From Ligilactobacillus faecis (GTDB lineage: Bacteria; Bacillota; Bacilli; Lactobacillales; Lactobacillaceae), in NCBI RefSeq assembly GCF_029889745.1, contig NZ_CP123639.1, positions 1,469,501-1,533,500 of the forward strand: a stretch of 64,000 nt of DNA, given 5' to 3'. The position numbers were made by a program, and so were the translations under genes. Within the stretch, counting starts at the first letter, position 1. The number at the start of each line of letters is the position of its first letter. The notes under the pieces were generated by a model. The model was given only the letters and a program-made list of their open reading frames with translations. It did no database searches and was not told the origin of the DNA. This document shows, one piece after another, positions 1-64,000 of this stretch.

Positions 1-114
1 GTTATGACAGCTCTTGTTGAGTATGAGAAACAAGGAAATTTGACACGTTCACAAAGAACTCGTTTGATCAAGCATGCTAAGTCATTACTAACAGCTGTTG
101 AACGTTTGAATTGA
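1..114 (+). CDS. C-terminal end of an unidentified protein (partial)
   Basis: The first reading frame is open from base 1 and stops at TGA 112-114, giving 37 residues that end in ...SLLTAVERLN. The tail is basic and helical (RSQRTRLIKH). It is followed after 24 bp by the next small gene on the same strand, so it is probably the upstream member of the same transcription unit that leads into the giant adhesins. I do not recognise the family. Genes upstream of KxYKxGKxW adhesins often belong to accessory Sec or glycosylation systems, but nothing in these 37 residues proves that. Confidence 0.6.
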   Translation, partial: VMTALVEYEKQGNLTRSQRTRLIKHAKSLLTAVERLN

Positions 115-138
115 TAAGTATTTATGGAGGAAAAGGTT

Positions 139-321
139 ATGGAAGAGGCAAAATTAGAAGAATTATTGAATTTGACACCAGCAATTATCTTAGGCAAAAG
201 CGTAGTTGATGGTGCTGAAAAGTTGGTCAATGCAGTTGAAAAAAATGATCAGGAACTAGTGACTCGAATAATCGCTAAAGAAAAGCAACTATTAGATGCT
301 TTAGAGATCATTGAGCAGTAG
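139..321 (+). CDS. Small helical protein of unknown function
   Basis: This 60-residue acidic protein begins MEEAKLEELL. The in-frame ATG at 124 lies upstream of the ribosome binding site GGAGG (126-130), so the ATG at 139, eight bases after it, is the better start. The sequence is predicted by eye to be almost all amphipathic helix, with the leucine spacing of a small helical adaptor or chaperone, and has no signal peptide, membrane segment or cysteine. It sits between the unidentified partial gene and the SseB-like gene with only 17 bp to the next start, so all are likely cotranscribed with the adhesin. I do not recognise the family. It may help handle or export the neighbouring giant surface protein, but this is inferred from position only. 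Confidence 0.65.
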   Translation: MEEAKLEELLNLTPAIILGKSVVDGAEKLVNAVEKNDQELVTRIIAKEKQLLDALEIIEQ

Positions 322-338
322 TAGATGAGGTGAGATCA

Positions 339-1193
339 ATGCAAGAAGCAGAGGTATATGAAAAAGAAGCTGATAAGGTCGTTACTAAAACGGAGGAAAG
401 AACGCAAGTTATTCCGTTAAAGAAGGTGCGATTTGAAAAAGCGCTTAGTGAATTTATGGTCAAACCACTTGATTCGAGCTTAGAACTAAAATTCGTAAGT
501 GCACTCTATACAATGCTATTTTATGTACCCGTCCAAGTTGGCGAACAAGTAATTTCTGCCAAAAATCGTAAACCTGGGCTTAAATTAGACATTGCAACTA
601 TGACATATTTAGCGGATGGAAGTGAATATGTACCTGTATTTAGTAGCCCAGAGCGGATGGAGAGTTTCTTGCGTGGTATGGGAAAAAATACAGAGTTACG
701 TCCTATGGTTTTATCAGCTCAAGAGTTAATGTTTCAAGCGCGGAGAGTCAATGTGGCAGGAATTTTAGTCAATCCGGGAGAACATAATTTTCCTCTCACA
801 AATGAATATTGGAGCTATGTGAAACAGATTCGTCCGATCGATCTAGGAGATGGACGAAGTTTTAAACTAAAAATCATGCCACGTGATCCTGCAGCAAGGA
901 TCGAAAACAAACTGAAGAACGTACTAAAAAGAATGCGTAGTGTAAAGCGAGCATGGCTCTTGGGGGTCAAACTGCCGGAACACGAAGATTACGAATATGT
1001 GGTGATCGTTGATTATACAGGAGATAAGAAAAAATTTGAAGAGAGTGTGGCACGTAAGTTGGCAATAGGTATTCGTAGTCAGTTACCTTATCGTTCAGAT
1101 GTTTTGATCGGGACGACTAATGATTTAGTTGGACGTTCGGCCGATAAAAATTTCACGCCTTTTTATGAACGGCGTATTGGCTTATTTGGATGA
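339..1193 (+). CDS. SseB family protein
   Basis: This 284-residue cytoplasmic protein resembles the SseB (enhanced serine sensitivity) family. Residues about 30-120 match the SseB N-terminal domain pattern (ALSEFMVKPLDSSLELKF, then FYVPVQ, then a strand pair ending in YVPVFSSPERMESFL). Residues about 140-280 match the SseB C-terminal domain (ILVNPGEHNFPLTNEYW, IRPI, then a VKRAWLLGV...EYVVIVDY strand-helix unit). The ATG at 339 is preferred over the GTG at 330 because AGGTGA at 328-333 gives a five-base spacing to it. The biochemical role of SseB proteins is poorly defined. Placement in a tight run of small genes in front of two giant LPxTG adhesins is unusual and suggests a role in that locus. 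There is no signal peptide or membrane helix. Confidence 0.72.
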   Translation: MQEAEVYEKEADKVVTKTEERTQVIPLKKVRFEKALSEFMVKPLDSSLELKFVSALYTMLFYVPVQVGEQVISAKNRKPGLKLDIATMTYLADGSEYVPVFSSPERMESFLRGMGKNTELRPMVLSAQELMFQARRVNVAGILVNPGEHNFPLTNEYWSYVKQIRPIDLGDGRSFKLKIMPRDPAARIENKLKNVLKRMRSVKRAWLLGVKLPEHEDYEYVVIVDYTGDKKKFEESVARKLAIGIRSQLPYRSDVLIGTTNDLVGRSADKNFTPFYERRIGLFG

Positions 1194-1205
1194 GAGGTGA
1201 CTGAA

Positions 1206-1403
1206 ATGTATCGAATAGTAGTTGATGATCATTTGAAGAAAAAGGAGATTCGAAGAGGTAAAGGAGAGTTACCACTAGCAATCGAAGCAAGTAAACAAAA
1301 AGAGGAGTCAACATTTGCCAGTGCTATCGAAGTGGGTGAGTTCGAAGGCAAGATATCGCTAGGAACGCTCCCACTTTTTTTCGAACATAAGGGGGAGACA
1401 TAG
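1206..1403 (+). CDS. Small protein of unknown function before the adhesin
   Basis: This 65-residue protein begins MYRIVVDDHL. AGAGGTGA (1193-1200) lies about five bases before ATG 1206, which makes it a better start than the GTG inside the binding site at 1197. The middle is highly charged (KKKEIRRGKGE) and the end is more hydrophobic (ISLGTLPLFF). There is no clear signal peptide. Its TAG stop directly abuts the ATG of the giant adhesin at 1404, so the two are probably translationally coupled. I do not recognise a family. Together with the 60-residue and SseB-like genes it forms a conserved-looking mini-cluster whose product may be needed for adhesin production. Confidence 0.62.
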   Translation: MYRIVVDDHLKKKEIRRGKGELPLAIEASKQKEESTFASAIEVGEFEGKISLGTLPLFFEHKGET

Positions 1404-4400
1404 ATGATCAGATATAACGCTAATTCCCGGTTATTTAAATATACGACCGATGAGAAAAAACGTTATAAACTTTATAAAAGAAAGAAAATGTGGGTCGTAG
1501 CTGGGATGTCGATTTTTAGTACTGCCTCACTGGTACAGCAAGTTTCTGCTGATGAAACGTCAGCGACAAATACACCCGTACAAAATGAGACAAAAGAAGC
1601 TGATAAGTTAGACAAGACTACAGATGTCAGTGAAGTAGAGGAAAGTGTTTCGTTAAGTCAAGAAGTTGATCTTTTAGACGATAAAAGAGAACAGGCTAGT
1701 GAAGTAAGTGGGCAAGTCGCTATTGATGAAACTCAAACGACATCAGGGCAGACGCAAGGCACTGAAGAAAGCGTAGATGTGAGTAAAGTAGGACAATCTC
1801 AAGAAGAGGCTACGAATCAAGAAATTACTGAAACAGAGACTGCAGTATCCGATGAGCAAAGTGTCCCAAAAGATCAAGGTGAGAGCGTTCAAGTTCAGGC
1901 AGATACTGTTGCAAAAAAAGTTAGTGAGCCTACTGAAGAGCCCAAAGCCAAAAAAGATGAGGTAGCAGAGCAAAGCTCAGAATCTCGATCTTCTGATAAT
2001 AAGGTTCAAGCTACAGCAGAAGACATTGTAGCAGATAATGATGTGACTGAAATAAAAACAGACACTTCAGCCACATCTAGTGACCAAAAACAAGAAGCTG
2101 AACCCGCAAAAGTTCAGAGTCAAGTAAATGGTTTACAACAAACAGAAGAGAGTCTTGCCTTTTTAGAGCTTGAAAAAGATCTGGCTCCTTTGAAAAGAAC
2201 CGCACGTTCGGTATCGACAAACAAGTTAGAAACTTCGCTATTAGCAACTACTGCAAGTGCAGAACCTCAAATAGCAAGTGCAACAGATGGTAGATCGATC
2301 GGACTAACTTCTTTAACACAAGGTGATGCTAAAGGAAGTTTATCTGCTCCTAAAGTATTGGACGACGGATCCAAAGAGTATACGTATGACGCCAAAAATA
2401 GTGCTGACAATCAAGGAAAACTAGGGATGGCAGTGACGTATACGGGTAAAAAGGGTGATAAATTTAGCATGGTCATCGCACCGAAGGGGTTTGACTATAG
2501 ACCTGTTAATTTCTCCTACAAAGAGAATCCAGCCTATACAATGCAACCAACAGGAAATCCTAAAAAAGAATATACAAATGATGGTGTGTACACTATAACT
2601 TGGACGATCGATGATGTCCCTGATAATGTCAGTGTCACTAGAACTCAAACAATACCTGCCGTCTTTTTCTTTAATCAAGATCGAAGATACTCGTCTGTAA
2701 GTGATCCCTATCTACCATATGTTAATAATTCAGGGAAAACTATAGAGAAAACCTATCATGGTGGTGAAAGCTTTGACATCAGCTTTTTAATAAACGGTGA
2801 GGCTGCTCCAGCTGATACACGTAACGAAATTGTATATAAACTTGGAGAAATTATTCCAGATGTTAAAGTGACTCCAAAGCCAAATGCAGCCATGGATAGT
2901 GCAAATGCTAAAACTATTCGTACGATCAACGAAAATTATCTATATTTTGCTAGTGTTTTTTGGGGGAAGGATGGTTATGTAGGAAATGGGTCTCTCAAAT
3001 TGAGTGTCCCAGTTCCAGAGCATTTCCTTTTAGATGAAGTAGCTACTAAAGAGTATATAAAAAAATCTACTGTCGAATATACTTCTAACTATGTCGAGGG
3101 ACTCGCTTCAATAACGCAGCCTGGAGGAGAAGGTACTCCGATCATCATAGATTTCCCTAAAATAATGGCGCTTTATGAATATGCTCCAGTTTCTGCTGAT
3201 GGTATACCGTTTATTGGTAGATATACTAGTGAACAAACAACAGGTGAAAGTGGCCAGATTTCAGGTTGGTATGATGTAGGTGATGGGGGAAAACATTATT
3301 TTGGCCAAACAAATATCGATACTGGAGAAGCTTTAGACGCTAACAGAGCAGTTAAGCAGTCTAAGAGTTTTAATGAAACAGTCTTGTCAAAGAATGACCC
3401 TAATGTTCATGAAAATTATAGCATTGATGTACTATATGCAAATGTCAGAGCAGATACTTTGATCGAAGAAGATCGTGCTGGTGGCTGGGTCCAGGGGTAT
3501 ACTAATATGACTCCAGTAGGTGGACCAATGTCAGCCAATGTACCGATTTTAGAAAAAGGTGCCCCTTACGCACCAGTGTTATATTCGGTAGGATTGCGGG
3601 GAACTGGACTTACGAGTTTTACGCCTACGTATCACTTTGATTTTCCAGCTGAGATCACGACTACTGGAATTGTAGTCCCGCTAAATAATGTGAGTGGCGA
3701 CTATGCTGATTTTGGATCATATAATCCAGCCCAGACAGGTTATACAGTTGTGGTCACTGGTGAAGATGGAAGCAAGATCACCCAGCGGTTGCAAGCGGGT
3801 GAAAGTTATAATCCAACCACTGGAGTCATAGATCACTTTGGAGAATTTAGTAACGGGGCCAAATTAGCTGATGGTGTGAAAGTTTCAGCTTATGATGTTA
3901 CACCAGATGTTCCTTACTATGCTAATGCAACTATGATCAGTGGTAATTTTAGCTCGGGTTTACACGATGTTAGGTCAGGTCATATTAATATACTAGGATA
4001 TTTAAACGATTCAGCCCAATACGATAAAGAATATACTACAAATATATCTATTAGTTCTGAATCTAAAAAAGGTAATAGAAAGATCATCTTCAAAGCAACA
4101 AAAGATGAGGTGCGTAATCTGCCTATTACCGCAGAGTTACCAACTTCAGGTGGCTTTGGAAATGACCAAAGTGTTTATAATTTGGGCGATGTATTGACTC
4201 TAAGCTTAAACGCGGGAGGAACTTTGTCCAACACATCGATTTATAGACCGGGGACAAACTTAGATGCAGGTGGTATTTTAGAGGGAAAACCAAATAAAAC
4301 AGCCACTGACTTGCCAGGTGGGAAATGGCAAGCGCCTACTCAAATAATATATAAAAAAGTTAAAGATCCGATCGTATACTTTACTGTTCCAGACCAAATG

Positions 4401-7400
4401 GAGATCACCAGAGTTTCTGGATCAAATAGTTTCTACACTGTTAAATCAGCTCAAGGTGATGTTCCAAAACCTAAAATATCTAGGAAGCATAATAGTGATG
4501 GACAAGAAGTTATTATCCTTGATTGGACTGGGACAGGTTTTGAACTCGGGCCTACTGATAGCGTGAGTGTTAACGTACAGGTCCGTAGTGATGCTTTAAA
4601 CGGATTTGATACAAACAGAACAACTGAGACCTTATATGCTTACGAAGATAAAGCTAATAATAAAACTTTAGATCTATACACTGCCGCACAATTACAAGAA
4701 ATGGGAGTGTCGACTGAAGGCTTACGTGCCTATATTCCTAATGTTACTAGTGATAGAAATACTAGCTGGATCCAAGTTGGGGGTGACTTCAGTAACTCTG
4801 ATCTACCTGATTCATATAAGACAAAGCTTAAGTTTGATGATGGTGAGAGTGTCGATACCATGATGGTGCTTCCAGGGAACAATAATGGTTATTTACGGAT
4901 CGTTGCACCAATTGAAATTAGGCCTGTGCCGATGATCAAAGGGACGGCTGATGTTGGTTTGGACTCTGACGGTTTGAACTATCCGAACCAAGACTATGTT
5001 GAACTTAACGGTAATAGAATTGGTCTTCAAGAACTCCAATTTGGTATGATCAACAATACTCCGGATCCATTAAAAGGTGTTATTTCAGTTATGAACTTAC
5101 CTCAGGCTGGAATAGCTGATGGCAATAATCCTAATGCGACCCAAGACTTTACGTTAAATATCAGTGGATCAGGTTCGTTATCAGTTGATCCAACTAATAA
5201 CTCTGCTAATGATGCGCATACAGTGTATTATTCAACTCAATTAGCTACACTAAATGCTGATGGTACGACGTTAACCTTTACTGATGGTTCAACGTGGTCG
5301 CGTGGTCAAGCCCTCCCAAGTCAATTAAAGACTGCAGACCAAGTAACTGATTGGTCAACGATCAAGTCGTTGGTATTGTATGTACCATCATTAAGTGAAA
5401 GTAACAAGATCGTTTATAAATTCGATGCATATTCACCAACAAGTGAGCATAATATGTCAAAGAAAGTTACTTTACTACAAGTCATGGGTTATGAAAATCA
5501 GCAATATTTAAATACGGGGTTCGTTACTGATGCTTATGCGACTTATGCAACTTTGAAGATCGTTGATCAAGATGGAAATCAGATCAACGGTTACAAAGAT
5601 ATTCAAGGAAAAGCTATTTTAGACCAAGATACTGGAGAATACACGATCGAAAATGGTGATCTTTTTGGTGAAGCGGGTAAAGCTTTAGTACTTGATCCTC
5701 CAGGAACTATTACTGGATATAAATTTATTCGAAGCAAGACTTTGCCAAATGAAACTTTGGAGGCAGACGGCTCTACTGTAATAACGCGAGTCTATCAAGT
5801 TGATAAAGCTCGATTACTTGAAGGAGCCCTCAGTGGGACTGAGTTGGCGACTGCGACTGGTGATCCGCAAGCAAATACTGGAAGTAACTTCCAAGAAGAT
5901 CCTACAGGGGTCAGCGCTATCAGCTTTAGTGTAACGGATGCACAATTAGCTCGTAAAGGTTATCACTATACGATCACAGTAGTTGACCATAATGGTAAAT
6001 TGTTGACTGATGTGGATGGGCGTAGTGAATATGATACTTTAGCAGAAGCTTTAGTAGCTCAAGGTACGTTTGATAGCGTAAGTGATGCCTCTGGTGCAAC
6101 GCAAAACTTTATTGTTAACTATGTTGGTGATTTCCAAAAGGCTGTGATCATCAGTAAAAATGACCCAGCAAAAGAGCTTCCGACAACGGTAGCTGGAGCT
6201 GAAAATTTCACTCCGTTCTATAGCGATGGCGTAACTGGTGGGATCATGTTTTATGGCAAGGATGGAAGTCCTGTTCTTTCAGATGCAACTACATTGGCGA
6301 ATGGTACGCTAGCGTTCAAACGTCAAAATTATAAATATACAGTCATTGCGCCAGACGGAAAAGAATATAGCAGTTTAGACGCGGCTTTAGCAGCTAAATT
6401 GACTTTTGATAACACTGAAAATACTGGTAATACTGATACAGATATTCAAGTGTATGAGATCAAATATGTTGAAGATCTCCAAACTTTGCGTGTAACTGTT
6501 ATCGATGATCAAGGCACCAAAACTGATGCGGGATATACACCAGTTACATTAGTAGACAAGCAAGAGCTTGGAAATGGTTTATCAAATTCAGAAGTCAGTG
6601 CTTCGACTAAGAGTGATTATGAAAATATTATCGAACGTTATAAAGCTGCTGGGTATGTTGTAGTCAGCCAAGATCCAGTGCCTGATAACTATGATAATGA
6701 TCCAACAGTCGATCAAACATTAGTGGTCCATTTACGGCATGATACAGAGGATAAGGCAGGATCTTCAGTAACATTAACAGAAAAGATCAATTATTTATAT
6801 GCTAGTGGGATCCATAAAGGTGACGTTGCAGCGCCAATGTACACTTCGCAACCAATAACGTTTACTTCTGTTGATACGATCGATAAAGTAACTAAGGAAG
6901 TTATCAATACAGTTTGGAGCAGTCCACAAACATTTGTTGAAGTCCAAAGTCCGACTGTCTCAGGCTATACACCAGACAAAGCAAAGATCGAAAGTATCAA
7001 TGTAACGCATGAAACGCCAGAAAGTGATCTGAGCTTTACCGTTTACTATGCTCCTGAGCAACAAGTGCTCAATTATCAAGTGATAGATGATACTGAAAAC
7101 AAAGAGCTTGTTCCAGTAACGTTGCTTGGGACAGGTGAATCAGAATCAGATGTTCCGTTAAGTATCTATCAACGCTACCAAAAGATCGCAGATGAGTATG
7201 AGAAACAAGGATATATTGTTGTAAGTATGCCTGAATTACCCGACAAATATGATTCAGATTCATCTGTAGATCAATTGGTAGTGATCCACCTTAGCCATGG
7301 TCGTTTAGAAGAAAACGGCGAGACGAAGACGATCAAACAAACGATCAGATATGTTTATGGCAATGGACCAAAACAAGGTGAAGAAGCTGCCAGAACGTAT

Positions 7401-10400
7401 GAAAAAGACTACGTCTTTACTTCAAGAAATACGTTAGATGCAGTAACGAAAGCAGTGCTTACTACTGTTTGGAGCGCTCCACAAACAACACTAGAAGTGA
7501 CGAGCCCAACAGTTGTCGGCTATGTTGCTGATAAAGCAAGTGTTGGCAGTCAAAGCTTAACGCATGAATCGACTGACTTAAATGATGTCGTAACGTATAC
7601 TGCTGGGATTCAAACAGTAAAAGTGCACTATGTGGACGTTTACGGAGTTGAAAGAGGTACAGGTTACACCCCAACGTCAGGGACTGAGTTGACAGCTCAA
7701 CTGCAAACATTGACAGGTGAAGCAGACCAAAGTTACACAAATACGTTGTGGAACTATGCCCAAGCCGGTTATGAGCTCGCAGAAGCACAGCCAGAAGCAA
7801 GTACTGGGACTTTTGATACTGATCCAAGTGTCGATCAAAACTACTATGTCTATTTGACACATACGCTAAGAGATGTAGAAGGTACGCCAGTAAACGTCAC
7901 AAGAGTAGTCAACTACGTTTACAGTAACGGACCAAAAGCAGGTCAAAGAGCAGCTGATAGCGTAACTGAGACAAAGACGTTTGTGCCGACCTATAAAGTA
8001 GATCAAGTGACAAAACAAAATGTTGGTGATCCGATCTGGAATCCAGCTACAGATACATTTGTGGCGGTAACAAGTCCAACGATCGCTGGTTATACAGCTG
8101 ATAAAGCTGTGGTCGAAGCTCAAACAGTCACCTCAGCTAGTCAAAACAGTGAAGTGACAGTCTACTACAACGCAAATCAACAAGTATTGACGTATACAGT
8201 GATCGATGATGGTGATAATGGTAAAGTCTTAGAAAACGAAGTGAGATTAGCAGTTGGCGCAAGTTCAAGTGTGATCGGTGCAAGTGTTCTGCAAGATTAC
8301 CAACGGATCATCAATGGTTATGTTGACAAGGGCTATGTGTTAGTGAGTCAAGATAGCTTACCAGCAACATTTGATGACAATGATGATGTTGATCAAAATG
8401 TAGTGATCCATTTAAACCATGGTCGTTTAGAAGAAAACGGCGAGACGAAGACGATCAAACAAACGATCAGTTATGTCTATGGTAATGGACCAAAACAAGG
8501 TGAAGAAGCAGCTAGAACGTATACAAAAGACTACGTCTTCACCTCAAGAAATACGTTAGATGCAGTAACGAAGGCAGTGCTTACCACTGTTTGGAGTGAG
8601 CCACAAACAACACTAGAAGTGACGAGCCCAACAATCGCAGGCTATGTCGCTGATAAGACAAGTGTTGGCAGTCAAAGCTTGACGCATGAATCGACAGACT
8701 TAAATGATGTCGTAACGTATACTGCTGGGACTCAAACAGTAAAAGTGCACTATGTGGACGTTTACGGAGTCGAAAAAGGTACAGGTTACACCCCAACGTC
8801 AGGGACTGAGTTGACAGCTCAACTGCAAACATTGACAGGTGAAGCAGACCAAAGTTACACCAATACGTTGTGGAACTATGCCCAAGCAGGTTATGAGCTC
8901 GTAGAAGCACAGCCAGAAGCAAGTGCTGGGACTTTTGATACTGATCCAAGTGTCGATCAAAACTACTATGTCTACTTGACGCATACGTTAAGAGACGTAG
9001 AAGGTACACCAGTAAACGTCACAAGAGTAGTCAACTACGTTTACAGTAACGGACCAAAAGCAGGTCAAAGAGCAGCTGATAGCGTGACTGAGACGAAGAC
9101 GTTTGTGCCGACCTATAAAGTAGATCAAGTGACAAAACAAAATGTTGGTGATCCGATCTGGAATCCAGCCACAGATACGTTTGTGGCGGTAACAAGTCCA
9201 ACGATCGCTGGTTATACAGCTGATAAAGCTGTGGTCGAAGCTCAAACAGTCACCTCAGCTAGTCAAAACAGTGAAGTGACAGTCTACTACAACGCAAATC
9301 AACAAGTATTGACGTATACAGTGATCGATGATGGTGATAATGGTAAAGTCTTAGAAAATAAAGTGAGATTAGCCGTTGGTGACAGCTCAAGTGTGATCGG
9401 CGCAAGTGTTCTCCAAGATTACCAACGGATCATCAATGGCTATGTTGATCAGGGCTATGTGTTAGTGAGTCAAGATAGCTTACCAGCAACATTTGATGAC
9501 AATGATGATGTTGATCAAAATGTAGTGATCCATTTAAACCATGGTCGTTTAGAAGAAAACGGCGAGACGAAGACGATCAAACAAACGATCAGATATGTCT
9601 ATGGCAATGGACCAAAACAAGGTGAAGAAGCAGCCAGAACGTATACAAAAGACTACGTCTTCACCTCAAGAAATACGTTAGATGCAGTAACGAAAGCAGT
9701 GCTGACTACTGTTTGGAGCGACCCACAAACAACACTAGAAGTAACGAGTCCGACAGTCGCAGGTTATGTTGCTGATAAGACAAGTGTTGGCAGTCAAAGC
9801 TTGACGCATGAATCGACTGACTTAAATGATGTCGTAACGTATACTGCTGGGACTCAAACAGTAAAAGTGCACTATGTGGACGTTTACGGAGTCGAAAAAG
9901 GTACAGGTTACACCCCGACCTCAGGGACTGAGTTAACAGCTCAACTACAAACATTGACAGGTGAAGCAGACCAAAGTTACACCAATACGTTGTGGAACTA
10001 CGGACAAGCTGGTTATGAGCTTGCAGAAGCACAACCAGAAGCAAGTGCTGGGACTTTTGATGCTGATCCAAGCGTCGATCAAAACTACTATGTCTACTTG
10101 ACGCATACGTTAAGAGATGTAGAAGGCACACCAGTGAATGTCACAAGAGTAGTCAACTACGTTTACAGTAACGGACCAAAAGCAGGTCAAAGAGCAGCTG
10201 ATAGCGTAACTGAGACAAAGACGTTTGTGCCAACTTATAAAGTAGATCAAGTGACTAAACAAAACGTTGGTGATCCGGTCTGGAATCCAGCTACAGATAC
10301 GTTTGTGGCGGTGACAAGTCCAACGATCGCTGGTTATACAGCTGATAAAGCTGTGGTCGAAGCCCAAACAGTCACCTCAGCTAGTCAAAACAGCGAAGTG

Positions 10401-13400
10401 ACAGTCTACTACAACACGAATCAACAAGTATTGACGTATACAGTGATCGATGATGGTGAAAATGGTAGAGTCTTAGAAAACGAAGTGAGATTAGCAGTTG
10501 GAGACAGCTCAAGTGTGATCGGCGCAAGTGTTCTCCAAGATTATCAATGGATCATCAAAGGTTATGTTGATCAGGGCTATGTGTTAGTGAGTCAAGATAG
10601 TTTGCCAGCAACATTTGATGACAATGATGATGTTGATCAAAATGTAGTGATCCATTTAAACCATGGTCGTTTAGAAGAAAACGGCGAGACGAAGACGATC
10701 AAACAGACGATCAGATATGTCTATGGCAATGGACCAAAACAAGGTGAAGAAGCCGCCAGAACGTATACAAAAGACTACGTCTTCACCTCAAGAAATACGT
10801 TAGATGCAGTAACGAAAGCAGTGCTGACTACTGTTTGGAGCGAGCCACAAACAACATTAGAAGTGACGAGCACAACAATTGCAGGCTATGTCGCTGATAA
10901 GACAAGTGTCGGCAGTCAAAGCTTGACGCATGAATCGACTGACTTAAATGATGTCGTAACGTATACTGCTGGGATTCAAACAGTAAAAGTGCACTATGTG
11001 GACGTTTACGGAGTCGAAAAAGGTACAGGTTACACCCCAACCTCAGGGACTGAATTGACAGCGCAACTGCAAACATTGACAGGTGAAGCAGACCAAAGTT
11101 ACACCAATACGTTGTGGAACTACGGACAAGCTGGTTATGAGCTCGTAGAAGCACAGCCAGAAGCAAGTGCTGGAACTTTTGATGCTGATCCAAGTGTCGA
11201 TCAAAACTACTATGTCTACTTGACACATACGTTAAGAGACGTAGAAGGTACGCCAGTGAACGTCACAAGAGTAGTCAACTACGTTTACAGTAACGGACCA
11301 AAAGCAGGTCAAAGAGCAGTTGATAGCGTGACTGAGACGAAGACGTTTGTGCCAACTTATAAAGTAGATCAAGTGACTAAACAAAATGTTGGTGATCCGA
11401 TCTGGAATCCAGCCACAGATACGTTTGTGGCGGTGACAAGTCCAACGATCGCTGGTTATACAGCTGATAAAGCTGTGGTCGAAGCTCAAACAGTCACCTC
11501 AGCTAGTCAAAACAGCGAAGTGACAGTCTACTACAGCGCAAATGAACAAGTATTGACGTATACGGTGATCGATGATGGTGATAATGGTAAGGTCTTAGAA
11601 AACGAAGTGAGATTAGCAGTGGGCGCAAGCTCAAGTGTGATCGGCGCAAGTGTTCTGCAAGATTACCAACGGATCATCAATGGTTATGTTGATCAGGGCT
11701 ATGTTTTAGTGAGTCAAGATAGCTTACCAGCAACATTTGATGACAATGATGATGTTGATCAAAATGTAGTGATCCATTTAAACCATGGTCGTTTAGAAGA
11801 AAATGGCGAGACGAAGACGATCAAACAAACGATCAGATATGTCTATGGCAATGGACCAAAACAAGGTGAAGAAGCCGCCAGAACGTATACAAAAGACTAC
11901 GTCTTCACCTCAAGAAATACGTTAGATGCAGTAACGAAAGCAGTGCTGACTACTGTTTGGAGCGAGCCACAAACAACATTAGAAGTGACGAGCCCAACAA
12001 TTGCAGGCTATGTCGCTGATAAGACAAGTGTCGGCAGTCAAAGCTTGACGCATGAATCGACTGACTTAAATGATGTCGTAACGTATACTGCTGGGATTCA
12101 AACAGTAAAAGTGCACTATGTGGACGTTTACGGAGTCGAAAAAGGTACAGGTTACACCCCAACCTCAGGGACTGAGTTGACAGCTCAACTACAAACATTG
12201 ACAGGTGAAGCAGACCAAAGTTACACCAATACGTTGTGGAACTACGAACAAGCTGGTTATGAGCTTGCAGAAGCACAGCCAGAAGCAAGCGCTGGGACTT
12301 TTGATGCTGATCCAAGTGTCGATCAAAACTACTATGTCTACTTGACACATACGTTAAGAGATGTAGAAGGTACGCCAGTAAACGTCACAAGAGTAGTCAA
12401 CTACGTTTACAGTAACGGACCAAAAGCGGGACAAAGAGCAGCTGATAGCGTGACTGAGACGAAGACGTTTGTACCAACTTATAAAGTAGATCAAGTTACT
12501 AAACAAAATGTTGGTGATCCAGTCTGGAATCCAGCCACAGATACGTTTGTGGCGGTGACAAGCCCAACGATCGCTGGTTATACAGCTGATAAAGCTGTGG
12601 TCGAAGCTCAAACAGTCACCTCAGCTAGTCAAAACAGCGAAGTGACAGTTTACTACAGCGCAAATCAACAAGTATTGACTTATACAGTGATCGATGATGG
12701 TGATAATGGTAAGATCTTAGAAAACAAAGAGAGATTAGCAGTGGGCGCAAGTTCAAGTGTGATCGGCGCAAGTGTTCTCCAAGATTATCAATGGATCATC
12801 AATGGTTACGTTGACAAGGGCTATGTATTAGTGAGTCAAGATAGATTACCAGCAACATTTGATGACAATGATGATGTTGATCAAAATGTAGTGATCCATT
12901 TGAAACACGGAGAAAAACCAGTTGGACCAAATGATCCACACGAACCGGAAACTCCAGTGAACCCTAACGATCCAGATCCAAATGGACCAAAATGGCCTAC
13001 AAAGGATCGATACAGTAAGGAATACACCGCTACGATCACATACGTTGATGAACAAGGCAACAAAGTTGCTGAAGATAATATGCAAACATCTACATGGACT
13101 CGGACATTGATCATTGACACAGTGACAGGTGAAGTCAAGAACCCTAACGAAGCGTGGACAGCTGACAAGTCACAATATGATGCAGTCAAATCTCCAGTTA
13201 TTGAAGGGTACTACGCTGATAAAGCAGTCGTAAATGCTAAAGACACAGTGCAAGAAAACTTGAGTGAACAAGTCGTTTACCGTCCATTAGGCAAGATCGT
13301 TCCGGTAGATCCAGATGGTAATCCGATCCCAGATGTACCAAATCCACAGTATCCAAATGATCCGACTGATCCAAGTAAGACGACCCCAGATCAACCAGTA

Positions 13401-16400
13401 CCAAATATTCCAGGAATGACGCCAGAAGTACCAACGATCACTCCAGAAGATCCAGGGGAAGATACAAAAGTCGTTTACAACTATGATGATCAAAAAGCAA
13501 CGATCAATTATATCGATGAAACGACAGGACAACAGTTAGGTTCAGATAGTGTTACAGGTAGAAATAACGTCAAGATCGAATATACGACGGTGGGCAAGAT
13601 CAATGAGCTGACAAATAAGGGGTACGTGTTAGTAAGTGATGGTTTCCCAACAGATGCGACCTTTGATAATGATAAGAATGTCGATCAGATCTTTGAGGTT
13701 ATCTTGAAACACGGAGAAAAACCAGTTGGACCAAATGATCCACACGAACCGGAAACTCCAGTGAACCCTAACGATCCAGATCCAAACGGACCAAAATGGC
13801 CTACAAAGGATCAATACCGCAAAGACTACATCTCAACGATCACTTATGTTGATGAACAAGGTAATAAGGTTGCAGATGACAATGTGCAAACATCTACATG
13901 GACTCGGACATTGATCATTGACACAGTGACAGGAGAAGTCAAGAACCCTAACGAAGCTTGGACGGCTGACAAGTCACAATATGATGCAGTCAAATCTCCA
14001 GTCGTTGAAGGTTACTACGCTGATAAAGCAGTCGTAAACGCTAAAGACACAGTGCAAGAAAACTTGAGTGAACAAGTTGTTTACCGTCCATTAGGCAAGA
14101 TCGTTCCGGTAGATCCAGATGGTAATCCGATTCCAGATGTACCAAATCCACAGTATCCAAATGATCCGACTGATCCAAGTAAGACGACCCCAGATCAACC
14201 AGTACCAAATATTCCAGGAATGACGCCAGAAGTACCGACGATCACTCCAGAAGATCCAGGGAAAGATACAAAAGTCGTTTACAACTATGATGACCAAAAA
14301 GCAACGATCGATTATATCGATGAAACGACAGGACAACAGTTAGGTTCAGATAGTGTTACAGGCAAAAATAACGCCAAGATCGAATATACGACGGTGGGCA
14401 AGATCAATGAGTTGACAAATAAAGGGTATGTGTTAGTAAGTGATGGTTTCCCAGCTGACGCAATGTTTGATAACGATAAAAATACAGATCAAGTCTTTGA
14501 AGTTATCTTAAAACATGGAGAAAAACCAGTTGGACCAAATGATCCACACGAACCAAACACACCGATCAACCCTAACGATCCAGATCCAAATGGACCAAAA
14601 TGGCCAGCTAAAGATCAATACAGCAAAGACTATACATCAACGATCATTTATGTTGATGAACAAGGTAACAAAGTTGCTGAAGATAATGTGCAAACATCAA
14701 CATGGACGCGGACGTTATTCATCGATACGGTAACAGGAGAAGTCAAGAACCCTAACGAAGCGTGGACAGCTGACAAGTCACAATATGATGCAGTCAAATC
14801 TCCAGTTGTTGAAGGGTACTATGTTGATAAAGCAGTCGTAAACGCTAAAGACACAGTGCAAGAAAACTTGAGTGAACAAGTCGTTTACCGGCCATTAGGC
14901 AAGATCGTTCCAGTAGATCCAGATGGGAATCCGATCCCAGATGTACCAAATCCACAGTATCCAAATGATCCGACTGATCCAAGTAAGACGACCCCAGATC
15001 AACCAGTACCAAATATTCCAGGAATGACGCCAGAAGTACCGACGATCACTCCAGAAGATCCAGGGAAAGATACAAAAGTCGTTTACAACTATGATGATCA
15101 AAAAGCAACGATCAATTATATCGATGAAACGACAGGACAACAGTTAGGTTCAGATAGTGTTACAGGTAGAAATAACGCCAAGATCGAATATACGACGGTG
15201 GCCAAGATCAATGAGTTGACAAGCAAAGGGTACGTGTTAGTAAGTGATGGTTTCCCAACAGATGCGACCTTTGATAATGATAAGAATGTCGATCAGATCT
15301 TTGAGGTTATCTTGAAACACGGTCGTTTAGAAGAAAATGGTGAAACAAAGACGATCAAACAAACTATTAATTATGTCTATGGCAATGGTCCTCTGAAGGG
15401 TGGGCAAGTCGCACAGACATATGAAAAAGATTACGTCTTTACTTCAAGAAATACGTTGGATGCAGTAACTAAAGAGGTTTTGGCTACAACATGGAGTCCA
15501 GCGCAAACGACAGAAGCGGTTGAAAGTCCAACAGTTGCAGGATATGTGGCAGATAAAGCGACAGTTGGTGCAACTCAGCTCGACCATAATAGCGCAAACT
15601 TAAAAGATACGATCAATTACTATGTTGGGGAGCAACTGGTGACGATCCACTATATTGACGTTAACGGTGCAAAGACCAAAAATACTGGATATACTCCAAG
15701 TGATGGGAAAGAGATCGTTGACTTTATCCAACACTTAAGTGGTGAAGCCGGGACAAAATACAGCAACAGACTTAAGGATTATAGTGCAAAAGGTTATGAG
15801 TTAGTCTACGCACAGTCTGAAGCTAGTGAAGGTATGTTTGATGAAGATACGAATAAACAGCAAGATTACTATGTTTATCTAGATCACGGGACAAAAACAA
15901 CTACAGGGGTCCCAGTAACTATTACTGATACAGTCAACTATATTTACGGTAATGGTCCACATAAAGGCGAACCAGCTTTTCCACCTAGTGTGGTAGAGAA
16001 AGTCTTTACGCCGACATATGTGATCGATAAGGTAACTGGTGAGACGATCGAAACTGTATGGAATGGTGATGGGACGATAGATCCAAGTGTTGTTCCGACT
16101 TTAGATGGATATACACCAGATAAACTAGTAGTGGCTGGGAGAGTATTGACACCAGATATGAAAGATCAAAGTCAGACAGTATACTATTATGTTGCGAGTG
16201 AACTAGATATCCCAGAGACTCCATCAACACCGACAACTGTTGGTGAAGAGGAAGAAAGTAGCCAGAAAGTTCAGGTAAATCAAAGACAAGTACCATCAGA
16301 AGGTTCAAAACAAGTTTTGGATCAAAAACAGATCGTGAATCGGGAAGTTGTAGGCGAATTACCACAAACTGGTGATGAAGATGATAAAGAATCAATATTA

Positions 16401-16481
16401 CTTGGTCTAGGATTACTAAGTGGCGCTGCCTTGTTAGGTGCCACAGAACTAGGTCAAAGAAAGCGAAAAAAAAGGAACTAG
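1404..16481 (+). CDS. Giant LPxTG mucin-binding adhesin with KxYKxGKxW-type signal
   Basis: This 5,025-residue surface protein is probably an adhesin that binds mucus or host glycans. Residues about 20-50 carry a long signal peptide with the KxYKxxKxW motif (YKLYKRKKMWVVAG) ending near VSADE. Residues about 50-280 are a Glu/Ser/Thr-rich stalk. Residues about 290-1400 form a large non-repeated region likely to hold the ligand-binding domains. Residues 1966-3835 are five copies of a 374-residue MucBP/Mub-like repeat, and 3836-4639 are three copies of a proline-rich 268-residue repeat. A diverged repeat follows. LPQTG is at 4986-4990, then a hydrophobic segment and the basic tail RKRKKRN for sortase anchoring. 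Start: GGGGGAGA precedes ATG 1404. The KxYKxGKxW signal is often linked to accessory Sec export, but no SecA2/SecY2 gene is in the window. Function is by family resemblance. Confidence 0.93.
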   Translation: MIRYNANSRLFKYTTDEKKRYKLYKRKKMWVVAGMSIFSTASLVQQVSADETSATNTPVQNETKEADKLDKTTDVSEVEESVSLSQEVDLLDDKREQASEVSGQVAIDETQTTSGQTQGTEESVDVSKVGQSQEEATNQEITETETAVSDEQSVPKDQGESVQVQADTVAKKVSEPTEEPKAKKDEVAEQSSESRSSDNKVQATAEDIVADNDVTEIKTDTSATSSDQKQEAEPAKVQSQVNGLQQTEESLAFLELEKDLAPLKRTARSVSTNKLETSLLATTASAEPQIASATDGRSIGLTSLTQGDAKGSLSAPKVLDDGSKEYTYDAKNSADNQGKLGMAVTYTGKKGDKFSMVIAPKGFDYRPVNFSYKENPAYTMQPTGNPKKEYTNDGVYTITWTIDDVPDNVSVTRTQTIPAVFFFNQDRRYSSVSDPYLPYVNNSGKTIEKTYHGGESFDISFLINGEAAPADTRNEIVYKLGEIIPDVKVTPKPNAAMDSANAKTIRTINENYLYFASVFWGKDGYVGNGSLKLSVPVPEHFLLDEVATKEYIKKSTVEYTSNYVEGLASITQPGGEGTPIIIDFPKIMALYEYAPVSADGIPFIGRYTSEQTTGESGQISGWYDVGDGGKHYFGQTNIDTGEALDANRAVKQSKSFNETVLSKNDPNVHENYSIDVLYANVRADTLIEEDRAGGWVQGYTNMTPVGGPMSANVPILEKGAPYAPVLYSVGLRGTGLTSFTPTYHFDFPAEITTTGIVVPLNNVSGDYADFGSYNPAQTGYTVVVTGEDGSKITQRLQAGESYNPTTGVIDHFGEFSNGAKLADGVKVSAYDVTPDVPYYANATMISGNFSSGLHDVRSGHINILGYLNDSAQYDKEYTTNISISSESKKGNRKIIFKATKDEVRNLPITAELPTSGGFGNDQSVYNLGDVLTLSLNAGGTLSNTSIYRPGTNLDAGGILEGKPNKTATDLPGGKWQAPTQIIYKKVKDPIVYFTVPDQMEITRVSGSNSFYTVKSAQGDVPKPKISRKHNSDGQEVIILDWTGTGFELGPTDSVSVNVQVRSDALNGFDTNRTTETLYAYEDKANNKTLDLYTAAQLQEMGVSTEGLRAYIPNVTSDRNTSWIQVGGDFSNSDLPDSYKTKLKFDDGESVDTMMVLPGNNNGYLRIVAPIEIRPVPMIKGTADVGLDSDGLNYPNQDYVELNGNRIGLQELQFGMINNTPDPLKGVISVMNLPQAGIADGNNPNATQDFTLNISGSGSLSVDPTNNSANDAHTVYYSTQLATLNADGTTLTFTDGSTWSRGQALPSQLKTADQVTDWSTIKSLVLYVPSLSESNKIVYKFDAYSPTSEHNMSKKVTLLQVMGYENQQYLNTGFVTDAYATYATLKIVDQDGNQINGYKDIQGKAILDQDTGEYTIENGDLFGEAGKALVLDPPGTITGYKFIRSKTLPNETLEADGSTVITRVYQVDKARLLEGALSGTELATATGDPQANTGSNFQEDPTGVSAISFSVTDAQLARKGYHYTITVVDHNGKLLTDVDGRSEYDTLAEALVAQGTFDSVSDASGATQNFIVNYVGDFQKAVIISKNDPAKELPTTVAGAENFTPFYSDGVTGGIMFYGKDGSPVLSDATTLANGTLAFKRQNYKYTVIAPDGKEYSSLDAALAAKLTFDNTENTGNTDTDIQVYEIKYVEDLQTLRVTVIDDQGTKTDAGYTPVTLVDKQELGNGLSNSEVSASTKSDYENIIERYKAAGYVVVSQDPVPDNYDNDPTVDQTLVVHLRHDTEDKAGSSVTLTEKINYLYASGIHKGDVAAPMYTSQPITFTSVDTIDKVTKEVINTVWSSPQTFVEVQSPTVSGYTPDKAKIESINVTHETPESDLSFTVYYAPEQQVLNYQVIDDTENKELVPVTLLGTGESESDVPLSIYQRYQKIADEYEKQGYIVVSMPELPDKYDSDSSVDQLVVIHLSHGRLEENGETKTIKQTIRYVYGNGPKQGEEAARTYEKDYVFTSRNTLDAVTKAVLTTVWSAPQTTLEVTSPTVVGYVADKASVGSQSLTHESTDLNDVVTYTAGIQTVKVHYVDVYGVERGTGYTPTSGTELTAQLQTLTGEADQSYTNTLWNYAQAGYELAEAQPEASTGTFDTDPSVDQNYYVYLTHTLRDVEGTPVNVTRVVNYVYSNGPKAGQRAADSVTETKTFVPTYKVDQVTKQNVGDPIWNPATDTFVAVTSPTIAGYTADKAVVEAQTVTSASQNSEVTVYYNANQQVLTYTVIDDGDNGKVLENEVRLAVGASSSVIGASVLQDYQRIINGYVDKGYVLVSQDSLPATFDDNDDVDQNVVIHLNHGRLEENGETKTIKQTISYVYGNGPKQGEEAARTYTKDYVFTSRNTLDAVTKAVLTTVWSEPQTTLEVTSPTIAGYVADKTSVGSQSLTHESTDLNDVVTYTAGTQTVKVHYVDVYGVEKGTGYTPTSGTELTAQLQTLTGEADQSYTNTLWNYAQAGYELVEAQPEASAGTFDTDPSVDQNYYVYLTHTLRDVEGTPVNVTRVVNYVYSNGPKAGQRAADSVTETKTFVPTYKVDQVTKQNVGDPIWNPATDTFVAVTSPTIAGYTADKAVVEAQTVTSASQNSEVTVYYNANQQVLTYTVIDDGDNGKVLENKVRLAVGDSSSVIGASVLQDYQRIINGYVDQGYVLVSQDSLPATFDDNDDVDQNVVIHLNHGRLEENGETKTIKQTIRYVYGNGPKQGEEAARTYTKDYVFTSRNTLDAVTKAVLTTVWSDPQTTLEVTSPTVAGYVADKTSVGSQSLTHESTDLNDVVTYTAGTQTVKVHYVDVYGVEKGTGYTPTSGTELTAQLQTLTGEADQSYTNTLWNYGQAGYELAEAQPEASAGTFDADPSVDQNYYVYLTHTLRDVEGTPVNVTRVVNYVYSNGPKAGQRAADSVTETKTFVPTYKVDQVTKQNVGDPVWNPATDTFVAVTSPTIAGYTADKAVVEAQTVTSASQNSEVTVYYNTNQQVLTYTVIDDGENGRVLENEVRLAVGDSSSVIGASVLQDYQWIIKGYVDQGYVLVSQDSLPATFDDNDDVDQNVVIHLNHGRLEENGETKTIKQTIRYVYGNGPKQGEEAARTYTKDYVFTSRNTLDAVTKAVLTTVWSEPQTTLEVTSTTIAGYVADKTSVGSQSLTHESTDLNDVVTYTAGIQTVKVHYVDVYGVEKGTGYTPTSGTELTAQLQTLTGEADQSYTNTLWNYGQAGYELVEAQPEASAGTFDADPSVDQNYYVYLTHTLRDVEGTPVNVTRVVNYVYSNGPKAGQRAVDSVTETKTFVPTYKVDQVTKQNVGDPIWNPATDTFVAVTSPTIAGYTADKAVVEAQTVTSASQNSEVTVYYSANEQVLTYTVIDDGDNGKVLENEVRLAVGASSSVIGASVLQDYQRIINGYVDQGYVLVSQDSLPATFDDNDDVDQNVVIHLNHGRLEENGETKTIKQTIRYVYGNGPKQGEEAARTYTKDYVFTSRNTLDAVTKAVLTTVWSEPQTTLEVTSPTIAGYVADKTSVGSQSLTHESTDLNDVVTYTAGIQTVKVHYVDVYGVEKGTGYTPTSGTELTAQLQTLTGEADQSYTNTLWNYEQAGYELAEAQPEASAGTFDADPSVDQNYYVYLTHTLRDVEGTPVNVTRVVNYVYSNGPKAGQRAADSVTETKTFVPTYKVDQVTKQNVGDPVWNPATDTFVAVTSPTIAGYTADKAVVEAQTVTSASQNSEVTVYYSANQQVLTYTVIDDGDNGKILENKERLAVGASSSVIGASVLQDYQWIINGYVDKGYVLVSQDRLPATFDDNDDVDQNVVIHLKHGEKPVGPNDPHEPETPVNPNDPDPNGPKWPTKDRYSKEYTATITYVDEQGNKVAEDNMQTSTWTRTLIIDTVTGEVKNPNEAWTADKSQYDAVKSPVIEGYYADKAVVNAKDTVQENLSEQVVYRPLGKIVPVDPDGNPIPDVPNPQYPNDPTDPSKTTPDQPVPNIPGMTPEVPTITPEDPGEDTKVVYNYDDQKATINYIDETTGQQLGSDSVTGRNNVKIEYTTVGKINELTNKGYVLVSDGFPTDATFDNDKNVDQIFEVILKHGEKPVGPNDPHEPETPVNPNDPDPNGPKWPTKDQYRKDYISTITYVDEQGNKVADDNVQTSTWTRTLIIDTVTGEVKNPNEAWTADKSQYDAVKSPVVEGYYADKAVVNAKDTVQENLSEQVVYRPLGKIVPVDPDGNPIPDVPNPQYPNDPTDPSKTTPDQPVPNIPGMTPEVPTITPEDPGKDTKVVYNYDDQKATIDYIDETTGQQLGSDSVTGKNNAKIEYTTVGKINELTNKGYVLVSDGFPADAMFDNDKNTDQVFEVILKHGEKPVGPNDPHEPNTPINPNDPDPNGPKWPAKDQYSKDYTSTIIYVDEQGNKVAEDNVQTSTWTRTLFIDTVTGEVKNPNEAWTADKSQYDAVKSPVVEGYYVDKAVVNAKDTVQENLSEQVVYRPLGKIVPVDPDGNPIPDVPNPQYPNDPTDPSKTTPDQPVPNIPGMTPEVPTITPEDPGKDTKVVYNYDDQKATINYIDETTGQQLGSDSVTGRNNAKIEYTTVAKINELTSKGYVLVSDGFPTDATFDNDKNVDQIFEVILKHGRLEENGETKTIKQTINYVYGNGPLKGGQVAQTYEKDYVFTSRNTLDAVTKEVLATTWSPAQTTEAVESPTVAGYVADKATVGATQLDHNSANLKDTINYYVGEQLVTIHYIDVNGAKTKNTGYTPSDGKEIVDFIQHLSGEAGTKYSNRLKDYSAKGYELVYAQSEASEGMFDEDTNKQQDYYVYLDHGTKTTTGVPVTITDTVNYIYGNGPHKGEPAFPPSVVEKVFTPTYVIDKVTGETIETVWNGDGTIDPSVVPTLDGYTPDKLVVAGRVLTPDMKDQSQTVYYYVASELDIPETPSTPTTVGEEEESSQKVQVNQRQVPSEGSKQVLDQKQIVNREVVGELPQTGDEDDKESILLGLGLLSGAALLGATELGQRKRKKRN
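7299..12908 (+). repeat. Five tandem 1,122-bp repeats inside the adhesin gene
   Basis: The marker GGTCGTTTAGAAGAAAA recurs (with synonymous changes) at 7299, 8421, 9543, 10665 and 11787, exactly 1,122 bp apart. Each unit encodes 374 residues made of three related sub-domains that contain VNYVYSNGP or ISYVYGNGP, typical of Mub/MucBP mucin-binding repeats. Copies differ mostly by scattered single-base changes. A diverged copy precedes the array (about 6740-7298) and another follows the 804-bp array (15321 to about 16200). Confidence 0.95.
12909..15320 (+). repeat. Three tandem 804-bp repeats inside the adhesin gene
   Basis: The start GGAGAAAAACCAGTTGGACC occurs at 12909, 13713 and 14517, 804 bp apart, and the array ends exactly at 15320 where the first repeat type resumes. 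Each 268-residue unit has a Pro/Asn/Asp-rich linker (GPNDPHEP, NPNDPDPNGPKWP), a MucBP-like domain with ITYVDEQGNKV, and a second domain with INYIDETTGQQLG. The proline-rich parts probably act as rigid spacers. Confidence 0.95.
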
Positions 16482-16580
16482 ATCAATAAGTCAGATTTAA
16501 TATATTTAAAGGATGACGGGTGGGTTAGAGGAATTTATTAGTGGTCTAGGAACATGTTATACAAAGGACGTGAGATATTA

Positions 16581-19500
16581 GTGAAAAGATATAAGTATGA
16601 TCAATTACGTAAGGCTCAACCAGAAAAGCTTTATCATAAAATGTATAAGGCGGGGAAGAACTGGGTCGTTATGGGATTGACCGTAGTTGGCTTTGGAATA
16701 TTATTTCCATCTTTAGCTAAAGCGGATACACAAGAAGACGTTCAAAAAACAGAAAATGTCCATGATGATCCAAATGAGGCAAACAATGAAAGTTCTTTGT
16801 CGATACAAGAAAACGATCAAATAAGGCAATTGGCACCTACTGAGGTGAAAGAAACAGATAAGCCAACTGTGACTTCAGATGATCCTACGAATGCTCAACA
16901 AGTGGATATTAACGATGCTGAAGCAGATAAGGGTATAGTTGAACAGCAAAGTAGTACCTCACAAGCAGAAGATCCAGTAGAGATAACTGTTGAACCAGTT
17001 GTTGTAAAAGCAACTATTAATAATGACCAAAATACGGAAGCAATTGAAAATATTTCTACGGAAGCAATTAAGAGAGCACAAGCTGAAAGCCCTGATTATT
17101 CAACACAAAATGCTACACAAGAGTCTGCAGGGGATACTCAAGAACAAGTAGAAACATCTGTAGCAGCTCCAGATCAAGCACAGCAGCCATCTGAAGTTGC
17201 GCCAGAGACAGTAGAAAAAACTACTCAAAATCAAGTTGCCTTTCGAGTTGCTAGTATGCGTGCCGCTACGCAATCTGTAGTTAACGATACTCCTGATGCA
17301 AAAATTGAACAAGAGATCCAAAAGTATATCAAATCAGGCGTGCTTACAAATGCAGATGTATCGACGACACCTATTTTGCCGAATCCAACACTCTTTGACG
17401 ATGCAAGCTTGACAGCTCCACGACCAATTAAGTCACAAACTAGAACGCTATCATATTACGCTCTTTATTATCCTTTTGTTAAACGTTTACAAGATGCGTA
17501 TAGTAAAAAAGATTACAAAGAAGTAATGAATAATCTAGCTATAATGAGAGTTTTTTCGGAGATTGGAAATCAGGAGCAAACTATTCCGATAAAAGAAAGC
17601 TTTAAGTATAAGGCAGATACAGCATTAGCGAGATTCTTCCAATCTTTAGCGGTAATTATCAATGTCGATCAGGATGGCCATATAATCACAGAAACTAGTG
17701 GAAGATTAGGGACTGTTAATTCTATTCTTACAGGAAGTGGTGAGGCGTATCGAGTCGATAGTGGGGCAAAATATGCTCTAGGAGGATTTACTAACGCCGC
17801 TCAAGGACCGGCTAAGGCTAAGCTTGAAATTCAGTTAGGAAAAAATGGGACTGATGACTTATTGGGGTACGATAGTAGTAATGTAGAAACGATTCAGAAC
17901 AATCCAGCTAATAAGTTAGGCCAATATGATTATTTGACTACCGATTATTACCATGCAGATGCTGATCATAATTTAATCAAATATGATGATAATGATCCTA
18001 ATAAGACGAAGTTTGCAGTTATCAATATGTCTAATCCAAAGAGCGCTAGCAATAATGATTACACGATAACATTGGTCGTCAATCGTTATGGAAAAGCTGG
18101 AGTTGAAAAAGCAACAGTGACAACGAAATACGTAGATGAACAAGGAAAAGCAGTTACACCAAGCACGCAAGTGCAAGTACAAGGGAACGTAGGCGATAAG
18201 GTGAGAGTACCAGCAGCGCCAACAGTAACTGGATATACGCTAAAAGCAGTGACGTTCAATGATGCTTCAACAAGTGTCGGAACAGAAGTAACGTTAGCAA
18301 AAGAAAATACCTTGAAGTATGAATACGTAAAAGCAGTTGAAAAAGCAACAGTGACAACGAAATACGTAGATGAACAAGAGAACGCAGTTACACCAAGCAC
18401 ACAAGTGCAAGTACAAGGGAATGTGGGCGACAAGGTGAGAGTACCAGCAGCGCCAACAGTAACTGGATATACGCTAAAAGCAGTGACGTTCAATGATGCT
18501 TCAACAAGTGTCGGAACAGAAGTAACGTTAGCAAAAGAAAATACCTTGAAGTATGAATACGTAAAAGCAGTTGAAAAAGCAACAGTGACAGCGAAATACG
18601 TAGATGAACAAGGGAACGCAGTTACACCAAGCACACAAGTGCAAGTACAAGGGAATGTGGGCGACAAGGTGAGAGTACCAGCAGCGCCAACAGTAACTGG
18701 ATATACGCTAAAAGCAGTGACGTTCAATGATGCTTCAACAAGTGTCGGAACAGAAGTAACGTTAGCAAAAGAAAATACCTTGAAGTATGAATACGTAAAA
18801 GCAGTTGAAAAAGCAACAGTGACAGCGAAATACGTAGATGAACAAGGGAACGCAGTTACACCAAGCACACAAGTGCAAGTACAAGGGAATGTAGGCGACA
18901 AGGTGAGAGTACCAGCAGCGCCAACAGTAACTGGATATACGCTAAAAGCAGTGACGTTCAATGATGCTTCAACAAGTGTCGGAACAGAAGTAACGTTAGC
19001 AAAAGAAAATACCTTGAAGTATGAATACGTAAAAGCAGTTGAAAAAGCAACAGTGACAACGAAATACGTAGATGAACAAGGGAACGCAGTTACACCAAGC
19101 ACGCAAGTGCAAGTACAAGGGAATGTAGGCGACAAGGTGAGAGTACCAGCAGCGCCAACAGTAACTGGATATACGCTAAAAGCAGTGACGTTCAACAATG
19201 CTTCAACAAGTGTCGGAACAGAAGTAACGTTAGCAAAAGAAAATACCTTGAAGTATGAATACGTAAAAGCAGTTGAAAAAGCAACAGTGACAGCGAAATA
19301 CGTAGATGAACAAGGGAACGCAGTTACACCAAGCACACAAGTGCAAGTACAAGGGAACGTAGGCGATAAGGTGAGAGTACCAGCAGCGCCAACAGTAACT
19401 GGATATACGCTAAAAGCAGTGACGTTCAACGATGCTTCAACAAGTGTCGGAACGGAAGTAACGTTAGCAAAAGAAAATACCTTGAAGTATGAATACGTAA

Positions 19501-22500
19501 AAGCAGTTGAAAAAGCAACAGTGACAACGAAATACGTAGATGAACAAGGGAACGCAGTTACACCAAGCACACAAGTGCAAGTACAAGGGAATGTAGGCGA
19601 CAAGGTGAGAGTACCAGCAGCGCCAACAGTAACTGGATATACGCTAAAAGCAGTGACGTTCAACGATGCTTCAACAAGTGTCGGAACAGAAGTAACGTTA
19701 GCAAAAGAAAATACCTTGAAGTATGAATACGTAAAAGCAGTTGAAAAAGCAACAGTGACAGCGAAATACGTAGATGAACAAGGTAATGCAGTTACACCAA
19801 GCACACAAGTGCAAGTACAAGGGAACGTAGGCGATAAGGTGAGAGTACCAGCAGCGCCAACAGTAACTGGATATACGCTAAAAGCAGTGACGTTCAACAA
19901 TGCTTCAACAAGTGTCGGAACAGAAGTAACGTTAGCAAAAGAAAATACCTTGAAGTATGAATACGTAAAAGCAGTTGAAAAAGCAACAGTGACAGCGAAA
20001 TACGTAGATGAACAAGGGAACGCAGTTACACCAAGCACGCAAGTGCAAGTACAAGGGAACGTAGGCGATAAGGTGAGAGTACCAGCAGCGCCAACAGTAA
20101 CTGGATATACGCTAAAAGCAGTGACGTTCAATGATGCTTCAACAAGTGTCGGAACAGAAGTAACGTTAGTAAAAGAAAATACCTTGAAGTATGAATACGT
20201 AAAAGCAGTTGAAAAAGCAACGGTAACAACGAAATACGTAGATGAACAAGGGAACGCAGTTACACCAAGCACGCAAGTGCAAGTACAAGGGAATGTGGAC
20301 GACAAAGTAACAGTGCCGACGGCCCCAGTAGTATCAGGTCATCATGTAGATAGCATCACTTTCAATGGGACAAAAGTCCAAGCAGGAAGTGAAGTAACAC
20401 TGGAAGAAACGAACGAATTGACATATACGTATGTGAAAGACGAAGAACCAGTGGTACCAGAAGCTAAAACGACAGTGAACTATCAAGCAGATGGCAAAGC
20501 AGTGAGCCCACAAGAAAAAGTCGAGCTAAAAGGACAAGTCGGTGATAAGGTAACAGTACCAGAAGCCCCAACAGTTCAAGGACATCATGTAGATAGCATC
20601 ACTTTCAATGGGACAAAAGTCCAAGCAGGAAGTGAAGTAACACTGGAAGAAACGAATGAATTGACATATACGTATGTGAAAGACGAAGAACCAGTGGTAC
20701 CAGAAGCTAAAACGACAGTAAACTATCAAGCAGATGGCAAAGCAGTGAGCCCACAAGAAAAAGTCGAGCTAAAAGGACAAGTCGGTGATAAGGTAACAGT
20801 ACCAGAAGCACCAATAGTTCAAGGACATCATGTAGATAGCATCACTTTCAATGGGACAAAAGTCCAAGCAGGAAGTGAAGTAACACTGGAAGAAACGAAC
20901 GAATTGACATATACGTATGTGAAAGACGAAGAACCAGTGGTACCAGAAGCTAAAACGACAGTGAACTATCAAGCAGATGGCAAAGCAGTGAGCCCACAAG
21001 AAAAAGTCGAGCTAAAAGGACAAGTCGGTGATAAGGTAACAGTACCAGAAGCCCCAACAGTTCAAGGACATCATGTAGATAGCATCACTTTCAATGGGAC
21101 AAAAGTCCAAGCAGGAAGTGAAGTAACACTGGAAGAAACGAATGAATTGACATATACGTATGTGAAAGACGAAGAACCAGTGGTACCAGAAGCTAAAACG
21201 ACAGTAAACTATCAAGCAGATGGCAAAGCAGTGAGCCCACAAGAAAAAGTCGAGCTAAAAGGACAAGTCGGTGATAAGGTAACAGTACCAGAAGCACCAA
21301 TAGTTCAAGGACATCATGTAGATAGCATCACTTTCAATGGGACAAAAGTCCAAGCAGGAAGTGAAGTAACACTGGAAGAAACGAACGAATTGACATATAC
21401 GTATGTGAAAGACGAAGAACCAGTGGTACCAGAAGCTAAAACGACAGTGAACTATCAAGCAGATGGCAAAGCAGTGAGCCCACAAGAAAAAGTCGAGCTA
21501 AAAGGACAAGTTGGCGATAAAGTAACAGTGCCGACGGCCCCAGTAGTATCAGGACATCATGTAGATAGCATCACTTTCAATGGGACAAAAGTCCAAGCAG
21601 GAAGTGAAGTAACACTGGAAGAAACGAACGAATTGACATATACGTATGTGAAAGACGAAGAACCAGTGGTACCAGAAGCTAAAACGACAGTGAACTATCA
21701 AGCAGATGGCAAAGCAGTGAGCCCACAAGAAAAAGTCGAGCTAAAAGGACAAGTCGGTGATAAGGTAACAGTACCAGAAGCCCCAGTAGTATCAGGACAT
21801 CATGTAGATAGCATCACTTTCAATGGGACAAAAGTCCAAGCAGGAAGTGAAGTAACACTGGAAGAAACGAACGAATTGACATATACGTATGTGAAAGACG
21901 AAGAACCAGTGGTACCAGAAGCTAAAACGACAGTGAACTATCAAGCAGATGGCAAAGCAGTGAGCCCACAAGAAAAAGTCGAGCTAAAAGGACAAGTTGG
22001 CGATAAAGTAACAGTGCCGACGGCCCCAGTAGTATCAGGTCATCATGTAGATAGCATCACTTTCAATGGGACAAAAGTCCAAGCAGGTAGTGAAGTAACA
22101 CTGAAAGAAACAAATGAATTGACATATACGTATGTGAAAGATGAAGAACCAGTGGTACCAGAAGCTAAAACGACAGTGAACTATCAAGCAGATGGCAAAG
22201 CAGTGAGCCCACAAGAAAAAGTCGAGCTAAAAGGACAAGTTGGCGATAAAGTAACAGTGCCGACGGCCCCAGTAGTATCAGGACATCATGTAGATAGCAT
22301 CACTTTCAATGGGACAAAAGTCCAAGCAGGTAGTGAAGTAACACTGAAAGAAACAAATGAATTGACATATACGTATGTGAAAGATGAAGAACCAGTGGTA
22401 CCAGAAGCTAAAACGACAGTGAACTATCAAGCAGATGGCAAAGCAGTGAGCCCACAAGAAAAAGTCGAGCTAAAAGGACAAGTTGGCGATAAAGTAACAG

Positions 22501-25500
22501 TGCCGACGGCCCCAGTAGTATCAGGACATCATGTAGATAGCATTACTTTCAATGGGACAAAAGTCCAAGCAGGTAGTGAAGTAACACTGAAAGAAACAAA
22601 TGAATTGACATATACGTATGTGAAAGATGAAGAACCAGTGGTACCAGAAGCTAAAACGACAGTGAACTATCAAGCAGATGGCAAAGCAGTGAGCCCACAA
22701 GAAAAAGTCGAGCTAAAAGGACAAGTTGGCGATAAAGTAACAGTGCCGACGGCCCCAGTAGTATCAGGACATCATGTAGATAGCATCACTTTCAATGGGA
22801 CAAAAGTCCAAGCAGGAAGTGAAGTAACACTGAAAGAAACAAATGAATTGACATATACGTATGTGAAAGACGAAGAACCAGTGGTACCAGAAGCTAAAAC
22901 GACAGTGAACTATCAAGCAGATGGCAAAGCAGTGAGCCCACAAGAAAAAGTCGAGCTAAGAGGACAAGTTGGCGATAAAGTAACAGTGCCGACGGCCCCA
23001 GTAGTATCAGGACATCATGTAGATAGCATCACTTTCAATGGGACAAAAGTCCAAGCAGGAAGTGAAGTAACACTGAAAGAAACAAATGAATTGACATATA
23101 CGTATGTGAAAGATGAAGAACCAGTGGTACCAGAAGCTAAAACGACAGTGAACTATCAAGCAGATGGCAAAGCAGTGAGCCCACAAGAAAAAGTCGAGCT
23201 AAAAGGACAAGTTGGCGATAAAGTAACAGTGCCGACGGCCCCAGTAGTATCAGGACATCATGTAGATAGCATTACTTTCAATGGGACAAAAGTCCAAGCA
23301 GGTAGTGAAGTAACACTGAAAGAAACAAATGAATTGACATATACGTATGTGAAAGATGAAGAACCAGTGGTACCAGAAGCTAAAACGACAGTGAACTATC
23401 AAGCAGATGGCAAAGCAGTGAGCCCACAAGAAAAAGTCGAGCTAAAAGGACAAGTTGGCGATAAAGTAACAGTGCCGACGGCCCCAGTAGTATCAGGTCA
23501 TCATGTAGATAGCATCACTTTCAATGGGACAAAAGTCCAAGCAGGAAGTGAAGTAACACTGGAAGAAACGAATGAATTGACATATACGTATGTGAAAGAC
23601 GAAGAACCAGTGGTACCAGAAGCCAAAACGACAGTGAACTATCAAGCAGATGGCAAAGCAGTGAGCCCACAAGAAAAAGTCGAGCTAAAAGGACAAGTTG
23701 GCGATAAAGTAACAGTGCCGACGGCCCCAGTAGTATCAGGACATCATGTAGATAGCATCACTTTCAATGGGACAAAAGTCCAAGCAGGAAGTGAAGTAAC
23801 ACTGGAAGAAACGAACGAATTGACATATACGTATGTGAAAGACGAAGAACCAGTGGTACCAGAAGCCAAAACGACAGTGAACTATCAAGCAGATGGTAAA
23901 GCAGTGAGCCCACAAGAAAAAGTCGAGCTAAAAGGACAAGTTGGCGATAAAGTAACAGTGCCGACGGCCCCAGTAGTATCAGGACATCATGTAGATAGCA
24001 TCACTTTCAATGGGACAAAAGTCCAAGCAGGAAGTGAAGTAACACTGGAAGAAACGAATGAATTGACATATACGTATGTGAAAGACGAAGAACCAGTGGT
24101 ACCAGAAGCCAAAACGACAGTGAACTATCAAGCAGATGGCAAAGCAGTGAGCCCACAAGAAAAAGTCGAGCTAAAAGGACAAGTTGGCGATAAGGTAACA
24201 GTACCAGAAGCCCCAACAGTTCAAGGACATCATGTAGATAGCATCACTTTCAATGGGACAAAAGTCCAAGCAGGAAGTGAAGTAACACTGGAAGAAACGA
24301 ACGAATTGACATATACGTATGTGAAAGACGAAGAACCAGTGGTACCAGAAGCCAAAACGACAGTGAACTATCAAGCAGATGGTAAAGCAGTGAGCCCACA
24401 AGAAAAAGTCGAGCTAAAAGGACAAGTTGGCGATAAAGTAACAGTGCCGACGGCCCCAGTAGTATCAGGACATCATGTAGATAGCATCACTTTCAATGGG
24501 ACAAAAGTCCAAGCAGGAAGTGAAGTAACACTGGAAGAAACGAATGAATTGACATATACGTATGTGAAAGACGAAGAACCAGTGGTACCAGAAGCCAAAA
24601 CGACAGTGAACTATCAAGCAGATGGCAAAGCAGTGAGCCCACAAGAAAAAGTCGAGCTAAAAGGACAAGTTGGCGATAAGGTAACAGTACCAGAAGCCCC
24701 AACAGTTCAAGGTCATCATGTAGATAGCATCACTTTCAATGGGACAAAAGTCCAAGCAGGAAGTGAAGTAACACTGGAAGAAACGAACGAATTGACATAT
24801 ACGTATGTGAAAGACGAAGAACCAGTGGTACCAGAAGCCAAAACGACAGTGAACTATCAAGCAGATGGTAAAGCAGTGAGCCCACAAGAAAAAGTCGAGC
24901 TAAAAGGACAAGTTGGCGATAAAGTAACAGTGCCGACGGCCCCAGTAGTATCAGGACATCATGTAGATAGCATCACTTTCAATGGGACAAAAGTCCAAGC
25001 AGGAAGTGAAGTAACACTGGAAGAAACGAATGAATTGACATATACGTATGTGAAAGACGAAGAACCAGTGGTACCAGAAGCCAAAACGACAGTGAACTAT
25101 CAAGCAGATGGCAAAGCAGTGAGCCCACAAGAAAAAGTCGAGCTAAAAGGACAAGTTGGCGATAAGGTAACAGTACCAGAAGCCCCAACAGTTCAAGGTC
25201 ATCATGTAGATAGCATCACTTTCAATGGGACAAAAGTCCAAGCAGGAAGTGAAGTAACACTGGAAGAAACGAACGAATTGACATATACGTATGTGAAAGA
25301 CGAAGAACCAGTGGTACCAGAAGCCAAAACGACAGTGAACTATCAAGCAGATGGTAAAGCAGTGAGCCCACAAGAAAAAGTCGAGCTAAAAGGACAAGTT
25401 GGCGATAAAGTAACAGTGCCGACGGCCCCAGTAGTATCAGGACATCATGTAGATAGCATCACTTTCAATGGGACAAAAGTCCAAGCAGGAAGTGAAGTAA

Positions 25501-26312
25501 CACTGGAAGAAACGAATGAATTGACATATACGTATGTGAAAGACGAAGAACCAGTGGTACCAGAAGCTAAAACGACAGTAAACTATCAAGCAGATGGCAA
25601 AGCAGTGAGCCCACAAGAAAAAGTCGAGCTAAAAGGACAAGTTGGCGATAAAGTAACAGTGCCGACGGCCCCAGCAGTATCAGGACATCATGTAGATAGT
25701 ATCACTTTCAATGGGACGAAAGTCCAAGCAGGAAGTGAAGTAACACTGGGAGAAACGAACGAATTGACATATACGTATGTGAAAGACGAAGAACCAGTGG
25801 TACCAGAAGCTAAAACGACAGTGAACTATCAAGCAGATGGCAAAGCAGTGAGCCCACAAGAAAAAGTCGAGCTAAAAGGACAAGTCGGTGATAAGGTAAC
25901 AGTACCAGAAGCCCCAGTAGTATCAGGACATCATGTAGATAGCATCACTTTCAATGGGACAAAAGTCCAAGCAGGAAGTGAAGTAACGCTGGAAGAAACG
26001 AACGAATTGACATATACGTATGTGAAAGATGAAGAACTTAAAAATCTAGCTAATGAGACCAATGGAACTGTGAATACTGTTTCGAAGACCACAGATGATA
26101 CTATGAATAGTCATTCTCAAAAAGTGGTTGAGACTGATGTACAAAATTCACTAAGTAGCGAATTCTCTAAATCAAGTGCTGGACAAAGTGACTTACCGCA
26201 AACGGGAGATGAAGTGGAAGATATGAAAGCAGGTCTTCTAGGGACATTGCTTGTGGCTCTTGGCGGTTTTCTCGGAGGAAGCGTAGGAAAACGAAAGAAT
26301 AAGAGTAAGTAA
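16581..26312 (+). CDS. Giant LPxTG repeat adhesin with KxYKxGKxW signal
   Basis: This is a second wall-anchored surface protein of about 3,243 residues. The signal peptide carries a textbook KxYKxGKxW motif (KMYKAGKNWVVMGL, about residues 20-33) and a likely cleavage after LAKAD. An acidic Glu/Thr/Gln-rich stretch follows to about residue 240, then a unique domain (about 250-505) that may be the binding head. Residues 508-1209 are nine 78-residue MucBP-like repeats (KYVDEQGNAVTPS), 1210-1287 one hybrid unit, and 1288-3150 twenty-three 81-residue repeats (VNYQADGKAVSPQEKVEL). LPQTGDE near 3205, a hydrophobic segment and a KRKNKSK tail end the protein. GTG 16581 is chosen because AAAGGACGTGA (16563-16573) matches the Shine-Dalgarno sequence at 7-base spacing; ATG 16554 in the same frame is the alternative. 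It follows the first adhesin by about 100 bp. Confidence 0.92.
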   Translation: MKRYKYDQLRKAQPEKLYHKMYKAGKNWVVMGLTVVGFGILFPSLAKADTQEDVQKTENVHDDPNEANNESSLSIQENDQIRQLAPTEVKETDKPTVTSDDPTNAQQVDINDAEADKGIVEQQSSTSQAEDPVEITVEPVVVKATINNDQNTEAIENISTEAIKRAQAESPDYSTQNATQESAGDTQEQVETSVAAPDQAQQPSEVAPETVEKTTQNQVAFRVASMRAATQSVVNDTPDAKIEQEIQKYIKSGVLTNADVSTTPILPNPTLFDDASLTAPRPIKSQTRTLSYYALYYPFVKRLQDAYSKKDYKEVMNNLAIMRVFSEIGNQEQTIPIKESFKYKADTALARFFQSLAVIINVDQDGHIITETSGRLGTVNSILTGSGEAYRVDSGAKYALGGFTNAAQGPAKAKLEIQLGKNGTDDLLGYDSSNVETIQNNPANKLGQYDYLTTDYYHADADHNLIKYDDNDPNKTKFAVINMSNPKSASNNDYTITLVVNRYGKAGVEKATVTTKYVDEQGKAVTPSTQVQVQGNVGDKVRVPAAPTVTGYTLKAVTFNDASTSVGTEVTLAKENTLKYEYVKAVEKATVTTKYVDEQENAVTPSTQVQVQGNVGDKVRVPAAPTVTGYTLKAVTFNDASTSVGTEVTLAKENTLKYEYVKAVEKATVTAKYVDEQGNAVTPSTQVQVQGNVGDKVRVPAAPTVTGYTLKAVTFNDASTSVGTEVTLAKENTLKYEYVKAVEKATVTAKYVDEQGNAVTPSTQVQVQGNVGDKVRVPAAPTVTGYTLKAVTFNDASTSVGTEVTLAKENTLKYEYVKAVEKATVTTKYVDEQGNAVTPSTQVQVQGNVGDKVRVPAAPTVTGYTLKAVTFNNASTSVGTEVTLAKENTLKYEYVKAVEKATVTAKYVDEQGNAVTPSTQVQVQGNVGDKVRVPAAPTVTGYTLKAVTFNDASTSVGTEVTLAKENTLKYEYVKAVEKATVTTKYVDEQGNAVTPSTQVQVQGNVGDKVRVPAAPTVTGYTLKAVTFNDASTSVGTEVTLAKENTLKYEYVKAVEKATVTAKYVDEQGNAVTPSTQVQVQGNVGDKVRVPAAPTVTGYTLKAVTFNNASTSVGTEVTLAKENTLKYEYVKAVEKATVTAKYVDEQGNAVTPSTQVQVQGNVGDKVRVPAAPTVTGYTLKAVTFNDASTSVGTEVTLVKENTLKYEYVKAVEKATVTTKYVDEQGNAVTPSTQVQVQGNVDDKVTVPTAPVVSGHHVDSITFNGTKVQAGSEVTLEETNELTYTYVKDEEPVVPEAKTTVNYQADGKAVSPQEKVELKGQVGDKVTVPEAPTVQGHHVDSITFNGTKVQAGSEVTLEETNELTYTYVKDEEPVVPEAKTTVNYQADGKAVSPQEKVELKGQVGDKVTVPEAPIVQGHHVDSITFNGTKVQAGSEVTLEETNELTYTYVKDEEPVVPEAKTTVNYQADGKAVSPQEKVELKGQVGDKVTVPEAPTVQGHHVDSITFNGTKVQAGSEVTLEETNELTYTYVKDEEPVVPEAKTTVNYQADGKAVSPQEKVELKGQVGDKVTVPEAPIVQGHHVDSITFNGTKVQAGSEVTLEETNELTYTYVKDEEPVVPEAKTTVNYQADGKAVSPQEKVELKGQVGDKVTVPTAPVVSGHHVDSITFNGTKVQAGSEVTLEETNELTYTYVKDEEPVVPEAKTTVNYQADGKAVSPQEKVELKGQVGDKVTVPEAPVVSGHHVDSITFNGTKVQAGSEVTLEETNELTYTYVKDEEPVVPEAKTTVNYQADGKAVSPQEKVELKGQVGDKVTVPTAPVVSGHHVDSITFNGTKVQAGSEVTLKETNELTYTYVKDEEPVVPEAKTTVNYQADGKAVSPQEKVELKGQVGDKVTVPTAPVVSGHHVDSITFNGTKVQAGSEVTLKETNELTYTYVKDEEPVVPEAKTTVNYQADGKAVSPQEKVELKGQVGDKVTVPTAPVVSGHHVDSITFNGTKVQAGSEVTLKETNELTYTYVKDEEPVVPEAKTTVNYQADGKAVSPQEKVELKGQVGDKVTVPTAPVVSGHHVDSITFNGTKVQAGSEVTLKETNELTYTYVKDEEPVVPEAKTTVNYQADGKAVSPQEKVELRGQVGDKVTVPTAPVVSGHHVDSITFNGTKVQAGSEVTLKETNELTYTYVKDEEPVVPEAKTTVNYQADGKAVSPQEKVELKGQVGDKVTVPTAPVVSGHHVDSITFNGTKVQAGSEVTLKETNELTYTYVKDEEPVVPEAKTTVNYQADGKAVSPQEKVELKGQVGDKVTVPTAPVVSGHHVDSITFNGTKVQAGSEVTLEETNELTYTYVKDEEPVVPEAKTTVNYQADGKAVSPQEKVELKGQVGDKVTVPTAPVVSGHHVDSITFNGTKVQAGSEVTLEETNELTYTYVKDEEPVVPEAKTTVNYQADGKAVSPQEKVELKGQVGDKVTVPTAPVVSGHHVDSITFNGTKVQAGSEVTLEETNELTYTYVKDEEPVVPEAKTTVNYQADGKAVSPQEKVELKGQVGDKVTVPEAPTVQGHHVDSITFNGTKVQAGSEVTLEETNELTYTYVKDEEPVVPEAKTTVNYQADGKAVSPQEKVELKGQVGDKVTVPTAPVVSGHHVDSITFNGTKVQAGSEVTLEETNELTYTYVKDEEPVVPEAKTTVNYQADGKAVSPQEKVELKGQVGDKVTVPEAPTVQGHHVDSITFNGTKVQAGSEVTLEETNELTYTYVKDEEPVVPEAKTTVNYQADGKAVSPQEKVELKGQVGDKVTVPTAPVVSGHHVDSITFNGTKVQAGSEVTLEETNELTYTYVKDEEPVVPEAKTTVNYQADGKAVSPQEKVELKGQVGDKVTVPEAPTVQGHHVDSITFNGTKVQAGSEVTLEETNELTYTYVKDEEPVVPEAKTTVNYQADGKAVSPQEKVELKGQVGDKVTVPTAPVVSGHHVDSITFNGTKVQAGSEVTLEETNELTYTYVKDEEPVVPEAKTTVNYQADGKAVSPQEKVELKGQVGDKVTVPTAPAVSGHHVDSITFNGTKVQAGSEVTLGETNELTYTYVKDEEPVVPEAKTTVNYQADGKAVSPQEKVELKGQVGDKVTVPEAPVVSGHHVDSITFNGTKVQAGSEVTLEETNELTYTYVKDEELKNLANETNGTVNTVSKTTDDTMNSHSQKVVETDVQNSLSSEFSKSSAGQSDLPQTGDEVEDMKAGLLGTLLVALGGFLGGSVGKRKNKSK
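18102..20207 (+). repeat. Nine tandem 234-bp repeats (type A)
   Basis: Units start with GTTGAAAAAGCAACAGTGAC at 18102 and every 234 bp thereafter to 20207. Each encodes 78 residues of MucBP-like sequence. Variation is confined to a few sites, such as ACA/GCG giving TTKY or TAKY and GAT/AAC giving FND or FNN. Confidence 0.95.
20208..20441 (+). repeat. Hybrid repeat unit joining types A and B
   Basis: The first half is type A (ATVTTKYVDEQGNAVTPS...QGNV) and the second half type B (DKVTVPTAPVVSGHHVDS...YTYVKD). The switch falls at the shared DKVxVP motif near 20300. The unit keeps the type A length of 234 bp. Confidence 0.9.
20442..26030 (+). repeat. Twenty-three tandem 243-bp repeats (type B)
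   Basis: Units beginning GAAGAACCAGTGGTACCAGA run from 20442 to 26030, which is exactly 23 x 243 bp. Each encodes 81 residues. Copies 1-4 and 16-21 alternate between two linker variants, so the DNA there has a 486-bp higher-order period; copies 7-12 share an LKE variant in place of LEE. Copy number should be treated with caution if the assembly used short reads. Confidence 0.95.
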
Positions 26313-26360
26313 TGTATTCTTCGGTGATCAAAAAAATATCCAGATATCACTAAAAGATAA

Positions 26361-26389
26361 TTGCATTAGAGAAAAAATCATGATATCAT
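26361..26389 (+). promoter_or_regulatory. Likely rpmE2 promoter with palindrome over the -10
   Basis: TTGCAT (26361-26366) and TATCAT (26384-26389) are separated by 17 bp. A perfect 14-bp palindrome, TCATGATATCATGA (26378-26391), covers the -10 box and could be an operator. Type B L31 genes are often under zinc control, but this palindrome does not look like the known Zur box. Confidence 0.5.
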
Positions 26390-26459
26390 GAAGGCTGTTG
26401 TATAACACGAAATAACTCTGACTCAGCAAATGGATCAGGGCAAAGGAGCGAAATTAGTA

Positions 26460-26708
26460 ATGAAACAAGGAATTCATCCAGAATACCACGAAGTTGTTTT
26501 CATGGACTCAGCTACAGGATACAAGTTCTTGTCTGGTTCAACAAAAACTTCTGAAGAAACTGTTGAATTTGAAGGTAAAACATACCCATTGATCCGTGTG
26601 GAAATTTCATGTGACTCACATCCATTCTACACAGGAAAACAAAAATTCACACAAGCCGATGGTCGTGTGGATCGTTTCAACAAGAAGTACGGTTTTACAA
26701 ACAACTAA
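26460..26708 (+). CDS. rpmE2: 50S ribosomal protein L31 type B
   Basis: This 82-residue protein is ribosomal protein L31, the type B form. It begins [16 protein letters not shown] and contains the family motifs [18 protein letters not shown] and [12 protein letters not shown]. It lacks the CxxC zinc-binding cysteines of type A, as expected for the zinc-independent paralogue that can replace L31A under zinc shortage. Start: AAAGGAGCG (26442-26450) precedes ATG 26460; the upstream in-frame ATG 26430 would put this binding site inside the gene. It is a single-gene unit with its own promoter and terminator between the second adhesin and the convergent ImmA gene. Confidence 0.95.
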
Positions 26709-26716
26709 AACAATAC

Positions 26717-26752
26717 AAAGTGAACTGTGGACGATCACAGTTCACTTTTTTT
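26717..26752. terminator. Bidirectional terminator between rpmE2 and the ImmA gene
   Basis: AAAGTGAACTGTG pairs with CACAGTTCACTTT across a 6-base loop, followed by a T run on the + strand and an A-rich flank that serves the minus strand. The stop codon of the ImmA gene lies in the stem-loop. Confidence 0.85.
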
Positions 26753-27229
26753 GTGCAAAATTTTAAGAAATGTGGGTTCATAACGTAATGTTTCCATAAG
26801 ATCAGCCCATAAATAGTCTAAGTGTTTTGGGATCGCAAGTTGTTTCTTTAGAGAGTTAGGTTCGTTCAAAGGCTGTTCGGTCGTCAAATAATAATGGCAA
26901 AGTGTTAATAAAACTGCAAAACGATCGGCTTCTTTCTCCATCTTCGAGACATAGGTGAGTTGTTTTTTATAATGAATAAGTAGTGGTTTGATACCTTGAT
27001 GAAGTAAGATATGTCCAAGCTCATGGGCGGTAATGAAACGTTGATTTGCTGATGAAAGATCTTGATCGACATAGATCAAAGAAACATCATAGAAAGTTGT
27101 TTTGAAACCTAAAATATCGCCTAGCTCAAGATATAAGATCTCAATATCAAGTGCTTGGCATAATTCAAAAATATCTAAAGTAGCACTTTTTTGTTCAAGG
27201 TCAACTAAAAGTTCGAGTAATCGTTCCAT
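26735..27229 (-). CDS. ImmA/IrrE family metallopeptidase
   Basis: This 164-residue protein is a zinc peptidase of the ImmA/IrrE (COG2856) family. The HExxH zinc motif is seen as ITAHELGHILLH at about residues 66-77, with a following KEADRFAVLL segment that supplies the third ligand glutamate, as is usual. Family members cleave XRE-type repressors, classically to release a mobile element or a stress response. The neighbour 195 bp upstream is an XRE repressor on the same strand and is the obvious partner. ATG 27229 is favoured over 27235 because AAGGG gives six-base spacing to it. The gene has its own promoter (27345-27373) containing a near copy of the repressor's candidate operator. No integrase or other phage genes are nearby. 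Confidence 0.85.
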   Translation of the reverse strand: MERLLELLVDLEQKSATLDIFELCQALDIEILYLELGDILGFKTTFYDVSLIYVDQDLSSANQRFITAHELGHILLHQGIKPLLIHYKKQLTYVSKMEKEADRFAVLLTLCHYYLTTEQPLNEPNSLKKQLAIPKHLDYLWADLMETLRYEPTFLKILHKKSEL

Positions 27230-27344
27230 GTTCATCCCTTAGCCAAGATGCACAAATAAAAGTTAGCTGTCCTTTCAATCAAAGTTGAAGTATACGGCAT
27301 CTTTTCACTTTTAATATACTTTTCCAGAACTTATATTCGATTAA

Positions 27345-27373
27345 ACTATAGCATAGCTAATGAATTTGACCAA
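27345..27373 (-). promoter_or_regulatory. Promoter of the ImmA gene with a repressor-like site
   Basis: Read on the minus strand: TTGGTC, a 17-bp spacer, then TATAGT. The spacer holds ATAGCTAA (27353-27360 on +), which is one base different from the TTAGCTAA pair in front of the XRE gene. Confidence 0.55.
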
Positions 27374-27413
27374 TAAAAAAAGCTATCAAAAGAAATATCT
27401 TCTTCTGATAGCT
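27374..27413 (-). terminator. Terminator after the XRE gene
   Basis: On the minus strand AGCTATCA pairs with TGATAGCT (inner AGAA/TTCT pairing too), followed by TTTTTT. It lies directly after the XRE stop and would separate XRE from ImmA transcription. Confidence 0.75.
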
Positions 27414-27424
27414 ATCAATGATGA

Positions 27425-27856
27425 TCAATTTTCATGTTCTTGGTGAGCTTTCTTATAGCTTAATTGAAGCCCGATCTCTAAGGCGTTGGCTAGCAGTTTT
27501 CGATGTTCTTGACTCATCGGAGCACCATAAAAATTAAGATCAGGTTCATTTTCAGTCAGATCGATCAATTCTTGGACTTTTTTTGCAATGTCTAATTGAT
27601 CACGTTCTTGTTTCTGCTGATAAAGTAATTCGCCCTCCGCAGTAGGTGGAACTTGATGATCTAAAATAAAATCAGTTGAAACATCGAAGATCTTAGCTAG
27701 TTTGACGATCTCATCAGCTCGTAAAGTTCTATTTCCATGTTCAATGCGCCCCATGACATTTTTATTTAATCCCATTTTACGTGCGAGCTGAGCTTGTGAT
27801 AAGCCGTGGCTTTCACGGAGTTCAATGATCTTAGTTGAGATGCTGTTCATATCCAT
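27425..27856 (-). CDS. XRE family transcriptional regulator (probable ImmA target)
   Basis: This 143-residue repressor has a Cro/C1-type helix-turn-helix at residues about 8-62 (LRESHGLSQAQLARKMGLNK, MGRIEHGNR, LAKIFDVSTDFIL). The C-terminal half is helical and charged with no enzymatic motif, as in phage-type repressors that ImmA peptidases cut. Start: GGAGG precedes ATG 27856 by six bases. Two TTAGCTAA palindromes (27872-27888) overlap its -10 region, so autorepression is likely. With the ImmA gene downstream it forms a repressor/anti-repressor switch. What it controls beyond itself is unknown; a strong divergent promoter starts just upstream. Confidence 0.88.
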   Translation of the reverse strand: MDMNSISTKIIELRESHGLSQAQLARKMGLNKNVMGRIEHGNRTLRADEIVKLAKIFDVSTDFILDHQVPPTAEGELLYQQKQERDQLDIAKKVQELIDLTENEPDLNFYGAPMSQEHRKLLANALEIGLQLSYKKAHQEHEN

Positions 27857-27871
27857 GTTGCGCCTCCAATG

Positions 27872-27888
27872 TTAGCTAATTTAGCTAA
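27872..27888. promoter_or_regulatory. Paired TTAGCTAA operator and XRE promoter
   Basis: Two perfect 8-bp palindromes TTAGCTAA lie at 27872-27879 and 27881-27888. On the minus strand a promoter can be read as TTGTGT (27907-27902), 17 bp, CTAAAT (27884-27879), so the palindromes cover its -10. This is a typical layout for an autorepressor. Confidence 0.6.
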
Positions 27889-27922
27889 ATAAATTTTTTG
27901 TACACAAATTAGATACGTTATA

Positions 27923-27951
27923 TTGACATCCCTGTTTTAGAGTGATATATT
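27923..27951 (+). promoter_or_regulatory. Strong consensus promoter reading rightward
   Basis: TTGACA (27923-27928), a 17-bp spacer and TATATT (27946-27951) make one of the best sigma-70 promoters in the window. It is divergent from the XRE gene, but the next 250 bp contain no convincing gene start. Confidence 0.6.
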
Positions 27952-28212
27952 CAAAGTGCAAACGGAACGGGGACATTATCTTTGTGTATCTGTTTTGTTT
28001 GTAAAGTTAGTTAAAAAGTTTAAGACTATTAGTTGAGGACTCTTTAATCAACGAAGTTTTTGACAGTATTGAAACAAAAACTTCAAGAAAAGCGGCAACT
28101 TCTCTTGGAGCGAGCTTTGATCAATAATTCTGACACCAATCATAGCATAATTTTTATATCCTGTCATTTTCAGTGGTGCTGACCTTTTCCCCCGATGAAG
28201 AGTCAGCGCTAG

Positions 28213-28635
28213 GTGCAACCAACTATTAAAGATCGTAGTGTCATTTTGATCCAAATGATAGCTATCGTAGTTGGGAGCAATCGCGGCAATGTTAGCACGG
28301 ATCAGTTTTTCAACTTGAAAGAGGCGTTACCTTTTGTAGCGTCTCTTTCTCATATGTTCACAGTAGAAAGGATGTTGAGCATGTGTCCAGGGCTCTTTTT
28401 TAAAAGTAAGATGTTATCGCGCCAAGAGTTAGAGTCAGTGGTCAAAGTATCAGCCAAACGCTTAGAGATCAAAATTGCGATCGTTCCTGTTGAGGTAACT
28501 GATCCACGTAGCTGTGTTTTAGTGCTTTTTTTGGATGAAGCCGCTCGCCTAAAGACACCGCTATTGCAGTTAGAGCTTGCAGATATAGCAGTGATGAGTT
28601 TTCCGTTTGAGATAACAAATTACGGTCTAGTGTGA
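28213..28635 (+). CDS. Possible hypothetical ORF (doubtful)
   Basis: A 140-codon frame is open from GTG 28213 to TGA 28633-28635. No good ribosome binding site precedes the GTG; a better one (GTAGAAAGGA, about 28363-28372) would start translation at an internal ATG near 28381, giving about 84 residues. The end of the product (LKTPLLQLELADIAVMSFPF) looks protein-like, but I recognise no family. It lies between the XRE switch and a decayed IS200/IS605 element, so it may be a gene fragment. An overlapping 68-codon minus-strand frame (28048-28254) is even less convincing. Confidence 0.25.
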   Translation: MQPTIKDRSVILIQMIAIVVGSNRGNVSTDQFFNLKEALPFVASLSHMFTVERMLSMCPGLFFKSKMLSRQELESVVKVSAKRLEIKIAIVPVEVTDPRSCVLVLFLDEAARLKTPLLQLELADIAVMSFPFEITNYGLV

Positions 28636-28660
28636 TTTTATCCTAAAATGGCGAGAAGAC

Positions 28661-28680
28661 CGCCACTTCTATAAGTGGTG
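28661..28680 (+). repeat. Subterminal hairpin of an IS200/IS605-type element
   Basis: CCACTT-CTAT-AAGTGG forms a 6-bp perfect stem that extends by wobble pairing to 8 bp. Short imperfect hairpins like this mark the ends of IS200/IS605 elements and are bound by TnpA. It lies 85 bp before the transposase remnant. Confidence 0.5.
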
Positions 28681-28765
28681 AATGAATCGTCCCATTCTGA
28701 AGCACTAAAAAAGCTTCTTTTTCTTGATGATTTTAATTCAGATAATATAATCAAGGAGTATAAAT

Positions 28766-28883
28766 ATGGAATTAGATAAAAATCAACATTCAGTATACTC
28801 TATTAACTGTAGTTAAATATCGAAGAAAAGTAATGTCTGATGAAATTTTAGGCTATTTAAGAGCTACTTTTGAACGAACCTGA
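28766..28883 (+). pseudogene. IS200/IS605 family TnpA remnant
   Basis: ATG 28766, after AAGGAG, encodes MELDKNQHSVYSINCS and then a stop. In the next frame the text continues TVVKYRRKVMSDEILGYL and ATFERT before TGA 28881-28883. Intact IS200/IS605 Y1 transposases begin with HSVYS followed by a short HLVxVxKYR segment containing similar KYRRKV, so about four codons have been lost at the break, shifting the frame. The rest of the transposase, including the HUH motif and catalytic tyrosine, is gone. The element is dead; no TnpB is present. Confidence 0.75.
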
Positions 28884-28977
28884 GTTCCATAGGTTAAGTT
28901 GGGGTAGTTCAAACTTGCGCTCCTTCTAAATTTAGACTAATAATATAGAATAGTATATTTTTGAAAGGAAAACAGTA

Positions 28978-29640
28978 ATGAAAAAATTTTCAAGTGAGCG
29001 TTTTTTAGAGATATTTTTGTGGTTTGTCAGTCTTTCGATGGGATTATCGTTGCTTTTGACGTTAAAAGATATGATCTTTGAAGCTAAAAATGAAGCCTTT
29101 TTGGCGCTAGAGATCGTTTTAGGGATCATGATCGTGCTCCTGCCAAAATTGATCGCTAAAAGTTTTAAACTTTATCTGCCACCAGTTTTGTATATCTTTT
29201 TTGCTTTATTCATCTATGGTTCAGTCTATTTAGGTACGATCTATCATTTTTACAGTGTAGTTTTATATTGGGACAAAGGACTCCACCTATTAAGTGGGGC
29301 GCTTTTAGGCGGTTTTTCCTTATCGGTCGCAGGGGCTTTGCTAGATAAAACTGTGATCAGACGTCTTTCGCCACTCTTTCTTAGTTTATATAGTGTAGCT
29401 TTTGCTGTTTTTTGTGGAGTTTTATGGGAATTTTATGAATTTACATGTGATAGTTTTGGAATGAATCTACAAAGATATATGCAAAATGGGCATTTACTTT
29501 TAGGTCGAGCAGCCTTGATGGATACGATGGGAGATCTGATCGCTGATTTTATCGGGGCGGTACTTTTTGCCTGCTTTATCTATCGTCAAGTCAAAAAAAA
29601 TGATAGTTGGCTAACTACCTTCTTTTTTCATAAATTATAA
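28978..29640 (+). CDS. DUF2238/YjdF-like integral membrane protein
   Basis: This 220-residue membrane protein has about six hydrophobic helices. Recognisable features are DKGLHLLSGALLGG (about residues 99-112), GVLWEFYEFTCDSFG (about 148-162) and LMDTMGDLIADFIGA (about 180-194). Conserved acidic and aromatic residues next to membrane helices are typical of the DUF2238 (YjdF-like) family. Its function is not known. A good binding site (GAAAGGAAAAC) precedes ATG 28978. It stands alone with its own terminator at 29649-29673. Confidence 0.75.
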   Translation: MKKFSSERFLEIFLWFVSLSMGLSLLLTLKDMIFEAKNEAFLALEIVLGIMIVLLPKLIAKSFKLYLPPVLYIFFALFIYGSVYLGTIYHFYSVVLYWDKGLHLLSGALLGGFSLSVAGALLDKTVIRRLSPLFLSLYSVAFAVFCGVLWEFYEFTCDSFGMNLQRYMQNGHLLLGRAALMDTMGDLIADFIGAVLFACFIYRQVKKNDSWLTTFFFHKL

Positions 29641-29648
29641 TGTATACA

Positions 29649-29673
29649 AAGTCATGGGTGCATGGCTTTTTTT
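29649..29673 (+). terminator. Terminator after the DUF2238 gene
   Basis: AGTCATG pairs with CATGGCT across GGTG, followed by seven T. Confidence 0.7.
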
Positions 29674-29906
29674 AATACTAAAATAGAAGAATTACATGAT
29701 AGCACACGCTCTTACTTAAATTATTTAAATAAAAAATAATATTTTTTTATATTTTATTAAAAACTGGTGTTACAAGACGCTCTAAGTGCAATTGAACGCT
29801 AAAGCTGTTAGGGTGAAAGTAGAGAAGAAAAGAAGTGAGCATTGTGGAAGAAAGTTTATGATCAAATAGTAGATGGAGAGTCCAAGGAAAGTCCAGAGGT
29901 GGCAAA

Positions 29907-30095
29907 ATGAGTAAGGATAAAGTTAAAGGTATGACTGAACAAGTGACAGGTAAGGCAAAAGAAGTCGAAGGTAAGCTCACAGACGATAAAGTCAGAGAGA
30001 GTCAAGGTAAGGCAGAGAATTTTTTAGGCAAAGCACGTCAAAAAGTAGATGAACTTAAAGAAGATCTCGAAGAAAAATTTGACAGAAAAGATTAA
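29907..30095 (+). CDS. CsbD family stress protein
   Basis: This 62-residue, highly charged, cysteine-free protein has the CsbD pattern KDKVKGMTEQVTGKAKE followed by the pseudo-repeat ESQGKAENFLGKARQK. CsbD proteins are small general-stress proteins (sigma-B dependent in Bacillus) without a defined biochemical role. AGAGGTGG precedes ATG 29907. The upstream 230 bp (29674-29906) hold no clear gene, except a weak 22-codon TTG frame that would end overlapping this ATG. The next gene, also a stress-type protein, starts 14 bp downstream. Confidence 0.9.
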   Translation: MSKDKVKGMTEQVTGKAKEVEGKLTDDKVRESQGKAENFLGKARQKVDELKEDLEEKFDRKD

Positions 30096-30109
30096 GGATG
30101 TGAGCAACG

Positions 30110-30355
30110 ATGTTACATTGGCTCTGGGTTTTGCTTGTAGGAGCAGTGATCGGTGCGTTAGCTGGTGCTGTAACAAAGCAAGGCGACCGCATGGGATGTC
30201 TGTATAATATTTTGGCTGGGCTGATCGGATCTGCGATCGGTGAGGCGCTGTTAGGTTCTTGGGGACCACAAGTAGCAGGAATGGCACTGGTTCCTTCGCT
30301 TGTAGGGGCGATCATATTAGTGGCAGTTGTTTCGTGGATCAGTTCTCAAAGATAA
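30110..30355 (+). CDS. GlsB/YeaQ/YmgE family stress membrane protein
   Basis: This 81-residue protein has three hydrophobic helices with glycine-rich packing motifs (GAVIGALAGAVTK, NILAGLIGSAIGEALLG, then a C-terminal helix). It matches the transglycosylase-associated or GlsB/YeaQ/YmgE family, which is induced by stress; no enzyme activity is established. It follows the CsbD gene by 14 bp and shares its transcript, which ends at the terminator 30361-30392. Confidence 0.88.
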   Translation: MLHWLWVLLVGAVIGALAGAVTKQGDRMGCLYNILAGLIGSAIGEALLGSWGPQVAGMALVPSLVGAIILVAVVSWISSQR

Positions 30356-30360
30356 AAAGT

Positions 30361-30392
30361 TTAAGTGTTCGGTTTGTCCGAACACTTTTTTA
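30361..30392 (+). terminator. Terminator after csbD-glsB
   Basis: AAGTGTTCGG pairs with CCGAACACTT around TTTGT, followed by a T run. Confidence 0.88.
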
Positions 30393-30481
30393 AATTAACG
30401 CAAAACCAATTTAAAGTGGGAGCTTTTAAAGCTAAAAAGCCATTAAAATAAAAAGAGAAGACTAGAAAGGAAGGCATGCCA

Positions 30482-32476
30482 ATGGCAGAGATCTTACAAT
30501 TAAAAAATGTTGTTAAATTTTATCAATTAGCTGATGGAGAGCGTTTTGAAGCTTTAAGATCGATCAGTGCCTCCTTTGAGGCAGGCGAATTAGTTTCGAT
30601 CGTTGGAGAATCCGGGAGTGGAAAATCGACTTTGATGAATTTGATCGGGGGCCTAGACTCAGATTTCTCGGGTGAGATCTTATATCGAGGCGAAAATATC
30701 CGTGATTATTCCCCAAAACAATTAGCTGATTATCATAAAAAAAGTATCGGCTTTATTTTTCAAAATTTTAATCTGATCCCACATTTAAATTTGATCGATA
30801 ACGTTGCTTTAGCAATGACGCTCTCAAATGTTGATAAAGCAACACGTGATCAAAAAGCTAAAGAATTATTAACAAAAGTCGGGTTAAAAGATCATGTCTA
30901 TAAAAAACCAGATCAGATCTCAGGCGGACAAAAACAACGTGTCGCGATCGCGCGTGCTTTGATCAATGATCCAGATGTGATCATTGCTGATGAACCAACA
31001 GGGGCACTTGATGCGCAAACAACTGATACCGTACTTGACCTGATCAAAGATATCGCACAAAGTGGTAAGTTAGTCTTGATGGTCACGCATTCCGATCGAG
31101 TTGCTGCCCATTGTACGCGGATCTTGCGGATCGATGATGGGCGATTGATCTCAGATGAACAACTTGGAACTTTGAATGTCGAAAAAGAAGTAAAAAAAGA
31201 GACGGCAAAACCAAAAAATATGAGTCTTCTCAATGCAGTCAGGTTAGCTTTTCTTAATATGAAGGCTAAATTAGGGCGTAATGCTTTAGTAGCTTTTGGA
31301 ACGAGTATCGGGATCATGGCTGTTGTTTTGATGTTGGCACTAGGACGGGGAGTAACAACGTATATCAAAGATACGATGAATAGTTATGCTAATCCCAATG
31401 TGACTGAAGTTCATCGGCAAAGCATGGTTCCCGATCAAAAACAACAAAAAGATCTTTCCAGTGGCGATCCAGCTGAGCTCAGTAAGATCCAGCAAAACAA
31501 TATGGCAGCTTTGACTGGCAAAGGCACTGATAATGATTTTACAGCTAAAGATCTAAAAAAATTAAGTGCGATCAAAGGTGTTGATAAAGTTGAAAAAGGT
31601 TATTCGACTTTATCGCTTGGGACAAATAGTGTGACGTATAAAAAGCAAAATGCAACGATCATGACTTTACAAACGATGTCGTCAAACATTACGAAGTCAA
31701 GTATCGTTGATGGGAAAGCACCTAAGAAAGGTGAGATCTTGCTTGATAAAGGGACTGCCGATCTATTAGGCGAAGATCTTGTTGGTAAAAAAGTCAATGT
31801 AACTTTGACTTTAGGTGATAAGAAAGTTGAAGAGACATTTACTGTTAGTGGTACGTATGAACAACAAGGCTCTAATTTTAGTACTGCGATCATGTCTTAC
31901 AGTGAATTGAACCGACTTTTTACCGCTAATGGTCTACAATTAAAACCTAATGTAGTTTACCTCTACACGAAAAATAAAGATAATACCGAAAAAATCAAAG
32001 ATAAAGTTAAAGAACTTGGTTTTAGTGGTTCGATGCAAGAAACGATGACAGCGATGTTTACCCAAATGTTAGATGTTGTCAGTTATGTTTTAGCTGCGAT
32101 CGCGGCTGTCTCACTTGTTGTTTCGGCGATCATGATCTTAGTTGTTTTGAATATCTCGGTCGTTGAACGGACAAAAGAGATCGGGGTCTTGAAAGCTTTA
32201 GGTGCCCGCCGCCGTGATATTCGCCGGATCTTTGTTTCAGAAGCTTTCTTGATCGGTCTGAGTTCGGGACTTTTAGGAGTTGCAGTGACATTTGGGCTTC
32301 AGCTTTTAGTAAATCGCTTTACGATCGCGACATTTGAAGTACCGGTCGTCTCATTAACACTTAGTTATGCCTTGATCGGGATCGGTTTGAGTATCGTGAT
32401 CAGTATGATCGCAGGTTTCTTACCGGCTGATCGGGCTTCAAAACTTGATCCAGTAGAAGCTTTACGTAAAGAATAA
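30482..32476 (+). CDS. MacB-like ABC transporter, fused ATPase and permease
   Basis: This 664-residue protein joins an ABC ATPase to an FtsX-type permease. The ATPase (about 1-225) has Walker A GESGSGKST, signature SGGQKQR, Walker B VIIADEPTGALD and the switch histidine in MVTHSD. The permease has one helix at about 265-290, a large extracytoplasmic MacB-type domain (about 290-520) and three C-terminal helices with the KEIGVLKALGAR motif. MacB family proteins are mechanotransmission pumps that move peptides, lipoproteins or antimicrobials at the cell surface. ATG 30482 is preferred to 30476 because GAAAGGAAGG (30465-30474) then sits seven bases away. No histidine kinase or membrane fusion protein is adjacent, so the substrate cannot be named. 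Confidence 0.9.
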   Translation: MAEILQLKNVVKFYQLADGERFEALRSISASFEAGELVSIVGESGSGKSTLMNLIGGLDSDFSGEILYRGENIRDYSPKQLADYHKKSIGFIFQNFNLIPHLNLIDNVALAMTLSNVDKATRDQKAKELLTKVGLKDHVYKKPDQISGGQKQRVAIARALINDPDVIIADEPTGALDAQTTDTVLDLIKDIAQSGKLVLMVTHSDRVAAHCTRILRIDDGRLISDEQLGTLNVEKEVKKETAKPKNMSLLNAVRLAFLNMKAKLGRNALVAFGTSIGIMAVVLMLALGRGVTTYIKDTMNSYANPNVTEVHRQSMVPDQKQQKDLSSGDPAELSKIQQNNMAALTGKGTDNDFTAKDLKKLSAIKGVDKVEKGYSTLSLGTNSVTYKKQNATIMTLQTMSSNITKSSIVDGKAPKKGEILLDKGTADLLGEDLVGKKVNVTLTLGDKKVEETFTVSGTYEQQGSNFSTAIMSYSELNRLFTANGLQLKPNVVYLYTKNKDNTEKIKDKVKELGFSGSMQETMTAMFTQMLDVVSYVLAAIAAVSLVVSAIMILVVLNISVVERTKEIGVLKALGARRRDIRRIFVSEAFLIGLSSGLLGVAVTFGLQLLVNRFTIATFEVPVVSLTLSYALIGIGLSIVISMIAGFLPADRASKLDPVEALRKE

Positions 32477-32482
32477 AAGACT

Positions 32483-32535
32483 AAAATGACCGGCTAAGTT
32501 AGTTGAACAAAGCGCTAACTTAGCCGGTCATTTTT
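32483..32535. terminator. Bidirectional terminator between the ABC gene and mleR
   Basis: AAAATGACCGGCTAAGTTAG pairs perfectly with its complement across a 12-base loop; A and T runs on both sides let it serve both convergent genes. Confidence 0.92.
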
Positions 32536-33424
32536 ACTTATTTTGATAAACTGATTCACGCAAGATCTGTAAGAGTTTTTCTTTTGTTGGAGTCAAAACT
32601 TGGTTGGAACGCATCACGATCGAAAGTAAAAATTTAGGGCGGTCTTCATCTAAGAGATCTAGGACAGCAAGGTCATCGTTAGGCGAAAGGGCGATCTCTG
32701 AAAGACAAGCGATCCCTGTATTACTTTGGACCATCGATTTCAAAACATGGACATAGTTTGTTTGGTAGATGATATCAGGCGTGAAGTGATTATGGCGTGC
32801 TAAAAGACGCAAAGCTTTGTCGTGGATAAACCCCTCATTATGAACGATAAATTGTTCATTTTTGAGTTCAGCAAAATGGACTGCTTTTTTTTGAGCGAGG
32901 GGATGTTTTTTGCTAACGATGATCTTGAATTCTGTCGAAGCAAATGTTTCAGCATTCAAAGCACGTTGTGTTAGTGGTTCGAGTGAGCCTAAAAGGCAAA
33001 AATCGATCGAACCATCTAATAGTAATTTCAAAAGAGCATCTGAACCAGCTTCAGTTGTATGAAATTGGGCGATCAGACCACTTGAGATCAAGTGAGTGAC
33101 GATCGTTGGAAAAAAATAGTTACCGATGATCGGCGGGAGACCAAACAGTAGTTTTTCCTCTTTTGTGCGGAGAACTTCTTTTTTAGCTAGTGTTAATTCG
33201 TTTAGGATCAGTGACACATGCTGATCAAGTTGTTGGCCGGCTAAAGTGACATGTAGCTTTTTATGCGAACGATCTCTTTCAAAAAGTGGTGTTTGAAATT
33301 CTTCTTCTAAGCGTTTGATCGCTAAAGTGATCGTTGGTTGGCTGACGTTAAAGTAAGTTGCAACTTTTGAAAAATTTTTTTCGAGTACTAATTGGTGAAA
33401 ATATTCTAAATCTTTGATATTCAT
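32534..33424 (-). CDS. mleR: LysR family regulator, probable malolactic regulator
   Basis: This 296-residue protein is a LysR-type regulator. The N-terminal winged helix-turn-helix (about 1-60) reads LEYFHQLVLEKNFSKVATYF then SQPTITLAIKRLEEEF, and the rest is the usual two-lobed effector domain. It is divergent from the malolactic enzyme gene with 132 bp between them, the classic mleR arrangement, so it very probably activates mleSP when malate is present. The gene symbol rests on this position and on length. An AT-rich dyad at 33463-33477 in the shared region is a candidate binding site. Confidence 0.85.
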   Translation of the reverse strand: MNIKDLEYFHQLVLEKNFSKVATYFNVSQPTITLAIKRLEEEFQTPLFERDRSHKKLHVTLAGQQLDQHVSLILNELTLAKKEVLRTKEEKLLFGLPPIIGNYFFPTIVTHLISSGLIAQFHTTEAGSDALLKLLLDGSIDFCLLGSLEPLTQRALNAETFASTEFKIIVSKKHPLAQKKAVHFAELKNEQFIVHNEGFIHDKALRLLARHNHFTPDIIYQTNYVHVLKSMVQSNTGIACLSEIALSPNDDLAVLDLLDEDRPKFLLSIVMRSNQVLTPTKEKLLQILRESVYQNK

Positions 33425-33462
33425 GATAAGATCCTTGATTTGATGGGATTTTAAAAGCTCAT

Positions 33463-33477
33463 ATTAATAATATTAAT
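33463..33477. promoter_or_regulatory. Candidate MleR binding dyad
   Basis: ATTAATA-A-TATTAAT is a perfect 15-bp dyad in the mleR-mleS intergenic region, 15 bp upstream of the mleS -35 box. Position and symmetry suit a LysR activator site, but AT-rich dyads can arise by chance. Confidence 0.4.
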
Positions 33478-33491
33478 AGTTTAACATAAAG

Positions 33492-33521
33492 TTGACTATA
33501 AAAAATAGCAAGATTTAAAAT
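33492..33521 (+). promoter_or_regulatory. Likely mleS promoter
   Basis: TTGACT (33492-33497), an 18-bp spacer and TAAAAT (33516-33521) lie 36 bp before the mleS start. Confidence 0.5.
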
Positions 33522-33556
33522 GGTTCACGATCTTAAGTTATGTGGAGGAAATAAAA

Positions 33557-35176
33557 ATGGATAAAGCAATGAGTATTTTAAATGATCCTTTTATCAATAA
33601 AGGAACAGCATTTACAAAAGAAGAAAGAAAAGAACTTGGTCTAGTTGGGACCTTGCCAGCTAAAGTCCAAACTTTAGAAGAACAAGCAACTCAAGCATAT
33701 GCTCAATTCAAGAGCAAGACTTCACAACTAGAACAACGTCAATTCTTGATGAATATTTTCAATACGAACCGGACTTTATTCTACTACTTGATGGGTGAAC
33801 ATATCGTTGAATTTATGCCGATCGTTTATGATCCAGTGATCGCTGAATCGATCGAGCAATACAGTGAGATCTTTACCCGTCCCCAAGAAGCAGCATTTAT
33901 TTCAGTCGATGAACAAGATGACATCGAAGAAACTTTGAAGAATGTCGCGGGTGATCGTGATATCCGTTTACTTGTCGTAACTGATGCTGAAGGTATCTTA
34001 GGTATGGGGGATTGGGGCGTAAACGGTGTAGATATTGCCGTTGGTAAATTGATGGTCTACACCGCAGCTGCTGGGATCGATCCAAAACAAGTCTTACCTG
34101 TTTCACTTGACGCCGGAACAAACAATGAAAAATTATTGAACGACCCACTTTATCTTGGAAATAAGCATAAACGTGTTTATGGTGAAAAATACCATGCTAT
34201 GGTCGATAAATTTGTAGCGGCAGCCGAAAAGCTCTTCCCAGAAAGTTTACTTCACTTTGAAGATTTTGGTCGATCTAACGCAGCGGTGATCTTAGAAAAA
34301 TATCAAGATAAGATCTTAACGTTCAACGATGATATTCAAGGAACCGGGATCATCTCGTTAGCTGGTGTTTTAGGTGCGATGAACATTTCAAAAGAAAAGA
34401 TCACCGATCAGATCTTCTTGACATTTGGGGCTGGAACAGCTGGTATTGGGATCGCCAATATGCTATTTGATGAATTAGTTCGTGAAGGTTTAAGTGAGAA
34501 AGAAGCGCGCAAGCATTTTTATCTTGTTGACAAACAAGGGCTTTTATTTGAAGATACGCCTGACCTCACTCCGGGGCAAAAAGCTTTCGTGCGGAAACGT
34601 TCAGAATTTGCTAATGCAGATGAATTGACAAACTTAGAAGCTGTTGTCAAAGCGGTGCACCCAACAGTTATGATCGGAACTTCGACGCAACCTGGGACAT
34701 TTACAGAAAGTATCGTTAAGGAAATGGCAGCTCATACGAAACGTCCAGTCATTTTCCCACTTTCAAACCCAACTCGTTTAGCTGAAGCCACAGCTAAAGA
34801 TCTTTTGGAATGGACAGATGGTCGTGCATTAGTTGCAACAGGTATCCCAGCAGGCGATATCGAATATAACGGAGTGACATATAACATCGGTCAAGCTAAC
34901 AACGCTTTAGTTTATCCAGGGGTCGGCTTTGGTGCGATCGCTGCTAAAGCAACTGTTTTGAATGAACAAATGTTAGCAGCAGCTGCACATGCTTTAGGTG
35001 GGATCGTTGACCCAGATCTTCCAGGGGCAGCTGTTTTACCACCAGTGGCAAAATTACAAGAATTTTCTGAAACAGTTGCCAAAGTCGTAGCTCAATCTGC
35101 GATCGACCAAGGTTTGGCAAAAGTTGATGATGCAGCTAAAGCAGTTGCCGATCTAAAATGGGAACCACGCTACTAA
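33557..35176 (+). CDS. mleS: Malolactic enzyme
   Basis: This 539-residue enzyme converts L-malate to L-lactate and CO2 in one step, using NAD and Mn2+ as bound cofactors. It has the malic enzyme fold: the N-terminal catalytic part contains [17 protein letters not shown] and the metal-site segment [12 protein letters not shown], and the NAD-binding part contains the [12 protein letters not shown] motif (about residue 291) and [11 protein letters not shown]. Length matches known malolactic enzymes. ATG 33557 is favoured because GGAGG (33544-33548) precedes it; an in-frame ATG-like start at 33542 would overlap that site. It is followed after 35 bp by the malate carrier gene. The pathway raises pH and generates proton motive force. 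Confidence 0.95.
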
Positions 35177-35211
35177 GAGCGTAGTTTAGAAAGAGAAGTG
35201 AGAATTTAGAG

Positions 35212-36177
35212 ATGACAGTCTTTTTGACTTCAGTTCAGAGTGTATTAGTGATCGTTTTGATCATGGCGCTAGGTTACATCTTACGCAAAACAGGCTGGTT
35301 TGCTGATTCGTTTGGCGGTAATATCGCCTCTTTGATCACGAAGATCGCCTTACCTGCATCGATCTTTATGGGGGTCATGAATAACTTGACGCGTTCGAGT
35401 CTACTCAGTTTAGGAAAAGGGATCATTTTTCCAGCGCTTGCTGTTGTGATCGGTTATTTGATCGCATATTTGACAGTTAAAGTTTTAAAGATCAAAAAAG
35501 GACGCCGCGGGATCTTTATCAACGCAGTCGTTAACGCCAACACGATCTTTATCGGAATGCCTTTAAATAATGCTTTATTTGGCGAAAAAGCGATGAGTTA
35601 TTTCTTGATCTACTATATCATCAATACCGTTTCGACTTGGGCGTTTGGGGTCTACTTGATCTCAAATGATGACCCAACAGTCACTAACGAGAAAAAAGAA
35701 CACAAGATCAACTGGAAAAAACTCTTACCGATGCCACTTGTCGGCTTTATCGTTGCGCTCATCTGGTTACTATTAGATCTACCTGTGCCAACATTTATGG
35801 GTCAAACACTTTCATATGTCGGCGCTTTAGTAACACCACTTTCCTTGATCTATATCGGGATCGTTTTGTGTGATGCAGGTCTAGGTAACTTCAAATTTGA
35901 ACGGGACTCGATCTTAGCACTTGTTGGGCGTTTCATCTTGTCACCTTTAGTTTTGATCTTATTGTTAAAAGCGGGGGCAAGCTTTGGGATCGATCTACCA
36001 ACTTTGATGCGCCAAACGTTAGTCGTACAGTCAGCAACACCAATGTTAGCTGTGTTGCCGATCTTAGCTAAAGAAGCACATGGTGACGTTAAGTACGCAA
36101 CTGATGTAGTCGTAATGAGTACCGTCTTATTCGTCGTCGTAGTACCGATCTTGATGGCGATCTTACAATTCATCTAA
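35212..36177 (+). CDS. mleP: AEC family malate permease
   Basis: This 321-residue carrier of the auxin efflux carrier (AEC) family has about ten membrane helices in two halves, with family motifs such as GYILRKTGWF near the start and NANTIFIGMPLNNALFG at about residues 105-121. In malolactic loci the AEC member (MleP) takes up malate and releases lactate. Here it directly follows mleS, probably in one transcript ending at 36186-36221. The start ATG 35212 is 35 bp after mleS; the binding site is modest (AGAAGTGAG). Confidence 0.9.
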   Translation: MTVFLTSVQSVLVIVLIMALGYILRKTGWFADSFGGNIASLITKIALPASIFMGVMNNLTRSSLLSLGKGIIFPALAVVIGYLIAYLTVKVLKIKKGRRGIFINAVVNANTIFIGMPLNNALFGEKAMSYFLIYYIINTVSTWAFGVYLISNDDPTVTNEKKEHKINWKKLLPMPLVGFIVALIWLLLDLPVPTFMGQTLSYVGALVTPLSLIYIGIVLCDAGLGNFKFERDSILALVGRFILSPLVLILLLKAGASFGIDLPTLMRQTLVVQSATPMLAVLPILAKEAHGDVKYATDVVVMSTVLFVVVVPILMAILQFI

Positions 36178-36185
36178 TTTATTGC

Positions 36186-36221
36186 AAAGTAGTAATGCCA
36201 AATGGTGTTACTACTTTTTTT
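36186..36221 (+). terminator. Terminator of mleSP
   Basis: AAAGTAGTAATGCC pairs with GGTGTTACTACTTT (two wobble pairs) around AAAT, followed by seven T. Confidence 0.9.
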
Positions 36222-36303
36222 AGCTAAAAAACTGGGACTTTTATTTTGGCATGAGCTGTGCTATCGTTTGAAAAAATTCCCATATATGCAAAGGAGGTAA
36301 AAA

Positions 36304-37152
36304 ATGCGGTTAAGTGGTGAAGTTTTTCAAAAATTTCGTAGAGCTCGAGGCTTAAAGCTAAAAGACCTCACAACTACTGGACTGTCAACGTCACAATTAT
36401 CACGTTTTGAACATGGAAAAACAGATTTGACAGTTACAAAATTTATGTTGGCTTTGGATATACTAAAGATTCCATTAGATGAATTTACCTATACTATGCA
36501 CGACTTTCAACAAGATGAATTAAGTGAATTATTAGTTCAAGTTGAACGGTTTAGTCTATCTAAAAATATTGCTGGATTAAAACGACTTCTAATTGCAACT
36601 TTAGAAGAAGATGAACATACGAAATTTGGTCAATTAAAGGTTATTTTACTTAAGATCAAAATGCAAGAGATGACTGGGGAAACATGCTATGAAAAAAAAG
36701 ATATAGACTATCTAACTGAGTATTTATTTAGTGTCGAAGAGTGGGGGCGTTATGAGTTATTATTTTTTGTAAATACTATTGAAGTTTTAAATCATCAATC
36801 TCTAATGGTTTTAACTCGTGAAATGGTTCGGCGTTCAGATTTATATAAAGAATTACCCGAAAATCGAAAATTATTGTCAAAAATGCTTCTAAAAGGGTAT
36901 TTGACTTGCATAAAACAAAATAAATTAAGTGATGCCGTATATTTTGAAAAACAACTTAAAAACTTAGAATTTACGGAGACCGAGATTTATGAACGTTTGT
37001 TTTTTCACTATTGCAAAAATTTGGCTTGTTATCGAGCAACAAAAAGCTATAAAGCTTTACTTGAGTTACGTAAATGTATCGCAATGTTGCGTTTAGTTGC
37101 GAGCGATCACTTAGCCGATACATATGAACAAGACTTAGAACAGATTCTTTAA
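36304..37152 (+). CDS. Rgg/MutR family transcriptional regulator
   Basis: This 282-residue protein has the Rgg/GadR/MutR layout. A helix-turn-helix spans residues about 5-60 (FQKFRRARGLKLKDLTTTGL, then SQLSRFEHGKTDLTV), and the rest is an all-helical TPR-like domain that in this family binds peptide pheromones. AAAGGAGGT precedes ATG 36304. It lies directly before a radical-SAM RiPP operon, so it probably controls it. In streptococci such clusters are run by Rgg with a short hydrophobic peptide (SHP), but I found no SHP-like gene in the flanking gaps. Codon use is AT-rich with aag-att and gag-att pairs that the flanking genes avoid, a hint of transfer. Confidence 0.88.
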   Translation: MRLSGEVFQKFRRARGLKLKDLTTTGLSTSQLSRFEHGKTDLTVTKFMLALDILKIPLDEFTYTMHDFQQDELSELLVQVERFSLSKNIAGLKRLLIATLEEDEHTKFGQLKVILLKIKMQEMTGETCYEKKDIDYLTEYLFSVEEWGRYELLFFVNTIEVLNHQSLMVLTREMVRRSDLYKELPENRKLLSKMLLKGYLTCIKQNKLSDAVYFEKQLKNLEFTETEIYERLFFHYCKNLACYRATKSYKALLELRKCIAMLRLVASDHLADTYEQDLEQIL

Positions 37153-37186
37153 AGTGGAATTTGCAAATAAGGGAAATTTTTTTTAA

Positions 37187-37225
37187 TTGAATAACTACGT
37201 GTAAACTAATTAATGTAAGCTTACA
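37187..37225 (+). promoter_or_regulatory. Precursor promoter region with palindrome
   Basis: TTGAAT (37187-37192) is a possible -35 with an AT-rich -10 area TAATTAAT (37207-37214). It runs into a perfect 12-bp palindrome TGTAAGCTTACA (37214-37225); an extra TGTAA lies at 37200-37204 (GTGTAAAC). The palindrome is 23 bp before the precursor ATG and may be the Rgg operator. Confidence 0.45.
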
Positions 37226-37248
37226 AAATTTATCTAGGAGGTGAAATT

Positions 37249-37398
37249 ATGACGATCGAGTTTACAGAAGAAGAATTAAATCTTATGAAAAAAATCGATG
37301 CAAAAATGGCTTTCTATAGATCAGTTGCAGAGGCGAGCAACTCCACTTTAGTTTCTATTGCAAATGATAATAGGAAAACCATACGTCGTCGCTATTGA
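37249..37398 (+). CDS. RRR-class RiPP precursor peptide
   Basis: This 49-codon gene encodes the likely substrate of the radical SAM enzyme that starts 18 bp downstream. AGGAGGTG (37236-37243) stands five bases before ATG 37249, one of the strongest binding sites in the window. The product begins MTIEFTEEELNLMKKID, an acidic helical leader, passes through a Ser/Ala/Asn region and ends NRKTIRRRY with tyrosine as the last residue. In the streptococcal RRR subfamily of radical-SAM RiPPs the enzyme links an arginine side chain to tyrosine within an RRRY motif. The same motif here, at the extreme C-terminus between an Rgg gene and a SPASM enzyme, is strong evidence for that class. The final product and its cleavage site are not deducible. 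Confidence 0.85.
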   Translation: MTIEFTEEELNLMKKIDAKMAFYRSVAEASNSTLVSIANDNRKTIRRRY

Positions 37399-37416
37399 TT
37401 TACGAGGTATTCAAGG

Positions 37417-38805
37417 ATGAACTATGAACTTGAAGAGGGTGTTTTAAAACCTATTTTGTCTGTAGGTAAGTTAAAGAAGTTTTCATTGGCATCGATATAT
37501 AAGAAAAGTATTGATCAAAATTACACACTTGTTATTAATACTTTTAGGAATAAAATATTGGTTGTTGATAATCAATGCATTATGGACGATAAAGTGGAGA
37601 TAGATGAATCTCTAGAAAATTGGTTTAAAACGCCAGCTAATGACTTGGAATATTTTACCGTAGATACTTTGTATGACAGTGAACAATTGTTAGAAGCAAA
37701 AAAGAGGATACAGATCTCTATTGCAGTTACTTATTCTTGTAATTTACACTGCAGTTATTGTTTTCAACAAAAGTATGATGGCTTAATAAAGAAGACAATA
37801 ACGTTGGCTGATTTAAATATTATCTTAGATAAAATTTCTGAGTTGCAAGCTAAGGATCCAAAGTTAGATATTTCGATCGGGTTGTTTGGTGGAGAACCTT
37901 TATTACCGAAAAATGAAGCAATAATTGATAGAATTTTTGAATATTGTGTAGAACATAAGGTCAAGGTAGGTATTACAACAAATGGAATATTTTTACCATA
38001 CTTCGCTAAAAAATTGATCATATATCGAGGCATAATATCAGCTATAGCAGTTACGATAAATACTTTACCAGAGACTTATAGAGAAACTGTGAAAATAACT
38101 AAAGTTGCTAATAATCCAGAAAAATTACTTGCAGTAACAAAGCTACTTTTAGATTATGGAGTAGTTATGGATGTCGGAACTAATTTTGATAAAACTAATT
38201 TGTCAAAATTAAGTGATATTTTTAACTATTTCGTGGATCAAGGATACTTTGAAAGAGAGAATTTTTATTGGAATGTTGGCAGAGTTGATGATCGCTTTTT
38301 TGATACTGGCTATGATGATTATATTGTATCAGAAACAGATATCTTGCTCGAATTGATGAAAATTAAAGATGGTATTCCAAATAATTTGCATGCTGGCTTT
38401 ATTCAAACATGTAAAAATATTACAGATAAGTTGGATCTGTCTTTTAATGAAGAACAAATTAAGGGGATATATAACTATTGCTGGAATGTCTCGCCATATG
38501 AAAAAGTTTACTATGTGGACAACGAATTGAATTTATTCAGATGCACTGTAACAGTAGGGCGTCCGCAGTATATTTTGGGAAATTTAGATAATTTTGACCT
38601 ATTGACCTATGAGCATGAAACAAAAACATTTTTAGACTATAAAGTATGTCAAACTTGTTACTTAGGCGGCTTTTGCTCTGGAGGGTGTAAGTTATCTGCT
38701 GACGTTGATTTTGATAAACAATGTAGATGGGAAAAGAAAGAGTTTGAAAGATTTGTAAATTTAATTTTATTACCTGAAATTAAAAAAAGGTTAAAATGCT
38801 TATGA
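37417..38805 (+). CDS. Radical SAM/SPASM peptide maturase (RrrB-like)
   Basis: This 462-residue enzyme carries the radical SAM cluster motif CNLHCSYC (Cys108, Cys112, Cys115). Residues 1-95 are a leader-peptide recognition-type N-terminal region. The TIM barrel contains GLFGGEPLL, the GGEP SAM-binding motif. The C-terminal SPASM part has Cys in NYCWN, FRCTV, then CQTC (411, 414), CSGGC (420, 424) and QCRW, enough for two auxiliary 4Fe-4S clusters. SPASM enzymes that follow Rgg and a short peptide gene form C-C crosslinks in RiPPs. With the RRRY precursor the predicted reaction is an Arg-Tyr crosslink. GAGG (37404-37407) is nine bases before ATG 37417. Its end overlaps the exporter gene by 10 bp. 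Confidence 0.92.
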   Translation: MNYELEEGVLKPILSVGKLKKFSLASIYKKSIDQNYTLVINTFRNKILVVDNQCIMDDKVEIDESLENWFKTPANDLEYFTVDTLYDSEQLLEAKKRIQISIAVTYSCNLHCSYCFQQKYDGLIKKTITLADLNIILDKISELQAKDPKLDISIGLFGGEPLLPKNEAIIDRIFEYCVEHKVKVGITTNGIFLPYFAKKLIIYRGIISAIAVTINTLPETYRETVKITKVANNPEKLLAVTKLLLDYGVVMDVGTNFDKTNLSKLSDIFNYFVDQGYFERENFYWNVGRVDDRFFDTGYDDYIVSETDILLELMKIKDGIPNNLHAGFIQTCKNITDKLDLSFNEEQIKGIYNYCWNVSPYEKVYYVDNELNLFRCTVTVGRPQYILGNLDNFDLLTYEHETKTFLDYKVCQTCYLGGFCSGGCKLSADVDFDKQCRWEKKEFERFVNLILLPEIKKRLKCL

Positions 38806-39980
38806 CAAAAGCTTTTAAACGCCTAGCTCTTTCGCAGATCATGGCTGATCTAGCCGATACAGCTTTAACGGTCTTGATCATTGCTAATATTTATCAGCTT
38901 TCAGATTCATTGCTTGCTAGTTCAGTCATCCCGATCTTGATGGGCAGTTCTTCTTTTTTGACGACATTTTTGGCACCGCTGATCAGTAAAAAAATACCTT
39001 TAAATCAAATAATGGTCGCTACTCAGGCTGGAAAAACTTTGATCTTAGCTCTTTTAACACTTAGTCTGGCTTTTTATCCTAAATTGCCGGTTATTTTGAT
39101 CTATCTTTTAGTTTTGGTGATCTCATTACTTGATGGGGTCGAACGCCCAGTGACCGTTACTTTGATGGCGCATTATACAACTGATCTGACTAAAGCTAAT
39201 TCAGTTTTAACGGTTTGTGATGAGACGGTAGCATTGCTTGGTTGGGGCTTTGGAGGTGTCTTATACACGAGTTTAGGTATCCACTGGGGGTTATTAGTGA
39301 CGCTGAGCATATTTATACTGGCCACAAGCGTGACGTGTCTATTACCGCGCGTTGCATTTACAAGTTTTGAAACTGAAAATAACTGGCAACTACTGTTCAA
39401 AGGTTGGCAGCTCTTACTCAAACAGCCACGATTAAAACTTTTAGTTACGTTGAACTTGATCGAGACGTTTGCTAATACGATCTGGGTCTCATCGATCATC
39501 TTAGTTTTTGTGACTAAGGTCTTACATGAAGATCAAGCTTACTGGGGTTATGCAAATATGACGTATTCGTTTGGGATCATCTTAGGCGGACTCATCGTTT
39601 ACCGTAGAGCTGACGCTTTAGTCACTAGGAAAGTTTTTGCGATCATCTCAGCATTACTTTTAACGGTTTTGTTCAACATCGTGATCTTAAAAATACCAGT
39701 TCCAAGTGTCTTTTTAGCCTGCTCAGTTTTGATCGGGATCGTTTCTCAGCTAAAAGAGGTCCCAGAAGCCGTTTTGTATCAGGAAAGTGTTGCTAAAGAA
39801 CTACTGGTCGATCTTAGTTCTGTGTTTGAAGTGATCTCGACTTTGAGTTTTGCGGGTCTACTGTTTTTGATGAGTTGGGTGACAGAAAGTTTTGGGATCG
39901 GTGTTTCTTTTGGTTTAGCGAGCTTGAGTCTTTTGGCCGAAGCTTCACTAGCCTTTAAATACCGAAAATATCTAACGTAA
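38796..39980 (+). CDS. MFS transporter, probable RiPP exporter
   Basis: This 394-residue protein has about twelve hydrophobic helices and the look of MFS drug or peptide exporters (MefA/macrolide-efflux-like), for example GSSSFLTTFLAPLISKKIP near residue 50 and LLDGVERPVTVTLMAHY near 110. Its start ATG 38796 lies inside the radical SAM gene (10-bp overlap), with AAAGG five bases upstream, so translation is coupled. The likely job is export of the modified peptide, or self-protection. Codon use follows the native style of the window (ATC after G-ending codons), unlike the enzyme gene before it. No dedicated protease gene is present; the leader would have to be removed by a host peptidase. Confidence 0.85.
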   Translation: MLMTKAFKRLALSQIMADLADTALTVLIIANIYQLSDSLLASSVIPILMGSSSFLTTFLAPLISKKIPLNQIMVATQAGKTLILALLTLSLAFYPKLPVILIYLLVLVISLLDGVERPVTVTLMAHYTTDLTKANSVLTVCDETVALLGWGFGGVLYTSLGIHWGLLVTLSIFILATSVTCLLPRVAFTSFETENNWQLLFKGWQLLLKQPRLKLLVTLNLIETFANTIWVSSIILVFVTKVLHEDQAYWGYANMTYSFGIILGGLIVYRRADALVTRKVFAIISALLLTVLFNIVILKIPVPSVFLACSVLIGIVSQLKEVPEAVLYQESVAKELLVDLSSVFEVISTLSFAGLLFLMSWVTESFGIGVSFGLASLSLLAEASLAFKYRKYLT

Positions 39981-39981
39981 G

Positions 39982-40036
39982 ATGTTTTGGTGGATCTGCT
40001 TTAAACATTAGCGCAGTCAGCAAAACATTTTTTTTG
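39982..40036 (+). terminator. Terminator of the RiPP operon
   Basis: ATGTTTTG (39982-39989) pairs with CAAAACAT (40021-40028), with an inner CTGC/GCAG helix, followed by eight T. Confidence 0.7.
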
Positions 40037-40097
40037 AGTTTGAGCGCTATCGATAATATAATAAGACAAAGATCTTTTACTGAGGATGTTATTTAAG

Positions 40098-40682
40098 TTG
40101 AAAAAAAAGAAAAAAACATTACGGATCGCTTTGTTAGCATTATTTACAGCGATCATTATCTTACAAAACTTTATCCCTTTTTTAGGTTATATCCCATTAG
40201 GAGTGCTCAATTTGACGATCATTCACGTGACTGTCATTATCGCTGCCCTTTTGCTTGGACCAAAAGATGGGGCGATCGTTGGGGGAATCTGGGGGACGAT
40301 CACCTTTATCCGAGCCTTTGTTTGGCCAACAAGTCCGATCGCCCCGATCGTGTTTGTCAACCCTTTGATCTCGATCTTACCACGGATCTTGATCGGAGTC
40401 GTTGCCGGATATGCCTTTATTTGGGCTAAAAAAAGCTTTCACTCAAAGATCTTTGCAGCTAGTCTAGCGAGTGTTTTAGGTTCTTTGACAAATACGTTTT
40501 TAGTTTTAGGCCAGATCTATCTTTTTTATCGGGGGCAATCACAAGTGATGTATGGTTTAGATACAGCAGCGTTGATGCCATACCTTTTAGGTCTAGTCTT
40601 GACGAACGGGATACCTGAAGCACTGATCGCGGCTATTGTTTCTCCGGCGGTGGCTTTGCCATTAGCCAAACGGATCAAGTAA
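40098..40682 (+). CDS. ECF transporter S component
   Basis: This protein of about 194 residues has six hydrophobic segments after a basic start (KKKKKTLRIALLALF), the hallmark of ECF S components, which bind a vitamin or precursor and dock to a shared EcfAAT module. GPKDGAIVGGIWGTITFIRAF and FVNPLISILPRILIGVVAGY match a well-known S-component subfamily often annotated as pantothenate-type, but the substrate is not certain. TTG 40098 is chosen because GAGG (40083-40086) overlaps the alternative ATG 40086. No ECF energising genes are near; they are normally elsewhere. No riboswitch is visible ahead of it. Confidence 0.8.
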   Translation: MKKKKKTLRIALLALFTAIIILQNFIPFLGYIPLGVLNLTIIHVTVIIAALLLGPKDGAIVGGIWGTITFIRAFVWPTSPIAPIVFVNPLISILPRILIGVVAGYAFIWAKKSFHSKIFAASLASVLGSLTNTFLVLGQIYLFYRGQSQVMYGLDTAALMPYLLGLVLTNGIPEALIAAIVSPAVALPLAKRIK

Positions 40683-40709
40683 AGATGATTTTAAGAAAGG
40701 CGGGAGTAT

Positions 40710-41306
40710 GTGACACGAAAAAGAAAACAACAAGTAGCTCGAATGCTTTTCGTTAGTTTTATCGTGTTAGTTTTAGTAGCTTTTGGAAATGGGGTCTATG
40801 AATATTGGAACGATCTGCAAAATGAACAAGTTGTTTCTGCCCAAAGTGATCAGACAAAAGAGCAATTTATCGCATCACTTGTGCCAGTCGCCAAAGAAGA
40901 ACAACAACGTTATGGCGTTTTAGCGAGTATTACTTTAGCTCAAGCAGCTTTAGAGTCTGACTGGGGCAAAAGTGAACTCTCTGCTAAATATAACAACCTA
41001 TTTGGTATCAAAAGTACAAATGGTTCTTTGATGACGACTAAAGAATATGTTGATGGTCAGTGGATCACGATCAAAGATACGTTTGCAGTTTATTCAAGTT
41101 GGGATGAGTCTGTTCGGGCGCATACACAGCTATTTGTCAACGGAACAGATTGGAATAAAGCCCATTATCAAGCTGTTTTGACGGCAACTGATTATACTCA
41201 GGCTGCGCAAGCGCTCCAAGATCAAGGTTATGCCACAGACCCGAACTATGCGCAGAAATTGATCGCTTTGATCAAAGAATATAACTTAAATCAGTATGAT
41301 GTTTAG
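40710..41306 (+). CDS. GH73 family N-acetylglucosaminidase, membrane-anchored
   Basis: This 198-residue protein has a basic start and one membrane helix (about 12-32, MLFVSFIVLVLVAFGNGVY), then an extracytoplasmic GH73 glucosaminidase domain. The key features are ITLAQAALESDWGKSELS with the catalytic glutamate, YNNLFGIKS, and FAVYSSWDESVRAHTQLF, then a C-terminal YATDPNYAQKLIALI. GH73 enzymes cut GlcNAc linkages in peptidoglycan and act in cell separation. The start is GTG 40710 after AAAGGCGGGAG; the overlapping ATG is out of frame. There are no LysM or SH3 repeats, so wall binding would rely on the membrane anchor. Confidence 0.92.
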   Translation: MTRKRKQQVARMLFVSFIVLVLVAFGNGVYEYWNDLQNEQVVSAQSDQTKEQFIASLVPVAKEEQQRYGVLASITLAQAALESDWGKSELSAKYNNLFGIKSTNGSLMTTKEYVDGQWITIKDTFAVYSSWDESVRAHTQLFVNGTDWNKAHYQAVLTATDYTQAAQALQDQGYATDPNYAQKLIALIKEYNLNQYDV

Positions 41307-41386
41307 CTAAAAATAAAAAAATCACCGTAAAATACGAATGATAGGGTTGAATGGGATATTTAGGTATGCTATTCTAACTTACAGGA

Positions 41387-41459
41387 AGTACTTATATAAT
41401 AGCCATGATCTGGTTGGCAAGTTTCTACCCAAGACCGTAAATCTTGGACTATGAGTACG
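41387..41459 (+). ncRNA. Purine riboswitch aptamer, guanine type
   Basis: P1 is GTACTTATA/TATGAGTAC. Conserved junction elements are seen in order: TATAATA, CATGATCTGG, GTTTCTACC, CCGTAAA and GGACTATG. The three-way-junction core and loop sequences fit the purine riboswitch. The specificity base before TATG is C (GACTATG), which marks guanine/hypoxanthine binding; adenine sensors have T there. Its target is xpt-pbuX. Confidence 0.95.
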
Positions 41460-41465
41460 TGAGGT

Positions 41466-41495
41466 AAAGACCAGAGGAGGACTCTGGTCTTTTTT
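41466..41495 (+). terminator. Riboswitch-controlled terminator
   Basis: AAAGACCAGAG pairs with CTCTGGTCTTT, followed by T6. It lies just after the aptamer and before xpt, so guanine binding should favour termination. Confidence 0.92.
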
Positions 41496-41517
41496 CGTTA
41501 TTTTAGGAGGTTTTTTT

Positions 41518-42111
41518 GTGGAATTATTAGAAGAACGGATCAGACAAGATGGTCTAGTTTTACCAGGCAATGTTTTGAAAGTGAATCAATTTTTGAATCA
41601 TCAGATCGATCCGCAGTTGATGTATGCGATCGGTCAAGAATTTGCGCGTTTATTTGCACCTGAAAAGATCACTAAGATCTTGACAGTCGAAGCTTCTGGC
41701 ATTGCACCAGCGATCATGGCTGGGCTTGTGTTGAATGTTCCGGTCGTTTTTGCACGTAAGAAAAAGCCAAGTACATTGAATGATGATGTGTATACCGCTG
41801 AAGTTTACTCATATACAAAACAAGTGACGAATACGATCAGTGTCGATCAAAAATTTTTGTCGGCAACTGACCACGTTTTAGTGATCGATGATTTTTTAGC
41901 TAATGGTCAGGCGGTAAATGGACTCCTTGAGATCTGTCGGCAAGCACAAGTCCAGATCGTAGGTGTTGGGATCGTCGTGGAAAAATCTTTCCAAGAAGGA
42001 GCAAAATTGATCAAAGATCAAGGCGTTCGCTTAGAATCACTAGCTAGGATCGCTTCTTTTGAAGGCGATAAAGTACACTTTGTGGGGGAAACTGATGAAA
42101 AAAACAACTAA
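41518..42111 (+). CDS. xpt: Xanthine phosphoribosyltransferase
   Basis: This 197-residue enzyme makes XMP from xanthine and PRPP in purine salvage. It has the family's N-terminal pattern MELLEERIRQDGLVLPGNVLK with FLNHQIDP, and the PRPP-binding motif VLVIDDFLANGQAVNGL at about residues 120-136. Length is normal. The start is GTG 41518 seven bases after AGGAGG (41505-41510). It is the first gene after a guanine-type riboswitch and overlaps pbuX by 17 bp, so the pair is repressed when guanine is plentiful. Confidence 0.96.
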   Translation: MELLEERIRQDGLVLPGNVLKVNQFLNHQIDPQLMYAIGQEFARLFAPEKITKILTVEASGIAPAIMAGLVLNVPVVFARKKKPSTLNDDVYTAEVYSYTKQVTNTISVDQKFLSATDHVLVIDDFLANGQAVNGLLEICRQAQVQIVGVGIVVEKSFQEGAKLIKDQGVRLESLARIASFEGDKVHFVGETDEKNN

Positions 42112-43438
42112 TGGACAAGCCGCGCTTTTAGGCCTGCAGCATTTATTAGCAATGTATTCAGGTGCAGTTGCTGTGCCACTTTTGATCGGAACAGCTTTAG
42201 GTTTCAATAGTGCCCAAATGACGTACCTTGTTTCGATCGATATCTTTATGTGTGGTCTAGCTACACTTTTACAATTGATGCGTAATCGTTATTTTGGGAT
42301 CGGACTTCCGGTCGTCTTAGGGTGTGCGATCCAAGCCGTTGAACCGTTAAAGATGATCGGGCAACACTTTACGATCCAAACGATGTATGGTGCGATCATC
42401 GTAGCTGGGATCTTTGTATGTTTGGTCGCAGGTCAGTTTTCAAAAGTCAAACGCCTCTTTCCCCCTGTTGTGACAGGGACTTTGATCACAGTGATCGGAC
42501 TGACTTTGATCCCGATCGCGGTGCAAAATATCGGAGGTGGCACGAGCACGGCTAAAGACTTTGGTTCATTGACGAATATCACCCTGGGTTTTTTGACGGT
42601 CATCTTGATCTTAGCGATCCAAGTCTTTGCTAAAGGTTTTTTAAGTTCGATCGCCGTTTTGTTAGGTTTGATCGTGGGAAGTTTAGTGGCTGCACTTTTA
42701 GGGGTCGTTTCGCTTGAACCGTTAAAAGAAGCGGCGTGGTTCCATGTTCCCCAACCTTTTTACTTTGGTGTGCCCCATTTTGAATGGTCTTCTTCAGTAA
42801 CGATGATCATTATTGCTTTAGTTTCAATGGTTGAATCGACAGGTGTTTATTTTGCTTTAGGCGATATTTTAAATAAAAAGATCACTGAAAAAGATCTAAA
42901 ACTAGGCTATCGCGCCGAAGGGCTGGCAGTTGTTTTAGGGGGGATCTTTAATACTTTTCCATATACGACGTTTTCACAAAATGTTGGTCTATTAGAACTT
43001 TCAGGGATCAAGACTCGGAAACCGATCTATTGGTCAGCTATTTTATTGATGTTACTAGGTCTTTTACCTAAAGCTGGTGCCTTGGCAACGATGATCCCAA
43101 CTCCAGTATTAGGTGGAGCGATGTTAGTGATGTTTGCGATGATCAGTGTGCAAGGGATCAGGATCTTAGCCAATGTTGATTTTGCCGATCAAAGAAATAT
43201 TTTGATCGTTGCTGTCTCGCTAGGGTTAGGCCTTGGCGTTTCGATCTATCCCACGATCTTCCAAGCGTTACCTAAAACACTACAATTATTTTTAGGAAAT
43301 GGGATCGTTGTTGCTAGTTTGGCTTCTGTTTTATTGAATCTATGTTTCAAAGGCAAAGCGGGTCTTTTAGTCGATGAGGTTTCTTTGCGGGCTAAAGAAG
43401 CACAAGAAGTTGGACAAAAAATGGGCCAAAGTAAGTAA
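42095..43438 (+). CDS. pbuX: Xanthine permease, NCS2 family
   Basis: This 447-residue carrier has about fourcteen hydrophobic segments and the NCS2 (uracil/xanthine permease) motifs QHLLAMYSGAVAVPLLIG at the start, GTLITVIGLTLIPIAVQNIGG, and NTFPYTTFSQNVGLLELSG. It brings xanthine (and perhaps related purines) into the cell for Xpt. ATG 42095 with GGGGGAA upstream is preferred to an in-frame start at 42059, since it leaves a short coupled overlap with xpt. The same riboswitch controls it. Confidence 0.94.
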   Translation: MKKTTNGQAALLGLQHLLAMYSGAVAVPLLIGTALGFNSAQMTYLVSIDIFMCGLATLLQLMRNRYFGIGLPVVLGCAIQAVEPLKMIGQHFTIQTMYGAIIVAGIFVCLVAGQFSKVKRLFPPVVTGTLITVIGLTLIPIAVQNIGGGTSTAKDFGSLTNITLGFLTVILILAIQVFAKGFLSSIAVLLGLIVGSLVAALLGVVSLEPLKEAAWFHVPQPFYFGVPHFEWSSSVTMIIIALVSMVESTGVYFALGDILNKKITEKDLKLGYRAEGLAVVLGGIFNTFPYTTFSQNVGLLELSGIKTRKPIYWSAILLMLLGLLPKAGALATMIPTPVLGGAMLVMFAMISVQGIRILANVDFADQRNILIVAVSLGLGLGVSIYPTIFQALPKTLQLFLGNGIVVASLASVLLNLCFKGKAGLLVDEVSLRAKEAQEVGQKMGQSK

Positions 43439-43521
43439 AACTTAAGATCCGCCTAGGTTAGATATAAATTAAAAATGTGGTAAAATTGAAGAAACGCTAA
43501 AACAAAGAGGATATGAAGTCA

Positions 43522-44670
43522 ATGAAAAATGATATTTTATTCCCTGGGGATACGCTCGGGATCATCGGCGGAAATCCAAATGGGATCATGTTAGCTCGAG
43601 CAGCTAAAAAACTTGGTTTTCAAGTGATCGTTTACTGTGCCGATGAAAGCAATCCTGTTTTGAATGAAGCCGACGTAAAGATCGTTGGAAAGTTACGTGA
43701 GCGCACGAAGCTACAGGATTTTGCGCAACGATGTGATGTCGTGACTTATACTTCGGAAAGTATCGATGTTGAAGCTGTCAAATTTTTGAGCCAGTTCACA
43801 AAAGTTCCTCAAGGAAGTGATACACTTGAGATCACACAAGATCGTTTACTAGAACGAGCTTTCTTTGAACAGCTAAATATCAATGTTGCACCATATGCTA
43901 CGATCGTTAGTTTAGACGATATCTACCAAGCGGTGACTTCGATCGGTTATCCATGTGTGTTAAAACCGATCCAAAAGGGATTTGGTAAACACCGTAAGCA
44001 GCTCATCCAAAAACAAACAGATATCGCCAAATGTGCCGATATTATCGATTTAGGGACTTATATTTTAGAATCATGGATCCCTTATGAAAAAGAGATCTCA
44101 GTCACATTAGCGCGCGATGTTGAAGGGAATTTGACTTACTTCCCATTTGCACAAGATACTTATCGTGATCATCATTTACATGCGACTCTTGTTCCGGCTG
44201 AGGTCGATGGTGATGTTTTAAACGAGATCAAGCGTTTGACGGGCTTGATCGTTGAGGGCTTAGACTACGTTGGGATCTTACAAGCTGAGTTCTTTTTGAC
44301 TAAGGCTGGAGCGCTTTATATCAAACGGATCGTGCCGGCTTTGCATCCTTCGGGATATGTCTTTGATAAGGCAACTGATGTATCGATGTTTGAACAGCAT
44401 TTACGTGCGCTAGCCCAGATGCCTTTGAGTCAGCCGAAATTTGTCACACCAGTAGAGATGGTCATGGTCGAGACTAAAGATCTTGCATCTTTACGCACAC
44501 AATGGGTCTTGAAGAAAAACTGGCACTATAATTATTTCCGTTATCCCAAATCACTTCATCCAGTCGAAGTCGAAGGTTATATTTTAGTGACAGGGGATGA
44601 CCGAAAAGATATTGCCCAACAAGTTGAGGCGACTGGGATCTGGGATGAGATCGAAACAACTGAAAAATAG
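43522..44670 (+). CDS. Divergent PurK-like ATP-grasp protein
   Basis: This 382-residue protein has the PurK (carboxyaminoimidazole ribonucleotide synthase) architecture: an N-terminal nucleotide-like fold starting PGDTLGIIGGNPNG, a central ATP-grasp domain (CVLKPIQKGFGKHRK, YILESWIPYEKEISV) and a C-terminal domain. Several signatures are altered. The usual GGGQLG is GGNPNG, and the metal-binding stretch normally reading NELAPRPHNSGH is IKRIVPALHPSGY, which loses the glutamate and arginine. No purE or other purine synthesis gene is adjacent. It may be a degenerate or repurposed paralogue. ATG 43522 follows AGAGGAT by ten bases. Its terminator is 44678-44711. Confidence 0.75.
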   Translation: MKNDILFPGDTLGIIGGNPNGIMLARAAKKLGFQVIVYCADESNPVLNEADVKIVGKLRERTKLQDFAQRCDVVTYTSESIDVEAVKFLSQFTKVPQGSDTLEITQDRLLERAFFEQLNINVAPYATIVSLDDIYQAVTSIGYPCVLKPIQKGFGKHRKQLIQKQTDIAKCADIIDLGTYILESWIPYEKEISVTLARDVEGNLTYFPFAQDTYRDHHLHATLVPAEVDGDVLNEIKRLTGLIVEGLDYVGILQAEFFLTKAGALYIKRIVPALHPSGYVFDKATDVSMFEQHLRALAQMPLSQPKFVTPVEMVMVETKDLASLRTQWVLKKNWHYNYFRYPKSLHPVEVEGYILVTGDDRKDIAQQVEATGIWDEIETTEK

Positions 44671-44677
44671 TCTAATC

Positions 44678-44711
44678 AAAAGACGTTGGTAAAGATTTAC
44701 CGACGTCTTTT
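44678..44711 (+). terminator. Terminator after the PurK-like gene
   Basis: AAAAGACGTTGGTAAA pairs with TTTACCGACGTCTTTT around GA, with a short T run. Confidence 0.85.
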
Positions 44712-45160
44712 GTGTCTATTAAAAAATGTTCTTACTAAGTGTTTAAGAACAGAACCCAGGGCTTATCAATGCTGAAAACATGAGCAGAAAACTTTCTTGT
44801 AGATAGTGGGCTATAAAGCTTCTATCTATGATAGAATGTTTATTATCGTAAATTCTAGAAATATAGCGCAAATATGTGCTAGGAACTAATAAGATAAGTA
44901 ACTTATTTTTGAGAGGGTAACGCTAACTGGAGTGGTGTAATTGCTGCTAAAAACATATTAGAATATATTCAAATATGATCATGTTGGCTTACATTTTATA
45001 TAGCAGAGGATCACATATTAGAAGTTAAAGTACTGCTTGATGGTCAATAAAATTAAAAGCTAAGAGGTGCTAAATTCTATCTTAAAGTAGTCGACAGAAA
45101 TCACAGCGTGATATTTGCTATAATAGATGATGACCAAAATTTTAGAGAGGATTTGAAGAT
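44712..45160 (+). promoter_or_regulatory. 450-bp gap with pcrA promoter at its end
   Basis: No convincing gene is visible here. Near the end, TGCTATAAT (45116-45124) is an extended -10 promoter for pcrA, with no good -35 box. AGAGAGGA (45144-45151) is the pcrA ribosome binding site. The remaining AT-rich sequence has no strong hairpin and may hold a decayed gene. Confidence 0.5.
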
Positions 45161-47389
45161 TTGACAGCAAGAAATTTATTAGCCGGTATGAATGAAAAAC
45201 AAGCCGAAGCTGTAGCCTGTACAGAAGGTCCGTTACTGATCATGGCAGGAGCAGGTAGTGGTAAGACTCGTGTCTTGACACATCGGGTAGCCTACTTGAT
45301 CGAAGAAAAAAATGTAAATCCTTGGAATATTTTAGCCATTACTTTTACCAATAAAGCTGCACGTGAGATGCGGGAACGGATCAATAATTTGATCCAAGAA
45401 GGGGCTGAGGACATTTGGGTCTCGACTTTTCATGCCTTATGCGTCAGGATCTTACGTCGAGATGCTGAAAAGATCGGCTACGATCGGAACTTTACGATCG
45501 CTAGTACAAGTGAACAGCGCACGCTGATGAAGCATATTTTAGTTGATAATTTAAATGTCGATGTAAAAAAATATGATCCACGCTCTGTTTTGAGTGCGAT
45601 CTCAAATGCTAAAAATGAATTGAAAACACCAGCTGAACTCAAAAAAGAAGCAACAGATCCATTTGCTCTGATAGTCAGTGATGCATATGCCTTATATCAA
45701 GAACAATTACAAAATAATCAAGCTTTTGATTTTGATGATCTGATCATGCAAACGATCCGCCTATTTGAAGAATCACCGGAAACACTTGCTTTTTACCAAC
45801 ATAAGTTTCACTATATCCACGTCGATGAATATCAAGATACAAATGAAGCTCAGTACCAACTTGTTAGTTTGCTAGCCAAAGAATATCGCAATCTTTGTGT
45901 TGTCGGGGATGCTGATCAAAGTATCTATGGTTGGCGGGGCGCTAACATGGAAAATATCCTGAACTTTGAAGAAGACTATCCCGATGCTACGGTGATCAAA
46001 TTAGAGCAAAATTACCGCTCAACTAAGACGATCCTCCAAGCAGCTAACGAAGTGATCGAAAATAACGTCAACCGAAAAGTTAAGACATTGTGGACTGAAA
46101 ATAATGCTGGTGAAAAGATCCATTATTACCGGGCAAGCAATGCAAATGATGAAGCTTATTATGTTGTCAAACAGATCCAAGCTAAAATGCGCAAAAATGC
46201 GGAAAAATATGGTGATTTTGCTGTGCTTTATCGGACGAATGCCCAGTCACGTGTGATCGAAGAAACTTTTGTCAAAGCTAATATCCCTTATAAATTAGTC
46301 GGAGCGCATCGTTTCTATGATCGCAAAGAGATCTTAGATATTTTGGCCTACTTGCGTCTAGCAGCCAATCCGAATGATTCAATGAGTTTTATGCGTGTTG
46401 CTAATGAACCAAAGCGTGGGATCGGAGCGACAAGTTTGACGAAATTGCAAAATTTTGCTGAGATGAACGGCCTGTCGCTGATCGAAGCAGCTGAAAATGT
46501 TGTAATGACTGAGGTGAGTGGTAAAGCTGCTAAGCAACTTGAAAATTTTGCAAGCTTGATCCGGCGCTTCAATGAATTTGAAAAGAGTAAAAATATCACA
46601 GAATTGACTGAGATCATTTTAGATGAATCAGGTTACAAAGAAAGCTTACGCATAAAAAATACTTTAGAAGACCAAAGTCGTTTAGAAAACTTAGAGGAGT
46701 TTCTTTCAGTTACAAAACAATTTGATGAAAATTGGCAGCCAGAGGAAGAAGAGAGCGATCCATTCGTTGACTTCTTAGCTGACTTAGCTTTAGTTTCAGA
46801 CCAAGATAGTGTTGAGGAAGAAGCAGACGAGGTAACTTTGATGACTTTGCATGCGGCTAAAGGGCTTGAATTTCCGACGGTTTTCTTGATGGGATTAGAA
46901 GAAGGGATCTTCCCGCTCAGTCGCGCTACTTTTGATGAAAATGAATTGGAAGAAGAAAGACGTTTAGCCTATGTGGGGATCACTCGGGCTGAAGAAGAGC
47001 TTTATTTGACGAATGCTTTATCCCGAATGCTTTATGGGCGTCGACAAAGCAATCCAGCTTCACGTTTTGTCGATGAGATCTCAGACGAATTATTGATCCA
47101 TGAAGGAGAAACGCTTGAAAGTTATGTTGGTCAAAATAAGAGTACGCTAAACGTCCCATTTGAAAAGAAGCATTATCGTAAACCAGCTGGAACAGTTGAA
47201 AAAGCAACTGGAACAGGGGCAGATAAAAAACAATGGAATATCGGTGATAAAGTCGAGCATAAGGCTTGGGGGATCGGAACGGTCGTCAAAGTCAGTGGCA
47301 GTGGCGAAGAAAGTGAACTCGATATCGCTTTTGCTGGTCAAGGGATCAAACGTCTTTTAGCAGCTTTTGCACCGATCACAAAGATCTAA
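45161..47389 (+). CDS. pcrA: ATP-dependent DNA helicase PcrA
   Basis: This 742-residue superfamily 1A helicase moves 3' to 5' on DNA and acts in repair and plasmid replication. Motif I is GAGSGKTRVLT (about 30-40), motif Ia ITFTNKAAREMRER, motif II (DEYQD) VDEYQDTN, motif III GDADQSIYGWRGA, motif IV region QNYRST, motif V TLHAAKGLEFP and motif VI YVGITRAEEELYL. The C-terminal region ends with the KVEHKAWGIGTVV Tudor-like RNA polymerase-binding domain. Translation starts at TTG 45161, nine bases after AGAGAGGA. It is followed after 17 bp by ligA, the usual Firmicutes order. Confidence 0.97.
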   Translation: MTARNLLAGMNEKQAEAVACTEGPLLIMAGAGSGKTRVLTHRVAYLIEEKNVNPWNILAITFTNKAAREMRERINNLIQEGAEDIWVSTFHALCVRILRRDAEKIGYDRNFTIASTSEQRTLMKHILVDNLNVDVKKYDPRSVLSAISNAKNELKTPAELKKEATDPFALIVSDAYALYQEQLQNNQAFDFDDLIMQTIRLFEESPETLAFYQHKFHYIHVDEYQDTNEAQYQLVSLLAKEYRNLCVVGDADQSIYGWRGANMENILNFEEDYPDATVIKLEQNYRSTKTILQAANEVIENNVNRKVKTLWTENNAGEKIHYYRASNANDEAYYVVKQIQAKMRKNAEKYGDFAVLYRTNAQSRVIEETFVKANIPYKLVGAHRFYDRKEILDILAYLRLAANPNDSMSFMRVANEPKRGIGATSLTKLQNFAEMNGLSLIEAAENVVMTEVSGKAAKQLENFASLIRRFNEFEKSKNITELTEIILDESGYKESLRIKNTLEDQSRLENLEEFLSVTKQFDENWQPEEEESDPFVDFLADLALVSDQDSVEEEADEVTLMTLHAAKGLEFPTVFLMGLEEGIFPLSRATFDENELEEERRLAYVGITRAEEELYLTNALSRMLYGRRQSNPASRFVDEISDELLIHEGETLESYVGQNKSTLNVPFEKKHYRKPAGTVEKATGTGADKKQWNIGDKVEHKAWGIGTVVKVSGSGEESELDIAFAGQGIKRLLAAFAPITKI

Positions 47390-47394
47390 GATAG

Positions 47395-49419
<2,025 letters not shown>

Positions 49420-49420
49420 A

Positions 49421-50575
49421 GTGAAAAAAAAGTATTTAGCATTGGCTAGTATTTGTGCAGGGACTTTATTTTTAGCTGCCTGTGGTAATTTAGGAAGTAG
49501 TGGGACAACAGATTCTGTTAGTCAAGCGACACAGCAGTCGACCAAAGGATATCAAACGACAGGACAAACAGATGATTCTGACTATCAAGGTGTGATCGAA
49601 AATGGGCGTTATTTGACAAGTAAAGCTCGTGGTGTTGGGATCACTCAAAATTCAGAAAATATGTTGAATTTAAAAAGTTTTGAAAATGGCTTGACGACGC
49701 TCTCTAAAGAGCAATTTCCGACTAAAGACTATATTTTCCGCGAAGGTCAACTTTTAAGTAAAGCTACCGTTACAGATTGGCTTGGACGTAAATCAAAAGA
49801 TGATCCGACTGGTCTGAATCCTGAAGATAATGGGGAAAAAGATGCCGATAAGCGTAATCCGATCTATGTACAACAGATCGAAGAACAAGATTATATGCAA
49901 GAAAAAGATGGTAAATTAACTTTAGCAGGGATCACGATCGGGATCGGAATGAACCGTAAAGATTACTACCAAAAAGAAGAATACGGTGCAATGTATACGA
50001 CTGATATCTCAAAAGAAAAGATGGTCGAAGAAGGGAAAAAAGCAGCTGCTGAAGTTTTAAAACGCGTGCGAAAACTAGATGGAGCGTCTGATGTTCCGAT
50101 CATGATCTGTATGTATGAACAAGCCCCAAATGATAGTTTAGTGGGTGGTTCATTTTATGCATATAGTGTAACTGACAGTGGTGATACACTTGGTAAGTGG
50201 AAGGATACTGATCTGCGCTCTTCAGTCTTGCCGGCGACTGCTACAAGTAGTGCGATCAATGACAACGATGAGAGTTCTTTTGAAGCCTTCAAAAACAAGA
50301 CTCAGAGCTTCTTCCCTAATTTAGCGGGAGTAACTGCTCGGGCTAAATATAAAGATAAGACCTTACAAGAGTTGCATGTTAATATCACAACGCAATTTTA
50401 CAGCGAGACGGAGATCAGAAGCTTCACGCAATTTGTTGCGAAAATGGCAAAAACTTATCTTCCAGGTGGGATCCCGATCGATATTACGATCAAAGGGTCA
50501 GATGGAACAGTTCAAGCCTTTTTAGCACGGGAAACTGGAAATAGTAGCTTTTATACTCACGTTTTTGCTGAATAA
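49421..50575 (+). CDS. camS: CamS family sex pheromone lipoprotein
   Basis: This 384-residue lipoprotein has a signal peptide with lipobox LAAC (Cys21 after MKKKYLALASICAGTLF). In enterococci and staphylococci the CamS signal peptide is processed to a peptide pheromone (cAM373 type), and the mature protein is a membrane lipoprotein of unclear function. The body contains the conserved ENGRYLTSKARGVGITQNS region. It starts with GTG 49421, one base after the ligA stop, with CGGAGG in the ligA end. The camS-gatCAB neighbourhood is conserved across lactobacilli. Whether the signal tail here is an active pheromone is unknown. Confidence 0.92.
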   Translation: MKKKYLALASICAGTLFLAACGNLGSSGTTDSVSQATQQSTKGYQTTGQTDDSDYQGVIENGRYLTSKARGVGITQNSENMLNLKSFENGLTTLSKEQFPTKDYIFREGQLLSKATVTDWLGRKSKDDPTGLNPEDNGEKDADKRNPIYVQQIEEQDYMQEKDGKLTLAGITIGIGMNRKDYYQKEEYGAMYTTDISKEKMVEEGKKAAAEVLKRVRKLDGASDVPIMICMYEQAPNDSLVGGSFYAYSVTDSGDTLGKWKDTDLRSSVLPATATSSAINDNDESSFEAFKNKTQSFFPNLAGVTARAKYKDKTLQELHVNITTQFYSETEIRSFTQFVAKMAKTYLPGGIPIDITIKGSDGTVQAFLARETGNSSFYTHVFAE

Positions 50576-50608
50576 ATAGTGAATGTGTCTCAAATCATAG
50601 ATAAACTA

Positions 50609-50617
50609 TGCTAAAAT
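50609..50617 (+). promoter_or_regulatory. Extended -10 promoter of gatCAB
   Basis: TGCTAAAAT (50609-50617) is an extended -10, 33 bp before gatC. It resembles the pcrA (TGCTATAAT) and lytTR (TGCTAAGAT) promoters in this window. Confidence 0.5.
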
Positions 50618-50649
50618 ATTAAAGAGATATTTAAGAAAGAAGGATTACG

Positions 50650-50952
50650 ATGGCGATCAGTGCAAATGAAGTCAAACACGTTGCAAGTCTGGCAAAACTT
50701 GAATTTAGCACCGCAGAATTAGAGAAATTTACAGGGCAAATGGATCAGATCATCAATATGGTCCAACAATTAAGCGAAGTTGATACGACAGATGTGCCAG
50801 TGACAACGACTGTGACAGATGCTTTTAATGTAATGCGAGAAGATCTGGCGGTCAAAGGAACAGACCGTGAATTATTAATGAAAAATGTTCCTGAAAGTAA
50901 AGATGGCTTTATCAAAGTTCCAGCTATCATTGATGAAAGTGAGGAAGCTTAG
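50650..50952 (+). CDS. gatC: Glutamyl-tRNA(Gln) amidotransferase subunit C
   Basis: This 100-residue subunit stabilises the GatCAB complex that turns Glu-tRNA(Gln) into Gln-tRNA(Gln). It shows the family pattern [18 protein letters not shown] and [20 protein letters not shown], then the conserved C-terminal stretch MREDLA. AGAAGGA precedes ATG 50650. It abuts gatA. Confidence 0.96.
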
Positions 50953-50955
50953 TTG

Positions 50956-52419
50956 ATGGATTATTTTACAAACGATCTGACGAGCTTGCATGAAAGCTTA
51001 GTAAAAAAAGAACTCAGTGTTACAGAACTAACAAAGAAAACTTTTGAAACGATCGCACAACGTGATCAAAAGATCGGAGCTTTTTTGACCTTAAACGAAG
51101 AAAAAGCTATAGAACAAGCTCAAGCTTTGGATGCTAATGGTTTTGATCAAAATAATGTGTTAGCAGGGATCCCGATCGCGATCAAAGACAATATCGTTAC
51201 AAAAGATCTGCGAACGACAGCGGCAAGTAAGATCCTCGGTAATTTCGATCCGATCTATGACGCAACAGTCATGGAGAAATTAGCTGCTGCACAAATGATC
51301 AATGTTGGTAAACTCAACATGGATGAATTTGCGATGGGGGGATCGACTGAAACTTCAGCTTTTAAAATAACAAAGAATGCTTGGGATCAAACTAAAGTTC
51401 CAGGTGGTTCTTCGGGTGGTTCGGCGGCAGCTGTTGCTTCAGGACAAGTTTTAGCTGCCTTAGGTTCTGATACTGGTGGTTCGATCCGCCAACCAGCAGC
51501 TTATAACGGGATCGTTGGGGTCAAACCAACTTACGGTCGTGTGTCTCGTTACGGTCTGATCGCATTTGCTTCAAGTTTAGATCAGATCGGACCTTTGACT
51601 CGAACAGTCAAAGATAATGCTTACGTTTTGAATGCGATCAGTGGACATGACAGTCGTGACTTTACAAGTTCAACGCGGGAAGTTCCTGATTTTACCAAAG
51701 GACTTGATGGCGATATCAAAGGAATGAAGATCGCAGTTCCACGTGAATATATGGGTGAAGGGGTCGCTTCAGAAGTTAAAGAAGCGATCAAAGAAGCGCT
51801 CAAGACGTTTGAAAAATTAGGTGCAACTGTTGAAGAAGTATCTTTACCGTATAGTAAATATGGGGTACCAGTTTACTACATCATCGCGTCTTCAGAAGCT
51901 TCGTCTAACTTACAACGCTTTGATGGGATCCGCTATGGCTTCCGTGCTCAAGACGTTAAAAACTTAGAAGATGTTTATGTACGTTCACGTTCTGAAGGCT
52001 TTGGTGATGAAGTAAAACGGCGGATCATGTTAGGGACGTTCTCGCTTTCAGCTGGGACTTATGATGCATTCTTTAAGAAAGCGGCTCAAGTTCGGACATT
52101 GATCTGCCAAGATTTTGCTAATGTCTTTAAAGACTATGATCTGATCTTAGGACCAACAGCTCCAACAACCGCTTACGGTCTAGGGGATGAGATCGATGAT
52201 CCGATCACAATGTACATGAATGACATCTTGACGATCCCAGTCAACTTAGCTGGACTTCCAGGAATGTCATTACCAGCTGGTTTTGCTAACGGTCTTCCGA
52301 TCGGGATGCAATTGATCGCCCCACAATTTAGAGAAGATACGCTGTATAAGGCAGGCTATGCTTTTGAGCAAGCAACTGACTTCCATAAACAAGTACCAAT
52401 GATCGGAGGCAAAAACTAA
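50956..52419 (+). CDS. gatA: Glutamyl-tRNA(Gln) amidotransferase subunit A
   Basis: This 487-residue amidase releases ammonia from glutamine for the transamidation reaction. The Ser-cisSer-Lys catalytic set is visible: Lys in [11 protein letters not shown], the cis-Ser in [17 protein letters not shown] and the nucleophile Ser in [16 protein letters not shown] 50956 is preferred to the TTG at 50953. The stop TAA overlaps the gatB ATG by one base (TAATG). Confidence 0.97.
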
Positions 52420-53852
52420 TGAATTTTGAAACAACGATCGGACTTGAAGTCCACATTGAGATGAAAACAGCTTCAAAAGCTTATTCGCCAGCTCCAGTCG
52501 TTTATGGAGCTGAACCAAATACGAATACAAACGTGATCGATTGGGGCTATCCTGGTGTTTTGCCTCAGCTCAATAAAGGTGCCTTAGAATATGGAATGCG
52601 TGCAGCCTTAGCTCTCAATTGTGAGATCGCACGTGATATCCATTTTGATCGTAAAAATTACTTTTATCCTGATAATCCAAAAGCTTACCAGATCACGCAA
52701 AATCAAACACCGATCGGACATGACGGTTGGCTTGAGATCGAATTAGAAGACGGAACAAAGAAAAAGATCGGGATCGAAGAAATGCACGTCGAAGAAGATG
52801 CAGGGAAAAACACGCATGCAGGCGATGGTTATTCTTATGTCGATCTTAACCGGCAAGGGACACCTTTGATCGAGATCGTTTCTAAACCAGATATCGCTTC
52901 GCCTGAAGAAGCCTACGCTTATTTGACACGACTCCGTCAGATCATCCAATTTACAGGTGTTTCTGATGTGAAAATGGAAGAAGGTTCGATGCGTGCTGAC
53001 GTCAATATCTCAGTTCGCCCGATCGGTTCCGAAAAGTTTGGAACTAAGACTGAAATGAAGAACTTAAACTCATTTGAACACGTCAGAAAAGGTCTTGAAT
53101 ACGAAGCCAAACGCCAAGCTCAAGTGATCTTAGCAGGTGGTAAGATCGAACAAGAAACACGTCGTTTTGATGAAACAACAGGTGAGACGATCTTGATGCG
53201 TGTCAAAGAAGGTAAGAGTGACTACCGTTATTTCCCAGAACCAGATCTACCACCAATGCATATCTCCGATGAATGGGTCAATGAAGTCAAAGCTTCGATC
53301 CCTGAAATGCCTGAGAAACGGCGTCAACGTTATGTCAATGAATGGGGCATCACAGAATATGATGCTAATGTCTTGACGCAAACTAAAGAGATGGCTGATT
53401 TTTATGAAGCAACAGTTGCGGCTGGCGCTGATGCTAAATTGGCGGCTAACTGGTTAATGGGTGAAGTGAGTGCCTATTTGAACGCAAATAAAGTTGAATT
53501 AAGTGGAACTGCTCTAACACCAGAACATTTAGCAACTATGATCAAATTGATCGTTGACGAAACGATCTCCTCAAAGATCGCAAAGAAAGTCTTTAAAGAG
53601 ATCATTCAAAACGATACTGAACCAAAAGCTTGGGTCGAAGCTAAAGGTATGGTGCAATTATCTGATCCTGCTGTTTTACAACCGATCATTGATGAAGTTT
53701 TAGATAATAATGAACAATCGATCGAAGATTTTAAGAATGGGAAAGATCGTGCTGTTGGTTTCTTAGTCGGAAATATTATGAAACAGACTCATGGTAAAGC
53801 TAATCCTAAAGTCGTCAATAAGCTTTTGATGGCAAGCTTAAAGCAAAGATAA
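52419..53852 (+). CDS. gatB: Glutamyl-tRNA(Gln) amidotransferase subunit B
   Basis: This 477-residue subunit phosphorylates the glutamyl-tRNA and transfers ammonia to it. It shows the N-terminal [10 protein letters not shown] motif, the metal and substrate loop [18 protein letters not shown], the MHVEEDAGK and GTPLIEIVS motifs, [17 protein letters not shown], and the C-terminal YqeY-like tail ([20 protein letters not shown]) that binds tRNA. Start overlaps the gatA stop by one base. Confidence 0.97.
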
Positions 53853-53875
53853 AGAAATAAAGAGAGGAAATCGTT

Positions 53876-54901
53876 ATGCAAAAGCGTTGTCGTATTATTT
53901 ATAATCCGACATCTGGACGTGAAGCCCTTAAGCATGACCTCGTTGAGATCTTAAATATTTTGGAGCGCGCAGGTTACGAGACGAGTGCTTTTGCGACAAC
54001 TCCAGAGCCAAACTCAGCTAAAAATGAAGCGATGCGTGCAGCCAAAGCTGGTTTTAGTTTGATAATTGCTGCTGGTGGCGACGGAACGATCAATGAAGTC
54101 GTCAATGGGATCGCTCCCCTCAAACACCGTCCCAAACTTGGGATCATTCCAGCTGGTACGACTAATGATTATGCTCGGGCATTGAAGATCCCACGAGAAA
54201 GTCCGATCGAGGCCGCTAAAGTTATCGCTCAAGGTGAAACGGTCAAAATGGACATCGGACAAGCAAACGATAAATATTTTGTCAATATTGCTGCTGGTGG
54301 TCTTTTGAGTGAATTGACTTATTCAGTCCCATCTGAATTTAAGACGCTCTTTGGATATTTAGCTTATTTAGTCAAAGGTGCTGAATTATTACCACGAGTC
54401 AAACCGATCAAAATGCATTTAGAATATGACGATGGTGTATTTGACGACAAAGCTTCGATGTTTTTCTTAGCGCTGACTAACTCGGTCGGGGGCTTTGAAC
54501 AGATCGTGCCTGATGCAAGTTTAGACGATGGAAAATTTACTTTGATCGTTGTCAAAACGGGTAATTTGATCGAGATCATGCGCTTGATCACGATGGTCTT
54601 GAATGGAGGCAAACATATCAATGATCCGCGGATCTTATATGTCAAAACAGCAAAAGTTGTGGCTAAATCAGTTGATTCTAAAATGATGATCAACATTGAT
54701 GGCGAATATGGTGGTGATGCCCCAATGAAATTCAAGAATTTAAAGCGTCATATCGAGATCTTTGCTAATACTAAAGATATTCCTGACAGAGCGATCACTG
54801 AAACAAAAGAAGCGATCGACGATGCTAAGAAAAATTTTGTTGACGGTGTCCAAGAATTAGATAGTGATCAATTGCTTGAACTAGATAAAGATGATAAATG
54901 A
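53876..54901 (+). CDS. dagK: Diacylglycerol kinase
   Basis: This 341-residue soluble lipid kinase of the DagK/YegS family phosphorylates diacylglycerol released when phosphatidylglycerol is used to make lipoteichoic acid, returning it to phospholipid synthesis. The ATP-binding motif is AAGGDGTINEVVNG (about residues 64-77) and LGIIPAGTTNDYARAL follows. AGAGAGGA precedes ATG 53876, 24 bp after gatB. The terminator is at 54962-55003. Position after gatB is the usual one in lactobacilli. Confidence 0.95.
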   Translation: MQKRCRIIYNPTSGREALKHDLVEILNILERAGYETSAFATTPEPNSAKNEAMRAAKAGFSLIIAAGGDGTINEVVNGIAPLKHRPKLGIIPAGTTNDYARALKIPRESPIEAAKVIAQGETVKMDIGQANDKYFVNIAAGGLLSELTYSVPSEFKTLFGYLAYLVKGAELLPRVKPIKMHLEYDDGVFDDKASMFFLALTNSVGGFEQIVPDASLDDGKFTLIVVKTGNLIEIMRLITMVLNGGKHINDPRILYVKTAKVVAKSVDSKMMINIDGEYGGDAPMKFKNLKRHIEIFANTKDIPDRAITETKEAIDDAKKNFVDGVQELDSDQLLELDKDDK

Positions 54902-54961
54902 TCTGTTAAAGAGCAGCTTTTGAATTTTGTCAAATAGACAACTAAATAATCAAGGTCTAGG

Positions 54962-55003
54962 TAGCCTGATCCCGGTATTTGTTCTGGGATCAGGCTATTT
55001 GTT
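54962..55003 (+). terminator. Terminator of the gat-dagK unit
   Basis: TAGCCTGATCCC pairs with GGGATCAGGCTA around GGTATTTGTTCT, followed by TTTGTTT. Confidence 0.88.
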
Positions 55004-55074
55004 TGGGTAGAATTATTGACGATCAGTATTTGGAGCTACTGGTATTTAGTAAGGTGTAACTAAAAGGAGGTCCA

Positions 55075-55113
55075 ATGTTTGAAACTTTCATTGCTGAATC
55101 TTGCTTACTTTGA
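55075..55113 (+). other. Possible 12-codon ORF with strong ribosome binding site
   Basis: AAAGGAGGT (55063-55071) is a near-perfect Shine-Dalgarno sequence three bases before ATG 55075. The frame encodes MFETFIAESCLL and stops at TGA 55111-55113. It may be a leader, a remnant of a longer small protein, or chance. It lies at the edge of the AT-rich region before the Rib-repeat protein. Confidence 0.3.
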
Positions 55114-55130
55114 GAAAAGAGATCAGTTGC

Positions 55131-55400
55131 AATAATATCAAAAAAATTTGTGAAAATTAAATAAGGTAATAATTATTGTTATTTTACATAAATAAAGATA
55201 AAAATATTTATTTAATTGCTTTATTTTTTACATTTCAATATCGATAGTAGTTCTAAATAATTTTTTAATTATTCAAAACTTAAAAAATAATTATCGTATA
55301 TTAATTTTTAAGTTAAATAATTTGAATTTTTTAATATAAAAAGTTAAACTTTGGTTGTAATAACTTGATATTAAGAATTGTTTTTATCTAGTATGAATGG
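55131..55400 (+). promoter_or_regulatory. Very AT-rich leader before the Rib-repeat adhesin
   Basis: This stretch is by eye well over 80 percent A+T, with many A and T tracts in phase with bent DNA. Several promoter-like hexamers can be read, none clearly better than the rest. It probably holds the adhesin promoter and may bind nucleoid or global regulators. No gene is visible. Confidence 0.5.
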
Positions 55401-55412
55401 AGGTAATTTTCA

Positions 55413-58400
55413 ATGCTTTCAAAAAATAATCGTAAGCTACAAGCTCAAAAGTTAGAACCAAGAAGTCAACACTTTACGATCAAAAAATTCACTATCGGAG
55501 TTGCTTCGGTCTTGATCGGATCTACATTTGTTTTAACGGTCGGAAATGATCGTGTTTCTGCAAATGAGAACACAGGCGAACCTTTGACTGAAAAAGTCAC
55601 ACCAAGTGATACTGAAGTTGATGAGAATGTGATTCCATTTAGTAGTGAAGATACAGGAGAAGATGAACAAACGCGATCAGAAGCTGAAACGAATCCTACG
55701 CTTGAAGCTACGACGATCGCTGAAGAAACAACGCCAACTGCTCAGGAAGAAGATGTTACAGAACAAGAGGCGCCAACAACTGAGCTTACAGATGAAACGC
55801 AAGCGCTCCCAAACGATAGTGCAATGGACGCTCCAGCCACAGAAACTGTAACTCCAACTCTTGAAGAAACTCCAACTTCTGAAGCTTCGACCACAACACA
55901 AGCCAAAGATCTAGAGATCGAACCTGTTGAAGCGCCTGCACCAACTTCAACTGAAGATAAGGCGTTGACAGAACAAGCAAATACCCAAGAGAGAGGTATA
56001 ACGACATTTGCAGCTAGTGACTCTTCACAATGGCCGTCGAATTCGACCGATGCGATCGGAAATGAAAGTGGTATCAGTGTTCCACAAACAGAATATAACT
56101 ATACTTTCTCAACGATCTCGATGAATCCAGACAAGCTTACTGGAACTGCGATCTTAGACGGTAATGTGATCCCATTTACTGTTGCCCACTACATGCAAGG
56201 GGCGAATTCACAAGAACGTTATAAGATCCGGATCCAATTAGATCAGCGTATGGCAGATATGGTCGAAAGTATCACGTTGAACCCAGCTGATAATTATAAC
56301 GCTAATGCAGGTCGGACTTTCACCCGTGTGATCAATTCTGACGGAACTTTATCAAATATTTGGGAGATCCCATTTATCTATGCGCAAGGCGGTATTTTTG
56401 GTGGTGCGGCGATCTCAGCTAGTTATATCGCACCGTTAGGCAAGATCACCTTGAAAGATAGTGTTAAAAATACCTTGACTGCTTTAGGTGATGTAGCTAA
56501 TAATCCACTGATCTACAATATTTATGTGTATGATGCGCAAACAAAACGGTCTTTGGAAGGAGACGATTCCCAAGGCTTCTTTATCACAGAAGGTAATCCA
56601 TTAAATGACATTACGATCTCTGATGATGATCGTGTGATCGGTGGAGATTACTTCTTAGGTTCGACGACACAAGTTGGTTATGATAATTTAGGCGATCCAA
56701 ATGGCAATGGTGGGATCATTGTTGATTATGCTGCTCAAAAGAAAGGTCCTGTTTGGTCCTATACGAACGGGCAAGGTTGGACTCTGAATTTCCAAATCGA
56801 TAAAGAACTTACACAATATTTAGAAAAGAATGCCGATGGGACTTACAATGTTGAATTAGATATGCGTGATTTCAACGGACTTGACGGTTTCTTTTATAAA
56901 GATTCAGCTGGAAATATGACGCAAGTTTATAATCCAAAAAATAAAGTCGATCCTGCTAAATTTACTGTAACGTTAAATGACAATGGGGTCGGTCAGATCG
57001 TACCAAAAAATGGTTTGACAAATATCGTTGCGACCAACCCATTATTACCTGAACCGATCGGGACACGTTTAGTTTTCCGTTTGAATAGACCGATCGAAGA
57101 GGTTTTTGCTGATATGAAAGCTAATGGACGCGCAGACAAAGATCTTCTCTTCTCAGTCTACTTTGCTAATAGCACAAATGAAGCGATCAGAAATAGTATC
57201 GGAACAAGTTTGATCAGCTTTAGTGATTCTGACGGGGATAACATCCCAGATGCAAAAGAAGATGCTGATAAGACCAATCCATACGTTTCGATCCCAGATG
57301 TTTCCAATGTTTATGAGACAGAAACAGTCGTTAAAGGTATCGTGGCGATCAACCGCAATGAAACAGCTGATCAGATCATTACTGTTCTAGATAAAAATGG
57401 AAATGTCCTTGGAACGACGACGATCACCCCGACCTTCAGTGAAGGTGATGGGGATGTAAAGAACTTTGCGTATAGTGTGGATATCCCAAGTCAAGCAGCT
57501 GGGACGGAATTGACGGTCTCAGTTAAGAGTAAATTTGACAATGGTGGCGATAAAAATGCAGTTGACAATAGCCAACCACAAACGACGACTGTGACCGTTG
57601 GTGTAGCTCCAACAGCACAGGCACTCGAGACAGCGACTAAACCAGACTTAAGTGATACTGCAACTAAAGAAGAGATCATTGCTTTACTACCGACTGCAAA
57701 AGATGGGGTCGCTAATAGCAGTGAATTTCCAACTGGTGCAACCTATACATGGGAAGAAGTGCCGGCAGTTGCCGATCTAAAAACACCTGGAACGACAACT
57801 GGTAAAGTCAAAGTTTCGTTCCCAGATGAATTTGATCCAAGTTATATCCACGAGTTACTCGTTGAAGTGCCGATCACTGTAAAAGATACTGAAAGCGCTA
57901 AATATGAACCAGTCGCTACTCCGATCGTTAAACCTTTTGGCGAAGCGACAACTGAAGAAAATATTATCGGTGCAATTACATTTGCTCCAGAGTATCCAGC
58001 TGGACCAAATCAACCAAGTATCACAGTTGATGATATTTCTAGTCTCCCAGATGGCAATACGCCAGGGGTCTACAATGTGCCGGTAACAGTCATCTATCCA
58101 GATGGCTCAACAGACAAGACAACGGTAGAAGTCACTGTCTTAGATAAGATCATTGATCGGACTAACGATCCAAGTGCTCCTATTCCTGAAGGTTATGTAC
58201 GTGTGACCTTTAATGCTGGAACTGATGGGAAATTTGCTGATGGTGCAAGTACGATCTTTGATGTGAAAAAAGGAACGGATCTGGCAGAACTTACCTTGCC
58301 AACAGTTGTTCCAAATGAAGGGTTCGTACAAAAAGATGGTGCTGAAGCTTGGTCGCCAGCCCTACCAGCAACTTTTGAGACGACAGCAGAATATACCGCA

Positions 58401-61199
58401 CAATATAAGGCAGCTGCTACAGATGCTGAGACCTACACACCAGAAGGCCAAGATATCCAAACAGACATCGGTAGCACACCAGATCCAGCCGAAGGTATCA
58501 AGAATAAAGGTGACTTGCCAGAAGGAACGAAGTACGAATGGAAAGAACCAGTCGATACAACAACACCAGGTGAAAAAGACGGAACGATCGTAGTGACTTA
58601 CCCAGATGGCTCAAGTGAAGAAGTGCCAGTGAAAGTGAAGGTAGGCACCGACGCTGATCTTTACACACCAGAAGGTCAAGATATCCAAACAGATATTGGT
58701 AGCACACCAGATCCAGCTGAAGGCATCAAGAATAAAGGTGACTTACCAGAAGGAACGAAGTACGAATGGAAAGAACCAGTTGATACAACAACACCAGGTG
58801 AAAAAGACGGTACGATCGTAGTGACCTATCCAGATGGTTCAAGTGAAGAAGTGCCAGTGAAAGTGAAGGTAGGCACCGACGCTGATCTTTACACACCAGA
58901 AGGTCAAGATATCCAAACAGACATCGGTAGCACACCAGATCCAGCCGAAGGTATCAAGAATAAAGGTGACTTACCAGAAGGAACGAAGTACGAATGGAAA
59001 GAACCAGTTGATACAACAACACCAGGTGAAAAAGATGGTACGATCGTAGTGACCTATCCAGATGGTTCAAGTGAAGAAGTGCCAGTGAAAGTGAAAGTAG
59101 GAACAGACGCTGATCTTTACACACCAGAAGGTCAAGATATCCAAACAGACATCGGTAGCACACCAGATTCAGCGGAAGGTATCAAGAATAAAGGTGACTT
59201 ACCAGAAGGAACGAAGTACGAATGGAAAGAACCAGTCGATACAACAACACCAGGTGAAAAAGACGGCACGATCGTAGTGACCTACCCAGATGGCTCAAGT
59301 GAAGAAGTACCAGTGAAAGTGAAAGTAGGAACAGACGCTGATCTTTACACGCCAGAAGGCCAAGATATCCAAACAGACATCGGTAGTACACCAGATCCAG
59401 CGGAAGGTATCAAGAATAAAGGTGACTTGCCAGAAGGAACGAAGTACGAATGGAAAGAACCAGTCGATACAACAACACCAGGTGAAAAAGACGGCACGAT
59501 CGTAGTGACTTATCCAGATGGCTCAAGTGAAGAAGTACCAGTGAAAGTGAAAGTAGGCACCGACGCTGATCTTTACACACCAGAAGGCCAAGATGTGAAG
59601 ACTGGAGTAGGAGAAACACCAGATCCAGCGGAAGGCATCAAGAATAAAGGTGACTTGCCAGAAGGAACGAAGTACGAATGGAAAGAACCAGTCGATACAA
59701 CAACACCAGGTGAAAAAGACGGAACGATCGTAGTGACCTACCCAGATGGCTCAAGTGAAGAAGTACCAGTGAAAGTGAAAGTAGGAACAGACGCTGATCT
59801 TTACACACCAGAAGGTCAAGATGTGAAGACTGGAGTAGGAGAAACACCAGATCCAGCGGAAGGCATCAAGAATAAAGGTGACTTGCCAGAAGGAACGAAG
59901 TACGAATGGAAAGAACCAGTTGATACAACAACACCAGGTGAAAAAGACGGTACGATCGTAGTGACTTACCCAGATGGTTCAAGTGAAGAAGTACCAGTGA
60001 AAGTGAAAGTAGGAACAGACGCTGATCTTTACACACCAGAAGGTCAAGATGTGAAGACTGGAGTAGGAGAAACACCAGATCCAGCGGAAGGCATCAAGAA
60101 TAAAGGTGACTTGCCAGAAGGAACGAAGTACGAATGGAAAGAACCAGTCGATACAACAACACCAGGTGAAAAAGACGGTACGATCGTAGTGACTTACCCA
60201 GATGGTTCAAGTGAAGAAGTCCCAGTGAAAGTGAAAGTAGGAACAGACGCTGATCTTTACACACCAGAAGGTCAAGATGTGAAGACTGGAGTAGGAGAAA
60301 CACCAGATCCAGCGGAAGGCATCAAGAATAAAGGTGACTTGCCAGAAGGAACGAAGTACGAATGGAAAGAACCAGTCGATACAACAACACCAGGTGAAAA
60401 GACAGGCACGATCGTAGTGACTTACCCAGATGGTTCAAGTGAAGAAGTACCAGTGAAAGTGAAAGTAGGAACAGACGCTGATCTTTACACACCAGAAGGT
60501 CAAGATGTGAAGACTGGAGTAGGAGAAACACCAGATCCAGCGGAAGGCATCAAGAATAAAGGTGACTTGCCAGAAGGAACGAAGTACGAATGGAAAGAAC
60601 CGATCGATACAACAACACCAGGTGAAAAGACAGGCACGATCGTAGTGACTTACCCAGATGGTTCAAGTGAAGAAGTATCAGTAAAAGTGAAAGTAGGAAC
60701 AGATGCTGATGTCTATATGCCAGAAGGGCAACCGATCACTGTCAAACCAGGTGAGACACCAGATCCAGCCGCAGGTATCAAGAATAAAGAAGAACTTCCA
60801 GAAGGTACGCGTTTTGAATGGGCAACAATGCCAGATACTTCTAAAGTAGGTATGGTCACGGGTGTGATCAAAGTGATCTATCCAGATGGATCATTTGACC
60901 TTGTTGAGACAGAGATCAAAGTCATCGCACCTGAAATGATGAATGAACAACAAGGATCGCAAGATAACCCAACACAAACTATGGGAATGCCAGAAACTAA
61001 AGCGCAAGCGCAAACACAAACAGCGATCACCCCAACAAACATGCCAACACAAAATAAGATGACTAATGCTGAAGAACAATTACCACAAACTGGTGATGTA
61101 AGCTCGCAAAAAACTTCAACTTTAGGTACAGTCTTACTTGCCTTGGCAGGATTACTTGGTCTAGGAGCTGCAAGTGATCGTAAGAAGAAAAAAGACTAA
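55413..61199 (+). CDS. YSIRK-signal LPxTG protein with Rib repeats
   Basis: This 1,928-residue wall-anchored protein has a YSIRK-type signal ([17 protein letters not shown], about residues 19-35) with cleavage near RVSAN. YSIRK signals direct export to the division septum. An acidic, Thr/Pro/Gln-rich region covers about 50-200. Residues about 205-650 form a unique region, likely the binding head, ending in a calcium-type [15 protein letters not shown] segment (about 605-620). Ig-like and Rib-like modules follow, then ten identical-length Rib repeats (1008-1767) and one diverged copy. LPQTG is near 1890, then a hydrophobic segment and DRKKKKD. GGAGG precedes ATG 55413. Rib and alpha-like proteins in streptococci are adhesins and protective antigens; the ligand here is unknown. 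Confidence 0.93.
58434..60713 (+). repeat. Ten tandem 228-bp Rib repeats
   Basis: Units encoding TPEGQDxxT...[21 protein letters not shown]...[17 protein letters not shown] recur exactly every 228 bp, ten times. Copies 1-5 carry the DIQTDIGST variant and copies 6-10 the DVKTGVGET variant, so the array splits into two homogenised blocks. A diverged eleventh unit follows. Confidence 0.95.
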
Positions 61200-61230
61200 T
61201 GTTTGACTAAACATAGGTCACTGATCAAAG

Positions 61231-61274
61231 CCGGGTGTCTAAAACTTTTAAGTTTTGGACACTCGGTTTTTTTT
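61231..61274 (+). terminator. Terminator of the Rib-repeat gene
   Basis: CCGGGTGTCTAAAACTT pairs with AAGTTTTGGACACTCGG (one wobble) and is followed by eight T. Confidence 0.9.
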
Positions 61275-61277
61275 AGT

Positions 61278-61328
61278 GCCGTTTAAAGGGTTTTAAAGAC
61301 CAGTTAGTGTTTTTTAGTGACCGTTCAT
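61278..61328 (+). promoter_or_regulatory. Three LytTR-type half-sites upstream of the LytTR gene
   Basis: GCCGTTTAA (61278), CCAGTTAGT (61300) and ACCGTTCAT (61320) share the pattern NC(C/A)GTTNNN and start 22 and 20 bp apart, about two helical turns. LytTR regulators such as AgrA and ComE bind direct repeats of this form about 21 bp apart. They lie upstream of a promoter with a weak -35, as expected for an activator. Confidence 0.5.
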
Positions 61329-61357
61329 TTAAATAAATTAAATACCAATGGAAGATT

Positions 61358-61366
61358 TGCTAAGAT
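61358..61366 (+). promoter_or_regulatory. Extended -10 promoter of the lytTR gene
   Basis: TGCTAAGAT (61358-61366) is an extended -10. The -35 position (about 61338) reads TTAAAT, far from consensus. Confidence 0.5.
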
Positions 61367-61389
61367 ATAAATGAGGAGGGGGTGATAAA

Positions 61390-61821
61390 ATGAAAAGTAA
61401 ATTTGAGATAGATCCGACATTATCTGAAGAATGGGTCGAATTTCATGTTCGAGAAATGACACCTAAACTTCAACAAGTCATCCAGATTCTTAGTACGGAT
61501 AAACAACTTTGGGGTTACGACGAAAAAGTTATCAAACTGATCGATCTCACTAAAGTATATTCATTTGAGAGTATCAACGGCAAAGTATATGCTAAAACAG
61601 ATAAAAGAAATTATTATGTGCGCAAAAAAATATATGAATTATTAGATATCTTACCACCTGATTTTGTTAAAATCAGTCGAGCAGAGTTAGTTAACTTAAA
61701 ATATTTAGATCATTTGGAATTAACGTCGGGCGGTACGATCGTTTTGAAGTTAAAAAACGGCATGACGACATTTGTATCCAGACGCTGTGTTAAAAATTTA
61801 AGAGAAAGGTTAGGGATCTAA
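61390..61821 (+). CDS. LytTR family DNA-binding regulator
   Basis: This 143-residue protein is a stand-alone LytTR regulator without a receiver domain. The N-terminal 45 residues are a variable region. The LytTR domain (about 45-143) shows IDLTKVYSFESINGKVYAKT, YYVRKKIYELLDILPPDFVKI, SRAELVNLKYLDHLEL and FVSRRCVKNLRERL. Such proteins bind direct repeats and are usually paired with a membrane inhibitor in LytTR regulatory systems known from streptococci. The gene for a DUF3021 membrane protein starts one base after the stop codon. GGAGGGGGTG precedes ATG 61390. Candidate binding sites lie just upstream, so autoregulation is likely. Targets elsewhere are unknown. Confidence 0.9.
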   Translation: MKSKFEIDPTLSEEWVEFHVREMTPKLQQVIQILSTDKQLWGYDEKVIKLIDLTKVYSFESINGKVYAKTDKRNYYVRKKIYELLDILPPDFVKISRAELVNLKYLDHLELTSGGTIVLKLKNGMTTFVSRRCVKNLRERLGI

Positions 61822-61822
61822 G

Positions 61823-62266
61823 ATGAAGAAAATCATTCATGAATTAATAGCAGCACTCACGATCGGTATCACAATCGGAGTCATTTTATCGGTAGTATTT
61901 TCTGGGATCTTTGGGCAAGGTGTTTACGCGCCTTCAACGCCAAGGTTTATGGCACAATTCAAAACATCACTTGGAGCAATGATCGCTTCGATAGTTTTAT
62001 GGGCTTTGATGGGGATCGTCTTTTACTTTACAGCTAAGATCTTTAAACAAGAAAAATGGGGGCTTCTGAAAATGTCGCTCACGCATTATTTAGTAACATT
62101 ATTTTTCTTCTTTCCATTAGCTTATTTGGCAGGGTGGTTCCCGCATGATCTAAAAGCAAGCACAGGTTTTTTAGTCACCTATACTTGTGTATATTTAGCG
62201 ATCTATCTGATCAATTTCATTTCAGCTTGGATAGAGGTCAAGCGGATCAACCAGAAGGTCAAATAA
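61823..62266 (+). CDS. DUF3021 family membrane protein, LytTR partner
   Basis: This 147-residue protein has four hydrophobic helices and a basic tail (RINQKVK), the pattern of DUF3021 proteins. The first helix (ELIAALTIGITIGVILSVVF) and HYLVTLFFFFPLAYLAGWFP are typical. DUF3021 genes almost always follow a LytTR gene, and this one starts one base after it. In related systems the membrane partner inhibits the regulator until a signal relieves it. That role is inferred. Confidence 0.85.
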   Translation: MKKIIHELIAALTIGITIGVILSVVFSGIFGQGVYAPSTPRFMAQFKTSLGAMIASIVLWALMGIVFYFTAKIFKQEKWGLLKMSLTHYLVTLFFFFPLAYLAGWFPHDLKASTGFLVTYTCVYLAIYLINFISAWIEVKRINQKVK

Positions 62267-62325
62267 ATTTTTATATAATAAAAACGTTAATATGGAATGA
62301 TCCGCCAAAATGATTTGAAATATTA

Positions 62326-62354
62326 TTTAGAAAATTTTAATATTAACTTATAAT
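62326..62354 (+). promoter_or_regulatory. Promoter of a candidate small RNA
   Basis: TTTAGA (62326-62331), a 17-bp spacer and TATAAT (62349-62354) make a good promoter. A terminator follows about 100 bp later with no gene between. Confidence 0.45.
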
Positions 62355-62360
62355 AATAAG

Positions 62361-62485
62361 TGATTTAGAAAAGAACGTTTTCTAGAGGACAAGTGTGTTT
62401 AGGGGATAAAAGATTTGTCTTCATTTTGCGGAGAAAAAGGTAATATAGAAGCGCTTAAAAGCAATCATCAGAATATCGTTGATGG
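62361..62485 (+). ncRNA. Candidate small RNA of about 125 nt
   Basis: The stretch from the predicted start about 62361 to the end of the terminator at 62485 has no convincing ORF. It could be an independent sRNA or the leader of rlmCD. No known RNA family motif was recognised. Confidence 0.3.
62457..62485 (+). terminator. Terminator before rlmCD
   Basis: AAAAGCAATCATCA pairs with TTGATGGTTGCTTTT (one wobble) around GAATATCG, followed by a T run. Confidence 0.85.
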
Positions 62486-62508
62486 TTGCTTTTTCGTGTG
62501 CTAAAAAA

Positions 62509-62517
62509 TGTTATAGT
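62509..62517 (+). promoter_or_regulatory. Extended -10 promoter of rlmCD
   Basis: TGTTATAGT (62509-62517) lies 33 bp before the gene start. Confidence 0.45.
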
Positions 62518-62549
62518 AGAGTAATGAGAAAAAATAGGTGAGGAATTAT

Positions 62550-63935
62550 ATGAAAACAAAGATACCAGTAGCTAAAAATCAAAAGTTAGAAGCAACGATC
62601 GTTGATCTGACGTATCAAGGAATGGGAGTCGCTAAAGTTCAAGGGTATCCCTTATTTTGTGATGACGCTTTACCAGGTGAAGTCGTTGCGCTCCATGTTT
62701 TGAAAGCTGGGAAAAATTTTGGTTATGCTAAAGTTTTGAAACGGTTAGTCACAAGTAAAGACCGCGTTGAAGGTAGCGGGAAAGAATACCTTCAAACAGG
62801 GATCGCGCCCCTTGAACATTTGGCGTACCCTGAACAATTAAAGTTCAAACAAAAACTTATAAAAGATCTGCTAGTCAAAGCGCATTTGACCGATTTAAAA
62901 GTCGACGAGACGTTAGGCATGGCTGAACCGTATGGCTATCGCAATAAAGCTCAAGTCCCTGTACGGATGATCGATGGCCAACTCAAAGCGGGCTTTTTTA
63001 GACGGGGAAGTCATAACTTTGTACCTTTAGAGAATTTTTTGATCCAAGATGAGCGGATCGATGAAGTTATTCAACAAGTGCTAGCGATCTTACAAAAATA
63101 CCGGCTCACAGCTTATGACGAAACGACACATCAAGGGCTTTTACGACATCTGATGGTGCGCAGAGGGCACTATTCTGGTGAAGTGATGGTCGTTTTAGTG
63201 ACTAACCAAAAGAAGATCCCACATTTAGAAGCGCTCGTTTCCGAGATCATGGCGACATGTCCAGATGTAGTCAGCTTGCAACAAAATATCAATTCTAAGC
63301 AGACCAACGTGATCTTAGGCGAGCAAATGGTCTTATTAGCTGGCAAAGAATTTATCACTGATCAGTTGAACGGTTTGAACTTTGAGATCTCGGCCAGATC
63401 ATTTTACCAAGTCAATCCAAGTCAGACCGAAAAACTTTATCAAGCAGCGATCGCCCGCGCTGGGCTAACTGGTAAGGAAACAGTGATCGATGCCTATTGT
63501 GGGATCGGTACGATCTCGCTTTCACTGGCCCGCCATGCTAAAAAAGTCTATGGGGTCGAGATCGTTGAAGCAGCGATCGCAGATGCTAAGAAAAATGCAG
63601 CTTTAAATGGTTTAGATAATCTAGTCTTTGAAGTTGGGGCAGCTGAAGAACAGATGGCTACTTGGCAAGAAGCTGGGATCAAGCCAGATGTGATCATGGT
63701 CGACCCGCCACGCAAAGGCCTGGCACCAAGTTTGATCGAAAGTGCAGTGAAAATGGCACCTCAAAAGATCGTCTATATCAGCTGTAACCCAGCGACCTTA
63801 GTGCGTGATCTCAAGTACTTTATGGAACTAGGCTATGCAGTCAAACAGCCGATCTTACCAGTCGATCAATTCCCCCAAACAGCACATGTTGAGAGCGTGA
63901 CGGTATTGGAAAAAGCCAATTGTCCTTCGGCTTGA
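62550..63935 (+). CDS. rlmCD: 23S rRNA (uracil-5-)-methyltransferase
   Basis: This 461-residue enzyme methylates uridines of 23S rRNA to m5U (RumA/RlmCD family). It has an N-terminal TRAM domain (to about 60), a central region and a C-terminal SAM-dependent domain with FYQVNPSQTEKLYQ, VIDAYCGIGTISLSLA, VIMVDPPRKGL and the catalytic cysteine in YISCNPATLVRDL. The usual Fe-S cysteine segment CxxCGGCxLQHL is replaced by LQTGIAPLEHLAYPEQL, so this protein probably lacks the iron-sulfur cluster, as seen in some Gram-positive relatives. ATG 62550 follows GAGG by six bases; the GTG at 62538 is upstream of that site. Confidence 0.93.
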   Translation: MKTKIPVAKNQKLEATIVDLTYQGMGVAKVQGYPLFCDDALPGEVVALHVLKAGKNFGYAKVLKRLVTSKDRVEGSGKEYLQTGIAPLEHLAYPEQLKFKQKLIKDLLVKAHLTDLKVDETLGMAEPYGYRNKAQVPVRMIDGQLKAGFFRRGSHNFVPLENFLIQDERIDEVIQQVLAILQKYRLTAYDETTHQGLLRHLMVRRGHYSGEVMVVLVTNQKKIPHLEALVSEIMATCPDVVSLQQNINSKQTNVILGEQMVLLAGKEFITDQLNGLNFEISARSFYQVNPSQTEKLYQAAIARAGLTGKETVIDAYCGIGTISLSLARHAKKVYGVEIVEAAIADAKKNAALNGLDNLVFEVGAAEEQMATWQEAGIKPDVIMVDPPRKGLAPSLIESAVKMAPQKIVYISCNPATLVRDLKYFMELGYAVKQPILPVDQFPQTAHVESVTVLEKANCPSA

Positions 63936-64000
63936 TGTGCTTAAGTAAAAGAGTTTCATATTTAGTGTACGTTTTATTGTCTTGATTAAAAAAATGTTGA
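63936..64000 (+). other. Window end, no gene seen
   Basis: The last 65 bases after the rlmCD stop hold no ORF and no complete terminator hairpin. Confidence 0.5.

Follow-up and report, generated by a model that had tools for sequence, protein, structure and literature searches.

Gene organization of the locus

The window analysed here is a stretch of 64,000 nucleotides from the chromosome of a host that belongs to the same order as Streptococcus but to a different family. As shown in Table 1, positions 36304-39980 carry four genes in the order rgg, precursor, radical SAM maturase and MFS exporter, and all four reading frames are open. The maturase gene starts 18 bp after the end of the precursor gene and overlaps the MFS gene by 10 bp. 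The original prediction had described an Rgg regulator, a 49-residue peptide ending in TIRRRY, a SPASM radical SAM enzyme 18 bp later and an overlapping MFS protein, and each was found where it had been placed. Its description of the genome as lactobacillus-like agrees with the order and family of the host and with Lactobacillus plasmid matches of a second contig. Of the five records that this 3-kb contig matched, two are Lactobacillus plasmids, with matches covering 9% and 3% of its length.

Table 1. Features of the ryptide-like locus and their positions in the window
Feature	Position	Strand	Remarks
Putative Rgg box, upstream copy TTCCCATATATGC	36277..36289	+	Begins 27 nt before rgg start; exact 13-mer
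Rgg transcriptional regulator, 282 aa (SHP-Rgg type by similarity)	36304..37152	+	TIGR01716 153.5 bits, PF21259 174.5 bits
Putative Rgg box, downstream copy TTCCCTTATTTGC	37163..37175	-	2 mismatches; sited before peptide operon
Palindrome TGTAAGCTTACA, possibly an operator	37214..37225	+	Before precursor gene
Precursor (RrrA-like), 49 aa	37249..37398	+	Leader FTEEEL..M, C-terminal core ...KTIRRRY; NF041055 21.9 bits
Ryptide-class radical SAM/SPASM maturase (RrrB-like), 462 aa	37417..38805	+	NF040899 830 bits; 69% identical to S. cuniculi enzyme
MFS exporter, ryptide-exporter lineage, 394 aa	38796..39980	+	NF041056 419.3 bits

Maturase, precursor and exporter

SPASM radical SAM enzymes have a CX3CX2C motif plus auxiliary-cluster Cys residues, including CX2CX5CX3C. 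In the window maturase, CNLHCSYC provides C108/C112/C115 (CX3CX2C). The original prediction had noted this motif together with further Cys residues, and a three-sequence alignment gave nine further invariant ones, including the SPASM CX2CX5CX3C (C411/C414/C420/C424), C355, C376 and C436. The enzyme matched the ryptide maturase model NF040899 at 830 bits (E 4.6e-250, positions 1-460 of 464; cut-off 600), and the next family scored 63.5 bits; it thus falls with the ryptide maturases and not with unrelated SPASM enzymes. No PqqD/RRE Pfam match was detected in it at E<=0.01, and a PDB sequence search gave only 8 partial matches (best 45.7 bits). The AlphaFold2 model, built from two sequences, had a mean pLDDT of 49.9 and was unusable.

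The closest intact relative is the ryptide locus of Streptococcus cuniculi WM131 (L032, NZ_SPPD01000024.1), whose radical SAM enzyme, Rgg and MFS protein are 69%, 54% and 44% identical to those of the window. The two loci share the gene order, and the upstream box and the palindrome are identical. The precursor model NF041055 (41 positions, cut-off 45 bits) aligned the S. cuniculi precursor end to end at 93.3 bits (this peptide is possibly among the model's own seeds), and the window precursor over residues 1-22 only, at 21.9 bits. Over its first 17 residues the window precursor resembles that of S. cuniculi to a degree reached by none of 5000 shuffles. It is 8 residues longer (49 versus 41 aa), with the extra length between leader and core. 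The window has 232 ORFs that start with ATG and encode 22-80 aa; the precursor is the sole one ending in RRRY, and likewise the sole one with an RxY ending. For the exporter, NF041056 was the best family at 419.3 bits (positions 1-391 of 392), under its cut-off of 575; the S. cuniculi exporter scored 684.9 bits. Because precursor and exporter lie under the curated cut-offs, the locus was classed as a variant of the ryptide kind.

The original prediction regarded the terminal Tyr, with little or no follower peptide, as a feature of this cluster. The peptide does end in RRRY, but that of S. cuniculi ends in ...HITRRRY, and the follower-less end is therefore not peculiar to the lactobacillar cluster. 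We found no relative that keeps the enzyme and lacks an RRRY peptide among intact close relatives, of which S. cuniculi was the sole one found. The motif does not hold throughout: in the cluster of a more distant relative from the gut, the peptide ends in HRLY. On a speculative reading, this peptide would extend the ryptide class to hosts outside Lactobacillales, and the smallest core in common would be Arg-x-Tyr.

Proposed chemistry

RrrB reportedly links Arg C-delta to Tyr at the ortho position, and Rgg/SHP control is reported for the class (PMC7670169, PMC8326336, PMC13361665, PMC12445099). By analogy, the leader (FTEEEL..M) of the window precursor would bring the C-terminal RRRY to the maturase. 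This SPASM enzyme would form a C-C bond from the side chain of an Arg (C-delta in the RrrB product) to the aromatic ring of the last Tyr, closing a macrocycle at the end of the peptide with loss of 2 H (-2.016 Da). We infer both this bond and the Arg that would take part in it. The leader would then be removed by a protease encoded outside the cluster, and the MFS protein would export the product. It is highly improbable, in our judgement, that the enzyme makes a different bond on its longer precursor, for example one that uses a different Arg of RRR from that linked by RrrB, or one at some other place in the peptide. The 8 extra residues, the failure of the curated precursor model and the HRLY end of the distant relative would fit such a change, but the enzyme match is at equivalog level and the RRRY end is identical. 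Moreover, RrrB reportedly rejects Lys in place of Arg and Phe in place of Tyr, although it processes truncated substrates (PMC7670169).

Rgg and its putative binding sites

The 20 best streptococcal Rggs share 54-57% identity with the window Rgg. Of 162 positions that do not vary among 17 streptococcal Rggs, the window protein differs at 43 (119 kept), compared with a single difference (161 kept) in the S. cuniculi Rgg; its ligand could therefore differ.

The 13-mer of the upstream box occurs as a single exact copy in the whole genome. A copy in the same orientation within 2 mismatches, 29-30 nt before rgg, and an inverted copy within 2 mismatches directly after rgg were each present in 20/20 Streptococcus Rgg loci examined. 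Of the Rgg loci, L103 duplicates that of S. cuniculi, and L093 and L105 are cut by contig ends. A pair of such matches arose in 33 of 100 shuffles and is thus not unusual by chance, and the weight of the downstream copy as a candidate site rests on its position, not on sequence rarity. The motif AATTGTXTATATGGGAT, proposed for PdrA of S. mutans (PMC8092268), overlaps the window Rgg box when read on the opposite strand.

The palindrome before the precursor gene is the sole match in the window at up to 1 mismatch. It is exact in the S. cuniculi locus at a nearly equal distance, and its best match in each of the remaining 19 Streptococcus loci with Rgg has at least 3 mismatches. An RNA hairpin over it is strong in S. 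cuniculi (z -4.38) and not in the window (z 0.94), which makes a site acting at the DNA level likelier. On the + strand, a consensus promoter scan detected nothing resembling a sigma-70 site upstream of either rgg or the precursor gene. The operon would be driven by its own Rgg through both boxes.

Absence of a recognisable pheromone gene

In S. cuniculi a divergent SHP gene (MKNQKLLPLLFLLFEGIIIIVVG) lies about 90 nt from rgg. No SHP-like ORF was present in the spacers adjoining the window rgg, and an SHP profile gave no match at E<=10 in the host genome. The same profile gave E values of 1.6e-10 to 2.1e-14 in four streptococcal genomes, each of which contributed its SHP to the profile or has one identical to a contributed peptide. 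It was built from five peptides, all streptococcal, and an unrelated signal such as a leaderless communication peptide would escape it. The original prediction had left the absence of the usual SHP gene unmentioned. A 32-aa ORF before rgg (36202-36300) was weighed as a possible gene for a signal peptide and rejected, as its start falls in a terminator-like hairpin (36186-36217).

With the pheromone gene that normally lies back to back with rgg missing, the switch would depend on a peptide from another strain or genus, or on an unrecognised peptide of the host itself. Since two putative boxes are kept and no SHP gene was found, the locus may be receiver-only. The lineage would have given up its pheromone gene while retaining both boxes and an Rgg of SHP type, and peptides of neighbouring streptococci or other strains would switch on production, in a case of eavesdropping across genera. 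This full scenario, together with a class that reaches beyond Lactobacillales on an Arg-x-Tyr core, is distinctly unlikely as it stands. SHP genes are broken in some streptococcal loci too (L094, L095), so loss need not mean eavesdropping.

Alternatively, though with less than even odds in our judgement, the same cluster may signal to itself in an ordinary closed quorum circuit, its Rgg sensing a peptide that the host genome encodes but that is not an SHP. Examples would be the mature ryptide or an ultra-short leaderless peptide. In Lactobacillaceae, leaderless communication peptides paired with receptors of RopB type are reported, and the residues that contact the peptide are distinct in two Ligilactobacillus species (PMC10518010); the many substitutions of the window Rgg at streptococcus-fixed positions point the same way. 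Against this, the 54-57% identity is to streptococcal Rggs that mostly adjoin SHP genes, and inspection by eye of the 5-40 aa frames that precede rgg, both in the window and in the G611 remnant described below, showed no shared peptide.

Remnants in related species and origin of the cluster

Two related species of the host genus (G611 and G624) have remnants of an Rgg-exporter lineage (L110, L119), in which the reading frames are broken; neither genome has a maturase. The Rgg of the G611 remnant groups with the window Rgg (support 100/99), as does the window MFS protein with the remnants (100/99). The G611 Rgg fragment is 61% identical to the window Rgg, and the window exporter is 53% identical to the remnants compared with 44% to S. 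cuniculi. DNA upstream of the window cluster is shared with the G611 remnant, which also lacks an SHP gene (81% over 62 columns, E 3e-8). This remnant shows no trace of precursor or maturase in 19 kb and lies about 30 kb from the empty site of G611. The contig of G624 ends at its remnant, leaving only the exporter in view.

A recent transfer from a sampled streptococcus is not supported, as the window Rgg stands off the streptococcal set and Rgg and exporter group with the remnants. The maturase fragment of Streptococcus sp. 121 is 74.7% identical to the window enzyme (170 aa) and 73.2% to that of S. cuniculi (179 aa); the window maturase being as close to it as that of S. cuniculi, this also speaks against such a transfer. 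The view of a streptococcal cluster type found elsewhere thus holds in that the locus lies outside Streptococcus, but the remnants of the same lineage show that it is not simply streptococcal.

The composition of the cluster is a mosaic. The G+C content is 0.314 in rgg and 0.302 in the maturase gene, against 0.404 in both the exporter gene and the window, and the Ile codons ATC/ATT/ATA number 24/3/5 in the exporter gene and 5/21/15 in the maturase gene. Low G+C was rejected as proof of recent import: the S. cuniculi cluster is equally AT-rich although two neighbour genes have 0.45 and 0.47, and the window exporter is host-like.

The remnants also raise the question of a silent or decaying acquisition, an unexpressed operon on its way to the state of G611 and G624. 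We regard this as rather unlikely. Besides the broken genes of two related species, the missing pheromone gene, the diverged downstream box and the lack of a consensus promoter before the precursor gene are consistent with decay. In S. thermophilus, 264 of 265 strains are reported to retain the transporter alone, and the complete operon of strain CIRM30 to give no detectable ryptide (PMC12445099). However, the four window genes are open, the maturase scores 830 bits with its cluster-binding Cys residues kept, and the upstream box is exact.

Distribution among genomes

The maturase occurred in one of 26 sampled genomes of the host genus, and only the window's own genome passed the NF040899 cut-off among 395 genomes of the order. 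Two of 284 Streptococcus genomes matched at E<=1e-40, one over the cut-off and the other with a fragment. Among 398 genomes of the phylum, 25 others matched profile A1 at E<=1e-15, the best at 105.9 bits compared with 888.6 for the window. A filtered scan of 13 distant loci (L036, L037 and L077-L087; 11 of these 25 genomes) for small ORFs with near-terminal Arg and Tyr gave candidates in L080 and L087, none convincing. Plasmid and phage records contained one clear relative (MT837704.1), and the viral_contigs set gave no match with a single protein and 2 weak partial matches with the profile. The precursor search of phage records returned two matches only (E 2 and 6).

A probable ryptide operon of lactobacillar lineage

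Taken together, we consider it very probable that 36304-39980 holds a complete RaS-RiPP operon of the ryptide (RRR) class from a lactobacillar lineage, driven by Rgg via two boxes and without a pheromone gene of its own, the signal peptide being encoded elsewhere. At the level of sequence this reading draws on the families of enzyme and regulator, the gene order, RRRY, the box-like sites, the lack of a recognisable SHP and the remnants in related species. Like the ryptides (the streptococcal RRR RaS-RiPPs, with RrrA/RrrB and the models NF041055, NF040899 and NF041056), the locus has a maturase over cut-off, a C-terminal RRRY, the same gene order and box-like sites; it differs in its non-Streptococcus host, the absence of an SHP gene, a 49- versus 41-aa precursor, and a precursor and exporter under cut-offs. 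The class, the RrrB-type maturase, the link to Rgg and the site outside Streptococcus, all named in the original prediction, are borne out.

Ryptides have so far been described in streptococci, and a Lactobacillaceae-like host is new. We found no report of ryptides outside streptococci in open-licence PMC papers, whose partial coverage makes this absence weak. The enteropeptin locus of Enterococcus cecorum is likewise a RaS-RiPP outside streptococci, but it is reported to lack shp/rgg, whereas the window keeps Rgg (PMC12445099); its product also differs in chemistry, being a sactipeptide with a thiomorpholine ring (PMC13361665).

The function of ryptides is listed as not characterized although the bond is known (PMC13361665). 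The complete locus of this lactobacillus-type host, together with the broken remnants of its relatives, gives a second host background in which to seek ryptide activity, and the gut cluster, with its single core Arg, offers a means of telling which Arg of RRRY matters. Whether an Rgg without its own pheromone gene can respond to a streptococcal SHP is a testable question. If the receiver-only reading were true, eavesdropping across genera would gate the production of a peptide natural product.

Organization and family assignment of the locus

All the genes of the original prediction, encoding an Rgg regulator, a precursor peptide, a maturase and an exporter, were found at their predicted positions, in this order and in a single direction. 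The spacer between the rgg and precursor genes is 96 bp, the precursor (49 amino acids) ends 18 bp before the maturase gene, and the exporter gene overlaps the maturase gene by 10 bp. The cluster is preceded by a malic-enzyme-like gene (identified by eye) and an auxin-efflux gene, and followed by an ECF transporter gene. In 7 of 24 other loci from the genus (L051-L053, L064, L065, L067 and L069) the auxin-efflux and ECF genes adjoin without the cluster, which is therefore an insertion relative to those seven. Within about 1.5 kb examined per side, Rgg, maturase and exporter were found in none of the 24.

Features of the window and of related loci
Feature	Sequence	Coordinates
LPQTG surface protein, very long, repetitive, 5025 aa	window	1404-16481
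LPQTG surface protein, very long, repetitive, 3252 aa	window	16554-26312
Antisense frame, 739 aa	window	18086-20305 (-)
DNA directly 5' of the upstream box	window	36218-36278
rgg	window	36304-37152
Palindrome TGTAAGCTTACA	window	37214-37225
Precursor gene, product ending KTIRRRY	window	37249-37398
Radical SAM maturase gene	window	37417-38805
MFS exporter gene	window	38796-39980
LPQTG surface protein, very long, repetitive, 1928 aa	window	55413-61199
Remnant: broken Rgg and exporter genes	L110 (G611:C28)	10243-12382
Ryptide-like cluster	L035 (MT837704.1)	1072-5858

RrrB acts on RRRY. The proposed RRR (ryptide) class was borne out by the maturase, which scored 830 bits against the NCBIfam model ryptide_rSAM (cut-off 600) and 63.5 bits against the next family. 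Its closest full-length relative among those fetched, at 69% identity, is from Streptococcus cuniculi WM131, where the gene order is the same and a 41-amino-acid precursor ends HITRRRY, so that the RRRY peptide also accompanies the enzyme in a relative. The window precursor and exporter fell under the curated cut-offs (21.9 vs 45 bits and 419 vs 575 bits, the latter though 391 of 392 positions aligned); the S. cuniculi precursor, maturase and exporter exceeded all three, and are possibly seeds of those models. A third maturase, from Streptococcus sp. 121, is a C-terminal fragment near a contig end. By eye, this fragment adjoins the apparent start of a transposase gene.

The maturase was present in 1 of 26 genomes of the genus, over the ryptide_rSAM cut-off in 1 of 395 genomes of the order, and at E≤1e-40 in 2 of 284 Streptococcus genomes, one of them the fragment. 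These counts come from one genome per species and so miss strain-level presence, as in S. suis and S. thermophilus. Published ryptides come from S. suis, S. parauberis and S. thermophilus and have a bond from Arg C-delta to Tyr ortho (PMC7670169, PMC8326336, PMC13361665, PMC12445099); PMC13361665 lists their function as not characterized.

Two of the three LPQTG surface-protein genes in the window adjoin. The 739-amino-acid antisense frame lies within the repeats of the 3252-aa gene and is probably a side effect of the codon usage in those repeats.

Putative regulatory sequences and the missing pheromone gene

The window Rgg had matches in 74 of 284 Streptococcus genomes at 1e-45; another Rgg-domain gene lies elsewhere in the window's genome. 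In the 20 best streptococcal loci fetched (the S. cuniculi locus included again as L103), a box, TTCCCATATATGC, stands 29-30 nt 5' of rgg, with an inverted copy directly 3'. With at most 2 mismatches, the upstream and downstream boxes were each found in 20/20. The window has both putative boxes, the upstream one exact and the downstream one with 2 mismatches, and a common 14 nt in the box-bearing upstream spacers was reached in 0 of 1000 shuffles. The site proposed for PdrA in S. mutans (PMC8092268) is a related motif. The DNA ahead of rgg and of the precursor gene gave no consensus promoter, which counts against a regulatory reading of the window sites. The palindrome TGTAAGCTTACA is exact in the window and S. 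cuniculi ryptide loci and has at least 3 mismatches in the 19 other streptococcal Rgg loci examined; the S. cuniculi copy belongs to a longer inverted repeat. A 13-nt string common to both ryptide-locus spacers was reached in 2 of 1000 shuffles.

Most of these 20 streptococcal loci also have an SHP gene that diverges from rgg at a distance of about 90 nt; it is intact in 17 and was not seen in the 155 nt examined of L105. In L094 and L095 this gene, about 90 nt 5' of rgg on the opposite strand, looks broken and both boxes are kept, which indicates pheromone loss in streptococci too. No SHP gene was recognised at the window locus, though both box sites are present. A profile of 5 SHPs gave no match at E≤10 in the window's genome and a best E of 0.38 in the related species G611; on 4 streptococcal genomes it gave E of 2.1e-14 to 1.6e-10, but these cannot serve as independent controls, because the profile contains their own SHPs or an identical one.

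Remnants in related species

Remnants of the lineage were found in two related species, G611 and G624. The G611 remnant, about 30 kb away from the empty site of that genome, consists of an Rgg gene interrupted by an in-frame stop and, after it, an exporter gene with an early stop; no trace of a precursor or maturase gene was found in 19 kb. The G624 exporter (L119), 98% identical to that of G611, lies at a contig end and has an internal stop. In trees, the Rgg and the exporter of the window fall with these remnants (support 100/99 each); the branches are long, and the exporter tree has only five rows. The remnants recall the situation in S. thermophilus, in which 264 of 265 strains retain only the ryptide-operon transporter (PMC12445099).

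The DNA directly 5' of the upstream box matches upstream DNA of the G611 remnant at 81% identity; its other matches, in 232 kb of sequence from the genus and the window, were of 13-18 nt only. By eye, the 5-40-aa frames upstream of the two rgg genes share no peptide. Judged from these sequences, the SHP-less arrangement probably predates this single genome.

G+C is 0.31 in rgg and 0.30 in the maturase gene (AT-rich) vs 0.40 in the exporter gene (host-like); in the G611 remnant it is 0.41 (Rgg) and 0.36 (exporter). Base composition and Ile codon choice shift sharply within the operon, between 36304-38805 and 38796-39980. The first three genes may have been acquired after the exporter gene, or they may have resisted amelioration.

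A distant faecal relative

A human faecal virome yielded the unverified 6.3-kb 'Bacteriophage sp.' record MT837704.1. Its genes specify an RNPP-like regulator (RNPP_C at 23.5 bits, under the cut-off of 26.5), a 34-amino-acid peptide, MYTVTFSNEELEEMKANDAVVIVSCDDDNGHRLY, ending HRLY, and a maturase 36% identical to that of the window. The latter scored 349.6 bits against ryptide_rSAM, under the cut-off and far over the next family (72.3). Two further genes of the record are a second, partial radical SAM gene and an MFS gene, which had no match to the ryptide exporter model. The likeness of its precursor to that of the window was equalled by 1 of 5000 shuffles, and its likeness to that of S. cuniculi by 0 of 5000. 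Composition and regulator type suggest a host beyond Lactobacillales. Should this maturase catalyse the same chemistry, the common partner would be the one Arg that stands two positions ahead of the terminal Tyr.

The locus in the window is thus real and complete. It belongs to the ryptide class, lies in a new host and diverges in the length of its precursor, in its exporter and in its pheromone control. Its chemistry is probably already known; the parts worth testing are the possible receiver-only regulation, in which Rgg is kept without its own SHP gene, and the Arg-x-Tyr relative.
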